The position numbers and the translations under genes are program-made. Under the pieces are notes generated by a model. That model was not told the DNA's origin, made no database searches, and worked only from the letters and a program-made list of their open reading frames with translations. This document shows, piece by piece, positions 1-64,000 of a stretch of DNA of 64,000 bases (within the stretch, counting starts at the first letter, position 1; each line of letters starts with the position of its first letter). Origin of the DNA: Propylenella binzhouense (GTDB lineage Bacteria > Pseudomonadota > Alphaproteobacteria > Rhizobiales > Afifellaceae); NCBI RefSeq assembly GCF_009866965.1, contig NZ_SPKJ01000001.1, forward strand, positions 1-64,000, read 5' to 3'.

Positions 1-1
1 C

Positions 2-1483
2 GGCGGGCCGCTGCGGCGCGGCTTCGGCGTGGCGCTGCGGGATGCGCGGGCTGCGCTGCGGCGGTCGTCGGCCCGGGCCGCGGCCGTCGAAACCTCGAAC
101 GAAATCTTCAACGAAGCGGTGCGCCGCTCGGTGTCCGACCTCAATATGCTGGTCACGGATACGCCGGAGGGACCTTTTCCCTATGCTGGCATTCCCTGGT
201 TCAGCACAGTTTTCGGCCGCGACGCCCTGATCACGGGGCTGCAGACCCTTTGGCTGGACCCGGCGATCGCACGAGGCGTCCTGCTTCATCTCGCGGCGAA
301 CCAGGCGGCCGATTTCGATTCGACGGCTGATGCCGAGCCTGGCAAGATCTTGCACGAGGTCCGTTACGGCGAGATGGCCGAACTGAAGGAGGTGCCGTTC
401 CGCCGCTATTACGGCAGCATCGATTCGACGCCGCTCTTCGTCATGCTGGCCGGCGCCTATCTGGAGCGGACCGGCGATGCCGTCACGCTTCACCGGCTGT
501 GGCCGAGTATCGAGGCGGCCCTGTCCTGGATGGACCGGCATGGCGACCGCGACGGCGACGGCTTCATCGAGTACGGCCGGCGCAATCCCGACGGCCTGGT
601 CAACCAGGGCTGGAAGGACAGCCACGATTCCGTCTTCCATGCCGATGGTTCCCTTGCCCGGGGGCCGATCGCGCTCGCGGAAGTGCAGGCTTATGCCTAC
701 GGGGCTTGGCGCGCGGCAGCCACTATCGCGCGAGCTGCCGGGCGTCCGGAGCAGGCCGAGGGCTTTGAGCGACGGGCGGAAGCGATCAGGATTGCTTTCG
801 ACGCAAGCTTCTTCGATGAGTCACTCGGCACCTATGTGATGGCGCTGGACGGAGACAAGCGGCCCTGCCGGGTGCGCGGCTCCAATGCAGGGCATGTCCT
901 GCTGACGGGCCTGGCGCTTCCGGAGCGAGCGGAAGCGGTGGTGCGGAGCCTGATGGGATCGGCGTCTTTCTCCGGCTGGGGCGTGCGCACCGTGGCCGCC
1001 ACCGAGGCGCGATACAATCCGATGAGCTATCACAATGGCTCGGTCTGGCCTCACGACAACGCCCTGATCGCCGCCGGCTTTGCACGCTACGGCTTCAAGC
1101 GTGAAGCGGCTCGGATTTTCGAAGGCCTGTTCGCGGCATCGACCTATATCGATCTTCGGCGCCTGCCCGAGCTGTTCTGCGGCTTCGCGCGCCAGCACAC
1201 CAGGGGCCCGACCTTCTATCCCGTGGCCTGCGCCCCGCAGGCCTGGGCCGCGGGAGCGCCGCTGTTAATGCTCCAGTCTTGCCTGGGGCTCGGTTTCGAT
1301 GCGGAGCGGATTCACATCAGGTTCGATGAGCCGGTCCTGCCGGCGTTCCTCGAGGAGGTCACCATCCGCAATCTGGTGCTCGATGGAGGTTCGGCGGACG
1401 TCACGCTGCGCCGGTCCCGCTCGCAGGTGGTCGTCGATGTGCTGCAGCGCCAGGGGCCGGTCCGCGTGGTGACCACGACGTGA
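2..1483 (+). CDS. Amylo-alpha-1,6-glucosidase / glycogen-debranching-type protein, 5' partial
   Basis: C-terminal catalytic part of a glycogen-debranching-type glucosidase (GDE_C, six-hairpin glycosidase fold), expected to hydrolyse alpha-1,6 branches or related glucosides. Typical segments are visible: PWFSTVFGRD, the stretch around YYGSIDSTPLF, the acidic DGDGFIEYG, QGWKDSHDSVF and the late SYHNGSVWPHDNALIA. The reading frame is open to the left window edge (codons from base 2), and about 490 residues are present where such proteins usually exceed 650, so the N-terminal domain lies outside the window. The GTG at base 29 is probably an internal valine. Sure of the family; substrate not determined. 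Confidence 0.85.
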   Translation, partial: GGPLRRGFGVALRDARAALRRSSARAAAVETSNEIFNEAVRRSVSDLNMLVTDTPEGPFPYAGIPWFSTVFGRDALITGLQTLWLDPAIARGVLLHLAANQAADFDSTADAEPGKILHEVRYGEMAELKEVPFRRYYGSIDSTPLFVMLAGAYLERTGDAVTLHRLWPSIEAALSWMDRHGDRDGDGFIEYGRRNPDGLVNQGWKDSHDSVFHADGSLARGPIALAEVQAYAYGAWRAAATIARAAGRPEQAEGFERRAEAIRIAFDASFFDESLGTYVMALDGDKRPCRVRGSNAGHVLLTGLALPERAEAVVRSLMGSASFSGWGVRTVAATEARYNPMSYHNGSVWPHDNALIAAGFARYGFKREAARIFEGLFAASTYIDLRRLPELFCGFARQHTRGPTFYPVACAPQAWAAGAPLLMLQSCLGLGFDAERIHIRFDEPVLPAFLEEVTIRNLVLDGGSADVTLRRSRSQVVVDVLQRQGPVRVVTTT

Positions 1484-1539
1484 TGATAACTGGCAGCGCC
1501 GGAGCGCCGATCGGTTGCGGACCGGGTGTCGGGCCGACA

Positions 1540-1881
1540 TTACCGGCCGGGGGGCGGAAGCATGAGCGGCTCCGCGAGCTTGACGATTTGCTTCCGCCCC
1601 TCGCCGTCGATGATTTCCATGCTCGAGAGGCCGGTGGCGCCTTCGTCTACGGCCATGCTGCGCGGACGATGTATCAGGTGATCGAGGCCCTCGAGGGCGA
1701 TGTCGACGATATCGTTCTTGGGATCATAGGTGATGCCGAGGACCGGAACCCACTTGGTGGCGATTTGATCCCCCAAGGGCAGTGCAGCGACCTCGATCTG
1801 AGCACGCTTTCCCTGCAATCCCTTGGATACGCGATCGCAGTACGACTGCCATTCGCTCTTGGAGAGTTGTCGGACGGACAT
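1540..1881 (-). CDS. DUF5335 family protein
   Basis: A 113-residue soluble protein that I recognise as the DUF5335 type, a small family of unknown function common beside stress genes in alphaproteobacteria. It has no signal peptide or membrane segment; the middle reads GITYDPKNDIVDIALEGLDHLIHRP in outline (conserved aspartates and a His). The start is supported by AGGAG about 7 bases upstream on the minus strand. It is transcribed divergently from dnaJ, and the shared 296-base gap holds an Fnr-architecture palindrome (2021-2034). Confidence 0.7.
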   Translation of the reverse strand: MSVRQLSKSEWQSYCDRVSKGLQGKRAQIEVAALPLGDQIATKWVPVLGITYDPKNDIVDIALEGLDHLIHRPRSMAVDEGATGLSSMEIIDGEGRKQIVKLAEPLMLPPPGR

Positions 1882-2020
1882 GTGGAATCTCCTGTGTGGT
1901 TATGGCGAGTGGTGCTCCAGGAGGCTAGGACACGACGTGTCACCTCCGTGCGGAATCCGAAAACGCCGCGCGGTCATTTGTGGCCTGACCACATTGTGCC
2001 TGATGCAGATCGGTCGTGAA

Positions 2021-2034
2021 TTGACGACCGTCAT
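2021..2034. promoter_or_regulatory. Fnr-architecture palindrome TTGAC-N4-GTCAT between DUF5335 and dnaJ
   Basis: TTGACGACCGTCAT is a diverged copy of the CTGAC-N4-GTCAG palindrome found upstream of grpE, hsp20, adh, usp, dnaK and the BON gene. It has 5-bp half-sites spaced by 4, as in binding sites of the Crp/Fnr family. It could serve either divergent gene; about 32 bases to the left on the minus strand is CACAAT, a possible -10. It is the least certain member of the set. Confidence 0.4.
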
Positions 2035-2067
2035 TGTCGTGGCCGCCTGAATAGGCGAAGCGATTCA

Positions 2068-2097
2068 TCATGAGGGCGGGCTTCGCCTCGCCCATGA
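2068..2097 (+). other. Hairpin in the leader of dnaJ
   Basis: An imperfect inverted repeat: TCAT and GGGCG on the left pair with CGCCC and ATGA on the right around a GC-rich loop. It lies about 80 bases before the dnaJ start. It has no T-tract, so it is probably not a terminator; it may be a structured part of the dnaJ leader RNA. Role unknown. Confidence 0.35.
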
Positions 2098-2177
2098 TCA
2101 GGTTTTGCGCTTTCCGGTAGCATCCTCATACCCAGGGCAAGAATATAGATCTCTATCGAACCGCGACGGAGTGTTGA

Positions 2178-3089
2178 TTGAGCGAAGATCCCTACAGGGT
2201 GCTGGGTGTGAGGAAGGAGGCCAGTCAGGAGGAGATCCAGAAGGCCTACCGCAAGCTGGCAAAGAAGCTGCACCCCGATCTCAATCCCGGCAACAAGCAG
2301 GCCGAGGAGCAGTTCAAGGCGGCCTCGGCGGCGTATGACCTGCTGAGCGATCCCGAAAAGCGCGCGCGCTTCGATCGCGGAGAGATTGACGCCGAGGGTC
2401 ATGAGCGCCCGCGCCAGCGCTACTACCGGGATTTCGCCGGAGCGGCCGCCGGGGAGCATCCCTATGCCACGGCGGAGGGTTTCTCAGACTTCAGCGATGA
2501 AGGTGACCTGTTCTCCAGCATTTTCGGTCGCGGCGGACGTTTTAACCTGAGAATGCGGGGGCAGGATGCGCATTACCGCCTGCCGGTGGAATTCCTGGAG
2601 GCCGTCAACGGAGCGGTGCGCCGTGTCACCCTCGCCGACGGCTCGACGGTGGACGTGACGGTTCCGCCGGGCGCGCGCGACGGGCAGGTACTGCGGCTCA
2701 CCGGCAAGGGAAGCGCCGGCGTCGGCGGCGGCCCGCCCGGCGATGCCTTTATCGAGATCACCGTCAAACCCCATCCGATCTTCACCCGCAAGGGGGACGA
2801 CATCCACCTGGAGCTTCCTATTTCGCTTACCGAAGCCGTCATGGGGGGCAAGATTTTAGTTCCAACGCCTGGTGGGCCGGTGACGATGAGGGTTCCCAAA
2901 AGCTCCAATTCCGGGACCGTTCTGCGCCTGCGCGGCAAGGGCGTCCCGCGGGCAAACGGAACGCGTGGCGATGAATACGTCAGGCTGAAGATCGTTCTGC
3001 CGGACAAGCCCGACCCGGAACTGGAGCGGTTCGTACAAGGATGGGCCGCAGGCAAGAGCCACAATCCGCGCCGCGGCATGGGGGAATGA
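2178..3089 (+). CDS. cbpA: DnaJ-family co-chaperone, CbpA-like (class B)
   Basis: A J-domain co-chaperone that stimulates DnaK ATPase activity. Residues 1-65 form the J domain with the HPD motif ([10 protein letters not shown]). A short G/F-type linker follows (about 95-125, [11 protein letters not shown]), then the two C-terminal substrate-binding beta domains (about 130-295, with [32 protein letters not shown] and [10 protein letters not shown]). The CXXCXGXG zinc fingers of DnaJ are absent, which together with 303 residues fits CbpA. Start is TTG at 2178: the in-frame codon just before it is a TGA stop, and GGAG lies about 8 bases upstream. The next gene, encoding a CbpM-like modulator, starts directly after the stop, as in cbpA-cbpM operons. 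Confidence 0.92.
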
Positions 3090-3440
3090 ATGCTCGAGTT
3101 CAATGAGTTTGTTCTGCGCGTGAGGCTCAGTCAGGAGATCATTGAGGCATGGGTTGCTGAGGGTTGGTTGCGCCCGCGGCGAACGGAGCAGGGACCGGCC
3201 TTTTCGGAGATGGACGTCTCACGCGTGCAACTGATCCAAGACCTGCGCAACGACCTGGGCGTCAATGAAGAGGGCGTTGCAATCATCCTGGACCTCATTG
3301 ATCAGATGCACGGTCTACGAAAGACGTTGCGCGAATTGTGCGATGCGATCGGCGTACAGCCGACTGAGCTGCAGCATCGAATATTGGCGGAAGTCCGTAG
3401 TCGGCGCCCCATTCTGCTGAAGGGGAACGACGAGCCGTGA
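3090..3440 (+). CDS. cbpM: Chaperone modulator CbpM (MerR-like)
   Basis: A 116-residue MerR-like protein of the CbpM family, which binds the J domain of CbpA and restrains it. The N-terminal part holds the winged-helix-like SQEIIEAWVAEGWLRP and FSEMDVSRVQLIQDLRNDLGVNEEGV; the middle is the IILDLIDQMHGLRKTLREL helix. The ATG follows the cbpA stop without a gap, so the two are translationally coupled. This adjacency supports both names. Confidence 0.85.
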   Translation: MLEFNEFVLRVRLSQEIIEAWVAEGWLRPRRTEQGPAFSEMDVSRVQLIQDLRNDLGVNEEGVAIILDLIDQMHGLRKTLRELCDAIGVQPTELQHRILAEVRSRRPILLKGNDEP

Positions 3441-3490
3441 CCTGCTTGCCGACCTGAAGGTCGTGCTGCGTAAGTGCGAAGGGAGCAGGT

Positions 3491-3954
3491 ATGAAGTTGC
3501 TCGAACGGTTGGATATCAACACAGCGCAATGGCATCTCGCGAGCACCTACGAGAAGTTCGAGCAGGTGGTCGTGCTGGCTGACTGGGCTGATCATCGTCG
3601 TCATCGCTTCTGCTGTCCGGCATTTGGCCGCCAAAATCTTGTCCAGCCTCATTCTGTCAAGTTTCGACCCGACAGATCCGGCGGTGTTCCAAACCGTCTT
3701 CGGGATGATTCTGACCCTTATTATCGCTCTGGAGTTCAAGCAATTCGATCTTGATAATGGTCAGACGTCAGCAGAGCGTTGTACAGGTCGCACAGTTGTT
3801 CTGATCGCAATGCTGGCAGTGATCCGAAAGTTTATCGCTGGCTGCAGCCATTATTGCCTTAGGCGCCGTTTACTGGCTGGTTCGCGAACAAGACCGCAAG
3901 GACCAGATCGACGTTCTGGAAAGGGGCACGCGCGAAATCCGCGACGGCGCATGA
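3491..3954 (+). pseudogene. psiE: PsiE-like membrane protein gene, broken by several frameshifts
   Basis: Phosphate-starvation-inducible PsiE-type protein, a small four-helix membrane protein often found in stress islands. The first frame gives MKLLERLDINTAQWHLASTY and then loses sense near 3577. The neighbouring frame continues with LTGLIIVVIASAVRHLAAKI, then VFQTVFGMILTLIIALEFKQ. A +1 near 3741 and a compensating -1 near 3785 disturb the middle; reading across them restores SILIMVRRQQSVVQVRTVV. Another shift near 3840 is needed to reach AAAIIALGAVYWLVREQDRK and the stop at 3952-3954. At least four single-base indels mean that no full-length protein is made as written. True decay or poor base calls cannot be told apart from the sequence. 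Confidence 0.75.
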
Positions 3955-4121
3955 TTCACGCGTAGATCGAATATCCAGCGCGAACTTGGCCACGGTCTCG
4001 ATGGTTCGTCCCGACTTTTTACAGCGCGCGGGCTGGGTCTGCAGGGCCTTCGGACGAGTAATGGGACCCGCCGGCCGATCCGCGGTGCGTCACTTCGGCC
4101 AGGCGCCCCCCTACAGCTGAA

Positions 4122-4135
4122 CTGACGGTTGTCAG
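4122..4135. promoter_or_regulatory. Palindrome CTGAC-N4-GTCAG upstream of grpE
   Basis: CTGACGGTTGTCAG has perfect 5-bp inverted half-sites with a 4-base spacer, the architecture bound by Crp/Fnr-family dimers. It lies 107 bases before the grpE start. A possible -10 (CGAATG) sits about 31 bases from its centre, as expected for an activator centred near -41.5. It is one of a set shared across the stress island. Confidence 0.6.
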
Positions 4136-4242
4136 GGCGGCTGTTCCTAGCCTGTGCGAATGGTCGGCCGAAGGCAGTCTGTTCAGGCCGGCTGACGAAC
4201 GCCGCCGAGGATCGGGATTCATGAGATGGGTCAGGAGCGAGC

Positions 4243-4761
4243 ATGTCGTCGCCACACAACAAAGAAGATGAGGTAGTCGCAACCGAGGCCGTAGATATTG
4301 GAACGTTGCTCGCGGAGAATGCGTCGCTCCAAGATCGCCTGCTGCGTGCGTTGGCTGAAGCTGAGAACGTTCGGCGACGGGCGGATCGTGACATGGAAGA
4401 GACGCGCAAATTTGCCGTAGCGGAATTCTCGCGCGAGCTCTTACCGATTCTCGACAATCTGCAGCGCGTTCTCGACGCGAAAAGGCGGACGGAGAACCAG
4501 GTGAGTGACGCGTTGGTAGAAGGCGTCACGACAACGTTGCGCCTTTTTCTTCAGACCCTCGAGCGCTTTGGAATCAAGAAGATCGCTGCCCTGGGAGAGC
4601 GCTTTGATCCAACCCTGCATGAGGCGCTGATGGAATCTGCGGACCAATCTCACCCGCCAGGAACTGTCACGCAGGTCCTGGAAGAAGGCTTCACTATCCA
4701 TGGACGCCTTCTGAGACCAGCGAGAGTGGTGGTAGCGAAGCCGATGCGATCTGATGGCTAA
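4243..4761 (+). CDS. grpE: GrpE nucleotide-exchange factor (copy 1)
   Basis: GrpE releases ADP from DnaK. This 172-residue protein has the long N-terminal coiled-coil helix (LLAENASLQDRLLRALAEAE, NVRRRADRDMEETRKFA), the LLPILDNLQRVL four-helix segment and the C-terminal beta domain (FDPTLHEAL, VLEEGFTIHGRLLRPARVVV). AGGAG lies about 8 bases before the ATG. It stands alone, preceded by the Fnr-type palindrome at 4122. A second, more diverged GrpE overlaps dnaK at 27988. Confidence 0.93.
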   Translation: MSSPHNKEDEVVATEAVDIGTLLAENASLQDRLLRALAEAENVRRRADRDMEETRKFAVAEFSRELLPILDNLQRVLDAKRRTENQVSDALVEGVTTTLRLFLQTLERFGIKKIAALGERFDPTLHEALMESADQSHPPGTVTQVLEEGFTIHGRLLRPARVVVAKPMRSDG

Positions 4762-4903
4762 CATCGCCAAACCAGTTGAGGAATGCCCAACGGCAGCCAC
4801 GTGAGGCTTCGCGAGGGTCATGCAACGAGTGAGCAGCGGGATCGATCTGGAGGTCGTGCAAACAGAGGTCGGGATGGGCCGAGGCTCACCATGCCGCGTC
4901 AGA

Positions 4904-4957
4904 GTTGCTTCGGGTGGTAGTCGCAGAAAAGTTGCTTCGGGTGGTAGTCGCAGAAAA
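4904..4957 (+). repeat. Perfect tandem duplication, 27-bp unit x2
   Basis: Two adjoining identical 27-base units (4904-4930 and 4931-4957), each containing TTGCTTCGGGTGGTAGTCGC followed by an AGAAAA end. They lie in the gap after grpE, where no intact gene is evident. Probably a replication-slippage product. The gap 4762-5678 otherwise holds only the GroES remnant and the palindrome listed next. Confidence 0.85.
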
Positions 4958-5032
4958 GCCAGCAGCATGACGACACGGGCGCGTTGCCATAATCGCAAGA
5001 CGCGGAGCGCGGCTGGGAAACGTTGGCGCCGC

Positions 5033-5476
5033 CTACGCAGCCTTCCTGCTTTCCGGCTCCCTGATCAGCGCGTCGGGATCAGATCCGACTTCCGCTGCCG
5101 ACACCGGTCGCTCCCAATTCGGAACGCGCAGCGCGGGATTGGACGGACCTTCAACTGGGGCAGTTTGCAGGCTTCTGAGCGCGATGCTCTGCAACGCGAG
5201 CCACGGAAATGCTGCGGCAACGCTCATATGCGAGACGAATACCATGGAGAGAACCGCCTCTGTGAACATTTTACTAGCCTCCCGGATTATTGGCAAAGGG
5301 CCGGAAGGGCTGACCCACGCCACGACCTCATCCTGTTGCGGCTTCTCCTTCGCGGTGACCGGAATGATGAAGTCGTCCGTTATCCGCTCTTCGGCCTCGA
5401 TGCGCTTGACAACGAATCCACGCAACGGCCGGAAACGCTTCCTCGTCCTCCGGACCACCAAACCATATTGTGCCAA
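5033..5476 (-). pseudogene. GroES remnant fused to an unrelated tail
   Basis: The open frame encodes 147 residues, of which about residues 14-55 (bases about 5312-5437) match the GroES N-terminal half: FRPLRGFVVKRIEAEER, then DDFIIPVTAKEKPQQDEVVA. The mobile-loop GG of GroES is replaced by DD, and the protein leaves the GroES fold before the second half. The remaining 90 residues I do not recognise (FTEAVLSMVFVSHMS and a proline-rich end). There is no groEL beside it. It is probably a decayed and rearranged gene; a functional hybrid is possible but unsupported. Confidence 0.55.
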
Positions 5477-5510
5477 AGCGACGGCGGATGGCGATCCGCC
5501 GTCGCTTTGG
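5473..5510. repeat. Perfect 17-bp palindrome with 4-base loop
   Basis: CCAAAGCGACGGCGGAT (5473-5489) is followed by GGCG and then by its exact reverse complement (5494-5510). No T-run follows on either strand, so it is not a classical intrinsic terminator. It overlaps the start of the GroES remnant frame. It may be a terminator-like hairpin, a mobile-element end or a transcription barrier. Confidence 0.8.
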
Positions 5511-5678
5511 AGCTAGGTACGGCTAAACGAATTTCAAGCGTCACCGTCGAGCGGATCGGAGCAGCGCCGCCTTCACGAGCTGCCCCAAGAAAATCCGCAA
5601 GTGGAGCGGGGGGACGAACCCCGCCTGATCTCTTCGCGCGGCGTCAAAGGGCTTCGCCCATAGAGGTGATGAAGTAGC

Positions 5679-6017
5679 ATGCCGTCTGCTTTGCAAGGAG
5701 CGGCCATGGTGCTTCTCGTGCTGGCGGGAGGACCCGTGCCGAACTTTAGTGCCGAACCCTTCTGCCGCGGGATCGCCGAGCTTCTCCGAGAGCCGGAATA
5801 CCTACAAATATGTCTAGACAGGGAGCGGGAGGCGAGCGACCAATTGAAGGCTTCGTGGCCTAAGTTCTCGCCGGCGGATCGCACGCGCTGCCTGCACCTC
5901 AGCTCACTGGGGAGCGCTCCTAGCTATGTCGAATTGCTCGCCTGTCTCGAGATTGCACAGGAGATTCGCGAGCGCGAAGCCCGTGAACGTGGGAACGGTT
6001 TCAGTCTGCCTCCTTGA
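5679..6017 (+). CDS. Small secreted or periplasmic conserved protein
   Basis: A 112-residue protein with a hydrophobic N-terminus (ALQGAAMVLLVLAGG) that could be a signal peptide. The rest is helical and charged with conserved-looking cysteines (PFCRGIAELL, YLQICLDREREA, RTRCLHLSSLG, LLACLEIAQEIREREARE). I recall similar short proteins with a SLG-x-PSYVELL-x-CLE motif in rhizobia, function unknown. GAGGTGATG upstream can serve as ribosome-binding site. It reads toward the redox genes that lie on the other strand. Confidence 0.6.
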   Translation: MPSALQGAAMVLLVLAGGPVPNFSAEPFCRGIAELLREPEYLQICLDREREASDQLKASWPKFSPADRTRCLHLSSLGSAPSYVELLACLEIAQEIREREARERGNGFSLPP

Positions 6018-6091
6018 CGCAAGGCCGGCATGGCATAGAGCGGTGGATGACGAGCCCTGGAGGCCCATGTGCTCGGCCAGACGCGAGAGCG

Positions 6092-6310
6092 TTACGCGTC
6101 CGGATCGGGCTCGATCGATTCAAGAATTTCAACAAGCGCGCCGACGCGTCCGGAGGGATGGGGCCGCCCCTCGTTGATCAGCGCCTCATCGGCGTTGAGC
6201 CACGCCCACGCTTCCGCCAGCTCTTCGGACGTCGCTCCCGTCTGGTTGATCTCCGCGATCAAGATCTCGTCGACGGGCCCGAGAATGACGGTGATTTCCT
6301 CCTCGGTCAT
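6092..6310 (-). CDS. Small conserved acidic protein
   Basis: A 72-residue, strongly acidic, helical protein without a signal peptide or membrane segment (MTEEEITVILGPVDEILIAE, EELAEAWAWLNADEALINEG). I do not know its function. It follows the glutaredoxin-like gene on the same strand after 98 bases and is probably the last gene of the peroxiredoxin unit. Confidence 0.6.
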   Translation of the reverse strand: MTEEEITVILGPVDEILIAEINQTGATSEELAEAWAWLNADEALINEGRPHPSGRVGALVEILESIEPDPDA

Positions 6311-6408
6311 TGTCTGTCCTCCGTCGTGTCCTTGTCGTGGTGGGCGACGACCGCGCGGCCGAGACGTTGTGATCTCGGTCGCCGGCCGTCGCGGTCAAAT
6401 TGCGTGCT

Positions 6409-6699
6409 TCAACGATATCCCGCTCGGCTGAGAGCCCAGTCGAGCTCCCGCAGCGACGGCTGGACGAGCACCTGGCCGCCGATCGTCACAGTCGGGCTTC
6501 CGATCCGCCCACCCGCCAGCCATTCGAGCTGGTCGCGCGCTTCGGGATGGAGGTCCCAGTCGATGAACCGATAGGGGATGCCGGCCCGGTCCAGATGACG
6601 GCGCACCATCATGGTGATGCCGCACCAGCGGCTGCCATAGACGGCCACGTCCGCGACCTGCGGACGGTACGCAAAGGGGGAGTAGGTTGACGCATACAT
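6409..6699 (-). CDS. Glutaredoxin-family protein with CGIT site
   Basis: A 96-residue thioredoxin-fold protein: VAVYGSRWCGITMMVRRHL gives the strand, active site and helix; GSPTVTIGG gives the cis-proline strand. The active site is C-G-I-T instead of C-P-Y-C, so only one cysteine is present at the redox position, and monothiol or glutathione-dependent chemistry is likely. It starts 12 bases after the peroxiredoxin gene ends on the same strand, consistent with reducing that peroxiredoxin (inference). Confidence 0.8.
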   Translation of the reverse strand: MYASTYSPFAYRPQVADVAVYGSRWCGITMMVRRHLDRAGIPYRFIDWDLHPEARDQLEWLAGGRIGSPTVTIGGQVLVQPSLRELDWALSRAGYR

Positions 6700-6711
6700 G
6701 GTCCAATCTCC

Positions 6712-7443
6712 TCAAGCCGCCTTAGGGGTTGCCAATTGGTCCAGTGCGCTGAACAAGTCGTAGATGTCGGGGACGTGCTGGAGCTTCGGCGAGACCTGCG
6801 CGTGGCGGATGATGCCGTTCTCGTCGACGATATAGAGCGCCCTTTCCGAGAAGCCGTCGGCCTCGCGCCAGACCTTGTAGCGGCGCGCGACGTCGCCCTT
6901 CGGATTGAAGTCGGCGAGCAGCGGGAAGGTCAGCCCGCGCACGGCCGCCCACGCCCCATGGCTGTAAAGGCTATCGACGGAGATGCCCATCACCTCGGCG
7001 CCGCGCTTGCGGAACTCATCGAGCTCGTGCTGATAAAGATCGAGCTGGCGGCTGCACCCCGGACTCCAGTCGAGCGGATAGAAGGCGAGGACGACACGCC
7101 GGCCGCGATAGTCGGACAGGCGAATCGTGCGGCCATTCGCGTCGGGAAGCGCGAAGTCGGGCGCGGGTTCTCCGGCGGCAAGCGGCGTGTTGACAGCATC
7201 GCCCTCCATCGGGGGCGCGTGTTCATGGAGATCGACGATGTCATCGATGGTGGGGCCGGACCGGACCTGCCTCGCATTGCCGGACACCTGGATGCGCCAG
7301 AGCTCCTGCACCATGCCATGAAGAACGGACAAAGCCTTCCTTTCGGCACTGTCGGAAAGCTGCGGCGCAAGTGAAGCAAAATCAGCCTCAAGCTGCTCAA
7401 TTCGGCTCGGCCGGACATTTAAAGGGCCTGCATGGCTGTCCAT
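6712..7443 (-). CDS. Peroxiredoxin (AhpC/TSA-redoxin type)
   Basis: A thiol peroxidase that reduces hydroperoxides. The 243-residue protein has an unusual N-terminal helical extension (about 80 residues) before the redoxin domain (APDFALPDANGRTIRLSDYR, then VLAFYPLDWSPGCSRQLDLY with the peroxidatic Cys, GISVDSLYSHGAWA, FPLLADFNPKGDVARRY). The frame is open further upstream, but the ATG at 7443 has AAGGAGGT about 6 bases before it, and the upstream part would run through the divergent trxC gene. It is divergent from trxC, and the glutaredoxin-like gene follows. Confidence 0.87.
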   Translation of the reverse strand: MDSHAGPLNVRPSRIEQLEADFASLAPQLSDSAERKALSVLHGMVQELWRIQVSGNARQVRSGPTIDDIVDLHEHAPPMEGDAVNTPLAAGEPAPDFALPDANGRTIRLSDYRGRRVVLAFYPLDWSPGCSRQLDLYQHELDEFRKRGAEVMGISVDSLYSHGAWAAVRGLTFPLLADFNPKGDVARRYKVWREADGFSERALYIVDENGIIRHAQVSPKLQHVPDIYDLFSALDQLATPKAA

Positions 7444-7621
7444 GGCTAAACCTCCTTCTTCAACCTGTATCCTTTCGTTCCTTTGAGTGATGTGCCGTGA
7501 ACGCCGGACGACGCCACGAGCAGTGGTGATATAAGGACGGCATTTGAGAGATGCCACTCGTGGTAGCCGGTGCGAACGCTCCCCAAATGAAGGGAAAGTG
7601 TTTGCATAAGGAATCACGTCG

Positions 7622-8071
7622 ATGGAGAAACGTCGCGTCGTTTGCCCGAACTGTGACAGTATCAATGCCGTGCCGGTGAATCGGCCGGCCGAGGCGGCAA
7701 AGTGTGGCCGATGCCACGCGAAGCTGTTCCAAGGAACGCCGGCCGAACTTGATGCCGCCCGACTGAAGAGGCACATCGCCAATTCCGACATTCCGGTGGT
7801 CGTGGATTTCTGGGCGCCCTGGTGCGGCCCTTGCCGGGCGATGGCGCCGATCTTCGCCCAAGCCGCGAAAACGATTGAGCCGAGAGCCCGGTTCGCGAAG
7901 GTGAATGTCGATGAAAATCCTGAGGCGGCGCGCCGATATGGGGTCCAGGGGATCCCGGCTCTTTTGGCCTTTTCAGAAGGCAAGGTGGCAGCCCGGCAAG
8001 CCGGCTTGACGGACGCGAACACGCTGCGCGGGTGGGTCGAGCGCCTGGTGGTCTGTTCGAATCCAGGCTGA
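7622..8071 (+). CDS. trxC: Thioredoxin 2 (TrxC) with N-terminal zinc finger
   Basis: A cytoplasmic disulfide reductase. The 149-residue protein has an N-terminal zinc ribbon (VVCPNCDS and AKCGRCHAKL, four cysteines) typical of thioredoxin 2, then the thioredoxin domain with VVVDFWAPWCGPCRAMAP and the cis-Pro in VQGIPALLAF. It is divergent from the peroxiredoxin over a 178-base gap and precedes the ROSE-controlled hsp20. Confidence 0.92.
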   Translation: MEKRRVVCPNCDSINAVPVNRPAEAAKCGRCHAKLFQGTPAELDAARLKRHIANSDIPVVVDFWAPWCGPCRAMAPIFAQAAKTIEPRARFAKVNVDENPEAARRYGVQGIPALLAFSEGKVAARQAGLTDANTLRGWVERLVVCSNPG

Positions 8072-8087
8072 TCGGGGGGCTTCGCCT

Positions 8088-8116
8088 CTTGAACCGCTAA
8101 AGCGCTGAACTAAATC
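8088..8116 (+). promoter_or_regulatory. Candidate heat-shock-type promoter of hsp20-1
   Basis: CTTGAA (8088-8093), 17 bases, then TAAATC (8111-8116). CTTGAA is the -35 typical of alphaproteobacterial RpoH promoters; the -10 match is loose. A transcript starting near 8123 would begin with the hairpins of the ROSE-like leader. Confidence 0.4.
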
Positions 8117-8122
8117 AAAAAA

Positions 8123-8226
8123 CGCCGGCTGCCACTCCGGGGCCGGCGGCGATCGGTTGGGCGCCAACGGCGCCCGGCGTTCGCCATGAAGTCTTGTATC
8201 CATGTTGCTCAAAGGAGGATGTGGCT
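8123..8226 (+). promoter_or_regulatory. ROSE-like RNA thermometer in the hsp20-1 leader
   Basis: Three hairpins can be drawn. The first pairs CGCCGGC (8123-8129) with GCCGGCG (8142-8148). The second pairs GGGCGCC (8159-8165) with GGCGCCC (8169-8175). The third spans 8200-8224 and pairs CCATGTTGCTC with GAGGATGTGG around a loop of AAAG, with the G of TTGCT unpaired. This sequesters the AGGAGG Shine-Dalgarno just before the ATG at 8227. The UUGCU opposite AGGA arrangement with weak U-G pairs is the signature of ROSE elements controlling small heat-shock genes in rhizobia. Drawn by hand, not computed. Confidence 0.75.
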
Positions 8227-8709
8227 ATGAGCACCGTTTTGGATTTCTCTCCCTTGTTCCGGTCGAGCGTCGGCTTCGACCGAATGTTGAACGCGCTCGA
8301 GAATGCGAGGCGCGTCGCGTCCATCGACAATTGGCCGCCCTACGACATCGTCAAGACGGGTGAGGACGAGTACCGCATCACCATGGCGGTGGCCGGTTTC
8401 ACCGAGGACGAACTGACCATCACGCAGGAGCAGAACATGCTCATGGTGGCGGGCCAGAAGTCCGGCGTGACTGAAGAGAACGGGCAATATCTGCATCGCG
8501 GTATTGCGGGCCGTGCCTTCCAGCGCCGCTTCGAACTTGCCGACCACGTGAAGGTCGTCGGCGCCAGCCTTGTCAACGGCCTGCTGACGGTCGAGCTGAA
8601 GCGCGAAATTCCCGAGGAAATGAAGCCGCGCCGGATCGCGATCGGGACTGGCGAGACGCTGCCGAGGGTCGAGGCCAGACAGGCCGAGCCCGAGAAGCTC
8701 GCCGCCTGA
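8227..8709 (+). CDS. Small heat-shock protein Hsp20 (IbpA-like), copy 1
   Basis: An ATP-independent holdase chaperone of 160 residues. The alpha-crystallin domain (about 35-135) shows YDIVKTGEDEYRITMAVAGF, the FQRRFELADHVKV segment and VNGLLTVELKREIPEE; the C-terminal tail PRRIAIG holds the I-x-I-like anchor. The start at 8227 is chosen because AAAGGAGG lies 8-15 bases upstream; an upstream in-frame ATG at 8194 falls inside the ROSE leader. The N-terminus VLDFSPLFRSSVGFDRM is of the IbpA/HspA type. Heat control by the ROSE-like leader is likely. Confidence 0.93.
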   Translation: MSTVLDFSPLFRSSVGFDRMLNALENARRVASIDNWPPYDIVKTGEDEYRITMAVAGFTEDELTITQEQNMLMVAGQKSGVTEENGQYLHRGIAGRAFQRRFELADHVKVVGASLVNGLLTVELKREIPEEMKPRRIAIGTGETLPRVEARQAEPEKLAA

Positions 8710-8739
8710 GGCTTTCCGTCAACGCGGTTTCTGCAAGGT

Positions 8740-8758
8740 GCCGGGCAGCGTGCCCGGC
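8740..8758 (+). terminator. Hairpin after hsp20-1
   Basis: GCCGGGCA (8740-8747) pairs with TGCCCGGC (8751-8758) around a 3-base loop. No T-run follows, so it may only attenuate or protect the 3' end. It sits between the first two hsp20 genes. Confidence 0.4.
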
Positions 8759-8804
8759 GCCCCGGGAAAGCTTTGCCAAACAACGAACAGAAAGGAGAAG
8801 CAGT

Positions 8805-9311
8805 ATGAGTGTGCGTGATCTGATTCCGTGGGGTCGCTCCAGCAACCAGGCCCCCATTGTGTTTCGCGACGACGATCGCAACCCGTTTCTCTCGCTGCAC
8901 CGCGAAGTGAATCGGCTTTTCGACGACGTCTTCCGCTCGTTCGACAGCCGCCTGCCGGCCTTCGGCTCGCTGTCGTCGTTCAGCGCGGCTTGGCCGAATG
9001 TCGAGATCTCCGACACCGACAAGGAGATCAAGGTGAACGCGGAAGTGCCCGGCCTCGAGGAAAAGGACATCGAGGTTCTGCTCGATGACGGCGTTCTGAC
9101 GCTGAAGGGCGAGAAGCGCTCGGAAACTGAGGACAAGGACAAGCAGTTCTCGGAACGATTCTATGGCCGCTTCGAGCGCCGCATCCCGCTCGGCGTCGAG
9201 GTCGAGGAAGACAAAATCGACGCGCGCTTCAAGAACGGCGTGCTGAGCATCGTACTGCCAAAGAGCGCGAAGGCGCAGTCGCAGGTGAAGCGCATAGCGA
9301 TCAAAAGCTGA
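8805..9311 (+). CDS. Small heat-shock protein Hsp20, copy 2
   Basis: A 168-residue Hsp20 of the class A type: MSVRDLIPWG start, FLSLHREVNRLFDDVF N-terminal arm, alpha-crystallin domain about 65-160 (VEISDTDKEIKVNAEVPGLE, GRFERRIPLGVEVEEDKID, FKNGVLSIVLPK) and the C-terminal KRIAI tail with an I-x-I-like anchor. GGAG lies about 8 bases before the ATG and can pair with an upstream GCUUUGCC (8770-8777). It is 95 bases after copy 1 and is closed by a hairpin at 9321. Confidence 0.93.
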   Translation: MSVRDLIPWGRSSNQAPIVFRDDDRNPFLSLHREVNRLFDDVFRSFDSRLPAFGSLSSFSAAWPNVEISDTDKEIKVNAEVPGLEEKDIEVLLDDGVLTLKGEKRSETEDKDKQFSERFYGRFERRIPLGVEVEEDKIDARFKNGVLSIVLPKSAKAQSQVKRIAIKS

Positions 9312-9320
9312 CAGGCCTGA

Positions 9321-9355
9321 CTGCTGACGGCGGGCCGACTGGCTGCCGTCAGCAG
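9321..9355 (+). terminator. Terminator-like hairpin after hsp20-2
   Basis: CTGCTGACGGC (9321-9331) pairs perfectly with GCCGTCAGCAG (9345-9355) around 13 bases. There is only a weak T content after it (CATCCTT). Placed directly behind the stop of hsp20-2. Confidence 0.6.
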
Positions 9356-9385
9356 CATCCTTCGCCAGAATGGGAGGGATAGGCA

Positions 9386-10120
9386 ATGATGGAGAACATC
9401 AGACAGACGGAGAATAGCAGATCAGCCACGGTGGCGCGGACATGGCCCTTCAACGACAATCGGGTTCAGCCGCTTTCGATGGGGCGCTCGGTTTTCCCGG
9501 AGGATGCCGTCGCCCACATCTACAAGCCGTCCCGCTCGGTGATGACTTCGGGAAAGGCGCGCACGAGGGGCTGGAAGCTCCGTTTTGAGCCGCGCCGCGC
9601 ACCCTTCATCGAGCCGCTGATGGGTTGGACCGGCAGCGATGACACGCTGACTCAGGTCGAGCTCAGCTTTCCGACGCTCGATTCGGCGGTTCGCTACGCT
9701 GAACGGCAAGGTCTGAACTATGTCGTGGAGGGCGACGTGCACCGCGCTCCGATAGCAGCTCGCGCGGGGCGTATGATGCATTCGTTCTCCGACGCTACCC
9801 TGAAGAAGCTCGGCCTGACGCATCTTCAGGGAACTTACGGAAAGGCTCTGGAGGACGCGGCCAACCGAAACGATCCTGTAGGCGCGGAACACTGGGATTC
9901 GCCAATGCAGCTTCTGGCTGACGCGACTTTGTCGCACGACGCCAAGCGATCGATCCTGATGAACTGGGCCTATACGGAGTACCTGATCGATCAGGCGACG
10001 AACGAGGGTATGCCGGAAAACGATCGCCCCTCTCGTCTGGACGAGGTGGAGCAGGCCTTGCTGGCGCTTGAACGCGAGGTCGCGGCCGGCGGCGCCCGCA
10101 GCACACGAAAGGCGGCGTGA
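9386..10120 (+). CDS. NDUFS4-like (ETC complex I subunit) protein with a helical C-terminal domain
   Basis: Residues about 30-140 look like the ETC complex I subunit / NDUFS4 family (AHIYKPSRSVMTSGKARTRG, then WKLRFEPRRAPFIEPLMGWT, LSFPTLDSAVRYAERQGLNY). In complex I this fold is an accessory subunit of the hydrophilic arm. The C-terminal part (about 175-240) is a separate helical domain (LLADATLSHDAKRSILMNWA, PSRLDEVEQALLALEREV) that recurs in alphaproteobacterial stress proteins. At 244 residues it is much longer than the housekeeping subunit of about 100. Its place among hsp20 and rpoZ-like genes suggests a stress role rather than a core respiratory one (inference). GGGAGG lies upstream of the tandem ATG codons. 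Confidence 0.75.
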   Translation: MMENIRQTENSRSATVARTWPFNDNRVQPLSMGRSVFPEDAVAHIYKPSRSVMTSGKARTRGWKLRFEPRRAPFIEPLMGWTGSDDTLTQVELSFPTLDSAVRYAERQGLNYVVEGDVHRAPIAARAGRMMHSFSDATLKKLGLTHLQGTYGKALEDAANRNDPVGAEHWDSPMQLLADATLSHDAKRSILMNWAYTEYLIDQATNEGMPENDRPSRLDEVEQALLALEREVAAGGARSTRKAA

Positions 10121-10129
10121 GGTGCGACC

Positions 10130-10540
10130 ATGGACCCGTCCGTCGTCTTTGATTGCGAAAGGGTTCTGCCGAACCGCTTCGCGCTGACCTTGGCAGCGGC
10201 CGCGCGTAGCCGGGCGCTTAACAGGGGACATTCTCCGCGGATCGCCCGGCCGGCGGCCAGCACGGTCGACCTCGCGCTGCACGAGATCGCTGCAAACGCC
10301 TTCACGGAGGAGGAACTCGCCCCCTTCCTGCCGAGCCAGGACGGCGCGAGGCTGCTTCCGCCTCCGGCAGGCCCCGCGCGTCGGGCCGACGCGGCTGCGC
10401 CGCTCTCTCTCGAAGCCAGATCTTTTACTGATGATTGTCATCGCGGGACCGCTTGCGGGTGGGGCATGCAGACGCCTGCTGGTGACGCATCCAACCGACA
10501 AGGAGGAATGAACAATGGCAAACTCACTGTCTTCCAGTAA
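10130..10540 (+). CDS. RNA polymerase omega-subunit paralogue
   Basis: The first 70 residues match the omega (RpoZ) pattern: VVFDCERVLPNRFALTLAAA, AARSRALNRG, LALHEIAANAFTEEELAPFL. Omega binds the beta-prime subunit and assists RNA polymerase assembly. The housekeeping gene normally sits elsewhere beside spoT, so this looks like an extra copy. After about residue 75 the sequence becomes proline- and arginine-rich and matches nothing I know; the frame overlaps the next start by 26 bases, so its end may be altered by a frameshift. It follows the NDUFS4-like gene after 9 bases. Confidence 0.6.
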   Translation: MDPSVVFDCERVLPNRFALTLAAAARSRALNRGHSPRIARPAASTVDLALHEIAANAFTEEELAPFLPSQDGARLLPPPAGPARRADAAAPLSLEARSFTDDCHRGTACGWGMQTPAGDASNRQGGMNNGKLTVFQ

Positions 10541-10880
10541 CCGGACGGCCTTCGATGTCGTCAACATCGTTGCCGGTCTCGGTCTTCTGCTCTCACCTTG
10601 GTATTTGGGCTTCACGAACGAAGCCTATGCCGCGTGGAATGCCTGGATTGTAGGTGCTGCCGTCGCCGTGATCGCGGCTGCCGCTCTTTTTGCATTCCAT
10701 GAAGCTGAAGAGTGGGTCAATCTGGTGGCTGGCCTCTGGGCCGTGCTCGCGCCCTGGGTGCTCGGCTTCTCAGCAGTTACGGTCGCGATGTGGGCGCATG
10801 TGATTGCCGGCATCGTGGTGGCTGTAGTGGCCGGCGCTTGCATCTGGTTCGTCCGTGGCCGCCCGCTCTCAACCGCGTGA
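10515..10880 (+). CDS. SPW repeat integral membrane protein
   Basis: A 121-residue membrane protein with two SPW-type repeats: VNIVAGLGLLLSPWYLGF and VNLVAGLWAVLAPWVLGF, each followed by a second hydrophobic helix, giving four membrane segments. Family function unknown. AAGGAGGA lies just before the ATG, stronger than any signal of the overlapping upstream frame. A GC-rich terminator-like hairpin follows at 10894. Confidence 0.88.
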   Translation: MANSLSSSNRTAFDVVNIVAGLGLLLSPWYLGFTNEAYAAWNAWIVGAAVAVIAAAALFAFHEAEEWVNLVAGLWAVLAPWVLGFSAVTVAMWAHVIAGIVVAVVAGACIWFVRGRPLSTA

Positions 10881-10893
10881 TGTATTTCGGCAG

Positions 10894-10923
10894 GACCGGC
10901 CCGGCCCGAACGCCGGGCCGGTC
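10894..10923 (+). terminator. Terminator-like hairpin after the SPW gene
   Basis: GACCGGCCCGGC (10894-10905) pairs perfectly with GCCGGGCCGGTC (10912-10923), loop of 6, followed by ATTGTGT. A very stable stem closing the hsp20-NDUFS4-omega-SPW cluster. Confidence 0.65.
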
Positions 10924-10993
10924 ATTGTGTCTTCCGTCTGACCTCAGACGGAAAGGAGGAGGCCAAACCGTCGGGTCAAACGGAGATTTGCTC

Positions 10994-12379
10994 ATGATCA
11001 GAAAGGATACCGTCGTCCATCGAGCCATCATCGCTTTCTGGGTGGCGGCTGCAATTGTAGTGGGACTGCCCTCTTACGCTGTCGGGCAGGCGGTTCCGGG
11101 CATAGCCGGGCAACTTCCGACGCTCGCGCCCGTGCTTGAACGGGTCACTCCCGCAGTCGTCAACATCTCTGTCATTTCGGAAACGCCCGCAGTGTCCAAC
11201 CCGCTCTACAACGACCCGTTTTTCCGGCGCTTCTTCGACCTGCCGGACACCCCGCCGCCTCAGCAGCGTATGAGCGCCGGTTCCGGTGTGATCGTCGACA
11301 CGGCGAGAGGCCATGTGCTCACCAATCACCACGTTGTGGCGAACGCCCGGGAAATCACGGTGACTCTGAAGGATGGGCGGCGCCTGCCTGCCGAGCTTAT
11401 CGGCTCGGACCAGGCGACGGATATCGCCTTGCTCAAGGTCGAGAGCCGCAATCTCGTCGCTTTGGAGATCGGCGACTCCGATCGTCTCAAGGTCGGGGAC
11501 TATGTGGTTGCGATAGGTAATCCGTTCGGTCTTGGTCAAACGGTGACCTCCGGTATCGTCAGCGCGCTTGGGCGCAGCGGGATCAACAACGAGGGCTATG
11601 AGGATTTCATCCAGACGGACGCCTCGATCAACCCCGGGAATTCGGGCGGCGCATTGGTCACGCTGGACGGCAAGCTCGTCGGTATCAACACAGCGATCCT
11701 CAGCCCGGCCGGCGGCAATATCGGCATAGGCTTCGCGGTGCCCAGCAATATGGCCGTCACCGTCATGAACCAACTTGTTGCTCATGGCGAGGTGCGGCGC
11801 GGCCGGGTCGGCATTGGCATCCAGGACGTCACTCCGGACCTCGCCGAGGCGCTGGGGCTTGGCGACCTGAGGGGTGCCGTGATCGCCAATGTCGAGTCAG
11901 GCTCACCGGCTGAGCGGGCCGGTTTGCGGGTTGGCGATGTCGTCACTGCCGTTGACGGACGGGCTGTTCTCGGATCGGCCGACTTGCGCAACCGGATCGG
12001 CCTCACGCCCGCTGGAACCGATGTCAGGCTGACGGTGGCGCGCAGCGACGGCGTGCGAGAGGTCAAGGTCCGGATCGAGGCCGGCGGGCGCCCCGCGTCC
12101 TCGCAGTTGGCCAGAACGGCTTTCGAAGGCGCAAGTCTGCGGAACGCTTCTCGCCAGGAAGCGCGAGAGGCCGGATCGGACGGCGTGATTGTCGATAGCG
12201 TAACTCCTGGAAGTCGCGCCGCTCGTGCTGGCCTTCGCCCGGGCGACATGATCTTGGCGATCAATCGGATGCCCGTGATATCGGTCGATGATATCCGCCG
12301 CCAGACCTCCGACCGTCTGGCCACACTCGCCGTAGAGTTGCTGCGGAACGGCGGCCGCCTGCTGCTGATCATCAGGTAA
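10994..12379 (+). CDS. Do-type periplasmic serine protease (DegP/DegQ family)
   Basis: An exported protease/chaperone of 461 residues. The N-terminus has a signal peptide (AIIAFWVAAAIVVGLPSYAV). The trypsin-like domain shows the triad His in TNHHVVANA, Asp in ATDIALLKV and Ser in NPGNSGGAL. Two PDZ domains follow (about 260-350, GVRRGRVGIGI-like start with ESGSPAERAGLRVGDV; and about 370-460, SVTPGSRAARAGLRPGDMI). The frame is open upstream to 10712, but that part overlaps the SPW gene; the ATG at 10994 directly precedes the signal peptide. FtsH follows after 15 bases, so the two probably form one unit. Confidence 0.9.
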   Translation: MIRKDTVVHRAIIAFWVAAAIVVGLPSYAVGQAVPGIAGQLPTLAPVLERVTPAVVNISVISETPAVSNPLYNDPFFRRFFDLPDTPPPQQRMSAGSGVIVDTARGHVLTNHHVVANAREITVTLKDGRRLPAELIGSDQATDIALLKVESRNLVALEIGDSDRLKVGDYVVAIGNPFGLGQTVTSGIVSALGRSGINNEGYEDFIQTDASINPGNSGGALVTLDGKLVGINTAILSPAGGNIGIGFAVPSNMAVTVMNQLVAHGEVRRGRVGIGIQDVTPDLAEALGLGDLRGAVIANVESGSPAERAGLRVGDVVTAVDGRAVLGSADLRNRIGLTPAGTDVRLTVARSDGVREVKVRIEAGGRPASSQLARTAFEGASLRNASRQEAREAGSDGVIVDSVTPGSRAARAGLRPGDMILAINRMPVISVDDIRRQTSDRLATLAVELLRNGGRLLLIIR

Positions 12380-12394
12380 CTGGAGAAGGCGGCG

Positions 12395-14230
12395 ATGGAA
12401 ATGGACAAGAAAACTCAGTTCAACATCTGGTACTGGATCGCGGCATTCTTCTTCCTGATGGCGTTTCAGTATGTGTTCACGACGGCCACGCAGGTGGCGC
12501 AGATTCCTTACAGTCAATTCGAGAGCTATCTGCGGGACGGGAGGATCGCCGAGGTGGCCGTGTCGGACCGCTTCATTCAAGGGCGGTTCAAAGAGCCCGT
12601 CGAGGGCCGGTCGATGTTCATCACGACGCGGGTTGAGCCGGACCTTGCCCGCGATTTGCAGCAGCACGGCGTCGTCGTCAGCGGCCAGATCGAAAGTACC
12701 TTCCTGCGCGACCTCCTGTCTTGGGTCATCCCCGTGGTGCTCTTCATCGGCATCTGGATGTTCATGCTCAAGAGAATGGGCGGGGGCATCGGCGGCGGAC
12801 TGATGCAAATCGGTAAGTCGAAGGCGAAGGTCTATGTCGAAAAAGATACGGGCGTGACATTCGATGATGTCGCTGGCGTCGACGAGGCAAAGGACGAGCT
12901 GAAGGAGATCGTCGACTTCCTCAAGGACCCGCAGGGTTATGGCCGGCTCGGCGGCCGTATGCCCAAGGGCGTCCTCCTCGTCGGCCCACCCGGCACCGGA
13001 AAGACGCTGCTGGCCAAGGCCGTCGCCGGCGAGGCCGGCGTCCCCTTCTTCTCGATCTCAGGGTCCGAGTTCGTCGAGATGTTCGTCGGCGTCGGCGCAG
13101 CCCGCGTGCGCGACCTGTTCGAGCAGGCCCGCGCCAAGGCGCCAGCGATTATCTTCATTGACGAACTTGATGCGCTCGGCCGAGCTCGCGGCATCGGGCC
13201 GCTTGTAGGCGGTCACGATGAGAAGGAGCAGACGCTCAATCAGCTCCTCGTCGAGCTGGACGGATTCGATTCGTCGACAGGCCTCGTACTGCTGGCCGCG
13301 ACCAACCGCCCCGAGATTCTCGACCCGGCGCTGCTGCGAGCCGGCCGCTTCGACCGTCAGGTCCTGGTCGACCGGCCCGACAAGACTGGTCGCATCCAGA
13401 TCCTGAACGTTCATCTGAAGAAGGCGAAGCTCGCGCCAGAGGTGGACGCGGAGAAAATTGCTGCGCTCACCCCGGGCTTCACGGGCGCCGACCTCGCGAA
13501 CCTCGTCAACGAGGCGACGCTGCTGGCGACGCGCCGCAAGGCCGACGCCGTCACGATGGAGGACTTCAACAACGCGGTCGAGCGCATCGTGGCGGGGCTG
13601 GAAAAGCGTAACCGTCTGCTCAACCCGAAGGAGCGCGAGATCGTCGCCTTTCACGAGACGGGCCATGCGCTGGTGGCCATGGCGCTGCCCGGCGTTGATC
13701 CGGTCCACAAGGTCTCCATCATCCCGCGCGGCGTCGGCGCGCTCGGCTACACGATCCAGCGGCCGACGGAGGATCGCTTTCTGATGACCCGGGAGGAACT
13801 GGAAAACAAGATGGCGGTGTTGCTCGGCGGACGCGCTGCGGAACGGATCATATTCGGGCATCTTTCGACGGGAGCCGCAGACGATCTCGCCAAGGTTACC
13901 GATATCGCACGCGCCATTGTCACGCGATATGGCATGACGGACCGGCTCGGCCACGTCGCGCTGGAGAAGGACCGCCGCTCGTACCTTGCTACGGACCAGC
14001 CCTACTACGGTCCGCAGGAGCGTGCCTATTCCGAGGAGACCGCCTCAGCGATCGATGAAGAGGTGAAGCGCATCGTGGACGAAACTTTCGAGAGGACCGT
14101 CGGACTTCTGCGCGAGCGCAGAGATGCATTGGAGCGGATCGCCCGAAAGCTCCTGGAAAAGGAGACGCTCGACGAAAAGGAGCTCGCCGCGCTGGCCAGG
14201 ATGAAACCAGTAGCAGCGGCCAACGCATGA
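12395..14230 (+). CDS. ftsH: ATP-dependent zinc metalloprotease FtsH
   Basis: A membrane-anchored AAA protease that degrades misfolded membrane proteins. The 611 residues show an N-terminal membrane helix ([18 protein letters not shown]), a periplasmic loop, a second helix ([19 protein letters not shown]), the AAA module with Walker A GPPGTGKT, Walker [12 protein letters not shown] and the [13 protein letters not shown] pore loop region, and the M41 peptidase site HETGH. The length is slightly below the usual 640 because the C-terminal tail is short. As this sits inside a stress island it is likely an extra copy. The kinase gene overlaps its stop by 4 bases. Confidence 0.95.
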
Positions 14231-15033
14231 CGGAAGGCCTCTTTACCAACTTGGGAGACGCATCTGCTGAGTGCGCAGACGAACAGCGTCTGCGCGAACT
14301 ACAAAAGCTGGAGGCGCTGGGCAGACTTGCGGCCGGCATCGCTCATGACTTTAGAAATCTCATCATGGTCGTCCAGGCCGGCCTTCGGCTGATCGGCACA
14401 AAGCTGCGGGAGGGAGCGCCAGCGGCCGATGTGGACGCGCTCATTCACGAGATCATGCAGCGCACGCAGAATGCCCAGGCGCTCACCGGACATCTGTTGG
14501 CATTCTCGCGCAATCAGGTCCTGGCGCCAAAGATCGTGAACGTCAACGAACGAATTGCGTCGATAGCATCCATTCTCGGCCAGACGTTAGGCAGGGGTAT
14601 CGGCATTCGGACCGTATTGAATGAGGACGTCGGACTCGTGGAGGTCGATGCCGATCAGCTCGATGTCGCGCTGCTGAACCTCGCGGTCAACGGGCGGGAT
14701 GCCATGAATGGGTGCGGCACGCTGACGATCGAGACGAGCGTGGCAGCGGACGGGAGCGAGCCCGAGGACCAGCCGGGTTTCATCCGCGTCACGGTCAAGG
14801 ACACAGGGATCGGCATGGACGCCGAGACGAAGGCCAGAGCGTTCGAACCTTTCTTTACCCGCAAAGGCGACGTCAACGGCACAGGTCTCGGATTGAGCCA
14901 GGTGTATGGCTTCGTCGTACAGTCGGGTGGCCAAGTCCGCATCGATAGCGAATTGGGAACTGGGACCCAGGTGCATTTGTACTTACCACGGCGCGCGCGA
15001 GGCCACGACGCAGATCGAAGCGTGACCGTGTAA
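14227..15033 (+). CDS. Soluble sensor histidine kinase
   Basis: A 268-residue kinase without membrane segments or a recognisable sensor domain. The HisKA-type helix holds the phosphoacceptor His in [20 protein letters not shown]; the ATPase part shows the N box [41 protein letters not shown] and the final GTQVHLYLP. The ATGA overlap with ftsH couples the two. No response regulator is adjacent; the LuxR protein at 18093 lacks a receiver domain. Its partner is therefore unknown. Confidence 0.88.
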
Positions 15034-15253
15034 GGGGGCCGGTCAAGACGGCCCGCCAGATCACATCGTAGAGCGCGATGAACCGCAGCCGGCGCTGGTC
15101 GGGCCTGCCTCTTTCACCTCCGCTACCCACGCGAAGGGGCCGCGACGAGGCAGCGTCCATTGCAAGTCAGGAGGATTCTGTCGTTCATCAATTCGATTTT
15201 CGTGTTGGAATGCTTACCTTTCTTTCGTGATGGCCAACTGATCGCACAACACC

Positions 15254-17074
15254 ATGCCGCATCACCAAACCGAGCTTATCGCAATGCTGGCCCTCGGGGT
15301 GGTGCTTGCCTTCGGGCTGGGACTGATTGCACGATTCCTGCGCCTGCCGCCTCTGATTGGCTATTTGCTGGCCGGGATTGCAATCGGTCCGAACACGCCC
15401 GGGTTTATCGGCGATGTGGGGTTGGCGGGCCAAATCTCCGAACTTGGTGTCATCCTTCTGATGTTCGGGGTTGGGCTGCATTTCTCCCTTAACGATCTCC
15501 TCGTCGTTCGTCGGATCGCAGTTCCAGGCGCAATCATCCAAATCGCTGGCGCCACGGCCATGGGTACTGTCCTGACAAAGGCGTGGGGATGGGACCTGAG
15601 CGCTGGGTTGGTGTTCGGACTTGCGCTTTCGGTTGCAAGCACTGTTGTGCTGCTGCGCGCGCTCGATGAGATGAACCTGCTCGACTCTGCCAACGGACGC
15701 ATTGCAGTCGGTTGGCTGGTTGTCGAGGACATTGCCATGGTCCTGGCGCTGGTGGTGCTGCCGGCTTTCGCTGTGCCGGCCGGGACGAATGATCCAGGCG
15801 CGGTAGGCCAGGCGGGAGCAACGAATCTCGGGTTCGCGATCGGGCTGACGCTGGCTAAGGTGGGCGCGTTCACGGCGCTCGTGCTGGTGGTCGGCCGGCG
15901 CGTCGTACCCTGGCTGCTCAAACAGGCAGCGCGCGCCGGTTCTCGGGAGCTCTTCACGCTGGCCGTCCTGGCGATAGCACTCGGCATTGCCTGTGGATCG
16001 GCGGAGTTGTTCGGGGTGTCCTTCGCACTTGGCGCCTTCTTCGCAGGTGTGGTGCTCAGTGAATCCGAATTGAGCCATCGGGCAGCCACCGAGTCTCTGC
16101 CGCTGCAGGATGCCTTCGCGGTGCTGTTTTTCGTCTCGGTCGGCATGCTGTTCGACCCCTCTGTCCTCATCCGGGATCCATTGGCAGTGATCGCTGTGGT
16201 CTTGGTGATCGTTGTAGGCAAGGCTCTTGCGGCCGCGGCGATTGTGGTCGCACTCGGCTATCCGCTTCCAACCGCTGTGATCGTCTCGGCCGCCTTGGCG
16301 CAGATTGGCGAGTTCTCCTTCATACTCGCTGAGTTCGGTGTGTCATTGAGGCTGATGCCAACGGAAGGCCGTGATCTTATCATTGCCGGAGCCTTGCTCT
16401 CGATTTCCCTCAACCCGTTTGTATTTGCCGTGGCGAAACTCGCCGAACCACGCCTGGCGAAACTGAGAGCTGGAGCCGGAACGAGTGCGCGCGCGGACCG
16501 CTTATCCGGTTTGGATATTGAAGAGCATGAGAGGAAATGGGCGGACCACGTTATTGTTGTTGGTGCCGGTCGGGTGGGGCGAACGGTCGCTGCGGCGCTA
16601 CGACAAGCAGGGGTGTCGCACATTGTGATCGAGCGCAATCGCCGACGTGCGGAAATATTCCGAGACGAGGGTGCCCCGGTGATACAGGGTGATGCCGCAG
16701 CGCCGGGCGTCTTTGAAGCTGCGGGGGCAGAACGCGCTCGCCTTATCGCTATTGCAGTTCCAGACGGCTATGAGGCCAGGCGTGTGCTGGAACGCGCCCG
16801 AGAAATAAACGCGCGCGTCGAGATTCTGGTACGCGCGCACAATGATTCAGATCGCTTGTATCTCTTGTCGCATGGCGCGACGCGGGCGATCTTGGGAGAG
16901 CACAATGCGGGTCTGGCGATAGCCGAGGCGACCCTCAGCGGGCTTGGTCTAGCGCGTGCGAAGGCAACGGCTACCGTGGATGCGCTACAGCAGGAGCAGG
17001 CGAAAACGGCTGATGCTTCTGGCTCTTCCGAGGAGATGCACGGTGCGCCAGAGTTGCGCCCTCACCAGGAGTAG
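15254..17074 (+). CDS. KefB/YbaL-type monovalent cation:proton antiporter
   Basis: A CPA2 transporter of 606 residues: about 12 membrane segments (ALGVVLAFGLGLIARFLRLP through the SLNPFVFAVAKLAEP segment), then a cytoplasmic RCK/TrkA-N domain (about 430-550) with VIVVGAGRVGRTVAAAL as nucleotide-binding loop. It would exchange K+ or Na+ for protons, helping pH or electrophile tolerance. KefB-type antiporters are a regular part of proteobacterial stress-tolerance loci. It stands alone; the gap of 220 bases before it shows no clear operator. Confidence 0.9.
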   Translation: MPHHQTELIAMLALGVVLAFGLGLIARFLRLPPLIGYLLAGIAIGPNTPGFIGDVGLAGQISELGVILLMFGVGLHFSLNDLLVVRRIAVPGAIIQIAGATAMGTVLTKAWGWDLSAGLVFGLALSVASTVVLLRALDEMNLLDSANGRIAVGWLVVEDIAMVLALVVLPAFAVPAGTNDPGAVGQAGATNLGFAIGLTLAKVGAFTALVLVVGRRVVPWLLKQAARAGSRELFTLAVLAIALGIACGSAELFGVSFALGAFFAGVVLSESELSHRAATESLPLQDAFAVLFFVSVGMLFDPSVLIRDPLAVIAVVLVIVVGKALAAAAIVVALGYPLPTAVIVSAALAQIGEFSFILAEFGVSLRLMPTEGRDLIIAGALLSISLNPFVFAVAKLAEPRLAKLRAGAGTSARADRLSGLDIEEHERKWADHVIVVGAGRVGRTVAAALRQAGVSHIVIERNRRRAEIFRDEGAPVIQGDAAAPGVFEAAGAERARLIAIAVPDGYEARRVLERAREINARVEILVRAHNDSDRLYLLSHGATRAILGEHNAGLAIAEATLSGLGLARAKATATVDALQQEQAKTADASGSSEEMHGAPELRPHQE

Positions 17075-17111
17075 GACAGCCTCTTGCTCACGGGGTCGAG
17101 GCGTGCACAAA

Positions 17112-17771
17112 TCAATCTTTACCGCTCCCCGGCCGAATTATGGTGACCTGTCGAGGGCCTTCCAACGATATTGCGCCGCGCTCGCGAAGATCGGTGAACG
17201 CCCGGCAAACGGTTTCAGTGGAGAGACCCAGCAGGTCGGCGATATCGTAGCGCGTGATGGGAAGGGCCAGACCATCTTCGCCAGACCGCCCAACTCTGTC
17301 CCGGAAATGCACTAGGAACGCCTTCACGCGCTCAGGGGCCGACGTTGTGCTGACAACTAGCATCTGCTGTTCGAGCCTCTCGATTGCTGCAAACGTGCCC
17401 ATCCGAATGAGTCGGGCGACCGATGGGTCTGAATCCGCAAGAGCCTCCGTCATCCTTCGCGGATAGCAGGCGATCGTTGTTCCTTCCACTATCGCCTGAA
17501 CCGAAAACCCGTGCTTTTCATTTGACGAGAAGCCAAAGAAGTCTCCGGGCAGGTGGATATCCGCGATCTGCCGGCGCCCATCGCTTCGAATTCGATATTT
17601 GCGCGTAGCACCCGAGACAATACGATACCACCAATCACAACGATGATCGCATTCAAAAACGTCTTGATCGCGATGAAAGGTACGCAGAATGCTGATCGAG
17701 TGGATGTCCTTCCCGTTTCTACTATTATGCGGTCCAAAATCTGGGTCGGCACATCCTGAGGAACGAAACAT
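17112..17771 (-). CDS. Crp/Fnr-family transcription regulator (FixK/NnrR-like)
   Basis: A 219-residue regulator with an N-terminal cyclic-nucleotide-like beta-barrel (YRIVSGATRKYRIRSDGRRQ, IADIHLPGDFFGF) and a C-terminal winged helix (ITRYDIADLLGLSTETVCRA, FTDLRERGAISL). The CX2CX7C iron-sulphur motif of true Fnr is absent. The recognition helix keeps the E and R of the Fnr pattern E-x-x-S-R, but the Ser is replaced by Cys (ETVCR). Start: ATG at 17771 has AAAGGGG before it; a GTG at 17795 would add 8 residues. It is convergent with kefB. It is the natural candidate for the CTGAC-N4-GTCAG sites of this island (inference). Confidence 0.88.
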   Translation of the reverse strand: MFRSSGCADPDFGPHNSRNGKDIHSISILRTFHRDQDVFECDHRCDWWYRIVSGATRKYRIRSDGRRQIADIHLPGDFFGFSSNEKHGFSVQAIVEGTTIACYPRRMTEALADSDPSVARLIRMGTFAAIERLEQQMLVVSTTSAPERVKAFLVHFRDRVGRSGEDGLALPITRYDIADLLGLSTETVCRAFTDLRERGAISLEGPRQVTIIRPGSGKD

Positions 17772-17834
17772 TGACACCCCTTTCGAGAACGGCACCGCCC
17801 AAGGAAAGGGGGACGGTCGGGGTGAGGATATGAA

Positions 17835-18062
17835 ATGGCACGTGTAAGGGACTATTTGTGGAATCCCCTTATGGGCCTTCTCTCAACGGACAAAAGTGGC
17901 TTGTTCGTAGTAGAATTGGAGCTTGGAGCGTTTCGCCGACACGACCGCAAGGCATATGCTGAGCCATTACCCGAACAACGCCAAGGCATGCTGTTTCTCA
18001 TCTCGACGGGCCGCTTGCGCTGGCGCGCGCTGCGACCGCCCAACCCGATGGCATGGCCATAA
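17835..18062 (+). CDS. Possible small protein, unrecognised
   Basis: A 75-residue frame without recognisable domains (MARVRDYLWNPLMGLLS, then FVVELELGAFRRHDRKAYAE). A comparable frame exists on the other strand, so it may not be a gene. It lies between the Crp/Fnr and LuxR genes, in a 321-base stretch where I see nothing else. Confidence 0.25.
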   Translation: MARVRDYLWNPLMGLLSTDKSGLFVVELELGAFRRHDRKAYAEPLPEQRQGMLFLISTGRLRWRALRPPNPMAWP

Positions 18063-18092
18063 GGTCGGCGGTGAACGTCGCCACGGGCGGCG

Positions 18093-19184
18093 CTATTCCT
18101 TCAGACCCGCGAGAACTGCAAGCTTGATCGCCTCAGCGACGGTCTTCACCCCGAGTCGCCGCAACATCCGCGAGCGATGGACTTCGACGGTACGGACACT
18201 AATGCCAAGGTCGTGGGCAATTTCCTTGTGCGCCTGGCCATCCGCTAGCCTGACGAGCACCTGCCGTTCGCGCTCGCTGAGGCTCTGCAGGCGCGCAGCC
18301 GCTTCCTCCCGTTCATCGGAGATCGCTGGAGACGTTCCGTCCTTCAGTTCGATCGATGTCTTCGAGGTGCTGGAGACCTCCTTGCCAATGATGCCGATCG
18401 CGACCGGGCCGGTTGGTGGCAGATCGAGGCGATAGCAATCGAAGAGGAAAGGCCTTGCTTCCTTGGACTTGGTATTGAGAAGCCGGAGCATGCCGGTCCA
18501 GTGCCCCTCGGAGAGAAGTCGATGCCACACGCCGTAGCGAAGCTGATCACGGTCGCCGATCGCCAGAAAATCGGCGATATGAAGTTCCGAGGCCTCGCGC
18601 ATGTCGGCCAGGCCGACGTGCTGTAGGCCGGCCGGGTTCACGAACAGCGGCCGGCCCTGGAGGTTCATGATGCCAATGAAGTCAGAGGAAGCCTCGATGA
18701 GCCTTGCGAGATATGCGCTGGGAGCGGTCGTCTCGCGCCGGCGCAGCTCCAGCATGGCCTGGCTTGCGGCCATCCGCTGGAGGAGTGTCTCGACGTCCGT
18801 CGGAAAATCCGGTCGTTCCGATGCGACGATAAGGGTTGCCTCTCCATGATTACCGATGGGTGTCGCGTGGACGGTGACCTGATTGCCGCTGACGGGACTG
18901 ACGATCTTCCCGCCATCGGTGACGGCGCTAAGGAGCGAATTGCGGACTGTGGGAACGAATGCCGGTGGAAGACGCCCGCTGGGACCGTATGCGAGTTCCA
19001 CCACGACGTGCAGCGTTGCAATCGACACATAAGCAAAGTCGGCACGGAGCGTCTTCACGAGAACCGAGGCGAGGCTTTCGGCGACGGCATCCTCGTCGAG
19101 ATCCTTCCAGTCCGCCTGAAGGGCGGAGAGGTGGAAGAGATCGTCAAGCGCACGGACCAGGTTCTGTTTTTCCGCCTCAGGCAT
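18093..19184 (-). CDS. LuxR-type regulator with GAF- and PAS-like domains
   Basis: A 363-residue transcription regulator. Residues about 25-150 look GAF-like; 165-275 are PAS-like (LIEASSDFIGIMNLQGRPLF, VNPAGLQHVGL); 295-360 are the LuxR helix-turn-helix (LSERERQVLVRLADGQAHKE, IAHDLGISVRTVEVHRSRML). A cytoplasmic one-component sensor is likely; ligand unknown. There is no phospho-receiver domain. It sits between the Crp/Fnr gene and the second hsp20 cluster, so it may be a second regulator of the island. Confidence 0.85.
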   Translation of the reverse strand: MPEAEKQNLVRALDDLFHLSALQADWKDLDEDAVAESLASVLVKTLRADFAYVSIATLHVVVELAYGPSGRLPPAFVPTVRNSLLSAVTDGGKIVSPVSGNQVTVHATPIGNHGEATLIVASERPDFPTDVETLLQRMAASQAMLELRRRETTAPSAYLARLIEASSDFIGIMNLQGRPLFVNPAGLQHVGLADMREASELHIADFLAIGDRDQLRYGVWHRLLSEGHWTGMLRLLNTKSKEARPFLFDCYRLDLPPTGPVAIGIIGKEVSSTSKTSIELKDGTSPAISDEREEAAARLQSLSERERQVLVRLADGQAHKEIAHDLGISVRTVEVHRSRMLRRLGVKTVAEAIKLAVLAGLKE

Positions 19185-19406
19185 TCGCGTCTCCGCCGAT
19201 CCGGGTTATCCGACAGATCCTGCGGATCGGGTCTTGCCTGCTACAACCAGGATCGGATTTCGGCTACAATTCGATTTGTGTTCGTGGCGGCCAGCCCAAT
19301 CAGCCGCCATGGGCAGTTGTCAGGATCGATGGACAATCTAAATTTGCAGCGGTGGCTATGTTCTGTCCAGACGGAGCGGCGATAGTACGAACCGGAAATT
19401 GAGGTC

Positions 19407-19730
19407 ATGAGGTTGGACACGAACGTGACTACGAAGGAGCGACCGATCTACACCGTTCTCGATGACCCCGGGCTAGCTGCCGGGAACGAGATTATCGTGA
19501 CCATCTTCGACTGGCAGGGAAAGGCCCCTGTGCGGGCCACCCTCGGATGGATAGCGCATGCCCGGAAGGAGGCCGAAGTTGGGCCGGACGAGAGTGACGA
19601 GGTCGAAGTCGGTCTCGCACTGGCTCGGGCCCGACACCTTCAGCGGCGCTATGGGTTCCGGAGGATCGTGATCGTGCTCGAGCATGAAGACCTTTGGGAT
19701 CCGGCTTGGGGCGAACTCGTGCGTCGCTGA
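19407..19730 (+). CDS. Conserved hypothetical protein
   Basis: A 107-residue soluble alpha/beta-looking protein (YTVLDDPGLAAGNEIIVTIF, VEVGLALARARHLQRRYGFR, RIVIVLEHEDLWDPAWG). I do not recognise the family. Coding looks genuine: GAGGTC before the ATG, and a hydrophobic beta strand plus amphipathic helices in this frame. It precedes the hsp20 triple cluster. Confidence 0.55.
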   Translation: MRLDTNVTTKERPIYTVLDDPGLAAGNEIIVTIFDWQGKAPVRATLGWIAHARKEAEVGPDESDEVEVGLALARARHLQRRYGFRRIVIVLEHEDLWDPAWGELVRR

Positions 19731-19899
19731 GGCCGTATCGACGATCCAGGACGGTCGCCAGAGCTGGATGCGCTAGACCAGCATGTGGGTTGCTGCGCCC
19801 GACGGCTCGGCGCCGTGGCGAGCATGGGAATCCCGCCCACGTAGGTCTCGGGCAGCACGCTGGACTGCTGGACCGAAGAGTCCGTCTTTTTCTCTGAAA

Positions 19900-19913
19900 C
19901 TGACGGTCATCAG
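19900..19913. promoter_or_regulatory. Palindrome CTGAC-N4-ATCAG upstream of the hsp20 triple operon
   Basis: CTGACGGTCATCAG lies 58 bases before the hsp20-3 start. CATCAT (19937-19942) is centred about 33 bases downstream and could be the -10, the distance expected for a class II Fnr-type activator site. One mismatch from the perfect palindrome. Confidence 0.55.
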
Positions 19914-19971
19914 TGCTGACCCCGGAGCTGAGCTGCCATCATACCTGCAACATCAGCAAGGGAGTTCGGTG

Positions 19972-20412
19972 ATGCTCGCTTATCAGGGAAATGCGGGGCG
20001 CTGGTTCGATCCGCTCCGCCAAATGCGGCTCATGCAACAGGATATGAATCGCCTGATGGACAGCCTCCGGGCGCCGGCGCCGCCCGAGTTCCCGCTGATA
20101 AACATCTGGACGGGTCCCGACGGAGCCGTCATCACCGCGGAGATTCCCGGCGTCTCGCCGGACGACCTCGAAATCACCGTCCACCAGAACACAGTGACGC
20201 TTCGTGGTCAGCGCGTGGCCGAGCCGGTCGGCGAAGGCGACATTCTGCATCGTCGCGAGCGCGTTGCCGGTGCCTTCGCGCGCAGCCTGGTGCTGCCGTT
20301 TCGGGTGGACGGGGACAAGGCAGCGGCAATGTTTCGGAACGGGCTTCTTCGCCTCGACTTGCCTCGCCCGGAGGCCGATCGCCCCCGCAAGATCACCGTC
20401 AGCCGCTCTTAG
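19972..20412 (+). CDS. Small heat-shock protein Hsp20, copy 3
   Basis: A 146-residue Hsp20: PLRQMRLMQQDMNRLMDSL arm, crystallin domain about 45-135 (INIWTGPDGAVITAEIPGVS, PDDLEITVHQNTVTLRGQR, FRNGLLRLDLPRPEADRPRK). The start ATG at 19972 follows GGGAG at 8 bases; the longer frame from 19783 is unsupported and would run through the Fnr-type site. First gene of a three-hsp20 operon with 11- and 9-base gaps. Confidence 0.92.
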   Translation: MLAYQGNAGRWFDPLRQMRLMQQDMNRLMDSLRAPAPPEFPLINIWTGPDGAVITAEIPGVSPDDLEITVHQNTVTLRGQRVAEPVGEGDILHRRERVAGAFARSLVLPFRVDGDKAAAMFRNGLLRLDLPRPEADRPRKITVSRS

Positions 20413-20423
20413 GGAGAATAGTC

Positions 20424-20807
20424 ATGGCCGATCAGGAAACCAACGGAAGCGTGGCTGCAGAGACCACACGAGATGTTCCGGTCTTTGTACCCCCCACAGA
20501 TATCATCGAGACCGAGTCCAGTCTGCTTATGGTCCTCGACGTCCCCGGCGCCGATCCGGACAGCCTCGATGTGACGCTCGACAAGCGGGTACTGCGGATC
20601 GCAGCCCGCTCGGCGTCAAGCCATCCCGAGGGCTGTACGTTGCAGCACGCGGAGTACCGGGATGGGAACTACGAGCGGAGCTTCGTCATCTCCGAACCTG
20701 TCGACGCGGCAAAAATCGAAGCTGTGTTCAAAGACGGCGTTCTGCGGTTGACGCTACCGAAGGCGACGCCTGCGCCCGCCGCCAAGATCCCTGTCAAGGC
20801 CGCGTGA
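20424..20807 (+). CDS. Small heat-shock protein Hsp20, copy 4
   Basis: A short 127-residue Hsp20, mostly crystallin domain (about 25-120): VPPTDIIETESSLLMVLDVP, GADPDSLDVTLDKRVLRIAA, YERSFVISEPVDAAKIEAVF. The N-terminal arm is brief, and the C-terminal AAKIPVKAA has an I-P-V anchor. GGGAGAA stands before the ATG. Middle gene of the operon. Confidence 0.92.
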   Translation: MADQETNGSVAAETTRDVPVFVPPTDIIETESSLLMVLDVPGADPDSLDVTLDKRVLRIAARSASSHPEGCTLQHAEYRDGNYERSFVISEPVDAAKIEAVFKDGVLRLTLPKATPAPAAKIPVKAA

Positions 20808-20816
20808 GGAAAGACA

Positions 20817-21320
20817 ATGAGGATCACCGATCTTATTCCTTGGCGTACCTCCCGTCGGGACGTGGCCGTGCGAACGGAGCCGGCGGACCCGATCCGCGCA
20901 TTTCGGCAGGACATCGATCGCGCATTTGAGAATTTCTGGCGGATAATACCGTCTTCATTTCCGGCGCTCGGTCAGTCTGAGTTTGCCGATGTCGTTCGCG
21001 TTGATGTCAGCGATAGCGGCAAAGAAGTAACCGTCACGGCCGAATTGCCGGGTCTCACCGAAGACGATGTCAACATCTCCATCGTTGATGGAGAATTGAC
21101 GATCCGCGGTGAAAAGAGGACCGACCGGCAATCAGAGGACAACGGGCTCATAGTCCACGAGCGAGCCTATGGCGCCTTCGAACGCACCTTGCCGCTACCC
21201 GAGGGAGTGGATCCCGACGCGGCCAGCGCGACATTCAAGAACGGTCTACTGACGGTGGTGCTTCCAAAGACAGCCGAGGCCCTTGCCAACGTCAAGCGTA
21301 TCCCTGTGCAGGCGGGTTGA
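20817..21320 (+). CDS. Small heat-shock protein Hsp20, copy 5
   Basis: A 167-residue Hsp20 with the same beginning as copy 2 (ITDLIPWRTSRRDVAV versus VRDLIPWG), arm FRQDIDRAFENFWRI, crystallin domain about 60-160 (VDVSDSGKEVTVTAELPGLT, FERTLPLPEGVDPDAA, FKNGLLTVVLPK) and KRIPVQ tail. Last gene of the operon, closed by the hairpin at 21354. Copies 2 and 5 appear to be paralogous. Confidence 0.93.
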   Translation: MRITDLIPWRTSRRDVAVRTEPADPIRAFRQDIDRAFENFWRIIPSSFPALGQSEFADVVRVDVSDSGKEVTVTAELPGLTEDDVNISIVDGELTIRGEKRTDRQSEDNGLIVHERAYGAFERTLPLPEGVDPDAASATFKNGLLTVVLPKTAEALANVKRIPVQAG

Positions 21321-21353
21321 CATCGCCGCTTCTTAGCCCCACCCGCCTTGCCT

Positions 21354-21383
21354 GCCCGCCATCCTGCCCCCCGGATGGCGGGC
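21354..21383 (+). terminator. Terminator-like hairpin after the hsp20 operon
   Basis: GCCCGCCATCC (21354-21364) pairs with GGATGGCGGGC (21373-21383), then ATTCCTTT. Perfect 11-bp stem with a loop of 8 and a short T-rich tail. Confidence 0.7.
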
Positions 21384-21550
21384 ATTCCTTTGGGCAGCAA
21401 GCCAACATCTCGGTATGATGATCATCCGCGTGTCCAGATCGCCGGAAGTGTCCGCTATCCGTGCAGTGGTTCGTGATCGAGGGTGCAGCTGCTCGATCCC
21501 CACCCGTGCCCGCCGGGTCGGCCTACGACGTCGGCCCACCGTCTTCGGGA

Positions 21551-22381
21551 TTATCGATTCCCAATCTGCAGACTAAAGAGCCGGTTGAGTTCAGCCAGAT
21601 CGGCTGGAGCAAGCCGCAACTCGAGTGCTTCCCGATTATCTTTGACATGCTCTGCGGTTGCAGCCTTCGGAATGGCAACGACACCCTCTTGGCTCAAGAT
21701 CCAAGCGAGCGCCAGGCGGGCGCGGCTCACCCCGTATCGGTCGGCTATGCGCGCCAGCCTTCCCTCGCGAGCGAGTTGACCTCGCTCGATGGGTGAATGG
21801 GCTATGAGTGGAATTCCCCTCTCCCGGCACCAAGGCAGGAGATTGCGCTCAATGCCGCGTCTCATGAGATTGTAGGCGACCTGGTTGGTCTGAACGGATT
21901 TTCCCATCGGAACGGCCGCTAAGTCTCGCAAGTCGTCAATACCGAAGTTACTGACCCCCCAGTACCGTATTTTTCCCGCGGCTTTTAGGGTTTCGAAGGC
22001 CTCGATGGTTTCGCTCAGCGCGACGTTACCCCGCCAATGAAGCAGATAAAGATCAATCCAGTCCGTGCGGAGACGCTTTAGGCTCCGGTCACAAGACGTC
22101 AGGACGCCGAGACGGGAGGAGCGATGCGGATGCACCTTGCTAACGATGAAGACTTTATCGCGCTGACCCGCAGCAGCCTCTCCCACAACCTCCTCAGCGC
22201 CTCCGTCTCCATAGGTTTCTGCCGTGTCGATGAGCGTCATATCGAGGTCGATGCCGGTTCGCAGTGCGGCCACCTCTGCTTTGTGCGATTCGCGGTGCTC
22301 ACCCATCCCGCATGTGCCCTGTCCGAGCAGTGGTATCGTCTCTCCGGCGGGTAAAAGTATCGTCCTCATCGTGGCAGGCAT
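21551..22381 (-). CDS. Aldo/keto reductase
   Basis: An NADPH-dependent oxidoreductase of 276 residues reducing aldehydes or ketones. The (beta/alpha)8 family marks are LIDTAETYGDGGAEEVVGEA (catalytic D and Y), VSKVHP (K), YLLHWRG (H), VQTNQVAYNLMRRGIE, and the C-terminal IPKAATAEHVKDN NADP-binding signature. The frame is open far upstream but runs through the alcohol dehydrogenase region; starts at 22381 or 22369 (MRTILLPAGETIPLLGQGT) match the family, and neither has a strong Shine-Dalgarno. Probably detoxifies reactive carbonyls together with the neighbouring dehydrogenase. Confidence 0.88.
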   Translation of the reverse strand: MPATMRTILLPAGETIPLLGQGTCGMGEHRESHKAEVAALRTGIDLDMTLIDTAETYGDGGAEEVVGEAAAGQRDKVFIVSKVHPHRSSRLGVLTSCDRSLKRLRTDWIDLYLLHWRGNVALSETIEAFETLKAAGKIRYWGVSNFGIDDLRDLAAVPMGKSVQTNQVAYNLMRRGIERNLLPWCRERGIPLIAHSPIERGQLAREGRLARIADRYGVSRARLALAWILSQEGVVAIPKAATAEHVKDNREALELRLAPADLAELNRLFSLQIGNR

Positions 22382-22674
22382 GAGGGTTCCTATTGGGCTT
22401 GGCCGCGCTGAACCTTCGGAACAGGTTCTCGGAGGCGGGCTGATTGATCGTGCGGACCACGCGACTTTGTGGGAATCCCTTATCGTAAAATCCCGTATGG
22501 GCCGTTGGGGTGGTCCCGCCTGAAAGCCCGGCCGACCGATCGTCCTGTCGACCCCGGCGAGACCAAGCAGGTAGGCAGCCCTATCCGGCACCAACCGCCG
22601 AAAGCTCGCCGCTTTGCCAGCGCCCACCGGCAGCCGAGGATCCGCGATGGGGCCGCCCTGAATGATGGCGCCCG

Positions 22675-23715
22675 CTAGTCCGCCTCGATGATGACCTTGA
22701 GCGCTCGCGTATCTGATGCTTTCGAGAAGGTCCCGTAAGCGTCGAGAATGGCATCGAGCTTGAAGCGGTGAGTGATCAGCTTTTTCGGATCGATTTTCCC
22801 GGATCGCACGGTCTTCAGCAGCATCGGTGTGGTGACCGTGTCGACCAGGCGCGTAGTGATGGCGATATTGTGCGACCAAAGCTTTTCAAGATGAAGGTCA
22901 GCCTTAACACCATGAACGCCGATGTTGGCGATGACGCCGCCCGCGGCGACGATCTCCTGGCACAGCTCGAATGTTGCGGGGATGCCGACGGCCTCGATGG
23001 TTGTATCCACCCCCTTGTTCTCTGTCAGTTGGAGAAGCTGCCGCTTTGCCTCCTCTCCGGTGGCCTTGACCGTCTTTGTCGCACCGAAACGCTTCGCGGC
23101 CTCGAGCCGGTTCTCGTCGAGATCGATCACGATCAGTTCTGCAGGTGAGTAGAACTGCGCCGTCAGCAGAGCTGCCAGGCCGACAGGCCCCGCGCCGACG
23201 ATCGCCACGGAAGCACCCGGCTGGACTTTGCCATTGAGCACGCCGCATTCAAAGCCGGTCGGCAAGATATCGCTTAGCATTACCAGTGCATCTTCATCGG
23301 TGCCGTCCGGGATAGGATAGAGGCTGGTGTCAGCGTGAGGAATGCGGACGTACTCGGCCTGCGTGCCATCAATGGTGTTGCCGAGAATCCAGCCACCGGT
23401 TGTGCAGTGGGAATACATGCCGCGCCGGCAATATTCGCACTTGCCGCAGGAGGAGATGCAGGAAATCAGGACATGGTCGCCCTTCTTGAATTGCGTCACT
23501 CCTGCGCCCGCTTGCTCGACGACGCCTACGCCCTCATGCCCGAGGACGCGCCCAGGCGCGCAGGGGGGAACGTCACCTTTGAGGATATGCAGGTCAGTGC
23601 CGCAGATGGTGGTTTTCGCCACCCTGACGATGGCGTCGGTCGGATTCTGGACGGCCGGAATATCACGCTCCTGGAGCGATTTCTTGCCGGGCCCTTCAAA
23701 GATGAGAGCTTTCAT
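22675..23715 (-). CDS. Zinc-dependent alcohol dehydrogenase
   Basis: A medium-chain dehydrogenase of 346 residues oxidising alcohols or reducing aldehydes with NAD(P). Catalytic zinc ligands are in TTICGTDLH and GHEGVG; the structural zinc loop is CGKCEYCRRGMYSHC; the Rossmann motif is VAIVGAGPVGLAALL with a following IVIDLDENRLEAAKRFGAT (acidic end, NAD preference likely). It is preceded on its own strand by the palindrome at 23787-23800, 72 bases before the ATG, so it is probably part of the same regulon as the chaperones. Confidence 0.93.
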   Translation of the reverse strand: MKALIFEGPGKKSLQERDIPAVQNPTDAIVRVAKTTICGTDLHILKGDVPPCAPGRVLGHEGVGVVEQAGAGVTQFKKGDHVLISCISSCGKCEYCRRGMYSHCTTGGWILGNTIDGTQAEYVRIPHADTSLYPIPDGTDEDALVMLSDILPTGFECGVLNGKVQPGASVAIVGAGPVGLAALLTAQFYSPAELIVIDLDENRLEAAKRFGATKTVKATGEEAKRQLLQLTENKGVDTTIEAVGIPATFELCQEIVAAGGVIANIGVHGVKADLHLEKLWSHNIAITTRLVDTVTTPMLLKTVRSGKIDPKKLITHRFKLDAILDAYGTFSKASDTRALKVIIEAD

Positions 23716-23786
23716 TGTTTTCTCCGTCGCTGACGATCGGTGGGACGTGCAGTAATCACTAGATCAGCACCACGATTGGCCCTGCA

Positions 23787-23800
23787 CTGACGTTTGTCAG
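23787..23800. promoter_or_regulatory. Palindrome CTGAC-N4-GTCAG upstream of adh
   Basis: CTGACGTTTGTCAG, perfect half-sites, 72 bases upstream of the minus-strand dehydrogenase start. ATCTAG (23759-23764 on the minus strand) is centred 32 bases away and may be the -10. The flanking ACTGAC/GTCAGT extends the dyad by one pair. Confidence 0.6.
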
Positions 23801-24127
23801 TGTCGCGAGGACGCGCCTGCGTACGCGCCAAATGAGCGTGATAATTGCGCCCGGCACTGCCGGGGCGCGTCAGCCTCTGTGATCGGGGTGCAATTCACGA
23901 TCGTCACGCTGGGCCACGCCTCAAAGCTGGCTCTGACGCAGATACGGCTCGTTCGAGAGCTCCGGTACCGCGCCACTTCCGGTGACTTTTTGTGTCGGAT
24001 TGAGAGCCGCTTTTCGACGGTGGCCTAAGGACAAGATGCTTAACCGGTGAGCCGGTTGTTCGAAGCCGGTGCCGTTCGCCTCCTGACAACTGCGTCGCAC
24101 CCTGGCAATCACAAATGTTGAGCAACG
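23801..24127. other. Intergenic stretch between adh and usp, no gene seen
   Basis: The 515-base gap 23716-24231 carries one Fnr-type palindrome for each divergent gene (23787 and 24128). The frames between them look like noise, and no RNA gene is recognisable. Confidence 0.6.
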
Positions 24128-24141
24128 CTGACGAGCGTCAG
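24128..24141. promoter_or_regulatory. Palindrome CTGAC-N4-GTCAG upstream of usp
   Basis: CTGACGAGCGTCAG, perfect half-sites, 90 bases before the universal stress gene. CATCCT (24164-24169) is centred 32 bases downstream as a possible -10. Confidence 0.6.
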
Positions 24142-24231
24142 TGAACGGCCAGCCGCGGGCCCTCATCCTACTAGGATGATCCGGACCTTGAATTCAAGAG
24201 GTCGGTCGTGGTCGCGCCTTAGGAGGAGAGC

Positions 24232-25068
24232 ATGATTAAGGTGTTGGTGGTCAGACTCGACGGAACGGGCGGAGACGATTTCAGGCTCGCGGCCACGGAA
24301 AGTCTGGCGAAATTGTTCAATGCCCATGTGATTGGATTGATAATTAACGTTTTGCCCGACCCAACCATCGTCGACAGCGTGGTCAACGTGAACGAGTGGT
24401 CCCGACTTCTCGATCAGGCACAGACGGCAGGAAGAGAGTTCGAGGACAAGATCAAGAACCGCCTGAAAGGCCTAGCGTCGTCATCCGAAGTGCGTCGAAT
24501 CGATGCGTACGCCCATGAGCAGGCGCGTCTCACGGCACGGGAATGCCGGACGGCAGACGCCCTCGTCGGTCTTCGCCTCAGCGATGAGGATGATGCGATT
24601 GAACTGCACGACGTGGTGGAGGAAACCCTGTTCGAGGCGGGAAGGCACATCTTCCTCGTGGCTGATCAGAGGAGCTTCGACGAGGGTTTTCAGCATGCGG
24701 TGATTGCCTGGAACGGCAGCCGCGAAGCAACACGGGCGGTAGCCGAGGCATTGCCGTATCTTGAGAAATCGAAAGCAGTCACTGTGCTCCGCATCGGCGG
24801 GGAAGGCGAGTCAATTCTGACCGCGACGCAGGATGATAGACTCGTTGCTTATCTTCGACGACACGGCATCAGCGCCGCGCTGGAGCGGGTTGCGAGGAAG
24901 GGGCTTGGCAACGTCGCGACGGCGCTGGCGGACGAAGTGGTTGCGCGCAAGGGTGACCTGCTTATCATGGGCGGCTACGGCCATTCCCGGTTGCGGGAAT
25001 GGTTGCTCGGGGGAGCGACGTACCAGCTCCTTCGCAAGTCGCCAGTGTCGCTCGTCATGGCGCATTGA
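24232..25068 (+). CDS. Universal stress protein, tandem UspA type
   Basis: A 278-residue cytoplasmic protein. The C-terminal UspA domain (about 145-278) holds HAVIAWNGSREATRAVAEAL, GDLLIMGGYGHSRLREWLLG and GATYQLLRKSPVSLVMAH, the usual G-x2-G-x9-G-(S/T)-like ATP-binding pattern. The N-terminal half (IKVLVVRLDGTGGDDFRLAA) is a degenerate Usp domain. AGGAGGAG precedes the ATG. It lies behind the palindrome at 24128. Confidence 0.9.
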   Translation: MIKVLVVRLDGTGGDDFRLAATESLAKLFNAHVIGLIINVLPDPTIVDSVVNVNEWSRLLDQAQTAGREFEDKIKNRLKGLASSSEVRRIDAYAHEQARLTARECRTADALVGLRLSDEDDAIELHDVVEETLFEAGRHIFLVADQRSFDEGFQHAVIAWNGSREATRAVAEALPYLEKSKAVTVLRIGGEGESILTATQDDRLVAYLRRHGISAALERVARKGLGNVATALADEVVARKGDLLIMGGYGHSRLREWLLGGATYQLLRKSPVSLVMAH

Positions 25069-25137
25069 AATGCTGTCCATTGGTTTCTGGGAATGAGCCG
25101 GCGCGTAGCGGTCTCTGCCGGCCGCTGCGAAGGATCG

Positions 25138-25848
25138 ATGATCATGACGAATCCAGACGACGAGGGGATTCTTGAGACGCGGAAGGTCCGTGAAGTGGCC
25201 GGCATATTTCATAGGAAAGACACTCTCGAGGATGCAATCGAAGCCCTCTTGCATGCAGGTTTCGACCGAGCGGATATTGACATCATGGGTGAGCTCGAAG
25301 CGGTCAGGCGCTGTCTGGGCATGCTCTACATTCCGCCGGAGGAGATCGCCGATGTGCCGGGGACCCCGCGTCGGGCGTTTGTCGCCCGAGACGATCTCGC
25401 AACGGCGACCGCCGGCGTGGCGGGAATCCTCTTCTATGTTGGCGCTACGGCGGCCGTGATGTCCGTCGTCGCTTCCGGCGGAAGTCTCGCAGTGATCGCC
25501 GCAGCCGCAATGGCAGCCGGGACGGTCGGAGCGGGCATCGGCACTGCTGCAGTTCGACTGCTTGGCAACAAGCAGGCGGAGGAGCTCGAGCTTCAGCTCA
25601 TGTCTGGCGGCATTGTGCTCTGGGTGCGTGCCCGTACCGCGGAGAAGGAAGCGGAAGCACAGGAGATTCTGGCAAAATTCGGTGCCGAAGCGATCCGGGT
25701 ACATGAGATTGATATCGTGAAGCGGTTGGAAGACGTGCCTCTTGCGAACGTTCAGCCGGACCCGTGGCTGGAAAGAGACGCGCACACCGGAAGTTACGAC
25801 CGCAAGAGATCGGGCCTCTCTACGGGGCTTGCGGCAAGGTGGCTTTAG
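25138..25848 (+). CDS. Membrane-embedded general-stress-like protein, unknown function
   Basis: A protein of 236 residues: an N-terminal alpha/beta part (REVAGIFHRKDTLEDAIEAL, HAGFDRADIDIMGELEAV), two glycine/alanine-rich hydrophobic helices (GVAGILFYVGATAAVMSVVA and LAVIAAAAMAAGTVGAGIGT), and a C-terminal beta/alpha part (GGIVLWVRARTAEKEAEAQE). The arrangement is like YflT/GsiB-type general stress proteins with a glycine zipper. The start is ATG at 25138 with AAGGA just before it; 25144 is also possible. It follows usp after 69 bases on the same strand. Confidence 0.7.
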   Translation: MIMTNPDDEGILETRKVREVAGIFHRKDTLEDAIEALLHAGFDRADIDIMGELEAVRRCLGMLYIPPEEIADVPGTPRRAFVARDDLATATAGVAGILFYVGATAAVMSVVASGGSLAVIAAAAMAAGTVGAGIGTAAVRLLGNKQAEELELQLMSGGIVLWVRARTAEKEAEAQEILAKFGAEAIRVHEIDIVKRLEDVPLANVQPDPWLERDAHTGSYDRKRSGLSTGLAARWL

Positions 25849-26005
25849 TTTCGGGTCCGCACAACCAACCGACTGAAAACCGCCCGTGCTGGAGCGCGGC
25901 GCGTACACCGCTGCACGGTTGGCGCGAGTCCGCCGACCTCGTCGCTTGGCGGCCGGCGATTGGCAAGCTTGACTGTCCTGTCCAGCCGATTGCATTGCCG
26001 TCGGA

Positions 26006-26019
26006 CTGACGTCCGTCAA
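26006..26019. promoter_or_regulatory. Palindrome CTGAC-N4-GTCAA upstream of dnaK
   Basis: CTGACGTCCGTCAA lies 75 bases before dnaK. CATACT (26042-26047) is centred 32 bases downstream, a good -10 for a class II activator promoter. Confidence 0.6.
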
Positions 26020-26081
26020 CGTCGATGACCTGCCCCTCGGCCATACTGCGGGGCAGGTGTTGCATCGAAATTCCCGACTGA

Positions 26082-28551
<2,470 letters not shown>

Positions 28552-28712
28552 TTGCTCCGGCTTTCTCGATCTGCGGGTGCCAGCCTGACGGTCATCGCCG
28601 GTCGCTTCACTAACTTCGAAACCTCAGCGTCGCTCAGCCGCTGATTGACAGTGCCATTCGCATTGTTCGAACGACTGTCGCTTTAGGTGAATCTGCTGCT
28701 CCTCGCCCGAAA

Positions 28713-28726
28713 CTGACACCCGTCAG
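28713..28726. promoter_or_regulatory. Palindrome CTGAC-N4-GTCAG upstream of the BON gene
   Basis: CTGACACCCGTCAG, perfect half-sites, 106 bases before the BON-protein start. TAGCCT (28748-28753) is centred 31 bases downstream as a possible -10. Confidence 0.6.
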
Positions 28727-28832
28727 CGCGCTCCACCTGGCCGGCAGTAGCCTCGTCTGGCTGCAAGTTGCGGAGGACCGGGCGCCGGCCTCGCAGTGCG
28801 GCCATGCCCTAGTAGCGAAAGGAAGCACGACA

Positions 28833-29486
28833 ATGAGATCCGACAGCGACATCAAGCGCGATGTGGAAACCGAACTGAAGTGGGACCCTGACATCGATGC
28901 CACCGACATCGGCGTGGCCGTCAAGTCGGGCGTCGTGACGCTTACCGGTTTCGTGCGCAGCTATGCGCAAAAATATGAGGCTGAGCAGGCGGCAAAGCGC
29001 GTGTCGGGAGTGCTCGGCGTGGCGAACGATATCGAGGTGCGGCTGCCCTCTGAAAACCAGCGCCCCGACCCGGAACTGGCGCGCGAGGCCGTGGCCGCAA
29101 TCAAGACGGAGCTTCCGTATGCGCACGAGAACATCAAGGTGGTGGTGAAGAGCGGCTGGGCGACCCTCGAAGGCAACCTGGAGTGGGATTACCAGCGCTC
29201 ACGTGCGGAACGGGTGGTGCGCGGCCTGAAAGGCCTGAAGGGAATCTCCAACCTGATCACTTTGAAGCCTCGCGTTGCTCCATCCGAGATCAAGGCGAAG
29301 ATCGAAGACGCGTTCAAGCGCAGCGCCGAGATCGATGCTAACCGCATCATCGTGACGACAAATGGCGGCGAAGTGACGCTCACCGGTTCGGTGCGCTCCT
29401 GGGCAGAACGTCAGGAGGCCGAGCGGGCCGCGTGGCGAGCGCCGGGGGTCACCAAGGTCGACAATCGCATCACGATTGCCGTGTAG
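28833..29486 (+). CDS. Triple BON-domain protein (OsmY-like)
   Basis: A 217-residue protein with three BON domains (about 3-70, 78-148 and 150-217), each with the G-x-V-T-L-x-G-x-V core: [60 protein letters not shown]. There is no signal peptide, unlike OsmY, so it is probably cytoplasmic. BON domains are thought to bind phospholipids. It ends the stress island and is followed by a hairpin terminator at 29510. Confidence 0.92.
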
Positions 29487-29509
29487 GCGCTCGTCACCCA
29501 AAAGCGGAG

Positions 29510-29533
29510 GGGCGGACCGACGTCCGCCCTTTC
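29510..29533 (+). terminator. Intrinsic terminator after the BON gene
   Basis: GGGCGGA (29510-29516) pairs with TCCGCCC (29523-29529), loop of 6, followed by TTTC. A short but regular terminator at the end of the stress island. Confidence 0.6.
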
Positions 29534-29583
29534 ACGCGGGCTTTGAGAAAAAGCCGGCTCAGATTTAACGCGGTTCTGTATCG

Positions 29584-30642
29584 GTGAAGAGCATGCCATA
29601 TGGACCTAGATCGCGGCTGCGGCTCGCCGGGCATGCGAGCCTCCGCATTGAAGTGCGACACCTATGCTATGTGATAGCTGCCGCACAAGCGGGCAGCTTT
29701 CGCGGTGCTGCAAGCACACTCAATGTCGAGCAATCGGCAATCAGCCGAAGAATTCGCGACCTGGAGGACCGACTCGGCGTCTCGCTGTTTGTACGCGGCC
29801 ACAGCGGCGTTTGCCTTACAAACGCCGGACAGTCCTTCGTGGGCCGGGCCCGCCGCGCACTGAACCACATAAGACATGCTGCATCGGACGCAGCCTCAGG
29901 TGGTCGTGGGGAAGTCGGCAGTATTCGCGTGGGAATATTTACGTCATTGGCCGGTGGCTTTCTGGCGGACTTGCTGCGCACCTACGGTCAACGACATTCG
30001 GCTGTCCGGCTCGACCTGGTGGAAGGGGCGCCTGCCGCACATTTGTCAGCGGTTCGACGTCTTCAGATCGATATCGCCTTTCTGACAGGCACACCGACCG
30101 CAGACGACTGCGATCGGGAGCACCTTTGGACAGAACGGATATTCGTCGTTCTGCCCGTGGCGCATGAACTCGCGGGACGGCGAAAGCTCACATGGAATGA
30201 CCTCCGCGCGTATCGCTTTATTGTAAGCGAGTGTGATCCCGGACCTGAGATCGAAGATTACCTTGTCAAGCACTTGGCCGACCTTGGCCACCATCCGAGT
30301 GTAGAGCGCCACGCGGTCGGACGGGACAATCTCATGCATCTGGTGGCGATGAGTCAGGGGCTAACCCTGACAAGCGAGGCCACGACAGCGGACCGCTTTC
30401 CTGGCATCGCGTATAGGCCGCTCAGCGGGCATTTGCTACCATTCTGCGCAATCTGGTCGCGCCAGAATGACAATCCGGCCCTGAGGCGGCTGCTCAGTCT
30501 TGCCAAAGCAATGTCGCGCCAGCAGCCCGACGCCAACGGCAGGACCGGTAAAGCGGATGGTGAGAGGCGGCAGGTCAAGGCTGGGGGGGCCGCGATCCCG
30601 GGCCGCGGCGAGCCTTCCCAAATGCCCGATCAGTCGCCATGA
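29584..30642 (+). CDS. LysR-family transcription regulator
   Basis: A 352-residue LysR protein: helix-turn-helix (LCYVIAAAQAGSFRGAASTL, NVEQSAISRRIRDLEDRLGV) and a periplasmic-binding-like effector domain (VGSIRVGIFTSLAGGFLADL to AMSQGLTLTSEATTA). The C-terminal 40 residues are charged and extra. Start GTG at 29584 or ATG at 29593. LysR genes at the trbI end are common in this family of elements and may control transfer. Its 3' end overlaps the convergent DUF2274 gene by 68 bases. Confidence 0.88.
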   Translation: MKSMPYGPRSRLRLAGHASLRIEVRHLCYVIAAAQAGSFRGAASTLNVEQSAISRRIRDLEDRLGVSLFVRGHSGVCLTNAGQSFVGRARRALNHIRHAASDAASGGRGEVGSIRVGIFTSLAGGFLADLLRTYGQRHSAVRLDLVEGAPAAHLSAVRRLQIDIAFLTGTPTADDCDREHLWTERIFVVLPVAHELAGRRKLTWNDLRAYRFIVSECDPGPEIEDYLVKHLADLGHHPSVERHAVGRDNLMHLVAMSQGLTLTSEATTADRFPGIAYRPLSGHLLPFCAIWSRQNDNPALRRLLSLAKAMSRQQPDANGRTGKADGERRQVKAGGAAIPGRGEPSQMPDQSP

Positions 30643-30814
30643 ATCGCTCAATCATTGGCGCGATGAGCTTGGCAGGATCGGGGACGGGCTTACCGGTCTC
30701 CCGTGCGAGGACATCGGCATAAGCTACCAACTGCCGATGGACGGCGGCAGGTAGTTCTACCGTCACTTTAACCGGCTTGTCGTCTTCCAGGGCCCCAAGC
30801 TTGAGTTTTGCCAC
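30575..30814 (-). CDS. DUF2274 protein
   Basis: A 79-residue protein of the DUF2274 type (KLKLGALEDDKPVKVTVELP, AAVHRQLVAYADVLARETGK), probably a ribbon-helix-helix DNA-binding fold. It comes 3 bases after trbI on the same strand, its usual place in alphaproteobacterial trb operons. Confidence 0.82.
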   Translation of the reverse strand: MAKLKLGALEDDKPVKVTVELPAAVHRQLVAYADVLARETGKPVPDPAKLIAPMIERFMATDRAFGKARRGPGSRPPQP

Positions 30815-30817
30815 GAA

Positions 30818-32008
30818 CTATCCTCCGTAGGGTTCGAGGACCAGATCACGCGTGACGATCACGCGCACGGGAAAGCCAGGCCGGATCGTCAGCGTTGGCG
30901 GCACGTTGAGCTGACGCCGAATGATCTGCTGCCCGGCATCGTTGATCGTATCCTGGCCGCCGTTGCGTATCGCTCGCAGCAGGCGGTCTTCGTCGTCAAT
31001 CGCAAGCTCAGCACCGACGCTTAGCAGCGTGGAGAGGCCTGCGGCCTTGGCGAGTTCCCACCAATGGTAGTCGACCCCGTCCTCGAGGCCGGCGTAGCCT
31101 TGTGTATCTGCTCCCGGTTGGCGTTCCAGAACGATGGAGCGCCCGTTCGGGAAAATGAGGCGATTCCACACCAGCAATACTCTCCGTTGACCGAACTGCA
31201 CGGCGTTGTCATATTGGCCGATGATGCGCGTGCCCTGCGGCACGAGAAGTATTCGGCCGGTCGGACTGTCATAGATGTGTTCGGTGACCTGAGCTGTTAT
31301 TTGTCCCGGCAGGTCCGAGCGGATCCCCGTGATCAGCGCGGCCGGAATCACCGCCCCGGCCTGCAGGACGTAGGGCGATGCGGGCGCTAGCACGCGGTCG
31401 GGCGCGACGATGCGGCGATCAACGGCGGCATTGAGGAAGGCGATCTGGCGGTCCTGCGCCGTTGGCGCGCTGAGTTGCCCGGGAAGGCCAAGGCCGGTCA
31501 GGTTCGTGGTGGTTGCGGCGCTAGCCGGCCCGGCGGGAGCCGTAATCGTGCGTGCCTCGGTCTGAAAGAACACGCGACTGGTGCGTGCTGCCTCCTCCTC
31601 CGCGAGGCGGCGCTGCTCTGCCGGGTCGACCGTCGGCCGAATGGGCGATGGAACGACCGGTTGGCCCCGGTTCTGCGCGTCGAGTATCGGTCGACCGAGA
31701 TCGCCAGGCAGCGGTGGCCCGAGACGCGGGCCGATATAGTCGCGTGGCAGATCGGTGAGACCGTCAGCCGTGGGGCGGTTCCTCGTAGAGTACAGTTCTT
31801 CGGTAGCGGGGCCGGCGTGCCGCGTCTGGAGGGCATAGATCAACGCGCCTCCAAGACCCGCGCACGCGATCAGGCCGATCGCCATCAATGCCTTGCGCGA
31901 CAAGCGGGTCACGCGAGGCGGCTCACCACGCAGCCGCATCGGAGCCGTGGCGTCGCTCGCTGGTCCTTCGGTTTCGATATTCTGGCCCTGGTTGTCTGCA
32001 TCGCTCAT
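30818..32008 (-). CDS. trbI: Conjugal transfer protein TrbI (VirB10-like)
   Basis: VirB10-type channel protein spanning the inner membrane and reaching the outer-membrane core. 396 residues: cytoplasmic N-tail, membrane helix (ALMAIGLIACAGLGGALIYA), proline-rich periplasmic linker (IRPTVDPAEQRRLAEEE) and C-terminal TrbI domain (LQAGAVIPAALITGIRSDLP, GTRIIGQYDNAVQFGQRRVL). Overlaps trbG by 4 bases. Confidence 0.93.
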   Translation of the reverse strand: MSDADNQGQNIETEGPASDATAPMRLRGEPPRVTRLSRKALMAIGLIACAGLGGALIYALQTRHAGPATEELYSTRNRPTADGLTDLPRDYIGPRLGPPLPGDLGRPILDAQNRGQPVVPSPIRPTVDPAEQRRLAEEEAARTSRVFFQTEARTITAPAGPASAATTTNLTGLGLPGQLSAPTAQDRQIAFLNAAVDRRIVAPDRVLAPASPYVLQAGAVIPAALITGIRSDLPGQITAQVTEHIYDSPTGRILLVPQGTRIIGQYDNAVQFGQRRVLLVWNRLIFPNGRSIVLERQPGADTQGYAGLEDGVDYHWWELAKAAGLSTLLSVGAELAIDDEDRLLRAIRNGGQDTINDAGQQIIRRQLNVPPTLTIRPGFPVRVIVTRDLVLEPYGG

Positions 32009-32982
32009 GAGGAGGGCCTCCCGTCGCTGCGGACGATTCTCACAGTTTGCTGGCGGTTGCCGCTGCCGAGCCGAAGTTCCGCGGCGCCGAAGAGCCGATC
32101 GACGATCAGGATGTTCTGGTGAATGCGACTGTTGACAATCTGGAGTTCACCTTCCGACCCGATAACGAATATCGGCGGCATCTCGCCTTGGACGATACCG
32201 CGCGGAAACTCGACGTAGACGCGGCGGCCATCGTCATAGACAGCGGTAGGCCGCCACGCCGGACTGTCCCCAGTAAGCGCGTAGCGGTAATTGCGTGCGG
32301 CCGCTGCCGGGATGATCGGCGCTGCCGGCACGCCCGGACGCTGCGAGGCTGGGGGCTGCGGATAGGCCCATCCCACGGCCGGCATGTAGGGCCGCTCGCC
32401 GGAACGCAACTCGATCATGTAGATGCGGCGGTCAGTGGTAATGACAAGGTTCGTGGAGATGTCCGCACGCGTCGGCTTTACGAGCACGTGGACGCGCCGG
32501 TTGGCCCCCGATCCACTCTCGGTGTCGCCGATGATCCATCTCGCGGTATCTCCCGCGGCGATTGGCCCGGCCCCGGTCAGGCTTTCGCCGGGCTCGAGCG
32601 CGATGTTGGTGATCTGTCCCGGCGCGGCATAGACCTGATAGAGCGCACCCTCGCTCCAGGGATAAATCTGGATCGCGTTGAAGTAGCCTTCGCGACGAGG
32701 CTCGACACGAGCGGCGGCGTTGGCGTTCTCGACCCGGCCGGTCGGTGAGTTTGATGCGGCGCCTCCGCGGCTCGGAGTCCAGGCCGGCGGTATGTGCAAG
32801 GGTCGCGGTCGCTCATCCGTCAACACGGCAGATACGGCAGGGAGCGGCGGTACATCGGAGTCGTAGCTGATCTGCGGCGGCCTGTTCGTCGCGCATCCGC
32901 CCATCGCCATTGCAGCGAGTACGAGGCACACAGAAGCGGGTTTGCGGAAAGCCGGTCTGGCCAGGACTCCCATCGAGCTCAT
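32005..32982 (-). CDS. trbG: Conjugal transfer protein TrbG (VirB9-like)
   Basis: Periplasmic/outer-membrane core component of the transfer channel. 325 residues from the ATG at 32982, which overlaps the trbF stop (ATGA). A lipoprotein-like signal (VLAAMAMGGCATN, Cys as lipid site) is followed by the VirB9 domain (IQIYPWSEGALYQVYAAPGQ, ITNIALEPGESL, LVITTDRRIYMIELRS) and the C-terminal RVYVEFPRGI-like part. The frame extends upstream but overlaps trbF. Confidence 0.92.
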   Translation of the reverse strand: MSSMGVLARPAFRKPASVCLVLAAMAMGGCATNRPPQISYDSDVPPLPAVSAVLTDERPRPLHIPPAWTPSRGGAASNSPTGRVENANAAARVEPRREGYFNAIQIYPWSEGALYQVYAAPGQITNIALEPGESLTGAGPIAAGDTARWIIGDTESGSGANRRVHVLVKPTRADISTNLVITTDRRIYMIELRSGERPYMPAVGWAYPQPPASQRPGVPAAPIIPAAAARNYRYALTGDSPAWRPTAVYDDGRRVYVEFPRGIVQGEMPPIFVIGSEGELQIVNSRIHQNILIVDRLFGAAELRLGSGNRQQTVRIVRSDGRPSS

Positions 32983-33665
32983 TGTCCCATCTCCCGCGAC
33001 CAGTTGATGGCATTGACGTAGATGCCGAGCGGATTGGCGCGGAGCCTTTCGGCGTCGCGCGGAGGCTGCAGAACGACAGTGAGGATGGCGGTCCAACGCT
33101 CGGTCGCCGCGAGTTGGCCGTTCTCGTAGCGGCGTTCGGTCCAGGCAACGCGGAAGCTGTCGGGCGAGGCGCGGATCACGCTGGAGACTTCGACTGCGAC
33201 CTGCTGCCGGCCGACGCGCGTGAAGGGATCGTTCGCCCTTGCGTAGTCGTTCAACGCTGCGGCACCACGATCGGTGGTGAATTCATAAGCCCGCAGCCAG
33301 TTCTGGCGCACGACAATGGGATCGGCAGGCAGCCCACGGACCTGCTCGATGAAGCGCGCAAGGTGGTAGGCGATCTGCGGATCGGTGGGGCGGTAGTCCG
33401 CGACGGCAGGCGCCACGGCCTGGGCCTGGCCGAGATTGTCGACCTGAACTACCCATGGCACCACGGTGCCATGGGCAGACTGCCAAACGAGCGCCGCGGC
33501 AAATCCAGCGGACAGGAACAGGCAGCCGAACGCCATGAGGCGCCAGTTCTTTGCCTGCACCCGAGCCGAGCCAATCCGCTCGTCCCAGACCTGAGCGGCG
33601 CGCTGGTATGGCGTCTCGGGTTCGGGGGTCTTTCCGTAGTGTGTCGATGGCCGTTTGAACATCAT
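32979..33665 (-). CDS. trbF: Conjugal transfer protein TrbF (VirB8-like)
   Basis: Inner-membrane VirB8-type assembly factor of 228 residues: N-terminal cytoplasmic tail, one membrane helix (FGCLFLSAGFAAALVWQSAH) and a periplasmic NTF2-like domain (AYHLARFIEQVRGLPADPIV, SFRVAWTERRYENGQLAATE). Overlaps trbL by 4 bases upstream. Confidence 0.92.
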   Translation of the reverse strand: MMFKRPSTHYGKTPEPETPYQRAAQVWDERIGSARVQAKNWRLMAFGCLFLSAGFAAALVWQSAHGTVVPWVVQVDNLGQAQAVAPAVADYRPTDPQIAYHLARFIEQVRGLPADPIVVRQNWLRAYEFTTDRGAAALNDYARANDPFTRVGRQQVAVEVSSVIRASPDSFRVAWTERRYENGQLAATERWTAILTVVLQPPRDAERLRANPLGIYVNAINWSREMGQ

Positions 33666-35014
33666 TGGTCTCGCTGGGAGAGGTTGACGGAGGCGCCGCC
33701 GCCATGGCTGTCGCCGCTGCGGATCGCGTGAGCGGCGGCCATCACGCCGTGCGACATGTGCTGAGAGCGCTTCATGCGGCGGGCCCAGGCCGGCGGACCC
33801 TCAGACGTCGGCACAGAGGATGCCTCGGCAGCACTGCCACCGACGCTCCCCATGGTCGATGCGCCGCCCGTCGCTTCGAAAGCCGACTGAGCACCCCGCG
33901 CGTAGCTGGTTCGCATGCTGTCGGCAGCGCGGGTTGCAGCGCGACGGAGCGGCGAGACCGCTGCGCTGCCGGCGGCGCAGGCAACGCCACCGAGGCCCGA
34001 AGCCACGCCGGCAGCGCCGGATTGCCCGGCAGCACCAAGGCTATAGGCAGTTGCCGTGCCTCCCGCCACGGCTGCACCCCCCCGGGCGGCCGCGGCCGTG
34101 CCAGAGAGGGCCGCAGCGCCGCCACGTACCGCAAGCCCGCCGGCCGCGCCTGCGGCGACTGCGGCGCCACCAGCCGCGAAGCCCGTGCCGATGGCGGCTC
34201 CGGCGCTGAGTTGTGGGCCGCCCGAGACAATGCCGCTCGCGATCCCAGGACCGAATATCCCGAGGCCGAGCAGCGACAGCGCCGCCAGCACGATGGCCAT
34301 GGCCTGATCGATGGTCGGGCTGGCGCCACCGAAGCCGGCGGTGAACTCGCCAAATAGCGTCGAGCCGATGCCGATAATCACGGCCAGCACCAGCACCTTG
34401 ATGCCGGAGCTGATGACGTTGCCGAGCACGCGCTCGGCCATAAAGGCGGACTGGCCGAACAGCCCGAATGGGATGAGCACAAAGCCCGCAAGCGTAGTGA
34501 GCTTGAACTCGATGAGCGTCACGAACAACTGCACGGCGAGAATAAAGAAGGCGAGCAGCACGAGCGCCCAGGCGAGGAAGAGGCACGCGATCTGAATGAA
34601 GTTCTCGAAGAACGACCAATAGCCCATGAGGCCGGAGATTGAGTCGAGCAGCGGCCGTCCGGCGTCGAGGCCGGTCTGCGCGACACGGCCGGGGCGTAGC
34701 AGATCGGCGGTTGAGAAGCCGGTGCCGGAAGCCTTGAGGCCGAGGCCGGCAAAGGACTCGAAGACGATGCGGGCGAGATTGTTCCAATTGCCGATGATGT
34801 AGGCGAAAACACCGACGAACAATGTCTTCTTGACGAGCCTGGCAATGATGTCGTCGTCCGCGCCCCAGCTCCAGAACAACGCTGCGAGCGTCACGTCGAT
34901 CACGATCAGTGTTGTCGCGATGAATGCGACCTCGCCGCCCAACAGGCCGAACCCGCTGTCGATGTAGCGGGTGAAGACCTCCAGGAAATGATCGATGACC
35001 CCCGTGCCCCCCAT
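33662..35014 (-). CDS. trbL: Conjugal transfer protein TrbL (VirB6-like)
   Basis: Polytopic inner-membrane VirB6-type channel protein. 450 residues from ATG at 35014 (MGGTGVIDHFLEVFTRYIDS); an upstream extension overlaps trbK. About six membrane segments (AFIATTLIVIDVTLAALFWS, LVLLAFFILAVQLFVTLIEF, VLVLAVIIGIGSTLFGEFTA) are followed by a long Ala/Gly-rich, low-complexity cytoplasmic tail typical of TrbL. Confidence 0.92.
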   Translation of the reverse strand: MGGTGVIDHFLEVFTRYIDSGFGLLGGEVAFIATTLIVIDVTLAALFWSWGADDDIIARLVKKTLFVGVFAYIIGNWNNLARIVFESFAGLGLKASGTGFSTADLLRPGRVAQTGLDAGRPLLDSISGLMGYWSFFENFIQIACLFLAWALVLLAFFILAVQLFVTLIEFKLTTLAGFVLIPFGLFGQSAFMAERVLGNVISSGIKVLVLAVIIGIGSTLFGEFTAGFGGASPTIDQAMAIVLAALSLLGLGIFGPGIASGIVSGGPQLSAGAAIGTGFAAGGAAVAAGAAGGLAVRGGAAALSGTAAAARGGAAVAGGTATAYSLGAAGQSGAAGVASGLGGVACAAGSAAVSPLRRAATRAADSMRTSYARGAQSAFEATGGASTMGSVGGSAAEASSVPTSEGPPAWARRMKRSQHMSHGVMAAAHAIRSGDSHGGGASVNLSQRDQ

Positions 35015-35018
35015 GGCG

Positions 35019-35393
35019 CTACTCGGCGTCCTCGGTCTGCGGCGCCGCTTCACGACGGCGCGCTTCAATCGCGGATGAGCCTTCGGCGGACGCTCCACCG
35101 CGTGCTCGTGACTGCTCTCGATCCGCTATCGTGTTGCCGGTCCCAGGCGTCAGGAAGCGTCGGCGGCTCTCAGCCCAGGCGCGCAGGCATGCGGGATCGC
35201 GCGGACCGGCCTCTCCGAGGCTCTGACAACGGAACAGTTCGGCGTTCAGCGGGTCCACGGCGTTTGTCTGCGCCGGACGGGCGGGCTCCATCTCCGGCTG
35301 CTCCTCCTTCCGGGTCAGCTCGACGACCGTCGCCGTGATTGCGACGGCAACGAAGGCGACGGCACCGAGCCGGGCGAGCATGTTTCCGTCCAT
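35019..35393 (-). CDS. trbK-alt: TrbK-alt, putative entry-exclusion protein
   Basis: A 124-residue protein with an N-terminal membrane anchor (LARLGAVAFVAVAITATVVE) and the TrbK-alt motif LNAELFRCQSLGEAGPRDPA followed by CLRAWAESRRRFL. In related systems TrbK limits redundant entry of the same element. The charged C-terminus is variable. It lies between trbJ and trbL, its usual place. Confidence 0.88.
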   Translation of the reverse strand: MDGNMLARLGAVAFVAVAITATVVELTRKEEQPEMEPARPAQTNAVDPLNAELFRCQSLGEAGPRDPACLRAWAESRRRFLTPGTGNTIADREQSRARGGASAEGSSAIEARRREAAPQTEDAE

Positions 35394-35402
35394 CGCGAGG
35401 CC

Positions 35403-36170
35403 TCAGTTTCCAGCGGGGAACATGCTGGCGTTGCCGGGCTGGTAGCCGGAGCCGGGCGTGAGAAACCGCCGGCGCTGCTCGCGGCCTTGCTCCGCGGCGG
35501 CCGCGCGCTCGGCTTCTGCGAGCGCACGGGCGCGGCCATCAGCGGCTACAACGGCGGTGAGGTCCGCGAGCTGTTGCGCTTGAAGGGCGAGGATCTGGTT
35601 GCCAGCCTGGGCGGCTTGCAGGGAGCCGGTCGCACCCTGGCTCTGGCCGATGAGCGCTGACATCTCGGCGCGGTTGGCGTCGAGGTTGCCGACCACTGTC
35701 GCCTGCACGCGCATCGCGTCCTGCAAGCCGCCCACGGTGTTCTGCCATCGGGTGCGAGCGTCGGCGATGAGTTGCTGGTCGGACGCAGACAGCGAGGCAC
35801 TGCCATACGTCGTCTGAAACGCCTGGTCGATTTGCTGGACGTCGAAGGCGATGTTTTGCGTTTGGTTGAGGAGCTGCTGGGTCCGCTGGATCGATTGTTG
35901 CAGCCGCTGGAGCGAGGAGTACGGCAGGCTGGCGAGATTCCGTGCCTGGTTGATCAACATCTGCGCTTCGTTCTGAAGCGAGGTGATCTGATTGTTGATC
36001 TGCTCAAGCGCGCGTGCCGCTTGAAGCACGTTCTGCACGTAGTTCGTCGGGTCGTAGACGATCCACTGCGCCGAAGCGGGCGTGACCACCAGCGGCATAA
36101 GCGATATCGGAAGTGAGAAGATGGTGGCGGCGAGGAGTGCCGCGCGCGAGCGGGATCGACGGGTGCTCAT
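35403..36170 (-). CDS. trbJ: Conjugal transfer protein TrbJ (VirB5-like)
   Basis: Exported VirB5-type minor pilus protein of 255 residues. Signal peptide (ALLAATIFSLPISLMPLVVT, cut after ASA) and a long coiled-coil body (LQAARALEQINNQITSLQNE, LQRLQQSIQRTQQLLNQTQN). The C-terminal QRRRFLTPG resembles the motif in TrbK-alt. ATG at 36170 overlaps the trbE stop by 4 bases. Confidence 0.92.
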   Translation of the reverse strand: MSTRRSRSRAALLAATIFSLPISLMPLVVTPASAQWIVYDPTNYVQNVLQAARALEQINNQITSLQNEAQMLINQARNLASLPYSSLQRLQQSIQRTQQLLNQTQNIAFDVQQIDQAFQTTYGSASLSASDQQLIADARTRWQNTVGGLQDAMRVQATVVGNLDANRAEMSALIGQSQGATGSLQAAQAGNQILALQAQQLADLTAVVAADGRARALAEAERAAAAEQGREQRRRFLTPGSGYQPGNASMFPAGN

Positions 36171-38623
36171 AGTTGAGCCTCCTTTGAGTGTTCGGGGAGG
36201 AGCGTCGAGAAGTTGGGAAGGAGATCGACGGCCCAGCTCACGCCGCGGGCCTCGAGCCACGCAGGGAGGAACCCCTCCCGGCCGTGCTCAGCCAGGATGC
36301 TGGCGATCAGCGCCTGATCATCCTTTGCGGATGCGGCGCAGAGGGCGAGGCCGACGTCGGAGAGGCCCAGCTCGAAAAGGCGATTGCCGCGTCGGGACTG
36401 GCAGTAGTAGTCTCGTTTCGGCGTGGCTCGCGCGAGAATCTCGATCTGGCGATCATTGAGCCCGAACCGGCGATAAATGCTGGTGATCTGCGGCTCGATC
36501 GCCCGGTCATTAGGCAGCAGCAGCCGCGTGTGGCAACTGTCGACGATTTCGGCAGCGATCGTGCTCTTCTCGATCTGTGCAAGCGACTGGGTTGCGAAGA
36601 CGACCGACGCGTTCTTCTTGCGGAGCGTGACCAGCCACTCGGTGAGCTGCTTGGCAAAGCCGGGATCGTTGAGTGCAAGCCACCCTTCGTCGATGATGAG
36701 CAAGGTTGGCGAGCCGTCGAGCCTGTCGGAGATGCGATGAAACAGGTAGGACAGAACGGCCGGCGCCCCCCCGCTTCCGACAAGGCCCTCGATCTCAAAG
36801 GCCAGAACAGCGGCCGAACCCAGATGCTCGAATTCCGCGTCCAGCAGGCGGCCATAGGGGCCTCCAACGCAATAGGGTCGAATTGCCTGTTTGAGGTTGT
36901 TTGATTGGAGCAGCACCGTCAGGCCGGTAATGGTCCGCTCCTCGACAGGGGCGGAGGCAAGAGAGGTCAGCGCCGTCCAGATGTGCTCCTTGACTTCCGG
37001 AGTAATCGCGACGCCTTCGCGCATCAGGATGGCGACGATCCAGTCGGCTGCCCAGGCCCGCTCATAGGTGTCGTGGATGCGTGCGAGCGGCTGGAGAGAG
37101 ACGGAGGTTTCTGAACCTTCGGTGAGGCCGCCACCGAGGTCGTGCCAGTCTCCGCCCATTGCGAGCGCGGCGGCGCGGATCGAACCGCCGAAATCAAAGG
37201 CGAAAACCTGGCTGCGCTCGTAGCGTCGAAATTGCAGCGCCATCAGCGCGAGCAACACCGACTTGCCGGAGCCGGTCGGTCCCACGACCAAGGTGTGGCC
37301 CACGTCGCCGACGTGGAGCGAAAAGCGGAACGGCGTGCTTCCCTCGGTCTTGCCGAAGAACAGCGGCGGCGCTTTGAAGTGCTCATCTTGCTGAGGCCCC
37401 GCCCAGACGGCCGAGAGCGGAATCATGTGTGCGAGGTTCAATGTACTGATCGGCGGCTGCCGGACGTTGGCATACAGATGGCCGGGCAGGCTCCCGAGCC
37501 AGGCGTCGACCGCGTTGACAGTCTCGAGCATTGCGGTGAAATCGCGGCTCTGGATCACCTTCTCGACGAGGCGCAGCTTTTCGTCAGCAAGGCGTGGATC
37601 GCTGTCCCACACGGTAATCGTAGCCGTCACGTAGGCCATGCCGGCGAGGTCCGCGCCGAGCTCCTGAAGGGCCATGTCGGCGTCGGCGGCCTTGTTGGCA
37701 GCGTCGGTGTCCACCAGCACCGACGCCTCATTCGTCAGGACTTCCTTGACGATGGCCGCAATGCTTTTCCTCTTTGCGAACCATTGCCGCCTGATGCGGG
37801 TGAGCAGCTTGGTCGCGTCGGTCTTGTCGAGCAGGATCGCGCGCGTCGCCCAGCGATAGGGGAATGCGAGGCGGTTCAGCTCGTCGAGGATGCCGGGCGT
37901 CGTCGCGGTCGGGAAGCCGACGATGGTGAGGGTTCGTAGGTGCTGATCGCCGAGACGAGGCTCAAGGCCTCCGGTGAGGGGCTGGTCGGCTAGCAGCGCA
38001 TCGAGAAACATCGGTGTCTCGGGAACACGGACACGATGGCGCTTGGTGGAAACGCAGGAATGCAGGTAGGTCAGCGTCTCGCTGTCATCCAGCCAACGGC
38101 ATTCCTTCATGAAACCGTGAAGCAGCGCGAGCACACGGTCGGTGCGGTCGACGAAGGCTCGCAGAATCTCGTGAGGGTCGACGCCTGACCGTTCCCTCCC
38201 CTCGTAGAGCCAAGTCTCCGCACGCGCGGCATCCTCGGCCGGCGGCAGCCAAGCGAACGTGAGGACGTAGCGGGACTCGAAATGCGCGCCTTCTTCCTCG
38301 AAATCAGCCTTGCGCTCGGCATCAAGCAACGCCGACGCGGGATCGGGAAAGATGCTGTCCGGATAGCGGTTGGACGGGTATCGCTGCGCCTCTACGAAAA
38401 TCGCCCAGCCCGAACCGAGACGGCGGAAAGCGTTGTTAAGCCTTGCCGCCACGCCAACCAGTTCCGCTGCAACAGCGGAATCCAGATCTGGACCGCGAAA
38501 GCTTGCGCTTCTTTGAAACGAACCATCCTTGTTCAGAACAACGCCTTGGCCAACGAGCGCAACCCAAGGCAGAAAATCTGCGAGGCGAGTGGCGGTGCGG
38601 CGATATTCGGCGAGGTTCATCAT
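36167..38623 (-). CDS. trbE: Conjugal transfer ATPase TrbE (VirB4-like)
   Basis: The large cytoplasmic VirB4-type ATPase that powers pilus assembly and transfer. 818 residues: N-terminal CagE/TrbE domain, then Walker A VVGPTGSGKSVLLALMAL at about residue 450, Walker B LLIIDEGWLALNDPGFAKQL, and the ATQSLAQIEKSTIAAEIVDS motif. Length and motifs are complete. Confidence 0.95.
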   Translation of the reverse strand: MMNLAEYRRTATRLADFLPWVALVGQGVVLNKDGSFQRSASFRGPDLDSAVAAELVGVAARLNNAFRRLGSGWAIFVEAQRYPSNRYPDSIFPDPASALLDAERKADFEEEGAHFESRYVLTFAWLPPAEDAARAETWLYEGRERSGVDPHEILRAFVDRTDRVLALLHGFMKECRWLDDSETLTYLHSCVSTKRHRVRVPETPMFLDALLADQPLTGGLEPRLGDQHLRTLTIVGFPTATTPGILDELNRLAFPYRWATRAILLDKTDATKLLTRIRRQWFAKRKSIAAIVKEVLTNEASVLVDTDAANKAADADMALQELGADLAGMAYVTATITVWDSDPRLADEKLRLVEKVIQSRDFTAMLETVNAVDAWLGSLPGHLYANVRQPPISTLNLAHMIPLSAVWAGPQQDEHFKAPPLFFGKTEGSTPFRFSLHVGDVGHTLVVGPTGSGKSVLLALMALQFRRYERSQVFAFDFGGSIRAAALAMGGDWHDLGGGLTEGSETSVSLQPLARIHDTYERAWAADWIVAILMREGVAITPEVKEHIWTALTSLASAPVEERTITGLTVLLQSNNLKQAIRPYCVGGPYGRLLDAEFEHLGSAAVLAFEIEGLVGSGGAPAVLSYLFHRISDRLDGSPTLLIIDEGWLALNDPGFAKQLTEWLVTLRKKNASVVFATQSLAQIEKSTIAAEIVDSCHTRLLLPNDRAIEPQITSIYRRFGLNDRQIEILARATPKRDYYCQSRRGNRLFELGLSDVGLALCAASAKDDQALIASILAEHGREGFLPAWLEARGVSWAVDLLPNFSTLLPEHSKEAQL

Positions 38624-38630
38624 GGCAGGC

Positions 38631-38909
38631 TCAGACCGCGAGAAAGGAGGGGATGCGCAGATGCCGGCGGATCACTTCGACGAACAACGGATCGCGCTTG
38701 GCTGCCCATACGGCCGCGAAGTGGCCGGCAGCCCAGAGTCCGAGCCCGACGAGCCAGAGCCGAAGGCCAAGGCCGAGAGCGGCCGCCAGCGTGCCATTGA
38801 GGATCGCGATTGACCTAGGCGCACCGCCGAGCAGAATATGGTCGGTCAGCGCCCGGTGAACGGGCACCGAGAAGCCTGGGACTTCTGCGTTGTCTGCAAT
38901 GCCCGTCAT
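38631..38909 (-). CDS. trbD: Conjugal transfer protein TrbD (VirB3-like)
   Basis: A 92-residue inner-membrane protein of the VirB3 type: VPVHRALTDHILLGGAPRSI, then two adjacent hydrophobic stretches (ILNGTLAAALGLGLRLWLVG, LGLWAAGHFAAVWAA) and a C-terminal DPLFVEVIRRHLRIP. ATG overlaps the trbC stop by one base (TGATG). Confidence 0.92.
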   Translation of the reverse strand: MTGIADNAEVPGFSVPVHRALTDHILLGGAPRSIAILNGTLAAALGLGLRLWLVGLGLWAAGHFAAVWAAKRDPLFVEVIRRHLRIPSFLAV

Positions 38910-39241
38910 CACACGAGCACTCCGCCGCCGAAGCTGAAGAAGCTGAGAAAGAACGAACTGGCCGCGAAGGCGATCGAGAGACCGAAGACGATCTGAACGA
39001 GTCTCCGAAAGCCACCGCTCGTATCGCCGAACGCGAGAGTCAAGCCGGTGACGATGATGATAATCACTGCGATGATCTTCGCGACGGGTCCCTCGATCGA
39101 CTGAAGGATTTGTTCGAGCGGCTGCTCCCACGGCATTGAGGAGCCGGAGGCATGTGCGGCCGGAGCAAGCGCGAGGCTGACGACAGCGGCCGCGGTTGCA
39201 GCGGCAACATGACGACGAAGGTTCTGGAGCTTGTGGATCAC
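38909..39241 (-). CDS. trbC: Conjugal transfer pilin TrbC (VirB2-like)
   Basis: Major pilin precursor of 110 residues from GTG at 39241, which overlaps the trbB stop. Signal peptide (AAATAAAVVSLALAPAAHAS) then two pilin membrane helices (AKIIAVIIIIVTGLTLAFGD, IVFGLSIAFAASSFFLSFFS). The longer frame upstream lies inside trbB. Confidence 0.9.
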   Translation of the reverse strand: MIHKLQNLRRHVAAATAAAVVSLALAPAAHASGSSMPWEQPLEQILQSIEGPVAKIIAVIIIIVTGLTLAFGDTSGGFRRLVQIVFGLSIAFAASSFFLSFFSFGGGVLV

Positions 39242-40221
39242 GCGTGATCTCCTGTGGCGGGCAATGTTGCGGGGATGACGTGGTAGTCGCCGTCGGGTGT
39301 GAGGCCGTGGACGCGTGCGAGCTCGGCGAGGCGGCGCGATGATCCGCGGCCGCTGAGGACAGCGACGAGGTCGATCGTCTCGGCGATGAGGGCGCGAGGC
39401 ACCGTGACCACCGCCTCTTGGATGAGCTGTTCGAGACGCCGCAGTGCCCCGATGGCTGTGCCGGCGTGAATGGTTCCGACGCCACCGGGATGCCCGGTGC
39501 CCCAAGCTTTCAGAAGGTCCAGGGCCTCAGTGCCGCGCACCTCGCCGATGGGGATGCGGTCGGGGCGCAGCCGCAGAGAAGAGCGCACCAGGTCGGACAG
39601 CGTCGCGACGCCGTCCTTGGTGCGCATCGCCACGAGATTGGGGGCGCTGCACTGAAGCTCGCGCGTGTCCTCGATGAGAACGACGCGATCGGCCGATTTC
39701 GATACTTCTGCGAGGAGCGCGTTGGTGAGCGTGGTCTTGCCGGTGCTCGTTCCCCCGGCGACGAGAATGTTGCGGCGATCGGTGACCGCGCTGCGAAGGG
39801 TCTCCGCCTGGTCGGCCGTCATGATGCCGGCGGCCACATAATCCTGCAGCGTGAAGATCGCGATGGCGGGCTTCCGAATCGCAAAAGCAGGCGCGGCCAC
39901 GATAGGCGGCAGCAGGCCCTCGAAGCGCTCTCCCGTCCCGGGCAACTCCGCAGAGACCCGCGGACTTCCGGCGTGGACTTCTGCACCGACATGGTGGGCG
40001 ACGAGGCGGACGATGCGCTCTCCGTCGGCGGCCGACAGGCGCTCGCCAGTATCAGCGAGGCCTTCGGAGAGCCGGTCGATCCAGAGCCGCCCATCCGGGT
40101 TGAGCATCACCTCGACGATCGACGGGTCCTCCAGGAAACCGGCGACCGCGGGCCCTAGGGCCGTCCGCAGCATGCGTGTGCCGCGAAGTATCGCCTCTGT
40201 TTGCTGGAAAGAATTCGCCAT
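39238..40221 (-). CDS. trbB: Conjugal transfer ATPase TrbB (VirB11-like)
   Basis: Hexameric VirB11-type ATPase of 327 residues, first gene of the trb operon. Walker [41 protein letters not shown] (Walker B/Asp box), [20 protein letters not shown] and [16 protein letters not shown] (His box). Complete. Confidence 0.95.
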
Positions 40222-40390
40222 GTCGTCCCCGTTCTGCGCGGGACCACTCGAGAGCGGCCCTGGATCGGGGACGAGTAGAAGAGGCAGAAATTCGGGCGAC
40301 GCAACAATGGGAATGTGGTCGTCGTACTGTGGCGTACAAATACAGGGAAACGGCGAAACCGCGGAAGTCTAGTGACCGGTCTCGTGCCCT

Positions 40391-40825
40391 CTATTCAGGT
40401 GGTGAGTCGCCAGGGACATCTTCGGATACTTCCTGACGCAACCGCGGTCCCTTGGCGAGGCGGCGACCGAGCGCAGCGACAAACGCATCGTAGCGTTCGC
40501 CCGCTTGTGCGCGCGCGGCCGCCTGGGCCGGCTCCGGCAGCGGCGGGTTTGTCATCAACCAGCTCCTGACGAAGACCGCGAGCGTCTCTACCGCGATCCC
40601 CAGGTCTCGTTCGAGGCGCGTCATACGCCTGTCGAGCTGATCGAGACGCTTCGCAATAGCAGCTTCCTGCCGCTCGGCGGCGTCAGGTGACAGGAAAGAG
40701 GCGATCGCGGCTTCGGCGATGAGCGACCGCGACAGGCCACGACGCGCTGCGTATTCCGCGAGCGATTTGGTGACGCCGGGTTCAAGATAAACCGAGAGCC
40801 GCTGCTTCTTGTTCGGATTTGGCAT
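40391..40825 (-). CDS. CopG-family ribbon-helix-helix regulator
   Basis: A 144-residue protein: N-terminal ribbon-helix-helix (QRLSVYLEPGVTKSLAEYAA, RRGLSRSLIAEAAIASFL), a coiled coil (IAKRLDQLDRRMTRLERDLG) and a C-terminal helical part. It lies between traG and trbB and may repress one of these units or serve the relaxosome. The 169-base gap to trbB holds nothing I recognise except likely promoter sequence. Confidence 0.85.
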   Translation of the reverse strand: MPNPNKKQRLSVYLEPGVTKSLAEYAARRGLSRSLIAEAAIASFLSPDAAERQEAAIAKRLDQLDRRMTRLERDLGIAVETLAVFVRSWLMTNPPLPEPAQAAARAQAGERYDAFVAALGRRLAKGPRLRQEVSEDVPGDSPPE

Positions 40826-40831
40826 GGTGCC

Positions 40832-42817
40832 CTACAGCTCCATGCCGTCGTTCGGATCGAGCGAGACCTGCCGCGCGATGCCTTGCACGAGGCGGTTCAT
40901 GCGCCTTAGCCGCGCGGCATCGTCGGGCTCGTCATCGTTGGGGTCGATCTCGAACTCATTGGCGATGGGCGGCTTCTTCTCGATCGGTGCCACGCGATCC
41001 AGCTCCGGCTGGCGGCGCCTCTCGGAGCCCGTCGGGTCTTCGTCGTCCATGCCGCTCACTGACGACGCGGCATCCTGCAAGGGTCGCGGCGGCAAGGGCC
41101 TGCCCGTCCAGTCGTCCGATTGCTGGCGATCTGTCTTCGTCAGGATGGGCGGCGGCAAGATTCGCGCCTGAAATCTGGGGTCCTCGAAATAGCGCGCCTT
41201 CTTCGCGCGAATGGGCGGTGTGCCCGCCACCATCACGATCTCGTCTGCGGGCGGGAGCTGCATGATCTCGCCCGGCGTGAGCAGGGGCCGGGCCGTCTCG
41301 GAGCGCGAGACCATCAGATGGCCGAGCCACGGACTGAGCCGATGCCCGGCGTAGTTCCGCATCGCCCGCAGTTCGGTCGCGGTGCCGAGGGCGTCGCTGA
41401 CCCTTTTGGCTGTCCTTTCGTCATTGGTCGCGAACGAGATTCTGACGTGGCAATTGTCCAGGATTGAATTGTTCGGTCCGTAGGCCTTCTCGATCTGGTT
41501 GAGGCTTTGCGCGATCATGAAGCTTTTCAGTTTGTAGCCGGCCATGAATGCCAGTGCGCTCTCGAAGAAGTCGAGGCGGCCAAGCGCCGGAAACTCATCG
41601 AGCATGAGCAGAAGCCGATGCCGCCGGGCCTTGCTGTTCAAGTCCTCCGTTAAGCGGCGGCCAATCTGGTTGAGGATCAACCTGATCAACGGCTTGGTCC
41701 TCACAATGTCGGATGGCGGCACGACGAGATAGAGGGTCGTCGGCCGTGCATCTCCGACAATGTCGGTGATCCGCCAGTCACAGCGGCGCGTGACGGCAGC
41801 CACAACAGGATCGCGATAGAGGCCGAGGAACGACATCGCGGTGCTCAACACCCCGCTTCGTTCGTTGTCCGATTTGTTCAGCAGCTCTCGTGCCGCGCTC
41901 GCGATCACCGGATGCGGTCCTGCCTCGCCGAGATGGGCGGTCTTCATCATCGCCGCGAGCGTGGACTCGATCGGACGCCGCGGGTCGGACAAGAACGACG
42001 CCACGCCGGCGAGCGTCTTGTCCTCCTCCGCGTAGAGCACGTGTAGGATGGCGCCGACCAACAGCGCATGGGAGGTCTTCTCCCAATGGTTCCTCTTCTC
42101 CAAAGAGCCTTCGGGATCAACCAGGATGTCGGCGATGTTCTGGACATCCCGGACTTCCCATTCCCCGCGCCGGACTTCGAGCAGCGGGTTGTAGGCGGAA
42201 GACTTCGCGTTGGTCGGATCGAACAACAGCACCCTGCCATGCTGCGACCGAAACCCGGCAGTTAGCTGCCAGTTCTCCCCTTTGATGTCGTGGACGATCG
42301 CGCTGCCTGGCCAGGTGAGCAGCGAGGGAATGACCAACCCCACGCCCTTCCCACTCCTCGTCGGCGCAAAGCAGAGAACATGATCGGGCCCGTCGTGCCG
42401 GAGGTAGTCGCGACCCAGCTTGCCGAGTACGATACCGTCGGGACCGAGGAGGCCCGCCGCCTCCACTTCGTCGGTCCGGGCCCATCGTGCCGAGCCGTAG
42501 GTGTCGACGTTCGTGGCCTCACGGGCACGCCACACCGACATGCCGATCGCGGCTGCGATCGCGATGAAGCCGCCTGACGCTGCGATGAGGGCCCCTTCCA
42601 CGAAGATCGCCGGCGCATAGGCATCGTAGAAATACCACCACAGAAAGAAGGACGGCGGATAGTAGACCGGCCAGCCGAACACGATGAACCATGGCTCGCC
42701 GAGCTGGGCTTGAAAGCCCAATCGCCACGCCGTCCACTCGGTCGCGACCCACGTCGTGCCGAGGATGATCAGTGCGACGGCGAGGAGCTGCCCCCAGAGG
42801 ATCTTGGTTGCGGACAT
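40832..42817 (-). CDS. traG: Type IV coupling protein TraG (VirD4-like)
   Basis: The hexameric DNA pump that brings the relaxase-DNA complex to the channel. 661 residues: two N-terminal membrane helices (GQLLAVALIILGTTWVATEW and the PSFFLWWYFYDAYAPAIFVE region), Walker A FAPTRSGKGVGLVIPSLL, Walker B LLLMLDEFPALGRLDFFESA, and the MIAQSLNQIEKAYG motif. ATG at 42817 is chosen because the longer frame overlaps the relaxase gene; AGGAGAG-like bases precede it. Confidence 0.94.
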   Translation of the reverse strand: MSATKILWGQLLAVALIILGTTWVATEWTAWRLGFQAQLGEPWFIVFGWPVYYPPSFFLWWYFYDAYAPAIFVEGALIAASGGFIAIAAAIGMSVWRAREATNVDTYGSARWARTDEVEAAGLLGPDGIVLGKLGRDYLRHDGPDHVLCFAPTRSGKGVGLVIPSLLTWPGSAIVHDIKGENWQLTAGFRSQHGRVLLFDPTNAKSSAYNPLLEVRRGEWEVRDVQNIADILVDPEGSLEKRNHWEKTSHALLVGAILHVLYAEEDKTLAGVASFLSDPRRPIESTLAAMMKTAHLGEAGPHPVIASAARELLNKSDNERSGVLSTAMSFLGLYRDPVVAAVTRRCDWRITDIVGDARPTTLYLVVPPSDIVRTKPLIRLILNQIGRRLTEDLNSKARRHRLLLMLDEFPALGRLDFFESALAFMAGYKLKSFMIAQSLNQIEKAYGPNNSILDNCHVRISFATNDERTAKRVSDALGTATELRAMRNYAGHRLSPWLGHLMVSRSETARPLLTPGEIMQLPPADEIVMVAGTPPIRAKKARYFEDPRFQARILPPPILTKTDRQQSDDWTGRPLPPRPLQDAASSVSGMDDEDPTGSERRRQPELDRVAPIEKKPPIANEFEIDPNDDEPDDAARLRRMNRLVQGIARQVSLDPNDGMEL

Positions 42818-42845
42818 CAACCTGCTCTCCTTTTCCCTCGCTTCG

Positions 42846-44585
42846 TTACAGGCCGATGCCCCGCTTGCGGCCGAAGCTCCAATCGATCCCGCCATCGCCA
42901 CGTGCAACGCCCGAGACATGGCGACCGAGATTCCGCTCGAGCGACGGCGACCACGGGACGAGCTGGAAGCCGAGCCCGTCGTCAAGCACCGCAAACCGGC
43001 CGGAGGCGAGATCGAAACGGCGACGGTATGTGCCGGCGACATATTCGCCGGCCGACGGCTTGGCGGCGGCTTGTCCTGTCTCAGCGGTCAGGCGCTCGCT
43101 CAGTGCGTCGAGCTCGCGGCGGCGCAGTGTTTCGATGAGGTTGCGGCTGAAACTCACGCCGCGCGGCTGACGCTCGGCCAGGCCCTGACCGATGAGATGC
43201 TCGGCACGGCGATCAAGTGCGTCGCGCACCTCGGCGCCGAAACCACCGCCGCCAAGGGCTAACGGTTCGCGCGCAATCGCTTGGCGGTCCAGCCAGGTGG
43301 CACCGTTGGCAATAATCTGCTGCTCGAGCGGGATATCCGATCGAACTGCGAGGGCGACGCGCCGCCGGCCCTGTGCATCATCGAACTTGCGCAGCTCGAC
43401 GATCGAACCCGAGCCTGAGTCTCCCGCAGCATCGAGGTCGGCGAGCTTAATGTGATGAGTCCGGCCGTCGACGCCATCAATCACAGCGTAGGCCGAGCCC
43501 TTCAACTCGTCATCGAGACCACGCGCGATGAGGCGGCCAACGATGGGGTCGTCGAGACTCTCTCCGGCGAGCACGTAGCTTGAGGTGCCGCGCTCGATAT
43601 TACGCTCGGCCAGACTGCGATGAATGCGCTTGATGATGTCGCTTCGCTCGCCAAGCTCGCGCAGGGTGTTTTCGGCATTCTCGACCATCACCCACTGGCC
43701 CGGGCCGATCTGATCGGCGAGGCCCAGAGCCTCCAGCTTGCGCAGCCGTCCGACTTTCAGGACGCGAAACTCGTCAGGCTGGCGATCAGGGCTCGGCGCC
43801 AGATCAATGACGCCTGTCCGATACGCGTCACGCGAGAGTTGCCGGTCGAGGTTGGTCCAGCGCTCCGACTCCACCTGACGTTCGAGGTTGCGCCGGATCT
43901 CCTGATCCGTGCGTGGGCCCAACTCCTGCGTCACGAGATCCTGCGCACGCGCACGCATGCCCTCCTTGATGTAGTCGCGCGAGATGACAAGGTCCTGGCC
44001 GTCGTCGGAGCGGCCGCGCAGGATGATGTGGACGTGGGGGTTGTCGGTATTCCAATGATCAATGCCCACCCAGTCCAGCTTGGTGCCGAGGTCCTTTTCC
44101 ATCTGGCTCATCAGGTCGCGGGCGAAGGTCTTGAGGTCCGACATCTCGGTCGCATCCTCGGGCGAGACGATGAAGCGGAAGTGGTGGCGATCGTCCTCGC
44201 ACCGCTCGGCAAACTCCTTGGCATCCAGATCGTCGCCGCCGGGTCCGAAGAGACGGGCCTTCTCCCCATCCCGGGTCACGCCTTCTCGGCGGAGGTAGCT
44301 GAGGTGTGTTGCAAGCGGCGCCGAGCGCGCCGAATGGCGAACGACGCGGGTCTTGATGACCGTGATGCGCGAGCGGCTGGTGAGCAGACGGTTCGCCTGC
44401 ACGGTCGCGCGGCGGCCACGTCCGAAGCGCGATCCCGTGCCGGAGCTGATGTTGCCCGAGCGAGAGATGTGACCGCCGGCCCGCTGCGCGGCCGCAAGCG
44501 CCTGCGCGATGAACGGCCGAGCGCGCTGGGCGCGCGTCGAGCGGATGCGGCCGGGGCGGATGCGGAACTCGTCCTCGACGCTCAT
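42846..44585 (-). CDS. Relaxase / VirD2-like nuclease (DUF3363)
   Basis: Nicks oriT and leads the transferred strand. 579 residues: Arg-rich N-terminus, HUH-type centre (KLDWVGIDHWNTDNPHVHII with His-hydrophobic-His), and the DUF3363 C-terminal part (GPGQWVMVENAENTLRELGE, GFQLVPWSPSLERNLGR). Tyrosines near the N-terminus (LSYLRREGVTRDGEKARLFG) are candidates for the catalytic residue. Start ATG at 44585; the frame upstream enters the candidate oriT. Confidence 0.88.
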   Translation of the reverse strand: MSVEDEFRIRPGRIRSTRAQRARPFIAQALAAAQRAGGHISRSGNISSGTGSRFGRGRRATVQANRLLTSRSRITVIKTRVVRHSARSAPLATHLSYLRREGVTRDGEKARLFGPGGDDLDAKEFAERCEDDRHHFRFIVSPEDATEMSDLKTFARDLMSQMEKDLGTKLDWVGIDHWNTDNPHVHIILRGRSDDGQDLVISRDYIKEGMRARAQDLVTQELGPRTDQEIRRNLERQVESERWTNLDRQLSRDAYRTGVIDLAPSPDRQPDEFRVLKVGRLRKLEALGLADQIGPGQWVMVENAENTLRELGERSDIIKRIHRSLAERNIERGTSSYVLAGESLDDPIVGRLIARGLDDELKGSAYAVIDGVDGRTHHIKLADLDAAGDSGSGSIVELRKFDDAQGRRRVALAVRSDIPLEQQIIANGATWLDRQAIAREPLALGGGGFGAEVRDALDRRAEHLIGQGLAERQPRGVSFSRNLIETLRRRELDALSERLTAETGQAAAKPSAGEYVAGTYRRRFDLASGRFAVLDDGLGFQLVPWSPSLERNLGRHVSGVARGDGGIDWSFGRKRGIGL

Positions 44586-44700
44586 GGCGCCAACCCCGCA
44601 CATCGCACTAAGGCTCTGATTGAACGGAGAGAACGTCGAACTCGCAGGCTGCGCCGATGAGGCGCACCTCCCGATTTCGGCTCGCAAGCTATTGAAAAGA

Positions 44701-44756
44701 CACGACCGTCCTGGCGCGCACATCGCGCCTTTTTATCTCGCCATCGTGCGGTCGTG
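44701..44756. other. Candidate oriT: nested inverted repeats
   Basis: In the 244-base gap between relaxase and transglycosylase, CACGACCG (44701-44708) and CGGTCGTG (44749-44756) form an outer repeat. Inside it GGCGCG (44713-44718) and CGCGCC (44724-44729) form a hairpin followed by five T. A nested repeat directly upstream of the relaxase start is where oriT of such elements usually lies. No nic site was identified. Confidence 0.4.
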
Positions 44757-44829
44757 CTTCCGCGCTCCCGCCTCAATGCACTCCACTCCACGCCCGAAGA
44801 CGCCATGACGCGAATGGGGACGGCAGTCG

Positions 44830-45573
44830 TCATTGCGGTCTCTCGCTGCCGCCGCGTGCCACGAAGAGGGCACGCGAACGCGCTGACAACGCGCTGGCGT
44901 CTTGCATTCGTGGCGCGTTCGGCATGCTCTCGCGCTGACGCTCGGGATGCATCGCGGCTGCCTGCCGGCCGTCATCAGAGCGTGCGAACAGCGGGGCGCT
45001 CATCCACGCAAGCGGATCACCGGGCGCCGATGACATTGCGTACGGCAGCGGCTCAGCCCCGAGAAGGGGTGCGATCGTGGCGACATAGGCCCGCGTCTCG
45101 GCCGGCAGATTGCGCGTGCCCGCGAGATACTCGTCGTAGCGCCGGGGCCCTGCATTGTAGGCGGCCAGCATGGCGCTGACGTTGCCGTATCGGTCGTACA
45201 TCTCGCGCAGATACGCCGCGCCAGCGAGGATGTTGTCGCGCGGATCGAAGGGGTCGCTACCAAGACCGTGGCGGGCACGCAGTTCAAGCCAGGTTTCCGG
45301 CATGACTTGCATAAGGCCGATCGCGCCAGCGGAGGATACGGCACGGACGTTATGTGCGCTTTCGGCGCGCATGACAGCGCGAATCCAGGACGCCGGAACG
45401 CGGAAGCGGCGCGAGGCTACGTCGATGTGGAGAGCGAATGGGCTGGCCTGATCGGCGCTAGCGGACGGCACCGCCTGAGCGCTGGCCGAACCGCTGGTCG
45501 TGACTATCGAGAGCAGGCCGGAAAGGAGAAGAGCGGCGAGACGTCGAGCAGGCAAACGCCGCCCGGGTCTCAT
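44830..45573 (-). CDS. Lytic transglycosylase (VirB1/TrbN-like)
   Basis: Exported muramidase of 247 residues that opens peptidoglycan for the transfer channel. Signal peptide (LAALLLSGLLSIVTTSGSAS), SLT domain about 45-160 with the catalytic Glu in AVMRAESAHNVRAVSSAGAI, then GLMQVMPETWLELRARHGLG and MLAAYNAGPRRYDEYL. The C-terminal 80 residues are unstructured. The longer frame upstream overlaps DUF736. Confidence 0.9.
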   Translation of the reverse strand: MRPGRRLPARRLAALLLSGLLSIVTTSGSASAQAVPSASADQASPFALHIDVASRRFRVPASWIRAVMRAESAHNVRAVSSAGAIGLMQVMPETWLELRARHGLGSDPFDPRDNILAGAAYLREMYDRYGNVSAMLAAYNAGPRRYDEYLAGTRNLPAETRAYVATIAPLLGAEPLPYAMSSAPGDPLAWMSAPLFARSDDGRQAAAMHPERQRESMPNAPRMQDASALSARSRALFVARGGSERPQ

Positions 45574-45610
45574 GATCTGCGTTGGTGAAGTGCAGCAGCG
45601 GGGCATTCCA

Positions 45611-45946
45611 TCAGTCCCGTTCGGCGCGCTTCTGCGGGCGCGTCCAATGCAAACCCCAGCCGGACTTGCCGTCGCCCGATTGAAAGAGGTTGGCCCGGAT
45701 CGGCTGTCCGAGCGCCGGATCGTCGATCTGGACCGACACGTAGTCGCCAGCCTTCTCTCCGGTGCGCTTCCAGCCCGCGCCGATCTCTGGGCCATCGCTG
45801 TCACCGAGATGCGCGCGATAGTCTGGCGCGTTCTCGGCGTCCGAATGTTCCGCCGGAACCAACACCATCTCGATGTCGAGTGAGAGCGTGCGGATACGTC
45901 CGGAATAGCCATTCTTTGTGCGGGTGAACTCTCCGATCTGAGGCAT
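45611..45946 (-). CDS. DUF736 protein
   Basis: A 111-residue protein of the DUF736 family (MPQIGEFTRTKNGYSGRIRT, DYRAHLGDSDGPEIGAGWKR), single beta-rich domain, function unknown, regularly found in alphaproteobacterial conjugation regions. Start ATG at 45946 with GGGAGACC-like bases upstream. Confidence 0.88.
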   Translation of the reverse strand: MPQIGEFTRTKNGYSGRIRTLSLDIEMVLVPAEHSDAENAPDYRAHLGDSDGPEIGAGWKRTGEKAGDYVSVQIDDPALGQPIRANLFQSGDGKSGWGLHWTRPQKRAERD

Positions 45947-45992
45947 TTCGGTCTCCCTGCTAGTGCGATGAGAAGGACGACAGCGCGCACCG

Positions 45993-46538
45993 TCACCGCG
46001 GCGGTGCGCGCCATTCGAACTGTCCGGTGCCCTCCTCATCGGTCCACAGCGGGCGTGCGTGGCCGACGATTGTGCTGACCGGGAGCGGGCCGAAGTAGCG
46101 CCCGTCGAGGCTGTCCTCGACCCACCAGTTCATGAGGAAGATCTCGCTGTCGGTGATGCGGCGGCAGCCCTGCCAGACCGGCAGTTCGCGGCCGAAACGG
46201 TCGCGCGCCAGCGCGTCGCCCATGTCGACGCCGTCGACTGTGACGTGCATACCGTGGCGGCAAACCTCCTGCCCCGGCAGCCCGGCAACACGTTTCAGAA
46301 GCGGCACACCACGTGGCAGGTAGTGACGCTCAGCCAGGAAGGAGGAAAGCGGCTCGGGCGCATTGACGACGACCAGGTCGGTGACCTCGAGCCGATCCGC
46401 CGGCGCGATCGTATAGAAGCCGATCGGCATGCTGGCGGAAGCGTTCCAGATGAGTCGTGGCGTCACCGAGACGAAGGAGCCTACGCCGACCGACATCACG
46501 GCGAAGTACGTCGTCATGACGCAGCCGAAGCGTGTCAT
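45993..46538 (-). CDS. traF: Conjugative transfer signal peptidase TraF (S26)
   Basis: A membrane peptidase of 181 residues that matures the TrbC pilin in related systems. N-terminal helix (TTYFAVMSVGVGSFVSVTP), catalytic Ser in NASASMPIGFYTI, and catalytic Lys in PLLKRVAGLPGQEVC. The C-terminal part has the LPVWQGCRRITDSEIFLM strand. ATG overlaps the DUF2840 stop by 4 bases. Confidence 0.9.
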   Translation of the reverse strand: MTRFGCVMTTYFAVMSVGVGSFVSVTPRLIWNASASMPIGFYTIAPADRLEVTDLVVVNAPEPLSSFLAERHYLPRGVPLLKRVAGLPGQEVCRHGMHVTVDGVDMGDALARDRFGRELPVWQGCRRITDSEIFLMNWWVEDSLDGRYFGPLPVSTIVGHARPLWTDEEGTGQFEWRAPPR

Positions 46539-47044
46539 GACTCGATCTCGCGGCGCAGGAGGATCGCGCGATGCTGCTCGATCGTGTAGGCGCGCGGCTC
46601 CTGCCCCGCAGTCAGCCGGTTGTGGACGTGCCGCCAATGATGCGGCGAGACCTCGCTCGGATCGATTCCAACCGTCTCAATGGCGTCGATGATCTGGAGG
46701 ACGCGCTCGACTTTCGGCCAGCTCTCCACCTTGAGGAGGATGTCGCCGCCAGGACGCACGAATGGCAGGGTCTGGTAGCGTTCGCCCGGCACGATCGCGC
46801 GGACGATGTCGATGCGCGAGATGATCGTTCCGTGCTCATTGGCTGCCCAACGGACAAAGGCAAACACCGTGTTCGGAGCAAACCCGACGATACGGCGGCG
46901 ACGGTCGAGTATCTCTTCGTGAACGTCGCGGCCGAAGCGGATCCAGTGCTCGACCCTCTTCTCGATCCACGTCAATTCGACACGGGTGATGCCGTCCGAC
47001 GGGAGAGCTTCGCATACAATGCGCAGGTCAGACGCACCGATCAT
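46535..47044 (-). CDS. DUF2840 protein
   Basis: A 169-residue soluble protein of the DUF2840 family (TRVELTWIEKRVEHWIRFGR, FAPNTVFAFVRWAANEHGTI, YQTLPFVRPGGDILLKVESW). Function unknown; always in this position, between ParA/RHH and TraF. Overlaps both neighbours by 4 bases. Confidence 0.88.
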   Translation of the reverse strand: MIGASDLRIVCEALPSDGITRVELTWIEKRVEHWIRFGRDVHEEILDRRRRIVGFAPNTVFAFVRWAANEHGTIISRIDIVRAIVPGERYQTLPFVRPGGDILLKVESWPKVERVLQIIDAIETVGIDPSEVSPHHWRHVHNRLTAGQEPRAYTIEQHRAILLRREIES

Positions 47045-47295
47045 GGCGTGTCTCCTTCACTTGGGGGGAATTCGCGAGAGAGCAGGTCGCGCAGCATGTG
47101 AGCGACCGTGACGCCGTGCTGGAAGGCCGCGATCTTGATTCGCCCCCGCAGGTCCGGTGTGACGTCAATGGTGAGGCGAGCGCTGAACTCGGCTGTCGCG
47201 CCATTGCTGGCATGGCGCGGGTCGGGCGCCCTCACCCACTTGTCGGCGCCGCCGGGACGTGAAGCGAAAGTGCGGGGTGCCCTGCGGTCGTTCAT
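47041..47295 (-). CDS. Ribbon-helix-helix protein (ParG/CopG-like)
   Basis: An 84-residue protein with a flexible N-terminal half and a ribbon-helix-helix C-terminal half (FSARLTIDVTPDLRGRIKIA, AFQHGVTVAHMLRDLLSREF). It may be the DNA-binding partner of the ParA encoded two genes upstream. Overlaps the methyltransferase stop by 4 bases. Confidence 0.8.
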   Translation of the reverse strand: MNDRRAPRTFASRPGGADKWVRAPDPRHASNGATAEFSARLTIDVTPDLRGRIKIAAFQHGVTVAHMLRDLLSREFPPSEGDTP

Positions 47296-48035
47296 GCAAG
47301 GCTCCCGTCGTGAAACGGCAGGACCGTGGCTATGCGCGCGCGGGCGAGGTCGGCCATTTCGGCGTCGATCTCGCAGCCGATGTAGTGTCGGCCAGACAGA
47401 AGACAGGCCTCACCTGCAGCGCCGGAGCCGGCGAACCAATCGCCCACGAGGCCTCCCGGGGGGCAACTGGTGCGGATCAAAATTTCGAGCAGCGCTGACG
47501 GTTTCTCGGTCGGATGGATGGCCCGCCCATGGCAATTGCGAACAAAAAGAACCGAGCGCATGAGCCGGGGGCCGCCGTCATGGCTGGTGTAGCGGCCGGC
47601 GTCGATATGGCCCATGTGGGGTGGGCGCTGCTTGCGGCGGACGGTCCGTGCCGTGGCATCAAGCGAGGTCTGAACATCGTTGTAGACGTTCCGCCACGGC
47701 GCGTCCGCGCGGTAGAATTGCACGACCAACTCGTGCACGCGCTTGAAGCGGTCAACGTGAAAGCTGCTGCCGTTCTGCTTCTCCCAGACGATTTCCTGGG
47801 CGTATCGGAAGCCCGCTTCGACGAACCGCTCGGCCGTGGCCATGAAGCAGCGGAGCGAGCCGAAGGCCCAGAGCGATCCAGTGGGCTTGAGGGCGCTGCA
47901 TGCTTGGGGGAGCCAGCCGTCGACACGCTGATCCCAGGCGAGCGACGTGTCGCCGTAGGGCGGATCGGCGACGATCATATCGAACGGTCCTTGCGCCGGC
48001 ATGAGAGCGCGGCAGTCGCCAGTGAGCACGATCAT
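47292..48035 (-). CDS. DNA methyltransferase (N4-cytosine/N6-adenine type)
   Basis: A 247-residue site-specific DNA methylase. Catalytic motif IV DPPYGDTSLAWDQ is near the N-terminus, a recognition region follows in the middle, and the SAM motif DWFAGSGAAGEACLLSGRHY is at the C-terminus; this order is that of beta-class enzymes. No restriction enzyme is adjacent, so it is a solitary methylase that may protect the element from host restriction or mark its DNA. It sits inside the par/tra operon with 4-base overlaps. Confidence 0.87.
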   Translation of the reverse strand: MIVLTGDCRALMPAQGPFDMIVADPPYGDTSLAWDQRVDGWLPQACSALKPTGSLWAFGSLRCFMATAERFVEAGFRYAQEIVWEKQNGSSFHVDRFKRVHELVVQFYRADAPWRNVYNDVQTSLDATARTVRRKQRPPHMGHIDAGRYTSHDGGPRLMRSVLFVRNCHGRAIHPTEKPSALLEILIRTSCPPGGLVGDWFAGSGAAGEACLLSGRHYIGCEIDAEMADLARARIATVLPFHDGSLA

Positions 48036-48685
48036 GGCGCCAGCCTCTCGATGTGAAGCTTGGCGATCTCGTCGATCAGGGCCTGAATCTCGCGAGCGGC
48101 GAAGCCGTCGCGGTCGATCTCAGAGGCGAGCTGACTGGACTGCGCGGCTCTGGCGAAAACGACGCGCTGGCCGACGGTCGAGGCGAGCATCGGCGGGTCA
48201 TGGTCTGCCAGCGTGTCGGCCGTTTCGCGCGCGATGATCGTGCGGGCGCCGCAGCGATTCAGCACGAAGCGCGCCGCCAGTTGCGGCCGATAGATGCGAG
48301 CCTCGCTGAGAAGCGCGAGCATTTCGGCCGAACCCCAGCCGTCTAGCGGGGAGGGCTGGACTGGGATGAGCACGAAATCAGCGGCAAGTAATGCAGAGCG
48401 CATCAAGCTTGCGACGCGCGGCGGACCGTCGATGATGATGTGGTCGACGCCACGGACAAGTTCAGGCGCCTCGCGATGCAGCGTGTCGCGGGCAAGCCCG
48501 AGGACACCGAACATCCGCGGGAACCGTTCACGCGCGCGCTGCTGCGACCAGTCGAGTGCCGAGCCTTGGGGGTCGGCGTCGATGACCGTGACGCGCTTCC
48601 CGCGCTGCGCCCACTCGCCGGCGAGGTGAAGCGCGAGCGTCGTCTTTCCTACGCCTCCCTTCTGATTCAGCAGAGCGAGGATCAT
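48032..48685 (-). CDS. parA: ParA-family partition ATPase
   Basis: A 217-residue Walker-type ATPase: ILALLNQKGGVGKTTLALHL (deviant Walker A), VTVIDADPQGSALDWSQQRA, HIIIDGPPRVASLMRSALLA. Probably stabilises the element by partition. It follows repA after a 208-base gap that contains the iterons and the hairpin at 48746. Confidence 0.93.
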   Translation of the reverse strand: MILALLNQKGGVGKTTLALHLAGEWAQRGKRVTVIDADPQGSALDWSQQRARERFPRMFGVLGLARDTLHREAPELVRGVDHIIIDGPPRVASLMRSALLAADFVLIPVQPSPLDGWGSAEMLALLSEARIYRPQLAARFVLNRCGARTIIARETADTLADHDPPMLASTVGQRVVFARAAQSSQLASEIDRDGFAAREIQALIDEIAKLHIERLAP

Positions 48686-48745
48686 GGCGTAGCTCCCGCA
48701 AGCGGAGCGCCATGCACAGGTATGGATAATGCGAAGGCCGTTAGA

Positions 48746-48768
48746 AAGATTCCGAAGGAATCTTCGTT
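48746..48768 (-). terminator. Terminator-like hairpin downstream of repA
   Basis: Read on the minus strand, AAGATTCC and GGAATCTT form an 8-bp stem closed by a TTC loop, with a TTCT-rich tail after it. It lies between repA and parA and could end the repA transcript. Confidence 0.5.
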
Positions 48769-48823
48769 AGAAGAGTTACGGCTGCCGCAACACGTTGAAT
48801 CAGCGGGAGGATTCGCCGATTTT

Positions 48824-48890
48824 GGTCCCCGAAAGCACGAGGGATGGGTCCCCGATGGCACGATAGGCCGGGTCCCTGATAGTACGAGGC
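48824..48890. repeat. Three 20-bp iterons, candidate replication origin
   Basis: Three direct repeats begin at 48824, 48847 and 48871 (periods of 23 and 24): GGTCCCCGAAAGCACGAGGG, GGTCCCCGATGGCACGATAG and GGTCCCTGATAGTACGAGGC. About two helical turns apart and directly behind repA, they look like initiator-binding iterons. TTATCCCCA (48901-48909), one base off the DnaA box, lies beside them at the end of repA. Confidence 0.7.
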
Positions 48891-48893
48891 GAC

Positions 48894-49772
48894 TCACAGC
48901 TTATCCCCAGGGCGAAGGGGCGCGCCGCTGCGCGCAGCGGCGCCGTGCACGGGTTCGGTGGGAATGAAGGCAAGGCGCTCGGACCCGTTCAGCGTCCGAT
49001 CGATGCTGAGGCGGTAGCCCGGCAGCGGTTGGCGGCGGACGATCTCGCGCAGGTCGTAGGCGAAGTGCTTGAGTGGCGAGAGGCTTCCGGACTTCGCGTG
49101 GAGATGTGCGAAGTCAAAGCTCCAGCCGTGCTGTTGGCGACCGCCATGCTTTCGCACGAGCCGGTAGAGCCAGCGCTCCAGGCCGCCCGTCAATCCGAAA
49201 TATGCGCGGTCGATTGTGAGGACGAGCGCGTCGTCGAGGACGGCGGCGTAGAACCAGTCCGGTACGATCAGCTCTAGGCCGAGCGGGCGACCGTGTGGAT
49301 CGGCCCTTTCCTTCCACTCGTTGATCCAGGAGAAGCGATGCATCCGCCGCTCCGTCAGCTGGCGGATCGACGTCGCTACCGTGGTGGATTGCAGGCGGTC
49401 GAGCGCAGCCTTCAGGCGATCGTAATCGCGAGCGCTCACGCCGCGGCCGATGAACGAGAGAATTTCGTACGGCGTTGCTGCCATCAGACGCGAGGGCTGA
49501 AGGCCGATGTCGCGCGCCTCGACGATTTGCGAAGCCGCCCAGATCAGGACGTCCGCGTCCCAGATGGTTGCCAAGCCGTGTTCGGGCACCGCCTCGACAC
49601 GGATGACGATCGTCCCGGCTTTGAAGTCGATTGGCGCAAGGCGCTTCGATTTTGCCAGGGAGAAGAATGGGTAGGCCATGAGGTCCTGCGCGTCGCGCGG
49701 TGCGAGATCGCCGGGGAGAGCCCGGAAAAGATCGAGCTGCTCGCGCTCTGTGCTGCGGCGCGCCGAAGTCAT
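48894..49772 (-). CDS. Replication initiator protein A (RepA-like)
   Basis: A 292-residue protein of the replication initiator A type: LMAYPFFSLAKSKRLAPIDF, WDADVLIWAASQIVEARDIG, YEILSFIGRGVSARDYDRLK and TLNGSERLAFIP. Found on plasmids and in many alphaproteobacterial integrative elements. The iterons directly downstream support real initiator function. It follows the AlpA-like gene after 8 bases. Confidence 0.88.
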   Translation of the reverse strand: MTSARRSTEREQLDLFRALPGDLAPRDAQDLMAYPFFSLAKSKRLAPIDFKAGTIVIRVEAVPEHGLATIWDADVLIWAASQIVEARDIGLQPSRLMAATPYEILSFIGRGVSARDYDRLKAALDRLQSTTVATSIRQLTERRMHRFSWINEWKERADPHGRPLGLELIVPDWFYAAVLDDALVLTIDRAYFGLTGGLERWLYRLVRKHGGRQQHGWSFDFAHLHAKSGSLSPLKHFAYDLREIVRRQPLPGYRLSIDRTLNGSERLAFIPTEPVHGAAARSGAPLRPGDKL

Positions 49773-49780
49773 CTGCGGTC

Positions 49781-50053
49781 TCAGCGATGCTGACGTCCGG
49801 CATGCAGCGCTGACGCATGGCGCTTTGCCGGAAGAACGGAGCCGCGAGGATCGGATGTGGAGGTGACCGCGCCCCGGTCAGCCCAGGCCTGCAAGTCCTC
49901 CAGAGCGTAAACGACCCGTCCGCCGAGCTTTCGATATGCGGGGCCTGTGCCGTAGGTACGATGCTTTTCGAGCGTACGGCTGGACAGGCCGAGAAAGTTG
50001 GCTGCCTCCGGAGTTCGTAGAAAGCGCGGCGGCAAGCCGGCGAGAGTGGTCAT
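49781..50053 (-). CDS. AlpA-like helix-turn-helix protein
   Basis: A 90-residue excisionase/AlpA-type winged helix (RFLRTPEAANFLGLSSRTLE, KHRTYGTGPAYRKLGGRVVY, ALEDLQAWADRG). It may regulate repA-tra expression or help excision. ATG at 50053 has GGAGG about 6 bases upstream on the minus strand; the longer frame is unsupported. Confidence 0.88.
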   Translation of the reverse strand: MTTLAGLPPRFLRTPEAANFLGLSSRTLEKHRTYGTGPAYRKLGGRVVYALEDLQAWADRGAVTSTSDPRGSVLPAKRHASALHAGRQHR

Positions 50054-50185
50054 TTCGCACCTCCGGGCGTTCGTTAAGGCTGCCGGTGATCGGCGGCGTT
50101 CGAAGGCCACGGTGGCGGAGAGAAGCTGCGAGGGGGGATGGCGAATTTGGGATGGCCAAAAAAGCACCCCCGCGTTGGCATAGCC

Positions 50186-50728
50186 CTACAGCCGACGGCG
50201 ACGCTTGAGTAGCGAGCGGTAGTCGCCGGCAATCAGGGCCAGACCGTCTTTAACGAGGTCGATAGTCGCGTCGCGTAGGGCGGAGGTTTTCCAAGGCGTC
50301 TCGGAGACGCGGGATTGACCGTAAATGGCTTCGGCAATCTGGCGGTAGCTCGCTCCTTCGCTGTGACCGTCGACCGCCTGGAGCATACGTCTTAGCCGGC
50401 GGCGCTGTTGCACTGTAATGCGTGCGTCGGGGAGCAAGCGAAGGCTATGCGCCATGCGCCAAAGCCTTGCGATCGCCTCTATGCGGTCAAGGCCGTCCGT
50501 ACCCAGAGGGAGGAGAGCGATGACTCGCTGACCTGGCGCAATCCCCGGCAGAAGAAGGACATGGATCGATAAGAGGCCGCGGCCAAGGGTGAGACTTACA
50601 CCACCATCGGAATCCGTATGACTGGTCTCGGCATCTATCGCTGGCGCAACGATGCTGTCGACGGTGGATATAGCCTGCCATGCACCCAGGATAACCGTGC
50701 CTGGGTCGGTTTCCGGTGACCAGAACAC
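50186..50728 (-). CDS. DUF2285 protein, probably the 3' part of a frameshifted DUF6499-DUF2285 gene
   Basis: A 180-residue DUF2285 protein (GVSLTLGRGLLSIHVLLLPG, LDRIEAIARLWRMAHSLRLL, PDARITVQQRRRLRRMLQAV) with a helix-turn-helix-like C-terminus (EGASYRQIAEAIYGQSR). The sense frame continues upstream of the chosen start as PGLSAKDVTVFWSPETD. Removing one base in GATTGA near 50757 joins it to the DUF6499 frame as RFPD-DPGLSAKDV. In related elements the two domains are often one protein. Confidence 0.75.
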   Translation of the reverse strand: MFWSPETDPGTVILGAWQAISTVDSIVAPAIDAETSHTDSDGGVSLTLGRGLLSIHVLLLPGIAPGQRVIALLPLGTDGLDRIEAIARLWRMAHSLRLLPDARITVQQRRRLRRMLQAVDGHSEGASYRQIAEAIYGQSRVSETPWKTSALRDATIDLVKDGLALIAGDYRSLLKRRRRL

Positions 50729-50756
50729 CGTGACGTCTTTTGCCGAAAGACCCGGG

Positions 50757-50960
50757 TCAATCGGGAAAGCGCAACCCCCAGCGCTCGCATACCTCGCGCG
50801 TTAAGTCTTTCGATTGGGTCGGACGGCGCTCGCTTCGGAAATAATCGTGCTGGTAGTTCGTGTTTCGCCGCAACCATTCCCAGGCCAAGTCTGACGCGAT
50901 CAGGCCGTCCACATAATCATACGATACCGACGAATGCCAATGCGATGTATCAGGTCTCAT
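50757..50960 (-). CDS. DUF6499 (transcriptional regulator domain) protein, possibly truncated
   Basis: A 67-residue protein (YDYVDGLIASDLAWEWLRRN, YQHDYFRSERR, CERWGLRFPD) of the DUF6499 type, normally the N-terminal domain before DUF2285. The stop at 50757-50759 follows RFPD immediately and looks like the result of a single-base insertion. Confidence 0.72.
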   Translation of the reverse strand: MRPDTSHWHSSVSYDYVDGLIASDLAWEWLRRNTNYQHDYFRSERRPTQSKDLTREVCERWGLRFPD

Positions 50961-51090
50961 CTAGTTCCTCCCTTCGTCGCCGCTGAGGCTTGCATCGAAG
51001 GAAGCAACGATCATGGCTGTGGCGAGGTAAGTGAAGTTTGGTTCTTGGCAGCAGGTGATGCCGAGCCGGCATCATGCTTCCGTTAGCTGC

Positions 51091-51345
51091 CTATTCGCGG
51101 AGCAGCTGTTTGTACCCGTGTTCGGTCATCCAACGAGCGCGAGCCAAATGGGCGCGGTGCACTAGGCTGGCACGCAACGGCTCCTTGTCCGGATCAATCC
51201 CGAAGAGTACGTGAACGGCCTCTCGCCAGTCGGCACCGCTTGAGTCGGCGTCGAGAAGTCGCATGTAGAGCTTCATGTGTGCTCGATCATAGCGTGTGAG
51301 CTCGTCGCTCTGCGGTGGTTCATCGAAAAATGCATCCTGTGTCAA
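51091..51345 (-). CDS. Conserved element protein of unknown function
   Basis: An 84-residue protein (ELTRYDRAHMKLYMRLLDAD, WREAVHVLFGIDPDKEPLRA, HRAHLARARWMTEHGY). Similar short proteins accompany DUF2285 genes in rhizobial elements; function unknown. It is separate from the DUF6499 gene by 130 bases with nothing recognisable. Confidence 0.7.
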   Translation of the reverse strand: MTQDAFFDEPPQSDELTRYDRAHMKLYMRLLDADSSGADWREAVHVLFGIDPDKEPLRASLVHRAHLARARWMTEHGYKQLLRE

Positions 51346-51408
51346 CTGGCTCTCGCTACTCGATCATGGCGCCGCGCAATCTGATTCGGCCCGAAGCGTA
51401 CCGCAACG

Positions 51409-51663
51409 CTACTGACTATGCTTCGAGCCTTTGACCTCAGTATGAACAAGCATCACTCCTTCGCCTTGGTCGGACGTCAGGAAGACGATGCCTGCCGCCT
51501 CCAGCGTTCGACGGACCTGATCCTCCGTCGACTCGTAGACGGCGCGATGACCGGATTCGAGGCGCTTCAGCGCCGTGAGCGAAACAAGGGCCCGGTCAGC
51601 AAGCGTTTCCTGCGTCCATCCCAGCAACGCGCGAGCGGCCCGCGATTGTCGGGCGGTGATCAT
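51409..51663 (-). CDS. Xre-type helix-turn-helix regulator
   Basis: An 84-residue single-domain regulator (ITARQSRAARALLGWTQETL, ADRALVSLTALKRLESGHRA, VRRTLEAAGIVFL), a common small type in alphaproteobacteria. Divergent from the second Xre gene at 51819. Confidence 0.85.
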   Translation of the reverse strand: MITARQSRAARALLGWTQETLADRALVSLTALKRLESGHRAVYESTEDQVRRTLEAAGIVFLTSDQGEGVMLVHTEVKGSKHSQ

Positions 51664-51763
51664 GCATGATCACCTCCCACCGGGCCGACCGAGCGCGCCA
51701 GAACTACGACTTCTCTATTCGGACCAACCGGATAGCATGGTTTCCCATACTCCCCAGCGGTTC

Positions 51764-51802
51764 ATTTACATACTATAGTTGATAAACTTAAAGTATGTAA
51801 AT
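51764..51802. promoter_or_regulatory. 11-bp inverted repeat, likely operator of the Xre gene at 51819
   Basis: ATTTACATACT (51764-51774) and its exact complement AGTATGTAAAT (51792-51802), 17 bases between, lie 17 bases before the gene. This AT-rich dyad in GC-rich surroundings probably covers the promoter and binds the encoded regulator. Confidence 0.65.
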
Positions 51803-51818
51803 CGCGATCTTCCTGCGC

Positions 51819-52037
51819 ATGGATATGCGCAAACTGGTCGGCCGGAACTTCGCCCGCCTGCGTCGGGAGAAGGGCCTGACCCAGGAAGAGGTCGAGGTAC
51901 GTTCCGGCTTCAGCCAGCAATATCTAAGCAGCCTCGAACGCGGCCGGAGGAACCCGACCGTGATCACGCTGTATGAACTCGCCCAATCCCTCGGGGTCAG
52001 CCACGTCGATCTAGTCGAGCCCGACGACGAAGTTTGA
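51819..52037 (+). CDS. Xre-type helix-turn-helix regulator
   Basis: A 72-residue repressor-like protein (LVGRNFARLRREKGLTQEEV, RSGFSQQYLSSLERGRRNPT, LYELAQSLGVSHVDLVEP). Small regulators of this kind keep conjugation of rhizobial elements switched off. Preceded by the inverted repeat at 51764. Confidence 0.88.
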   Translation: MDMRKLVGRNFARLRREKGLTQEEVEVRSGFSQQYLSSLERGRRNPTVITLYELAQSLGVSHVDLVEPDDEV

Positions 52038-52238
52038 GCGGCACCCCCGCGAGGATCATGCTTCTCTTCGTGGTCGGTACGAGACCGCCACAGGATGGGA
52101 TCAGAGGAGCCGGCGGGACAATCTAAATTGCGACATCACCTCGGCATCGGCCTTGGCGGTCAAGTCGTATTTGCGCGCTCGCCGTTCCCCGTCCCCTCGC
52201 GGGGATATGCTTCGACCTGGACTGAACCCGGTCGAACC

Positions 52239-53285
52239 CTAAACGGTTGAAGCAGCGGGTCCCGGCCGTTTGCCCCAGTCGAATTCCGTTCCGTCGATCC
52301 ACATGCGATGAAGGATCACAGCGATCTTCCGCGCCAGCGCAATGATCGCCTTCTTGTGACCTCTTCGTCGCGAGATTTGTGCGCCCCAGGCCTTGAGCGC
52401 AGACCACCGTTTCACTCGCGTCAGCAGCACTTGTGCAGCTTCATAAAGAAGACTTCGCATCATCTCATCGCCCCATCTCGAAATCCGGCCGCTGCGGTCC
52501 ACCTCACCGGATTGCTGCTTGCGCGGTGTCAGCCCGAAATGTGCGCCGACTGTGCGCGAGCGCGTGAAGCGGGCTGGGACATCGACTGTCGCCCGGAATG
52601 TCAGTGCGACAAGTGGGCCAACGCCGGGAACGGTCATAAACCGGCGCGCCAATTCATCCTGGCGGGCCAATCGGACGAGCATGTCGTCCAACCGGTCGAA
52701 TTGTTCTCGCAATCCGCGCCGCGCCTGCAGCAAAGCGTCCGCAACGGCATGGAGGTCAGTGTCAGCAATGAGTTCACGCACCCGAGGCTCGAAGTCGCGA
52801 GCCGTCACCTTGCCAAGGTGATAGCCGTAGTTGCGGATGAGTCCGCGGATTTCGTTTTCGACGTCCTGGAGCTTGTTCCGCAAGAGCTGCCGCGCTGTGA
52901 GGATGGTGCGTAGGCGTTGGCTGCTCGGCGTCTTGACATGGACCGGCTTGAACAGTCCGACGCGCATCATCTGTGCGATCCCGCGCGCATCGTGCCGGTC
53001 TGTCTTGTTGAGTTGCGCGGCGAGCGCCGCCTTCATGTGCCGGGTTTCGACGCAAACGACTGGGAGGCCAGCATCTGCCAACCGCCCATAGATATGTTGC
53101 GACAACATACCGGCTTCAAGACCGACACGAACAATCGGAAACCGAAGTGACAGGATATGCTGTGCGATTTCCTCCGGTTCGGAGGCGAGCTTGCGCTCGT
53201 GCACTACGTGGCCATCGTGATCGACGGCGCAGAGATTGACGGTGCGAGCCGAGACATCCAGCCCGATATAGTGATTTTCTGGCAT
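52239..53285 (-). CDS. IS110-family transposase
   Basis: A 348-residue DEDD recombinase. The RuvC-like domain shows D in YIGLDVSARTVNLC, E in VGLEAGMLSQHIYG and D in LNKTDRHDARGIAQMMRVGL; the C-terminal transposase-20 domain holds PGVGPLVALTFRATVD and the presumed nucleophilic Ser in QSGEVDRSGRISRWGDEMM. Apparently intact. Element ends are not visible because IS110 elements lack terminal inverted repeats. It separates the conjugative module from the metal cluster. Confidence 0.93.
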   Translation of the reverse strand: MPENHYIGLDVSARTVNLCAVDHDGHVVHERKLASEPEEIAQHILSLRFPIVRVGLEAGMLSQHIYGRLADAGLPVVCVETRHMKAALAAQLNKTDRHDARGIAQMMRVGLFKPVHVKTPSSQRLRTILTARQLLRNKLQDVENEIRGLIRNYGYHLGKVTARDFEPRVRELIADTDLHAVADALLQARRGLREQFDRLDDMLVRLARQDELARRFMTVPGVGPLVALTFRATVDVPARFTRSRTVGAHFGLTPRKQQSGEVDRSGRISRWGDEMMRSLLYEAAQVLLTRVKRWSALKAWGAQISRRRGHKKAIIALARKIAVILHRMWIDGTEFDWGKRPGPAASTV

Positions 53286-53512
53286 GCCGTTTCCCCCTTC
53301 GAATCAAGGTCGGCACTTCTCATAACCAATCTTCGAATGGTTTTGTAAACTACGACTATTTCGGTCGTTCTTCGTTGAACAACGACGACAATGCGCCCTT
53401 GGGCAACCTTTGTTGTCGGACCAAGAGCCGCTCGAAGAAGTCCTTTTGACCGGCAGCGCTCGTGACCGGCGCGCATTAATCTGCGCAGCGGCCAGTCTTG
53501 CCGTCTCAGGCG

Positions 53513-53986
53513 TCAGGCAGCCGAATAGCTGCCATAGACCTCCGTCGAACCGTCGCGTCGGATCAGGAACACGTCATAGGCTTCGCGCTCGCTTTCCGGC
53601 CCCATGCCCGGCGAGCCGTAAGGCATCCCAGGCACTGCAAGACCGACGGCATCCGGGCGTTCGTCGAGAAGACGACGAATGTCGGCGACAGGTACGTGAC
53701 CTTCGATCATGTAGCCCTCGATCCTGCCGGTATGGCAGGAGATCATCTCCTGGGGGACCCCGTTGTCGAGCTTGTAGCGGGTCAGCAGTGTCCCCATGCT
53801 CGCCTCGACCGTCACGTCGAACCCTTCGGACTGCAGAACCTCGACCCAAGCCCCGCAACATCCGCAATTCGGGTCTTTGAGAACATGGATCGCCGGGCTG
53901 TCTTGCGCCAAAGCGGGCAGCGTTGTCGCAATTGAAGCCGCACAAGCGCCAAGCATCAGGCGGCGTCGGGAGACCATGAATTTCAT
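53513..53986 (-). CDS. DUF411 metal-binding protein
   Basis: An exported 157-residue protein: twin-arginine-like start (MVSRRRLMLGACAASIATTL), cleavage after ALA, then DUF411 with the metal-site-like IHVLKDPNCGCCGAWVEVLQ and a conserved C-H pair in EMISCHTGRIEGYMIEGHVP. DUF411 proteins occur with copper and other metal resistance genes. ATG at 53986 has GGAGG upstream; the longer frame is noise. Confidence 0.88.
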   Translation of the reverse strand: MKFMVSRRRLMLGACAASIATTLPALAQDSPAIHVLKDPNCGCCGAWVEVLQSEGFDVTVEASMGTLLTRYKLDNGVPQEMISCHTGRIEGYMIEGHVPVADIRRLLDERPDAVGLAVPGMPYGSPGMGPESEREAYDVFLIRRDGSTEVYGSYSAA

Positions 53987-54237
53987 CGAATATCCTCCAT
54001 TCTTGCAGGTTGCCCGGCGAAGTAACTCGCCGGACCGCGGGAAACCGGCCGCAACGCTCCCTGCTTGTCTATCTCTTCCATTCACCCGATCCAACGCGGC
54101 ACTTGCGCCCCATCGATCAGGCAAGGCGGGCCGATGGCGGCGGCCAGCATATTCCTTATTCGCGAACATCCATGCCTTATCCGAGGCACTGAACAGACTG
54201 AGGACCGCAAGCGCTCCGGCTGAACGGCGATGTCATC

Positions 54238-56469
54238 TCAGGTCTCCTTATCGGGATTGAAGGCCAGCAGACGCAGCGCGTTGAGCGTGACGAGAACCGT
54301 GGCGCCTGTATCGGCAAGGATCGCGAGCCAGAGCCCGGTCACGCCCAGCACGGTCGTGACAAGGAACACCCCCTTGAGGCCGAGCGCGATCGCCACGTTC
54401 TGGCGGATGTTTGCCATGGCCGCGCGGGAAAGCCGGATCGTCCCGGCAACGTCCGTCACCCGGTTGCGCAGTAGCGCCGCATCGGCGGTCTCGAGCGCCA
54501 CGTCGGTGCCCGAGCCCATGGCGACCCCGACATGGGCCGAGGCCAGCGCGGGGGCGTCGTTGATCCCGTCGCCCACCATCATCACGCGGCCGCCCGCCGT
54601 CATCTCGCGGATGGCCGCGACCTTGTCTTCCGGCATCAACTCGGCGCGGTGATCCATGCCGAGGGCCTGCGAGATCGCCGCGGCGGTGCGGGCGTTGTCG
54701 CCGGTCAGCATCACCGCGCCAATGCCAAGCGCCTTCAGCTGGCGCACCGCGTCGCCTGCGTCCGGGCGAGGCTCGTCCCGCAGCGCAAGAAGCCCGACCA
54801 GTCGATCGGACCGGAAGACCGCCACGATGGTCTTGCCCTCGTCCTCAAGCGTCGCTGCGGTCTGGCGCGCGGCGTCGTCGAGAACGCCCGTCGCCTCGGC
54901 AAAGCGCGGCGAGCCAACCCATGCAAGGCCGTCGCCGACCATCGCTTCGGCGCCCTTGCCGGGCAGTGCGCGGGCGCCGGATGCGGGCAGGGTCGCGACA
55001 CCGTCGGCCTCGGCGCGGGACAGGATCGCCTCGGCCAGGGGATGGCTGGAGCCCGCCTCGATCCCTGCGGCGAGGGACAGAACCTCCGCCTCCGATCCGC
55101 CGATCGGCACGATGTCGGTGATCCGGGGGCGTCCAAGGGTCAGCGTGCCGGTCTTGTCGAAGGCTACCTGCGTGGTTCGGGCCGCGGCTTCTATCACCGC
55201 GCCGCCCTTCATCAAAAGCCCGCGCCGTGCTCCCGCGGACAATGCCGAGGCGATGGACGCCGGAACCGAGATGACCAGTGCGCAGGGACAGCCGATCAGC
55301 AAAAGCGCCAGCGCGCGGTACACCCACGTGTCCCAAGCCTGGGCGAATGCCAGCGGCGGCACGATAGCCACCATGAGGGCGAGGCCCACCACGGCGGGCA
55401 TGTAGATGCGGCTGAACCGGTCGATGAACCGCTCGGTCGGGGCGCGGGCGCTTTCCGCTTCCTCGACCAGACGGATGATGCGGGCGATCGTGTTGTCCTC
55501 GGCCGCCTTCGTCACCCGCACGCGCAAGGCGGCTTCGGTGTTGATCGAGCCTGCGAACACAGGCTGGCCGGGTTCCTTCAGGTTGGGCACGCTTTCGCCC
55601 GTGACCGGGCTTTCGTCCACGCCCGAGACGCCCTCGATCACCTCGCCATCGGCGGGCACCCGGTCGCCCGGCCGCACCAGAACCGTCTGACCGATCTTCA
55701 GGTTTTCAGCGGGCACCTCGCGCGTCTTGCCGGAAACCTCCAAAAAGGCCGTCTTGGGAACCAGCCGGGCCAGCGCCCTGATCCCGTCGCGAGCCTTGTC
55801 CGCCGCGACCCCTTCCAGCACTTCGCCTACCGCGAACAGGAAGACCACCAGCGCCGCTTCCTCGGCGGCGCCGATGACCAGCGCGCCGGTGGCCGCGATG
55901 GTCATCAGCATCTCGATGGTGAAGGGCATGCCCGCGCGTGCCGCGGTGATGGCGCGACGGGCGATCGGTGCGACACCGATCAGCGTCGCCAGGATAAAGG
56001 CCCAGTTCGCGATCCCGCCCGAGGCCAGAAGCTTCACCGCCCAGGCGGCGACCAGCAGGGCGCCGGCGCCGATCACCAGACGGCCCTTGCCGGTCGTGTA
56101 CCAGGACAAGTCGCTTGCTGTACGCCCTTCGGCAGAAGCCGGCGTGCCTTGCGCAGTGTCCGGTGCAAGCGCGGCGTCGCCAGTCGCGCCTGCAGAAAAG
56201 GCGCCATCGGGCAGAACAAAGCCCTTGCGCGGGGCGGCGCTGCCCTTCGGCGCGATGCCGAACCCCAGCTTCTTCACCGCGGCCTCGACGTGATCGCGGG
56301 AGGTCTGATCCTCATCGAGCGTAAGCCGTAGCCGCTCGGCCATCAGCGCCACGTCGACATCCGCTACCCCCGGCAGACGCTCGAGCGCGCCCCGGACCTT
56401 GCCGGCGCAGGAACCGCAGTCCATGCCGGTGACCCTCCATTCACAGCTTGTCGCATTGCGCGTCGTCAT
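54238..56469 (-). CDS. cadA: Zn/Cd/Pb-exporting P1B-type ATPase (CadA/ZntA)
   Basis: An inner-membrane metal pump of 743 residues. N-terminal HMA domain with GMDCGSCAGKV, eight membrane helices with the CPC metal site (IGCPCALVISVPASIASALS), phosphorylation motif [12 protein letters not shown] motif SSHPLAEAIL, and the late-helix LWLAILADTGATVLVTLNAL with the acidic D typical of Zn/Cd/Pb pumps. The start ATG at 56469 replaces an over-extended frame running through the divergent MerR gene. Controlled by the MerR-type promoter at 56519-56549. Confidence 0.94.
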   Translation of the reverse strand: MTTRNATSCEWRVTGMDCGSCAGKVRGALERLPGVADVDVALMAERLRLTLDEDQTSRDHVEAAVKKLGFGIAPKGSAAPRKGFVLPDGAFSAGATGDAALAPDTAQGTPASAEGRTASDLSWYTTGKGRLVIGAGALLVAAWAVKLLASGGIANWAFILATLIGVAPIARRAITAARAGMPFTIEMLMTIAATGALVIGAAEEAALVVFLFAVGEVLEGVAADKARDGIRALARLVPKTAFLEVSGKTREVPAENLKIGQTVLVRPGDRVPADGEVIEGVSGVDESPVTGESVPNLKEPGQPVFAGSINTEAALRVRVTKAAEDNTIARIIRLVEEAESARAPTERFIDRFSRIYMPAVVGLALMVAIVPPLAFAQAWDTWVYRALALLLIGCPCALVISVPASIASALSAGARRGLLMKGGAVIEAAARTTQVAFDKTGTLTLGRPRITDIVPIGGSEAEVLSLAAGIEAGSSHPLAEAILSRAEADGVATLPASGARALPGKGAEAMVGDGLAWVGSPRFAEATGVLDDAARQTAATLEDEGKTIVAVFRSDRLVGLLALRDEPRPDAGDAVRQLKALGIGAVMLTGDNARTAAAISQALGMDHRAELMPEDKVAAIREMTAGGRVMMVGDGINDAPALASAHVGVAMGSGTDVALETADAALLRNRVTDVAGTIRLSRAAMANIRQNVAIALGLKGVFLVTTVLGVTGLWLAILADTGATVLVTLNALRLLAFNPDKET

Positions 56470-56518
56470 CGTGCTTTCCCGTCCCGCCAAACGTGGCGAT
56501 TGTGTCCATCGGATCTGT

Positions 56519-56549
56519 AACCTAATGTCTCTAGCAACTATAGCTTCAA
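56519..56549 (-). promoter_or_regulatory. MerR-type promoter of the metal ATPase
   Basis: On the minus strand TTGAAG (-35) and TAGGTT (-10) are separated by 19 bases, the long spacer of MerR-controlled promoters. The spacer contains the dyad CTATAGTTGCTAGAG (56529-56543), close to ZntR/CadR/PbrR operators. It points at the ATPase gene, opposite to the regulator gene. Confidence 0.85.
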
Positions 56550-56559
56550 GGGGCATTCG

Positions 56560-57015
56560 ATGCTGACCATCGGGAAACTGGGCGAAGCGGCGGGCGTCAA
56601 GGTTCCCACCATTCGCTATTACGAGCAGATAGGGCTTCTGCCCGAACCCGAACGCAGCGCCGGGAACCAGCGGCTCTACGGGTCCAAGGCGCTCGACCGG
56701 CTGGCGTTCATCCGCCACGCCCGCGATCTCGGATTTCCGCTCGAGGCGATCCGCGACCTGCTCAGCCTCTCCGACAAGCCAGACCAGTCTTGCGCCGCTG
56801 CGGACATCATCGCAAAGGAGCAGCTTGAAGCCGTGAAGGCCCGGATTGCACGGCTGACAGCTCTCAAGGCCGAGCTGGAACGGATGATCACGCAATGCGC
56901 CCAAGGGACGATCGCGGATTGCCGGGTAATCGAGGTGTTGAGCGACCATGCGCTGTGCGCCGATGACCATCGCCCCAAGCCTGGGGCGGGCGCGGAGTCG
57001 GGGGCGACCACATGA
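56560..57015 (+). CDS. MerR-family metal sensor (CadR/PbrR/ZntR-like)
   Basis: A 151-residue activator: N-terminal MerR helix-turn-helix ([40 protein letters not shown]), dimer helix and metal-site cysteines at [19 protein letters not shown], the [19 protein letters not shown] loop and ALCADDH tail. The three Cys fit Cd/Pb/Zn sensing. It is divergent from the ATPase and followed by ynfA with a 4-base overlap. Confidence 0.92.
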
Positions 57016-57347
57016 CCGCGATCCCGACCTTTGCGATCTATGCCGCCGCGGCGCTGGCCGAAATTGCCGGATGCTTCGCCGTCTGGGCGTGGCTGCGGCT
57101 CGGGGCCTCGGCGCTGTGGCTGCTGCCCGGCCTTGTCTCGCTATTCAGCTTTGCCTGGCTTCTGACGCTCGCCCCGTCCGACTTCGCCGGTCGTGCCTTC
57201 GCGGCTTATGGCGGAGTCTACATCGCTGCCTCTCTGGTCTGGCTCTGGGCGGTCGAGGGCCAACGGCCCCATACCTGGGACGCCGCTGGTGCGGCTCTCT
57301 GTCTCCTCGGCGCCGGCATCATCCTGCTCGCGCCACGCGCCGCCTGA
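57012..57347 (+). CDS. YnfA/UPF0060 family membrane protein
   Basis: A 111-residue protein with four membrane helices ([80 protein letters not shown]), the YnfA (small-multidrug-resistance-like) family. Translationally coupled to the MerR gene (ATGA), so possibly metal-induced or co-regulated. Confidence 0.92.
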
Positions 57348-57359
57348 AAGGGTCACGTC

Positions 57360-58679
57360 ATGCTCCGACTGTTCGCCAATCGCGCCTATCGCCACCTGTT
57401 CGCGGCGCAGGTCGTGGCGCTGCTGGGAACCGGCCTTGCCACGGTGGCGCTTGGCCTTCTGGCCTACGATCTGGCGGGGGCGGACGCAGGGCTGGTGCTG
57501 GGGACGGCCCTCGCGATCAAGATGGTGGCCTATGTGGTGCTGGCCCCGATCGCTGCGGCCTTTGCTGAACGTCTGCCGCGACGCGCCATGCTGGTCACGC
57601 TCGATCTGACCCGCGCCGGGGTCGCACTGGCCTTGCCCTTCGTGACCGAGGTCTGGCAGGTCTATGTGCTGATCTTCCTGTTGCAGGCGGCATCGGCCGG
57701 CTTCACGCCGACATTCCAGGCCACGGTACCGGACATTCTGCCCGACGAACGGGACTACACCCGGGCCCTGTCGCTGTCGCGGCTGGCGTACGATCTGGAG
57801 AACCTGGTCTCGCCGATGCTGGCGGCGGCTTTGCTGACGGTGGTGAGCTTTTCCGCGCTGTTCGGCGGCACGGTGCTCGGATTTCTCGCCTCGGCGGCGC
57901 TGGTGGTCTCGGTCGTGCTGCCCAGCCCGAAGCCGGGGTTCCCGCGCGGGATATGGGACCGCACGACGCGCGGTATCCGGCTCTACCTGGCGACGCCACG
58001 GCTGCGCGGGCTTCTGGCGCTTAATCTTGCCGTTGCCGCTGCCGGGGCCATGGTGATCGTGAACACGGTGGTGATCGTGCAGGCCGGTCTAGGCCTTGGG
58101 CAGTCGCAGGTGGCCCTGGCGCTGGCGGCCTTCGGGGGCGGGTCGATGCTGGCGGCGCTGCTCCTGCCGCACCTGCTCGACCGCGTGTCCGACCGTCCGG
58201 TGATGCTGGCGGGGGCTGCGGTGCTGGCGGAGGGACTGATCGCCGGGCCATTCCTGACAACGGCCGGGCTTCCCGCATTGATGGCGCTGTGGGTCACACT
58301 GGGTCTTGGCTATTCCGTCGTGCAGACTCCCTCAGGTCGGCTCTTGCGCCGTTCGGTCTTGCCGGAGGACCGCCCGGCGGTGTTTGCCGCGCAGTTCGCA
58401 CTGTCGCATGGCTGCTGGCTGATCACCTACCCGTTGGCGGGCTGGCTCGGCGCGCGTGTGGGCATGGGGCCGACATTCGCCGTGCTGGCGCTGATCGCGG
58501 CCGCTTCGGTCGCGCTGGCCCTGGCGGTCTGGCCTGCGGCGGAAGAAGAACCCATACCGCATCGCCACGACGACCTTCCGCCCGACCATCCGCATTTGCG
58601 CGACGGGAGTGTCGCTCGGGGCCACGCCCATCCCGCCATCGTCGACGATTTGCATCCGCAGTGGTCGCGGCTGGCCTGA
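57360..58679 (+). CDS. MFS transporter with His-rich C-terminal tail
   Basis: A 439-residue major facilitator with about 12 membrane segments (FAAQVVALLGTGLATVALGL, VYVLIFLLQAASAGFTPTFQ and others) of the MFS_3/efflux kind. The C-terminal cytoplasmic tail is rich in His and Asp (HRHDD, DHPH, GHAHP), suggesting metal binding. Follows ynfA by 12 bases in the same operon; metal efflux is likely but not proved. Confidence 0.88.
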   Translation: MLRLFANRAYRHLFAAQVVALLGTGLATVALGLLAYDLAGADAGLVLGTALAIKMVAYVVLAPIAAAFAERLPRRAMLVTLDLTRAGVALALPFVTEVWQVYVLIFLLQAASAGFTPTFQATVPDILPDERDYTRALSLSRLAYDLENLVSPMLAAALLTVVSFSALFGGTVLGFLASAALVVSVVLPSPKPGFPRGIWDRTTRGIRLYLATPRLRGLLALNLAVAAAGAMVIVNTVVIVQAGLGLGQSQVALALAAFGGGSMLAALLLPHLLDRVSDRPVMLAGAAVLAEGLIAGPFLTTAGLPALMALWVTLGLGYSVVQTPSGRLLRRSVLPEDRPAVFAAQFALSHGCWLITYPLAGWLGARVGMGPTFAVLALIAAASVALALAVWPAAEEEPIPHRHDDLPPDHPHLRDGSVARGHAHPAIVDDLHPQWSRLA

Positions 58680-58722
58680 CCACCCGGTCCTGGAAAGCCG
58701 GGCAGAGGACTCGTCGGATGAA

Positions 58723-59337
58723 TCAGGCCTTCCTGAACAGGCCGAAATGGAACCGCTGCACGCTGTTCCAGGGCGTGTGGTGATCGTGAAGCAGCGACTT
58801 GATCAGCCGGTAACCCGGACCCAGCCGTTCCGCGAGTAGAGCGGCGTCATAGCGGGCAACCGGCAGGCCGCTGCACCTTTCCGGGCCATCCGGCGCGAAG
58901 GTGCCGATGATGGCATGGCCGCCGGGGACAAGGGCACGGTCCATGACACGCAGATAGGCCTCCTGATCGGCAGCGTTGGTCAGGAAATGGAACGCGGCCC
59001 GGTCATGCCAGACATCGAAGGGCCCGGACGGTTGCCAGTCGAGGACGTTCGCCACAACCCATTCGACGGGCGCATCGTTGGGCAGCCGGGCGCGGGCCTT
59101 CGCCAGCCCGGTGTCCGACAGGTCGAGCGCAGTGATCCGGTGGAATCCCTGTTCCAGCAGGCAATCCACCAGCCGCGACGCCCCCGCGCCGACATCGACG
59201 ATGGCGGCGTCGCTGGTTGCCCCGGTCGCGGCGATCAGGTCGAGCGAGACCTGCGGGCGCTCCTCGAACCAGCTCGTCTCGGTCTCCTTCTTGCTTTGAT
59301 AGACGCCTTCCCAGCGGTTCGGGTCTTCAGCCATCAT
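58723..59337 (-). CDS. Class I SAM-dependent methyltransferase
   Basis: A 204-residue methyltransferase with motif I AIVDVGAGASRLVDCLLEQG, acidic motif ITALDLSD and the VEWVVANVLDWQPSGPFDVW post-motif. Similar to TehB/thiopurine-type enzymes often linked to metalloid resistance; substrate not determined. It is transcribed with copA (8 bases apart). Confidence 0.88.
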   Translation of the reverse strand: MMAEDPNRWEGVYQSKKETETSWFEERPQVSLDLIAATGATSDAAIVDVGAGASRLVDCLLEQGFHRITALDLSDTGLAKARARLPNDAPVEWVVANVLDWQPSGPFDVWHDRAAFHFLTNAADQEAYLRVMDRALVPGGHAIIGTFAPDGPERCSGLPVARYDAALLAERLGPGYRLIKSLLHDHHTPWNSVQRFHFGLFRKA

Positions 59338-59344
59338 CGCCCCC

Positions 59345-61678
59345 TCACAGATCGACCCGCCGAAGCCGCAGCGCGTTCGTGATCACCGACACCGACGACA
59401 GGCTCATGGCCGCCGCGGCGATCATTGGTGAGAGCAGAAGGCCGGTGACGGGGTAAAGCAGCCCGGCCGCGATGGGGACGCCAAGGGCGTTGTATGCGAA
59501 GGCGAAGAACAGGTTCTGCTTGATGTTGCGCAGCGTGGCGCGGGCCAGCTTGCGCGCCCGGACGATACCCATCAGATCGCCGCCCAGCAGGGTGATGCCT
59601 GCGCTTTCCATCGCCACATCCGCGCCGGTGCCCATGGCGATGCCGACATCGGCGGCGGCCAATGCGGGGGCGTCGTTTACCCCGTCGCCCGCCATTGCGA
59701 TCTTGTGGCCGTCGCGGCGCAGATGGTCGATCAGGTCCTTCTTTGCCTCGGGCAGGATGCCCGCGCGCACTTCGTCGATCCCCAGCTTGCCCGCGACCGC
59801 CTGTGCCGTGCGCTCGTTGTCGCCGGTCGCCATGATGACGCGCAGCCCTTGGGCATGCAGTTCCCGGATCGCCTGTGCGGTGCTGTCCTTGATCGGGTCG
59901 GCGACTGCCACGATGCCGACGAGCGCGCCGTCGAGAGCGACGAACATCGCCGTCTTGCCCTCGGCGCGCAGAGTATCCGCTTTCGACTCGGCCGTGCCCG
60001 TGTCCAGTCCCATCTCCTGCATCATCGCCGCATTGCCGAGCGCCACCGCGCGTCCGCCGACGCGGCCGCGCACGCCCTTGCCTGTGACGGCGTCGAAGTC
60101 CACGGCCTCCTGACGGGCTGCACCCTGCGTCTCGGCGCCCTCGACGATCGCCTCGGCCAGCGGGTGTTCCGAGCCGCGCTCGAGCGCCGCTGCAAGCGAG
60201 AGCAGGTCCGTCTCGGTCAGGTCTCCAAGCGCTACGGTATCCGTCAGCTTCGGCTTTCCCAGGGTCAGGGTGCCGGTCTTGTCGACGATCAGCGTATCGA
60301 CCGCCGCCATGCGCTCCAGCGCTTCGGCATCCTTGATGAGCACGCCCGCCTGCGCTCCGCGCCCCGCCGCAGTGGTGATCGAGATGGGCGTCGCCAGCCC
60401 CAGCGCGCAGGGACAGGCGATGATCAGTACTGAAACCGCCGAGGCGATGGCGAAGACCAATGCCGGTTCCGGACCGAAGATCATCCAGACAATGAAGGCG
60501 AGGATCGCCACGCCGACCACGGTCGGCACGAACACCGCCGAGACCCGGTCGGCCAGCCCCTGGATCGGCGCACGTGACCGGCGCGCGTTCGACACCATGG
60601 CGACGATCTGCGCCAGCACCGTGTCGGCGCCGACCTTGCCTGCCTCCATCACCAGAGAGCCGTTCTTGTTGATCGTGGCCCCGGTGACCGCGTCGCCCGG
60701 ACCTTTCTCCACCGGCATCGACTCGCCAGTCAGCATGCTTTCATCGAGCGAGGAACGCCCTTCGATCACCGTGCCATCGACCGGCACGGCGTCGCCCGGG
60801 CGCACGCGCAGACGGTCGCCCTCCATGATGTTTTCCAGCGGCGCGTCATATTCCGTGCCGTCGGGCAGGATGCGCCGCGCGGTCTTCGGCGCGAGGTCCA
60901 GCAGCGCGCGGATCGCGTCGCCGGTGCGTTCGCGCGCGCGCAGTTCCAGAACCTGGCCGACGAAGACCAGCGCGACGATCACCACCGCCGCTTCGAAGTA
61001 GGTGCCGACGCCGTGACCCATACGATACTGTTCGGGGAAGAGACCCGGCAGGAACGTCGCGACGATCGAATAGAGATAGGCCGCCCCCACGCCGAGGCTG
61101 ATCAGCGTCCACATGTTGGGGCTGCGGTTCACGATCGACTCCCAGCCGCGCCGGAAAAACGGCAAGGCCGCCCAGAGCACGATCGGTGTAGCCAGCAGGA
61201 ATTCCAGGTAGCTGGCCGTCTGATGCCCGACCCAGTCGCGCACCGGCAGGGCGACCAATTCGCCCATCGTCAGGATGATCAGCGGCACCGCCGCTGCCGC
61301 CGAAATCCACATCCGTCGGGTAAAGTCCGTCAGTTCCTCGCTGGGCTCGTCCGACGGCACCATCGGCTCCAGCGCCATGCCGCAGATGGGGCAGGCTCCC
61401 GGAGCATCCCGCACGATTTCGGGATGCATCGGACAGGTGTACTGGACGTTGGCCGGCGCCGCCTTCTTCCGTCCGCCAGCGCGCCCCGAGGCGTAGAACC
61501 ACGGGTCGACCTTGAACTTCGTCTGGCACTTCTCCGAGCAGAAATGGAAGGTCTCGCCCTGGAACTCCGCATGCCGCCCGTCGGGCTTTGTCGCGACCGC
61601 CATCCCGCAGACGGGATCCTTCGCTGCCTCGGTCCCCGCCGCAATGTCGGGTGTCGCGTGATGATGATCCTGCTCCAT
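59345..61678 (-). CDS. copA: Cu+-exporting P1B-type ATPase with YHS domain (CopA)
   Basis: A 777-residue copper pump. The N-terminus has a YHS domain ([40 protein letters not shown]) and a heavy-metal-binding domain ([27 protein letters not shown]). Then come eight membrane helices with [28 protein letters not shown], and the last helix [16 protein letters not shown] (M-x-x-S-S, Cu+ signature). The usual GMTCxxC HMA domain is replaced by the YHS/HMBD pair. Confidence 0.95.
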
Positions 61679-61745
61679 GGTCTGCCAGCCTTTCGGTATC
61701 TTGGTTCAGCTTGCGGCCTCCAGCCGTTGGAAGGTCAAGCCTTGT

Positions 61746-63053
61746 TCAGTGATGGTCCTGCGCGCCTTCCCGAACCGGATTGCGCGCGAGGAAAACCCTT
61801 ATGAAGAGGAACACCAGCGCCATGCCGATCATGCCGATCACGACGATGATCGGGTCGGACTGCCACTTCATCCCAGCGAAGGCGGCCAGCACCACCGCGT
61901 CGAGAGCGATCGCCGTCAGCAGCACCCAGCTCTTCGCGCCGATCTCCTCTCGCAGATGCCGGAACACGCCGAAATGGATGATGATGTCCATCACCAAGTA
62001 GAAAAACGCCCCGAGCGAGGCGATCCGGCTGAGGTCGAAGAAGACCGTCAGAAAGCCCGCGATCACCACGGTGTAAACGAGCGTGTGGTCCTTGATCGTG
62101 CCCGGCATCCCGAAATGGCTGTGCGGGATCATCTTCATGTCGGTCAGCATCGCCAGCATCCGCGAGACGGCGAACACACTCGCGATCAGACCCGACGCCG
62201 TGGCCACCAGCGCCAGCGCCACCGTTAGATAGAAGCCTGTCTGACCCAGTGCGGGCCGGGCCGCCTCGGCCAGCGCGTAATCCTTCGCCGCGACGATGCG
62301 GTCGAGCGGCAGGCTGGAGCCGACCGCGAAGGCCACAAGCAGATAGACGACAACGCAGATGGCGATGGACCAGACGATGGCGCGCCCCACGTTGCGGTTC
62401 GGGTCAGTGATCTCGGCGCCGCTGTTGGTGATGGTGGTGAACCCCTTGAAGGCGAGGATCGACAGCGCAACCGAGGCCACGAAGCCACCGGCGCCCAAGT
62501 CTCCGCCAGTAGCTTCGAACGAAAAGCCGCTCGCCCAGAGACCGGCCGTGCCGAACAAGGCGATGCCACCCACCTTCAGCACAGCCATGACGATGGACAG
62601 AAGTCCGACCGACCGGTTGCCCGAGACGTTCACGAGATAGGCGAAGACAATCAGCCCGACGCCCAGAACCGGCACCAGAACGCTGTCCGGATCGCCGCCG
62701 AACGCCCGAAGCGTGTAGGTGCCGAAGGTGCGCGCGACGAGGCTTTCGTTGATGACCATCGACAGCGCCATCAGCAGCGACGCCCCCGCCGCGACCGTCA
62801 CCGGCCCATAGGCCTTCGTCAGGATCATTCCGATGCCGCCTGCCGACGGAAAGGCGTTCGACATCTTGATGTAGGTGTAAGCGCTGAACGCGGTCACGAT
62901 GGCGCCCACGACAAACGACAGCGGGAAGAGCGGACCGGCAAGCTCGGCGATCTGACCTGTCAGCGCGAAGATGCCCGCGGCAATCATCACGCCGGTGCCC
63001 ATGGCCACCGCGCCCGTCAGGGTAATGCTGTTCTTCTTGTAGGTGTCCGCCAT
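61746..63053 (-). CDS. APC-family amino acid permease
   Basis: A 435-residue permease with about 12 membrane segments (LTGAVAMGTGVMIAAGIFAL, GPLFPLSFVVGAIVTAFSAY, FKGFTTITNSGAEITDPNRN). The APC motif GTGVMIAAGIFAL near the start and FKGF/E-I-T-D-P-N are typical. Substrate unknown. It lies 67 bases after copA on the same strand and is the only non-metal transporter of the cluster. Confidence 0.9.
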   Translation of the reverse strand: MADTYKKNSITLTGAVAMGTGVMIAAGIFALTGQIAELAGPLFPLSFVVGAIVTAFSAYTYIKMSNAFPSAGGIGMILTKAYGPVTVAAGASLLMALSMVINESLVARTFGTYTLRAFGGDPDSVLVPVLGVGLIVFAYLVNVSGNRSVGLLSIVMAVLKVGGIALFGTAGLWASGFSFEATGGDLGAGGFVASVALSILAFKGFTTITNSGAEITDPNRNVGRAIVWSIAICVVVYLLVAFAVGSSLPLDRIVAAKDYALAEAARPALGQTGFYLTVALALVATASGLIASVFAVSRMLAMLTDMKMIPHSHFGMPGTIKDHTLVYTVVIAGFLTVFFDLSRIASLGAFFYLVMDIIIHFGVFRHLREEIGAKSWVLLTAIALDAVVLAAFAGMKWQSDPIIVVIGMIGMALVFLFIRVFLARNPVREGAQDHH

Positions 63054-63168
63054 CAGTATTCCTCTTCAGGCTCTTTTCGCAATCCAAACCGCACGAGCGA
63101 CAGTCCCGACCGACGCAGCAGCGTCGGCCGCGGCCTCGGGCTGAAGCAGGATCTGAACGCGCCCGGTG

Positions 63169-63693
63169 TCATGCGGCCGCCTCATCGATGATCTGTGCGC
63201 CAAGGAGGTGGCGACGGGTCAACCAGACCAGGAGCGGAGGAATGACGAGCCATTGCAGAAGCGGACTGAGCCCGGTGCCTAAGGGCGGCACAAGCGGCAT
63301 CAGTTCCGAATAGGTCCAGCGCATGCTGATATTCGTATAGTAATACTCAAACCCGACAGTCAGCAGGATGCCGACAGCGACAAAGATCACGGTTGGAAGA
63401 CGCGTCGGCCGAAGGACCCAGTCCCGTCTGCGCGCCGCCAGAGAGGCAATCCAGAATGCCGTCAGTGCGAACCCGACGTCGCCGAATGTTGCCGATATGC
63501 ACAGCTTGATTGCGTCCCAATGGGGCAGCTCTGCCATGCCGGCATAAGTTGGCACCTGAACGAATTCCCAGACGAAATGCAGCAGGAATGAAAGGAAGAC
63601 GATCGGCAGTTCCGGTGCCCTCCACAGATCGACACGCCGCGCGCGGTTTATTGAAATGGCGCGCCTCGCGGTCATGTTGGAGTGCTGCACCAT
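63169..63693 (-). CDS. Multi-pass membrane protein, unknown
   Basis: A 174-residue protein with four predicted helices (PIVFLSFLLHFVWEFVQVPT, KLCISATFGDVGFALTAFWI, TVIFVAVGILLTVGFEYYYT, LSPLLQWLVIPPLLVWLTRR). HFVWE and the FGDVGF motif suggest a conserved family that I cannot name. Its ATG overlaps the DUF302 stop by one base, so the two are coupled. Confidence 0.78.
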   Translation of the reverse strand: MVQHSNMTARRAISINRARRVDLWRAPELPIVFLSFLLHFVWEFVQVPTYAGMAELPHWDAIKLCISATFGDVGFALTAFWIASLAARRRDWVLRPTRLPTVIFVAVGILLTVGFEYYYTNISMRWTYSELMPLVPPLGTGLSPLLQWLVIPPLLVWLTRRHLLGAQIIDEAAA

Positions 63694-64000
63694 CAGATCG
63701 CCGCGACGGCCTTCGCCAGAAGGTCGCGAACCTGGCCCGCGACGGCGGTCAGTTCGGTGTTCTCGATCGCCTGCATCGACGCCACCGGGTCGATTGCGCT
63801 GACCTCGACGCCGCCCTCGACCTCGCGCAGGATCACGTTGCAGGGCAGCATCGCGCCCACCCGCGGCTCGATCCCGATCGCCTGATGCGCCATCTTCGGA
63901 TTGCAGGCGCCAAGGATGCGATAGGCCGGCATCTCGACGTCAAGTTTCTTTTTCATGGTCGTCTTGACGTCGATCTCGGTCAGTACGCCGAAGCCATGGT
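63693..64000 (-). CDS. DUF302 protein, 5' partial
   Basis: The frame is open to the right window edge (HGFGVLTEIDVKTTMKKKLD), so the ATG at 63956 is internal and the gene is cut. The protein is a DUF302 domain (YRILGACNPKMAHQAIGIEP, GAMLPCNVILREVEGGVEVS, conserved Cys and Pro in LPCN). DUF302 proteins are often found with metal and sulfur genes; function unknown. Confidence 0.88.
   Translation of the reverse strand, partial: HGFGVLTEIDVKTTMKKKLDVEMPAYRILGACNPKMAHQAIGIEPRVGAMLPCNVILREVEGGVEVSAIDPVASMQAIENTELTAVAGQVRDLLAKAVAAI

Follow-up and report, generated by a model that had tools for sequence, protein, structure and literature searches.

A probable RepA- and iteron-type replication origin in a putative integrative and conjugative element of Propylenella binzhouense

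Results

Gene organisation around repA

The window, that is, the whole stretch of DNA analysed (64,000 nucleotides, positions 1 to 64,000 of contig NZ_SPKJ01000001.1 of Propylenella binzhouense), belongs to a contig of 158 kb. The following features were found on its minus strand, in this order: a split FseA-type activator, an rdfS-like gene, repA, a gap of 208 bp, parA, a methylase gene, an RHH gene, a DUF2840 gene, traF, a transglycosylase gene, a relaxase gene, traG, and the trb genes. The product of repA (48894..49772, minus, 292 aa) is an RPA-family (PF10134) replication initiator (288 bits over 228 of 228 positions, cut-off 27), and the gap between repA and parA holds three direct repeats with a conserved core of 17 bp. 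The initial annotation had placed initiator, iterons, and ParA within a conjugative module, and this agrees with the relaxase, TraG, and trb genes at 30818–44723.

Relatives were drawn from the best 80 of 594 confirmed RepA stretches in genome contigs and are hence close relatives by choice (RepA 78–89% identical over the best segment). The activator is divided into a DUF2285/RovC part (50186..50728, minus; PF10074, 115 bits) and a PF20109 part in another frame (50757..50960, minus; 79.5 bits). The activator of ICEMlSymR7A is made by a +1 programmed frameshift, and by analogy the split observed here (50186–50960, minus) would be consistent with such an event. The rdfS-like gene (49781..50053, minus), an HTH_17 gene (PF12728) for a putative excision factor, lies 8 bp upstream of repA; in the relatives that were readable at this point (78/78, among the best 80 of 594), repA follows rdfS immediately. 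The probable identity of this gene as rdfS was taken from its place and from analogy with the elements described in the accessible text of PMC8627217 and PMC11963761.

Downstream of the gap, parA (48032..48685, minus, 217 aa) encodes a small partition ATPase (NF041546, 258 bits, cut-off 180; also Pfam). It is followed by an N6/N4 DNA methylase gene (47292..48035, minus; PF01555) and by the RHH gene (47041..47295, minus, 84 aa; PF23807), the product of which is the probable ParB partner. A small ParA and a small RHH partner with a methylase gene between them were thus found, and by sequence they are assigned to a putative type Ib partition system. The DUF2840 gene (46535..47044, minus; PF11000, 253 bits), a gene for a traF-type S26 peptidase (45993..46637, minus), an RlxS-like relaxase gene (42846..44723, minus; PF11843 and PF03432; the listed 5' end may be too long), the gene for the TraG coupling protein (40832..43042, minus; PF02534, 348 bits), and the mating-pair genes trbB to trbI (30818..40221, minus) come next; the best model for the relaxase is RlxS, at 599 bits against a cut-off of 850. 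Judged by sequence, rdfS, traF, relaxase, traG, and trb in this order make up a cluster of the Tn4371/ICEMlSymR7A type. Beyond trbI lies a LysR gene (29584..30642, plus; PF00126/PF03466), a candidate TraR by likeness to the system of PMC11448139 only. Among the 67 relatives whose downstream DNA exceeds 6 kb (from the best 80 of 594), parA and the RHH gene were each present in 40, DUF2840 in 66, and the relaxase gene in 65. An orphan-type methylase gene at the parA–RHH junction was also observed in two of these 67 (L109 and L116).

The contig beyond the window

Right of the window, strawberry-notch, ArdC, and ParB-like genes are present, much as in pCHQ1. The interval from the DUF2285 genes to the gene for strawberry-notch holds cargo, namely an IS110 transposase gene followed by genes for metal P-type ATPases and a multicopper oxidase (window 52239–64000, L045:344–1828). 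Farther right, ahead of the integrase gene described next, the same contig carries a Druantia-like defence cluster (L046:1471–12564) with DruE (1724 bits), DruK, DruL, and a cytosine methylase, near which CapP-like and patatin-effector genes were seen.

An arm-binding tyrosine integrase is encoded at contig positions 102117–103460, about 53 kb from the probable origin, and reads inward. A fragment resembling a tRNA 3' end adjoins the start of the integrase gene, with catabolic and transport genes beyond. No whole tRNA was detected at this fragment with ARAGORN, and a genome-wide search (229 contigs) for a second copy, exact or with up to three mismatches, gave no convincing partner. Two records that bear the title complete chromosome (L076 and L082, among the best 80 of 594) contain the same module; a tyrosine integrase, one among several integrases in those genomes, lies some 24 kb from repA. 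The suggestion that the element is integrative is favoured by the inward integrase, the tRNA fragment, and the chromosome-titled records, but the expected pair of attachment repeats was not found; the element is likely to be an ICE rather than a plasmid. Another integrated element is suggested on contig C159 (1701–24195), where about 22.5 kb separate two genes for tRNA-Arg (ACG) and an integrase gene lies close to one of the two.

Iterons and near-DnaA box

Read along repA, the repeats start at +6, +30, and +53 past the stop codon, with spacings of 24 and then 23 bp. Copy 1 (TCGTACTATCAGGGACC; 48871..48887, minus) lies 6 bp behind the repA stop and is followed by copy 2 (TCGTGCCATCGGGGACC; 48847..48863, minus) and copy 3 (TCGTGCTTTCGGGGACC; 48824..48840, minus). 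Inside the last codons (3' end) of repA lies the site TTATCCCCA (48901..48909, plus), which has one mismatch to the DnaA box consensus, TTATCCACA. Three iterons of 20 bp with a period of 23–24 bp, behind repA and beside a near-DnaA box, had been reported initially; number, period, and place were recovered, and the length was corrected to the 17-bp core.

The best triple-repeat score in the segment 48686–49772 (1087 bp) was 13 identical columns out of 17, 300 dinucleotide shuffles of this segment peaking at 11/17 and all other blocks of the 64-kb window at 10/17. When the 4.7-Mb genome was searched with the iteron consensus, only these three sites were found at zero or one mismatch and one further site at two mismatches; with up to three mismatches allowed, 48 matches were obtained in total, versus 13 with the reversed control. 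Direct repeats that adjoin a rep gene and are conserved are present, and by sequence the site would accordingly be classed as a putative oriV of the iteron type.

Conservation of the iterons and of the adjoining DNA

Iteron positions, and identity to the window by class of site, were determined with all 80 loci (best 80 of 594). All three iterons were found at +6/+30/+53, with three mismatches or fewer each, in 78 of the 80, the third being missing in L061 and L073; the objection foreseen in the initial annotation, that iterons might not be conserved in related elements, is thereby answered. Identity to the window was 92.4% for iteron columns (4080 cells), far above the values for iteron spacers and edges (49.5%, 1920 cells) and for fourfold-degenerate repA sites (50.2%, 10598 cells), so the iterons are under constraint. 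At the place of the DnaA-like box, one mismatch was counted in 38 of the 80 relatives, two in 17, three in 23, and four or five in two.

Past the iterons lies an AT-rich block with TAAC repeats (48733..48783, minus), a candidate DNA unwinding element. Mean GC is 0.38–0.47 in 20-bp windows starting at +110 to +140, against 0.63 for the whole window. In an ungapped alignment (81 unique sequences), column conservation was 0.81 for this block (+110 to +160) and 0.64 for the less conserved stretch from +70 to +110; GGGGATAAGCTGTGA, ahead of the iterons, was conserved as well. Omitted from this alignment were L002, L006, L008, L012, L036, and L047, also L003 and L061 as too short, and any locus lacking iteron 1 at +6; the conservation value that it gives for iteron 1 is therefore biased upward. 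A hairpin (AAGATTC-CTTCG-GAATCTT; 48746..48764, minus) lies inside the AT-rich block. Its covariation was examined in the 53 of 81 loci that have the CTTCG loop (22 unique sequences): 147 of 154 stem cells were paired, versus a shuffle maximum of 132, and six pairs were formed in 22/22. The hairpin is present also where no parA was found.

Association of the iterons with RepA

A double-iteron pattern gave six matches, in four of 385 genomes of the class, all of them at most 200 bp behind an RPA match, and its reversed control gave none in the same genomes, of which 29 have any RPA match. The letters of the iterons shift with the RepA clade, and three copies at 23–24 bp persist in more distant RPA loci: iterons of the GGGAACC type were found in L006, L008, L012, pMLb, and pOT1-2, of the GGAGTA type in two Citrobacter plasmids, and of the GGCGCG type in pBYT1-1. 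Six of seven RPA loci at 55–61% identity have the triple repeat, and L016 has two copies only. A clear downstream triple repeat (score of at least 12) was seen in only four of 14 RPA loci at 30–40% identity, so not every member of the RPA family shares this layout; a search up to 350 bp from the RPA match of pMl2 showed no such repeats. All 27 parA-less relatives (27/27, among the best 80 of 594) keep the three iterons at the same places. The repeats therefore belong with RepA, because parA-less loci keep them, their letters follow the RepA clade, and all six matches of the pattern stand behind an RPA match.

The genome has a second RPA copy on contig C185, with TCGGGAYTTCGGGCGCA iterons, a RepA that is 59% identical, and an exact TGTGGATAA in front. 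It forms part of a second RPA–ParA module with a different iteron type (L047:10557–12265).

Predicted structure of RepA

The repA gene is intact in all of the best 80 of 594 relatives. An AF2 model of RepA, for which an alignment of 41 sequences hand-picked from the loci at hand was used, has two winged-helix domains (mean pLDDT 75.5, pTM 0.71), the first 38 residues and residues 277–291 being of low confidence. Its best match among solved folds is RctB domains 2–3 (Z 16.4, 236 residues); RepE gave Z values of about 10 (RepE–iteron complex: 10.0 over 189 residues). These initiators were matched by fold search only, a PDB sequence search with RepA giving nothing better than E 0.4. Both RctB and RepE are iteron-binding initiators, and the model suggests that RepA is an initiator of this two-winged-helix kind, with predicted iteron binding.

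Relatives on plasmids

By tblastn, RPA relatives are encoded in 1149 plasmid records. Among eight plasmids that carry a close RepA and were searched whole, RepC is also present on pMLb, pOT1-2, pCW1_1, and pMl2; a second RPA match was found on pMC4 (full) and pCHQ1 (partial), and one Citrobacter plasmid was typed IncC. The eighth, pBYT1-1, has neither RepC nor a second RPA match, yet was typed with two replicon clusters. A clear autonomous copy of the close type was not found among these eight, seven of which carry, or were typed with, another replicon; the origin is thus often carried by another replicon, as expected of an element that is integrated or hitch-hikes. In a circular Sphingomonas plasmid of 21.7 kb, the sole annotated initiator is a more distant RPA protein, its gene followed by three iterons spaced 23/22, which supports use of the RPA family as a true replicon. 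Two Rhodopseudomonas "plasmids" of 17.9 kb that have the iterons of the window (NZ_CP133112 and NZ_CP133113) were rejected as autonomous copies: the records are linear, and the secretion-system gene that comes last in them continues to the final base, so they are probably assembly fragments of two related elements.

Discussion

Proposed function of the site

The initial annotation's view of the site as a probable origin is supported by its conservation, its specificity, its layout, and the predicted fold of RepA. We consider it probable that a Tn4371/ICEMlSymR7A-type ICE has its RepA-dependent, iteron-based oriV at this site, switched on together with excision. From computed sequence features, conservation, gene order, and predicted fold, we infer the following course of RepA binding, strand opening, operon timing, and copying of the circle. 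RepA would bind the three iterons just behind its own gene, beside the DnaA-box-like site; the AT-rich block past the iterons would then open, and host replication enzymes would be loaded. With repA apparently in the excision operon behind rdfS, replication would start only once the FseA-type activator had turned on rdfS, and it would be timed to the activator because repA directly follows rdfS. Excision and replication would share one switch, and the circle would be copied before re-integration or transfer. As RepA would be made only at excision, the origin would be quiet while in the chromosome, which would also fit the presence of two same-iteron elements in one strain (the Rhodopseudomonas records). 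Segregation of the circle would fall to ParA and the RHH protein, which some 60% of close relatives (among the best 80 of 594) encode.

Two published systems bear on this course. According to the accessible text of PMC11963761, rdfS of ICEMlSymR7A heads an operon with traF, the promoter of which is almost silent without FseA and is damped by RdfS. For a Tn4371-family ICE, the available part of PMC11448139 gives, upon TraR induction, increases of 130-fold for attP and 40-fold for attB, each relative to time zero, and does not term this replication; by analogy, a rise of attP above that of attB would fit copying of the circle. Taken together, the gene order and the origin-like site suggest replication of the element once excised. 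Against this reading weigh the DnaA-like box, kept with one mismatch in only 38 of the 80 relatives, the other replicons on seven of the eight plasmids, the repeats missing up to 350 bp from the pMl2 RPA match, the few clear triple repeats in distant RPA loci, and the lack of the gene in symbiosis ICEs.

Other explanations were weighed against this origin. RepA and its iterons might serve control only, RepA regulating its own operon or starting second-strand synthesis once the element has reached a recipient. Such a role would suit a site among genes that are co-directional from rdfS to the relaxase gene, the covarying hairpin in the same block, and the fact that sole-replicon status is shown for no close relative. 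We regard it as unlikely: a near-DnaA box together with iterons and an AT-rich block is typical of plasmid origins, RepA is modelled as a full two-domain initiator, and the circular Sphingomonas plasmid has RPA as its sole annotated initiator. A plasmid or chromid nature of the contig, with the site as its ordinary replicon, is in our estimation quite improbable. The many plasmid records with RPA relatives and the missing second attachment repeat would speak for it; against it speak the inward integrase with its adjoining tRNA 3'-end fragment, the catabolic and transport genes that follow, and the two chromosome-titled records, in which one of several integrases, a tyrosine integrase, is encoded some 24 kb from repA.

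The position of the repeats upstream of parA would also be compatible with a centromere (parS) on which ParA and the RHH protein act. This reading is disfavoured to the point of being hardly credible, since the repeats persist in relatives without parA and their letters vary with the RepA clade. Residence of such elements in chromosomes, and the lack of the gene in symbiosis ICEs (accessible text of PMC8627217), might indicate a relic of a plasmid past that is out of use. A relic would hardly keep repA intact throughout the best 80 of 594 relatives and its iterons far above the conservation of fourfold sites; by the latter test this explanation is disfavoured and is considered very improbable.

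With the RepA-dependent origin as the preferred reading, a wider proposal can be made tentatively, at somewhat less than an even chance: ICEs of the rdfS–trb kind that have repA would be conditional replicons, in which an rdfS–repA operon starts both excision and copying from an oriV with three iterons at set distances. RepA/iteron specificities would split into compatibility groups, of which this genome would contain two. Extrachromosomal copying of ICEs is a long-standing matter of debate. A plasmid-type origin that integrative elements in many alphaproteobacteria keep strongly constrained provides a precisely located site for experiments; if the proposal is true, ICE excision is tied to replication through one operon, and the origin offers a handle on how such elements move between plasmid and chromosome life.

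Comparison with known systems

The presence of repA and parA in this ICE family is already known. For Tn4371-type ICEs it was proposed in 2009 that RepA, related to the RepA proteins of pVS1 and pMLb, may take part in replication (PMC2789088). The locus resembles that family in having repA and type Ib parA beside transfer genes, and differs in that ParB is called truncated in all elements of the accessible account, whereas an 84-aa RHH gene stands here behind an inserted methylase gene; the same text describes neither origin nor iterons, the word "iteron" occurring zero times. The order rdfS, traF, rlxS, traG, trb is shared with ICEMlSymR7A-type ICEs (PMC8627217, PMC11963761), the available parts of which describe no origin. 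In non-symbiosis Mesorhizobium ICEs, rdfS and traF are separated by genes for a replication initiator and DUF2840, whereas symbiosis ICEs are without the initiator gene, as far as the accessible text of PMC8627217 goes; an initiator is thus not needed for ICE life in general. No paper treating Tn4371, repA, and iterons together was found in a search of the accessible papers, and among the matches listed in wider searches, judged by titles and beginnings of abstracts, none was recognised as describing such an origin, which does not prove novelty.

Direct repeats, a near-DnaA box, an AT-rich block, and a predicted two-winged-helix initiator are shared with iteron plasmids that have RctB/RepE initiators; here, by contrast, only three iterons with rigid 24/23 spacing lie behind the rep gene, in an apparent excision operon. 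The element would resemble SXT/R391 and ICEBs1, for which the accessible text of PMC4489591 reports that copying outside the chromosome stabilises the ICE. Those elements start replication at oriT with the relaxase (PMC4489591), whereas a separate RepA and oriV are proposed here.
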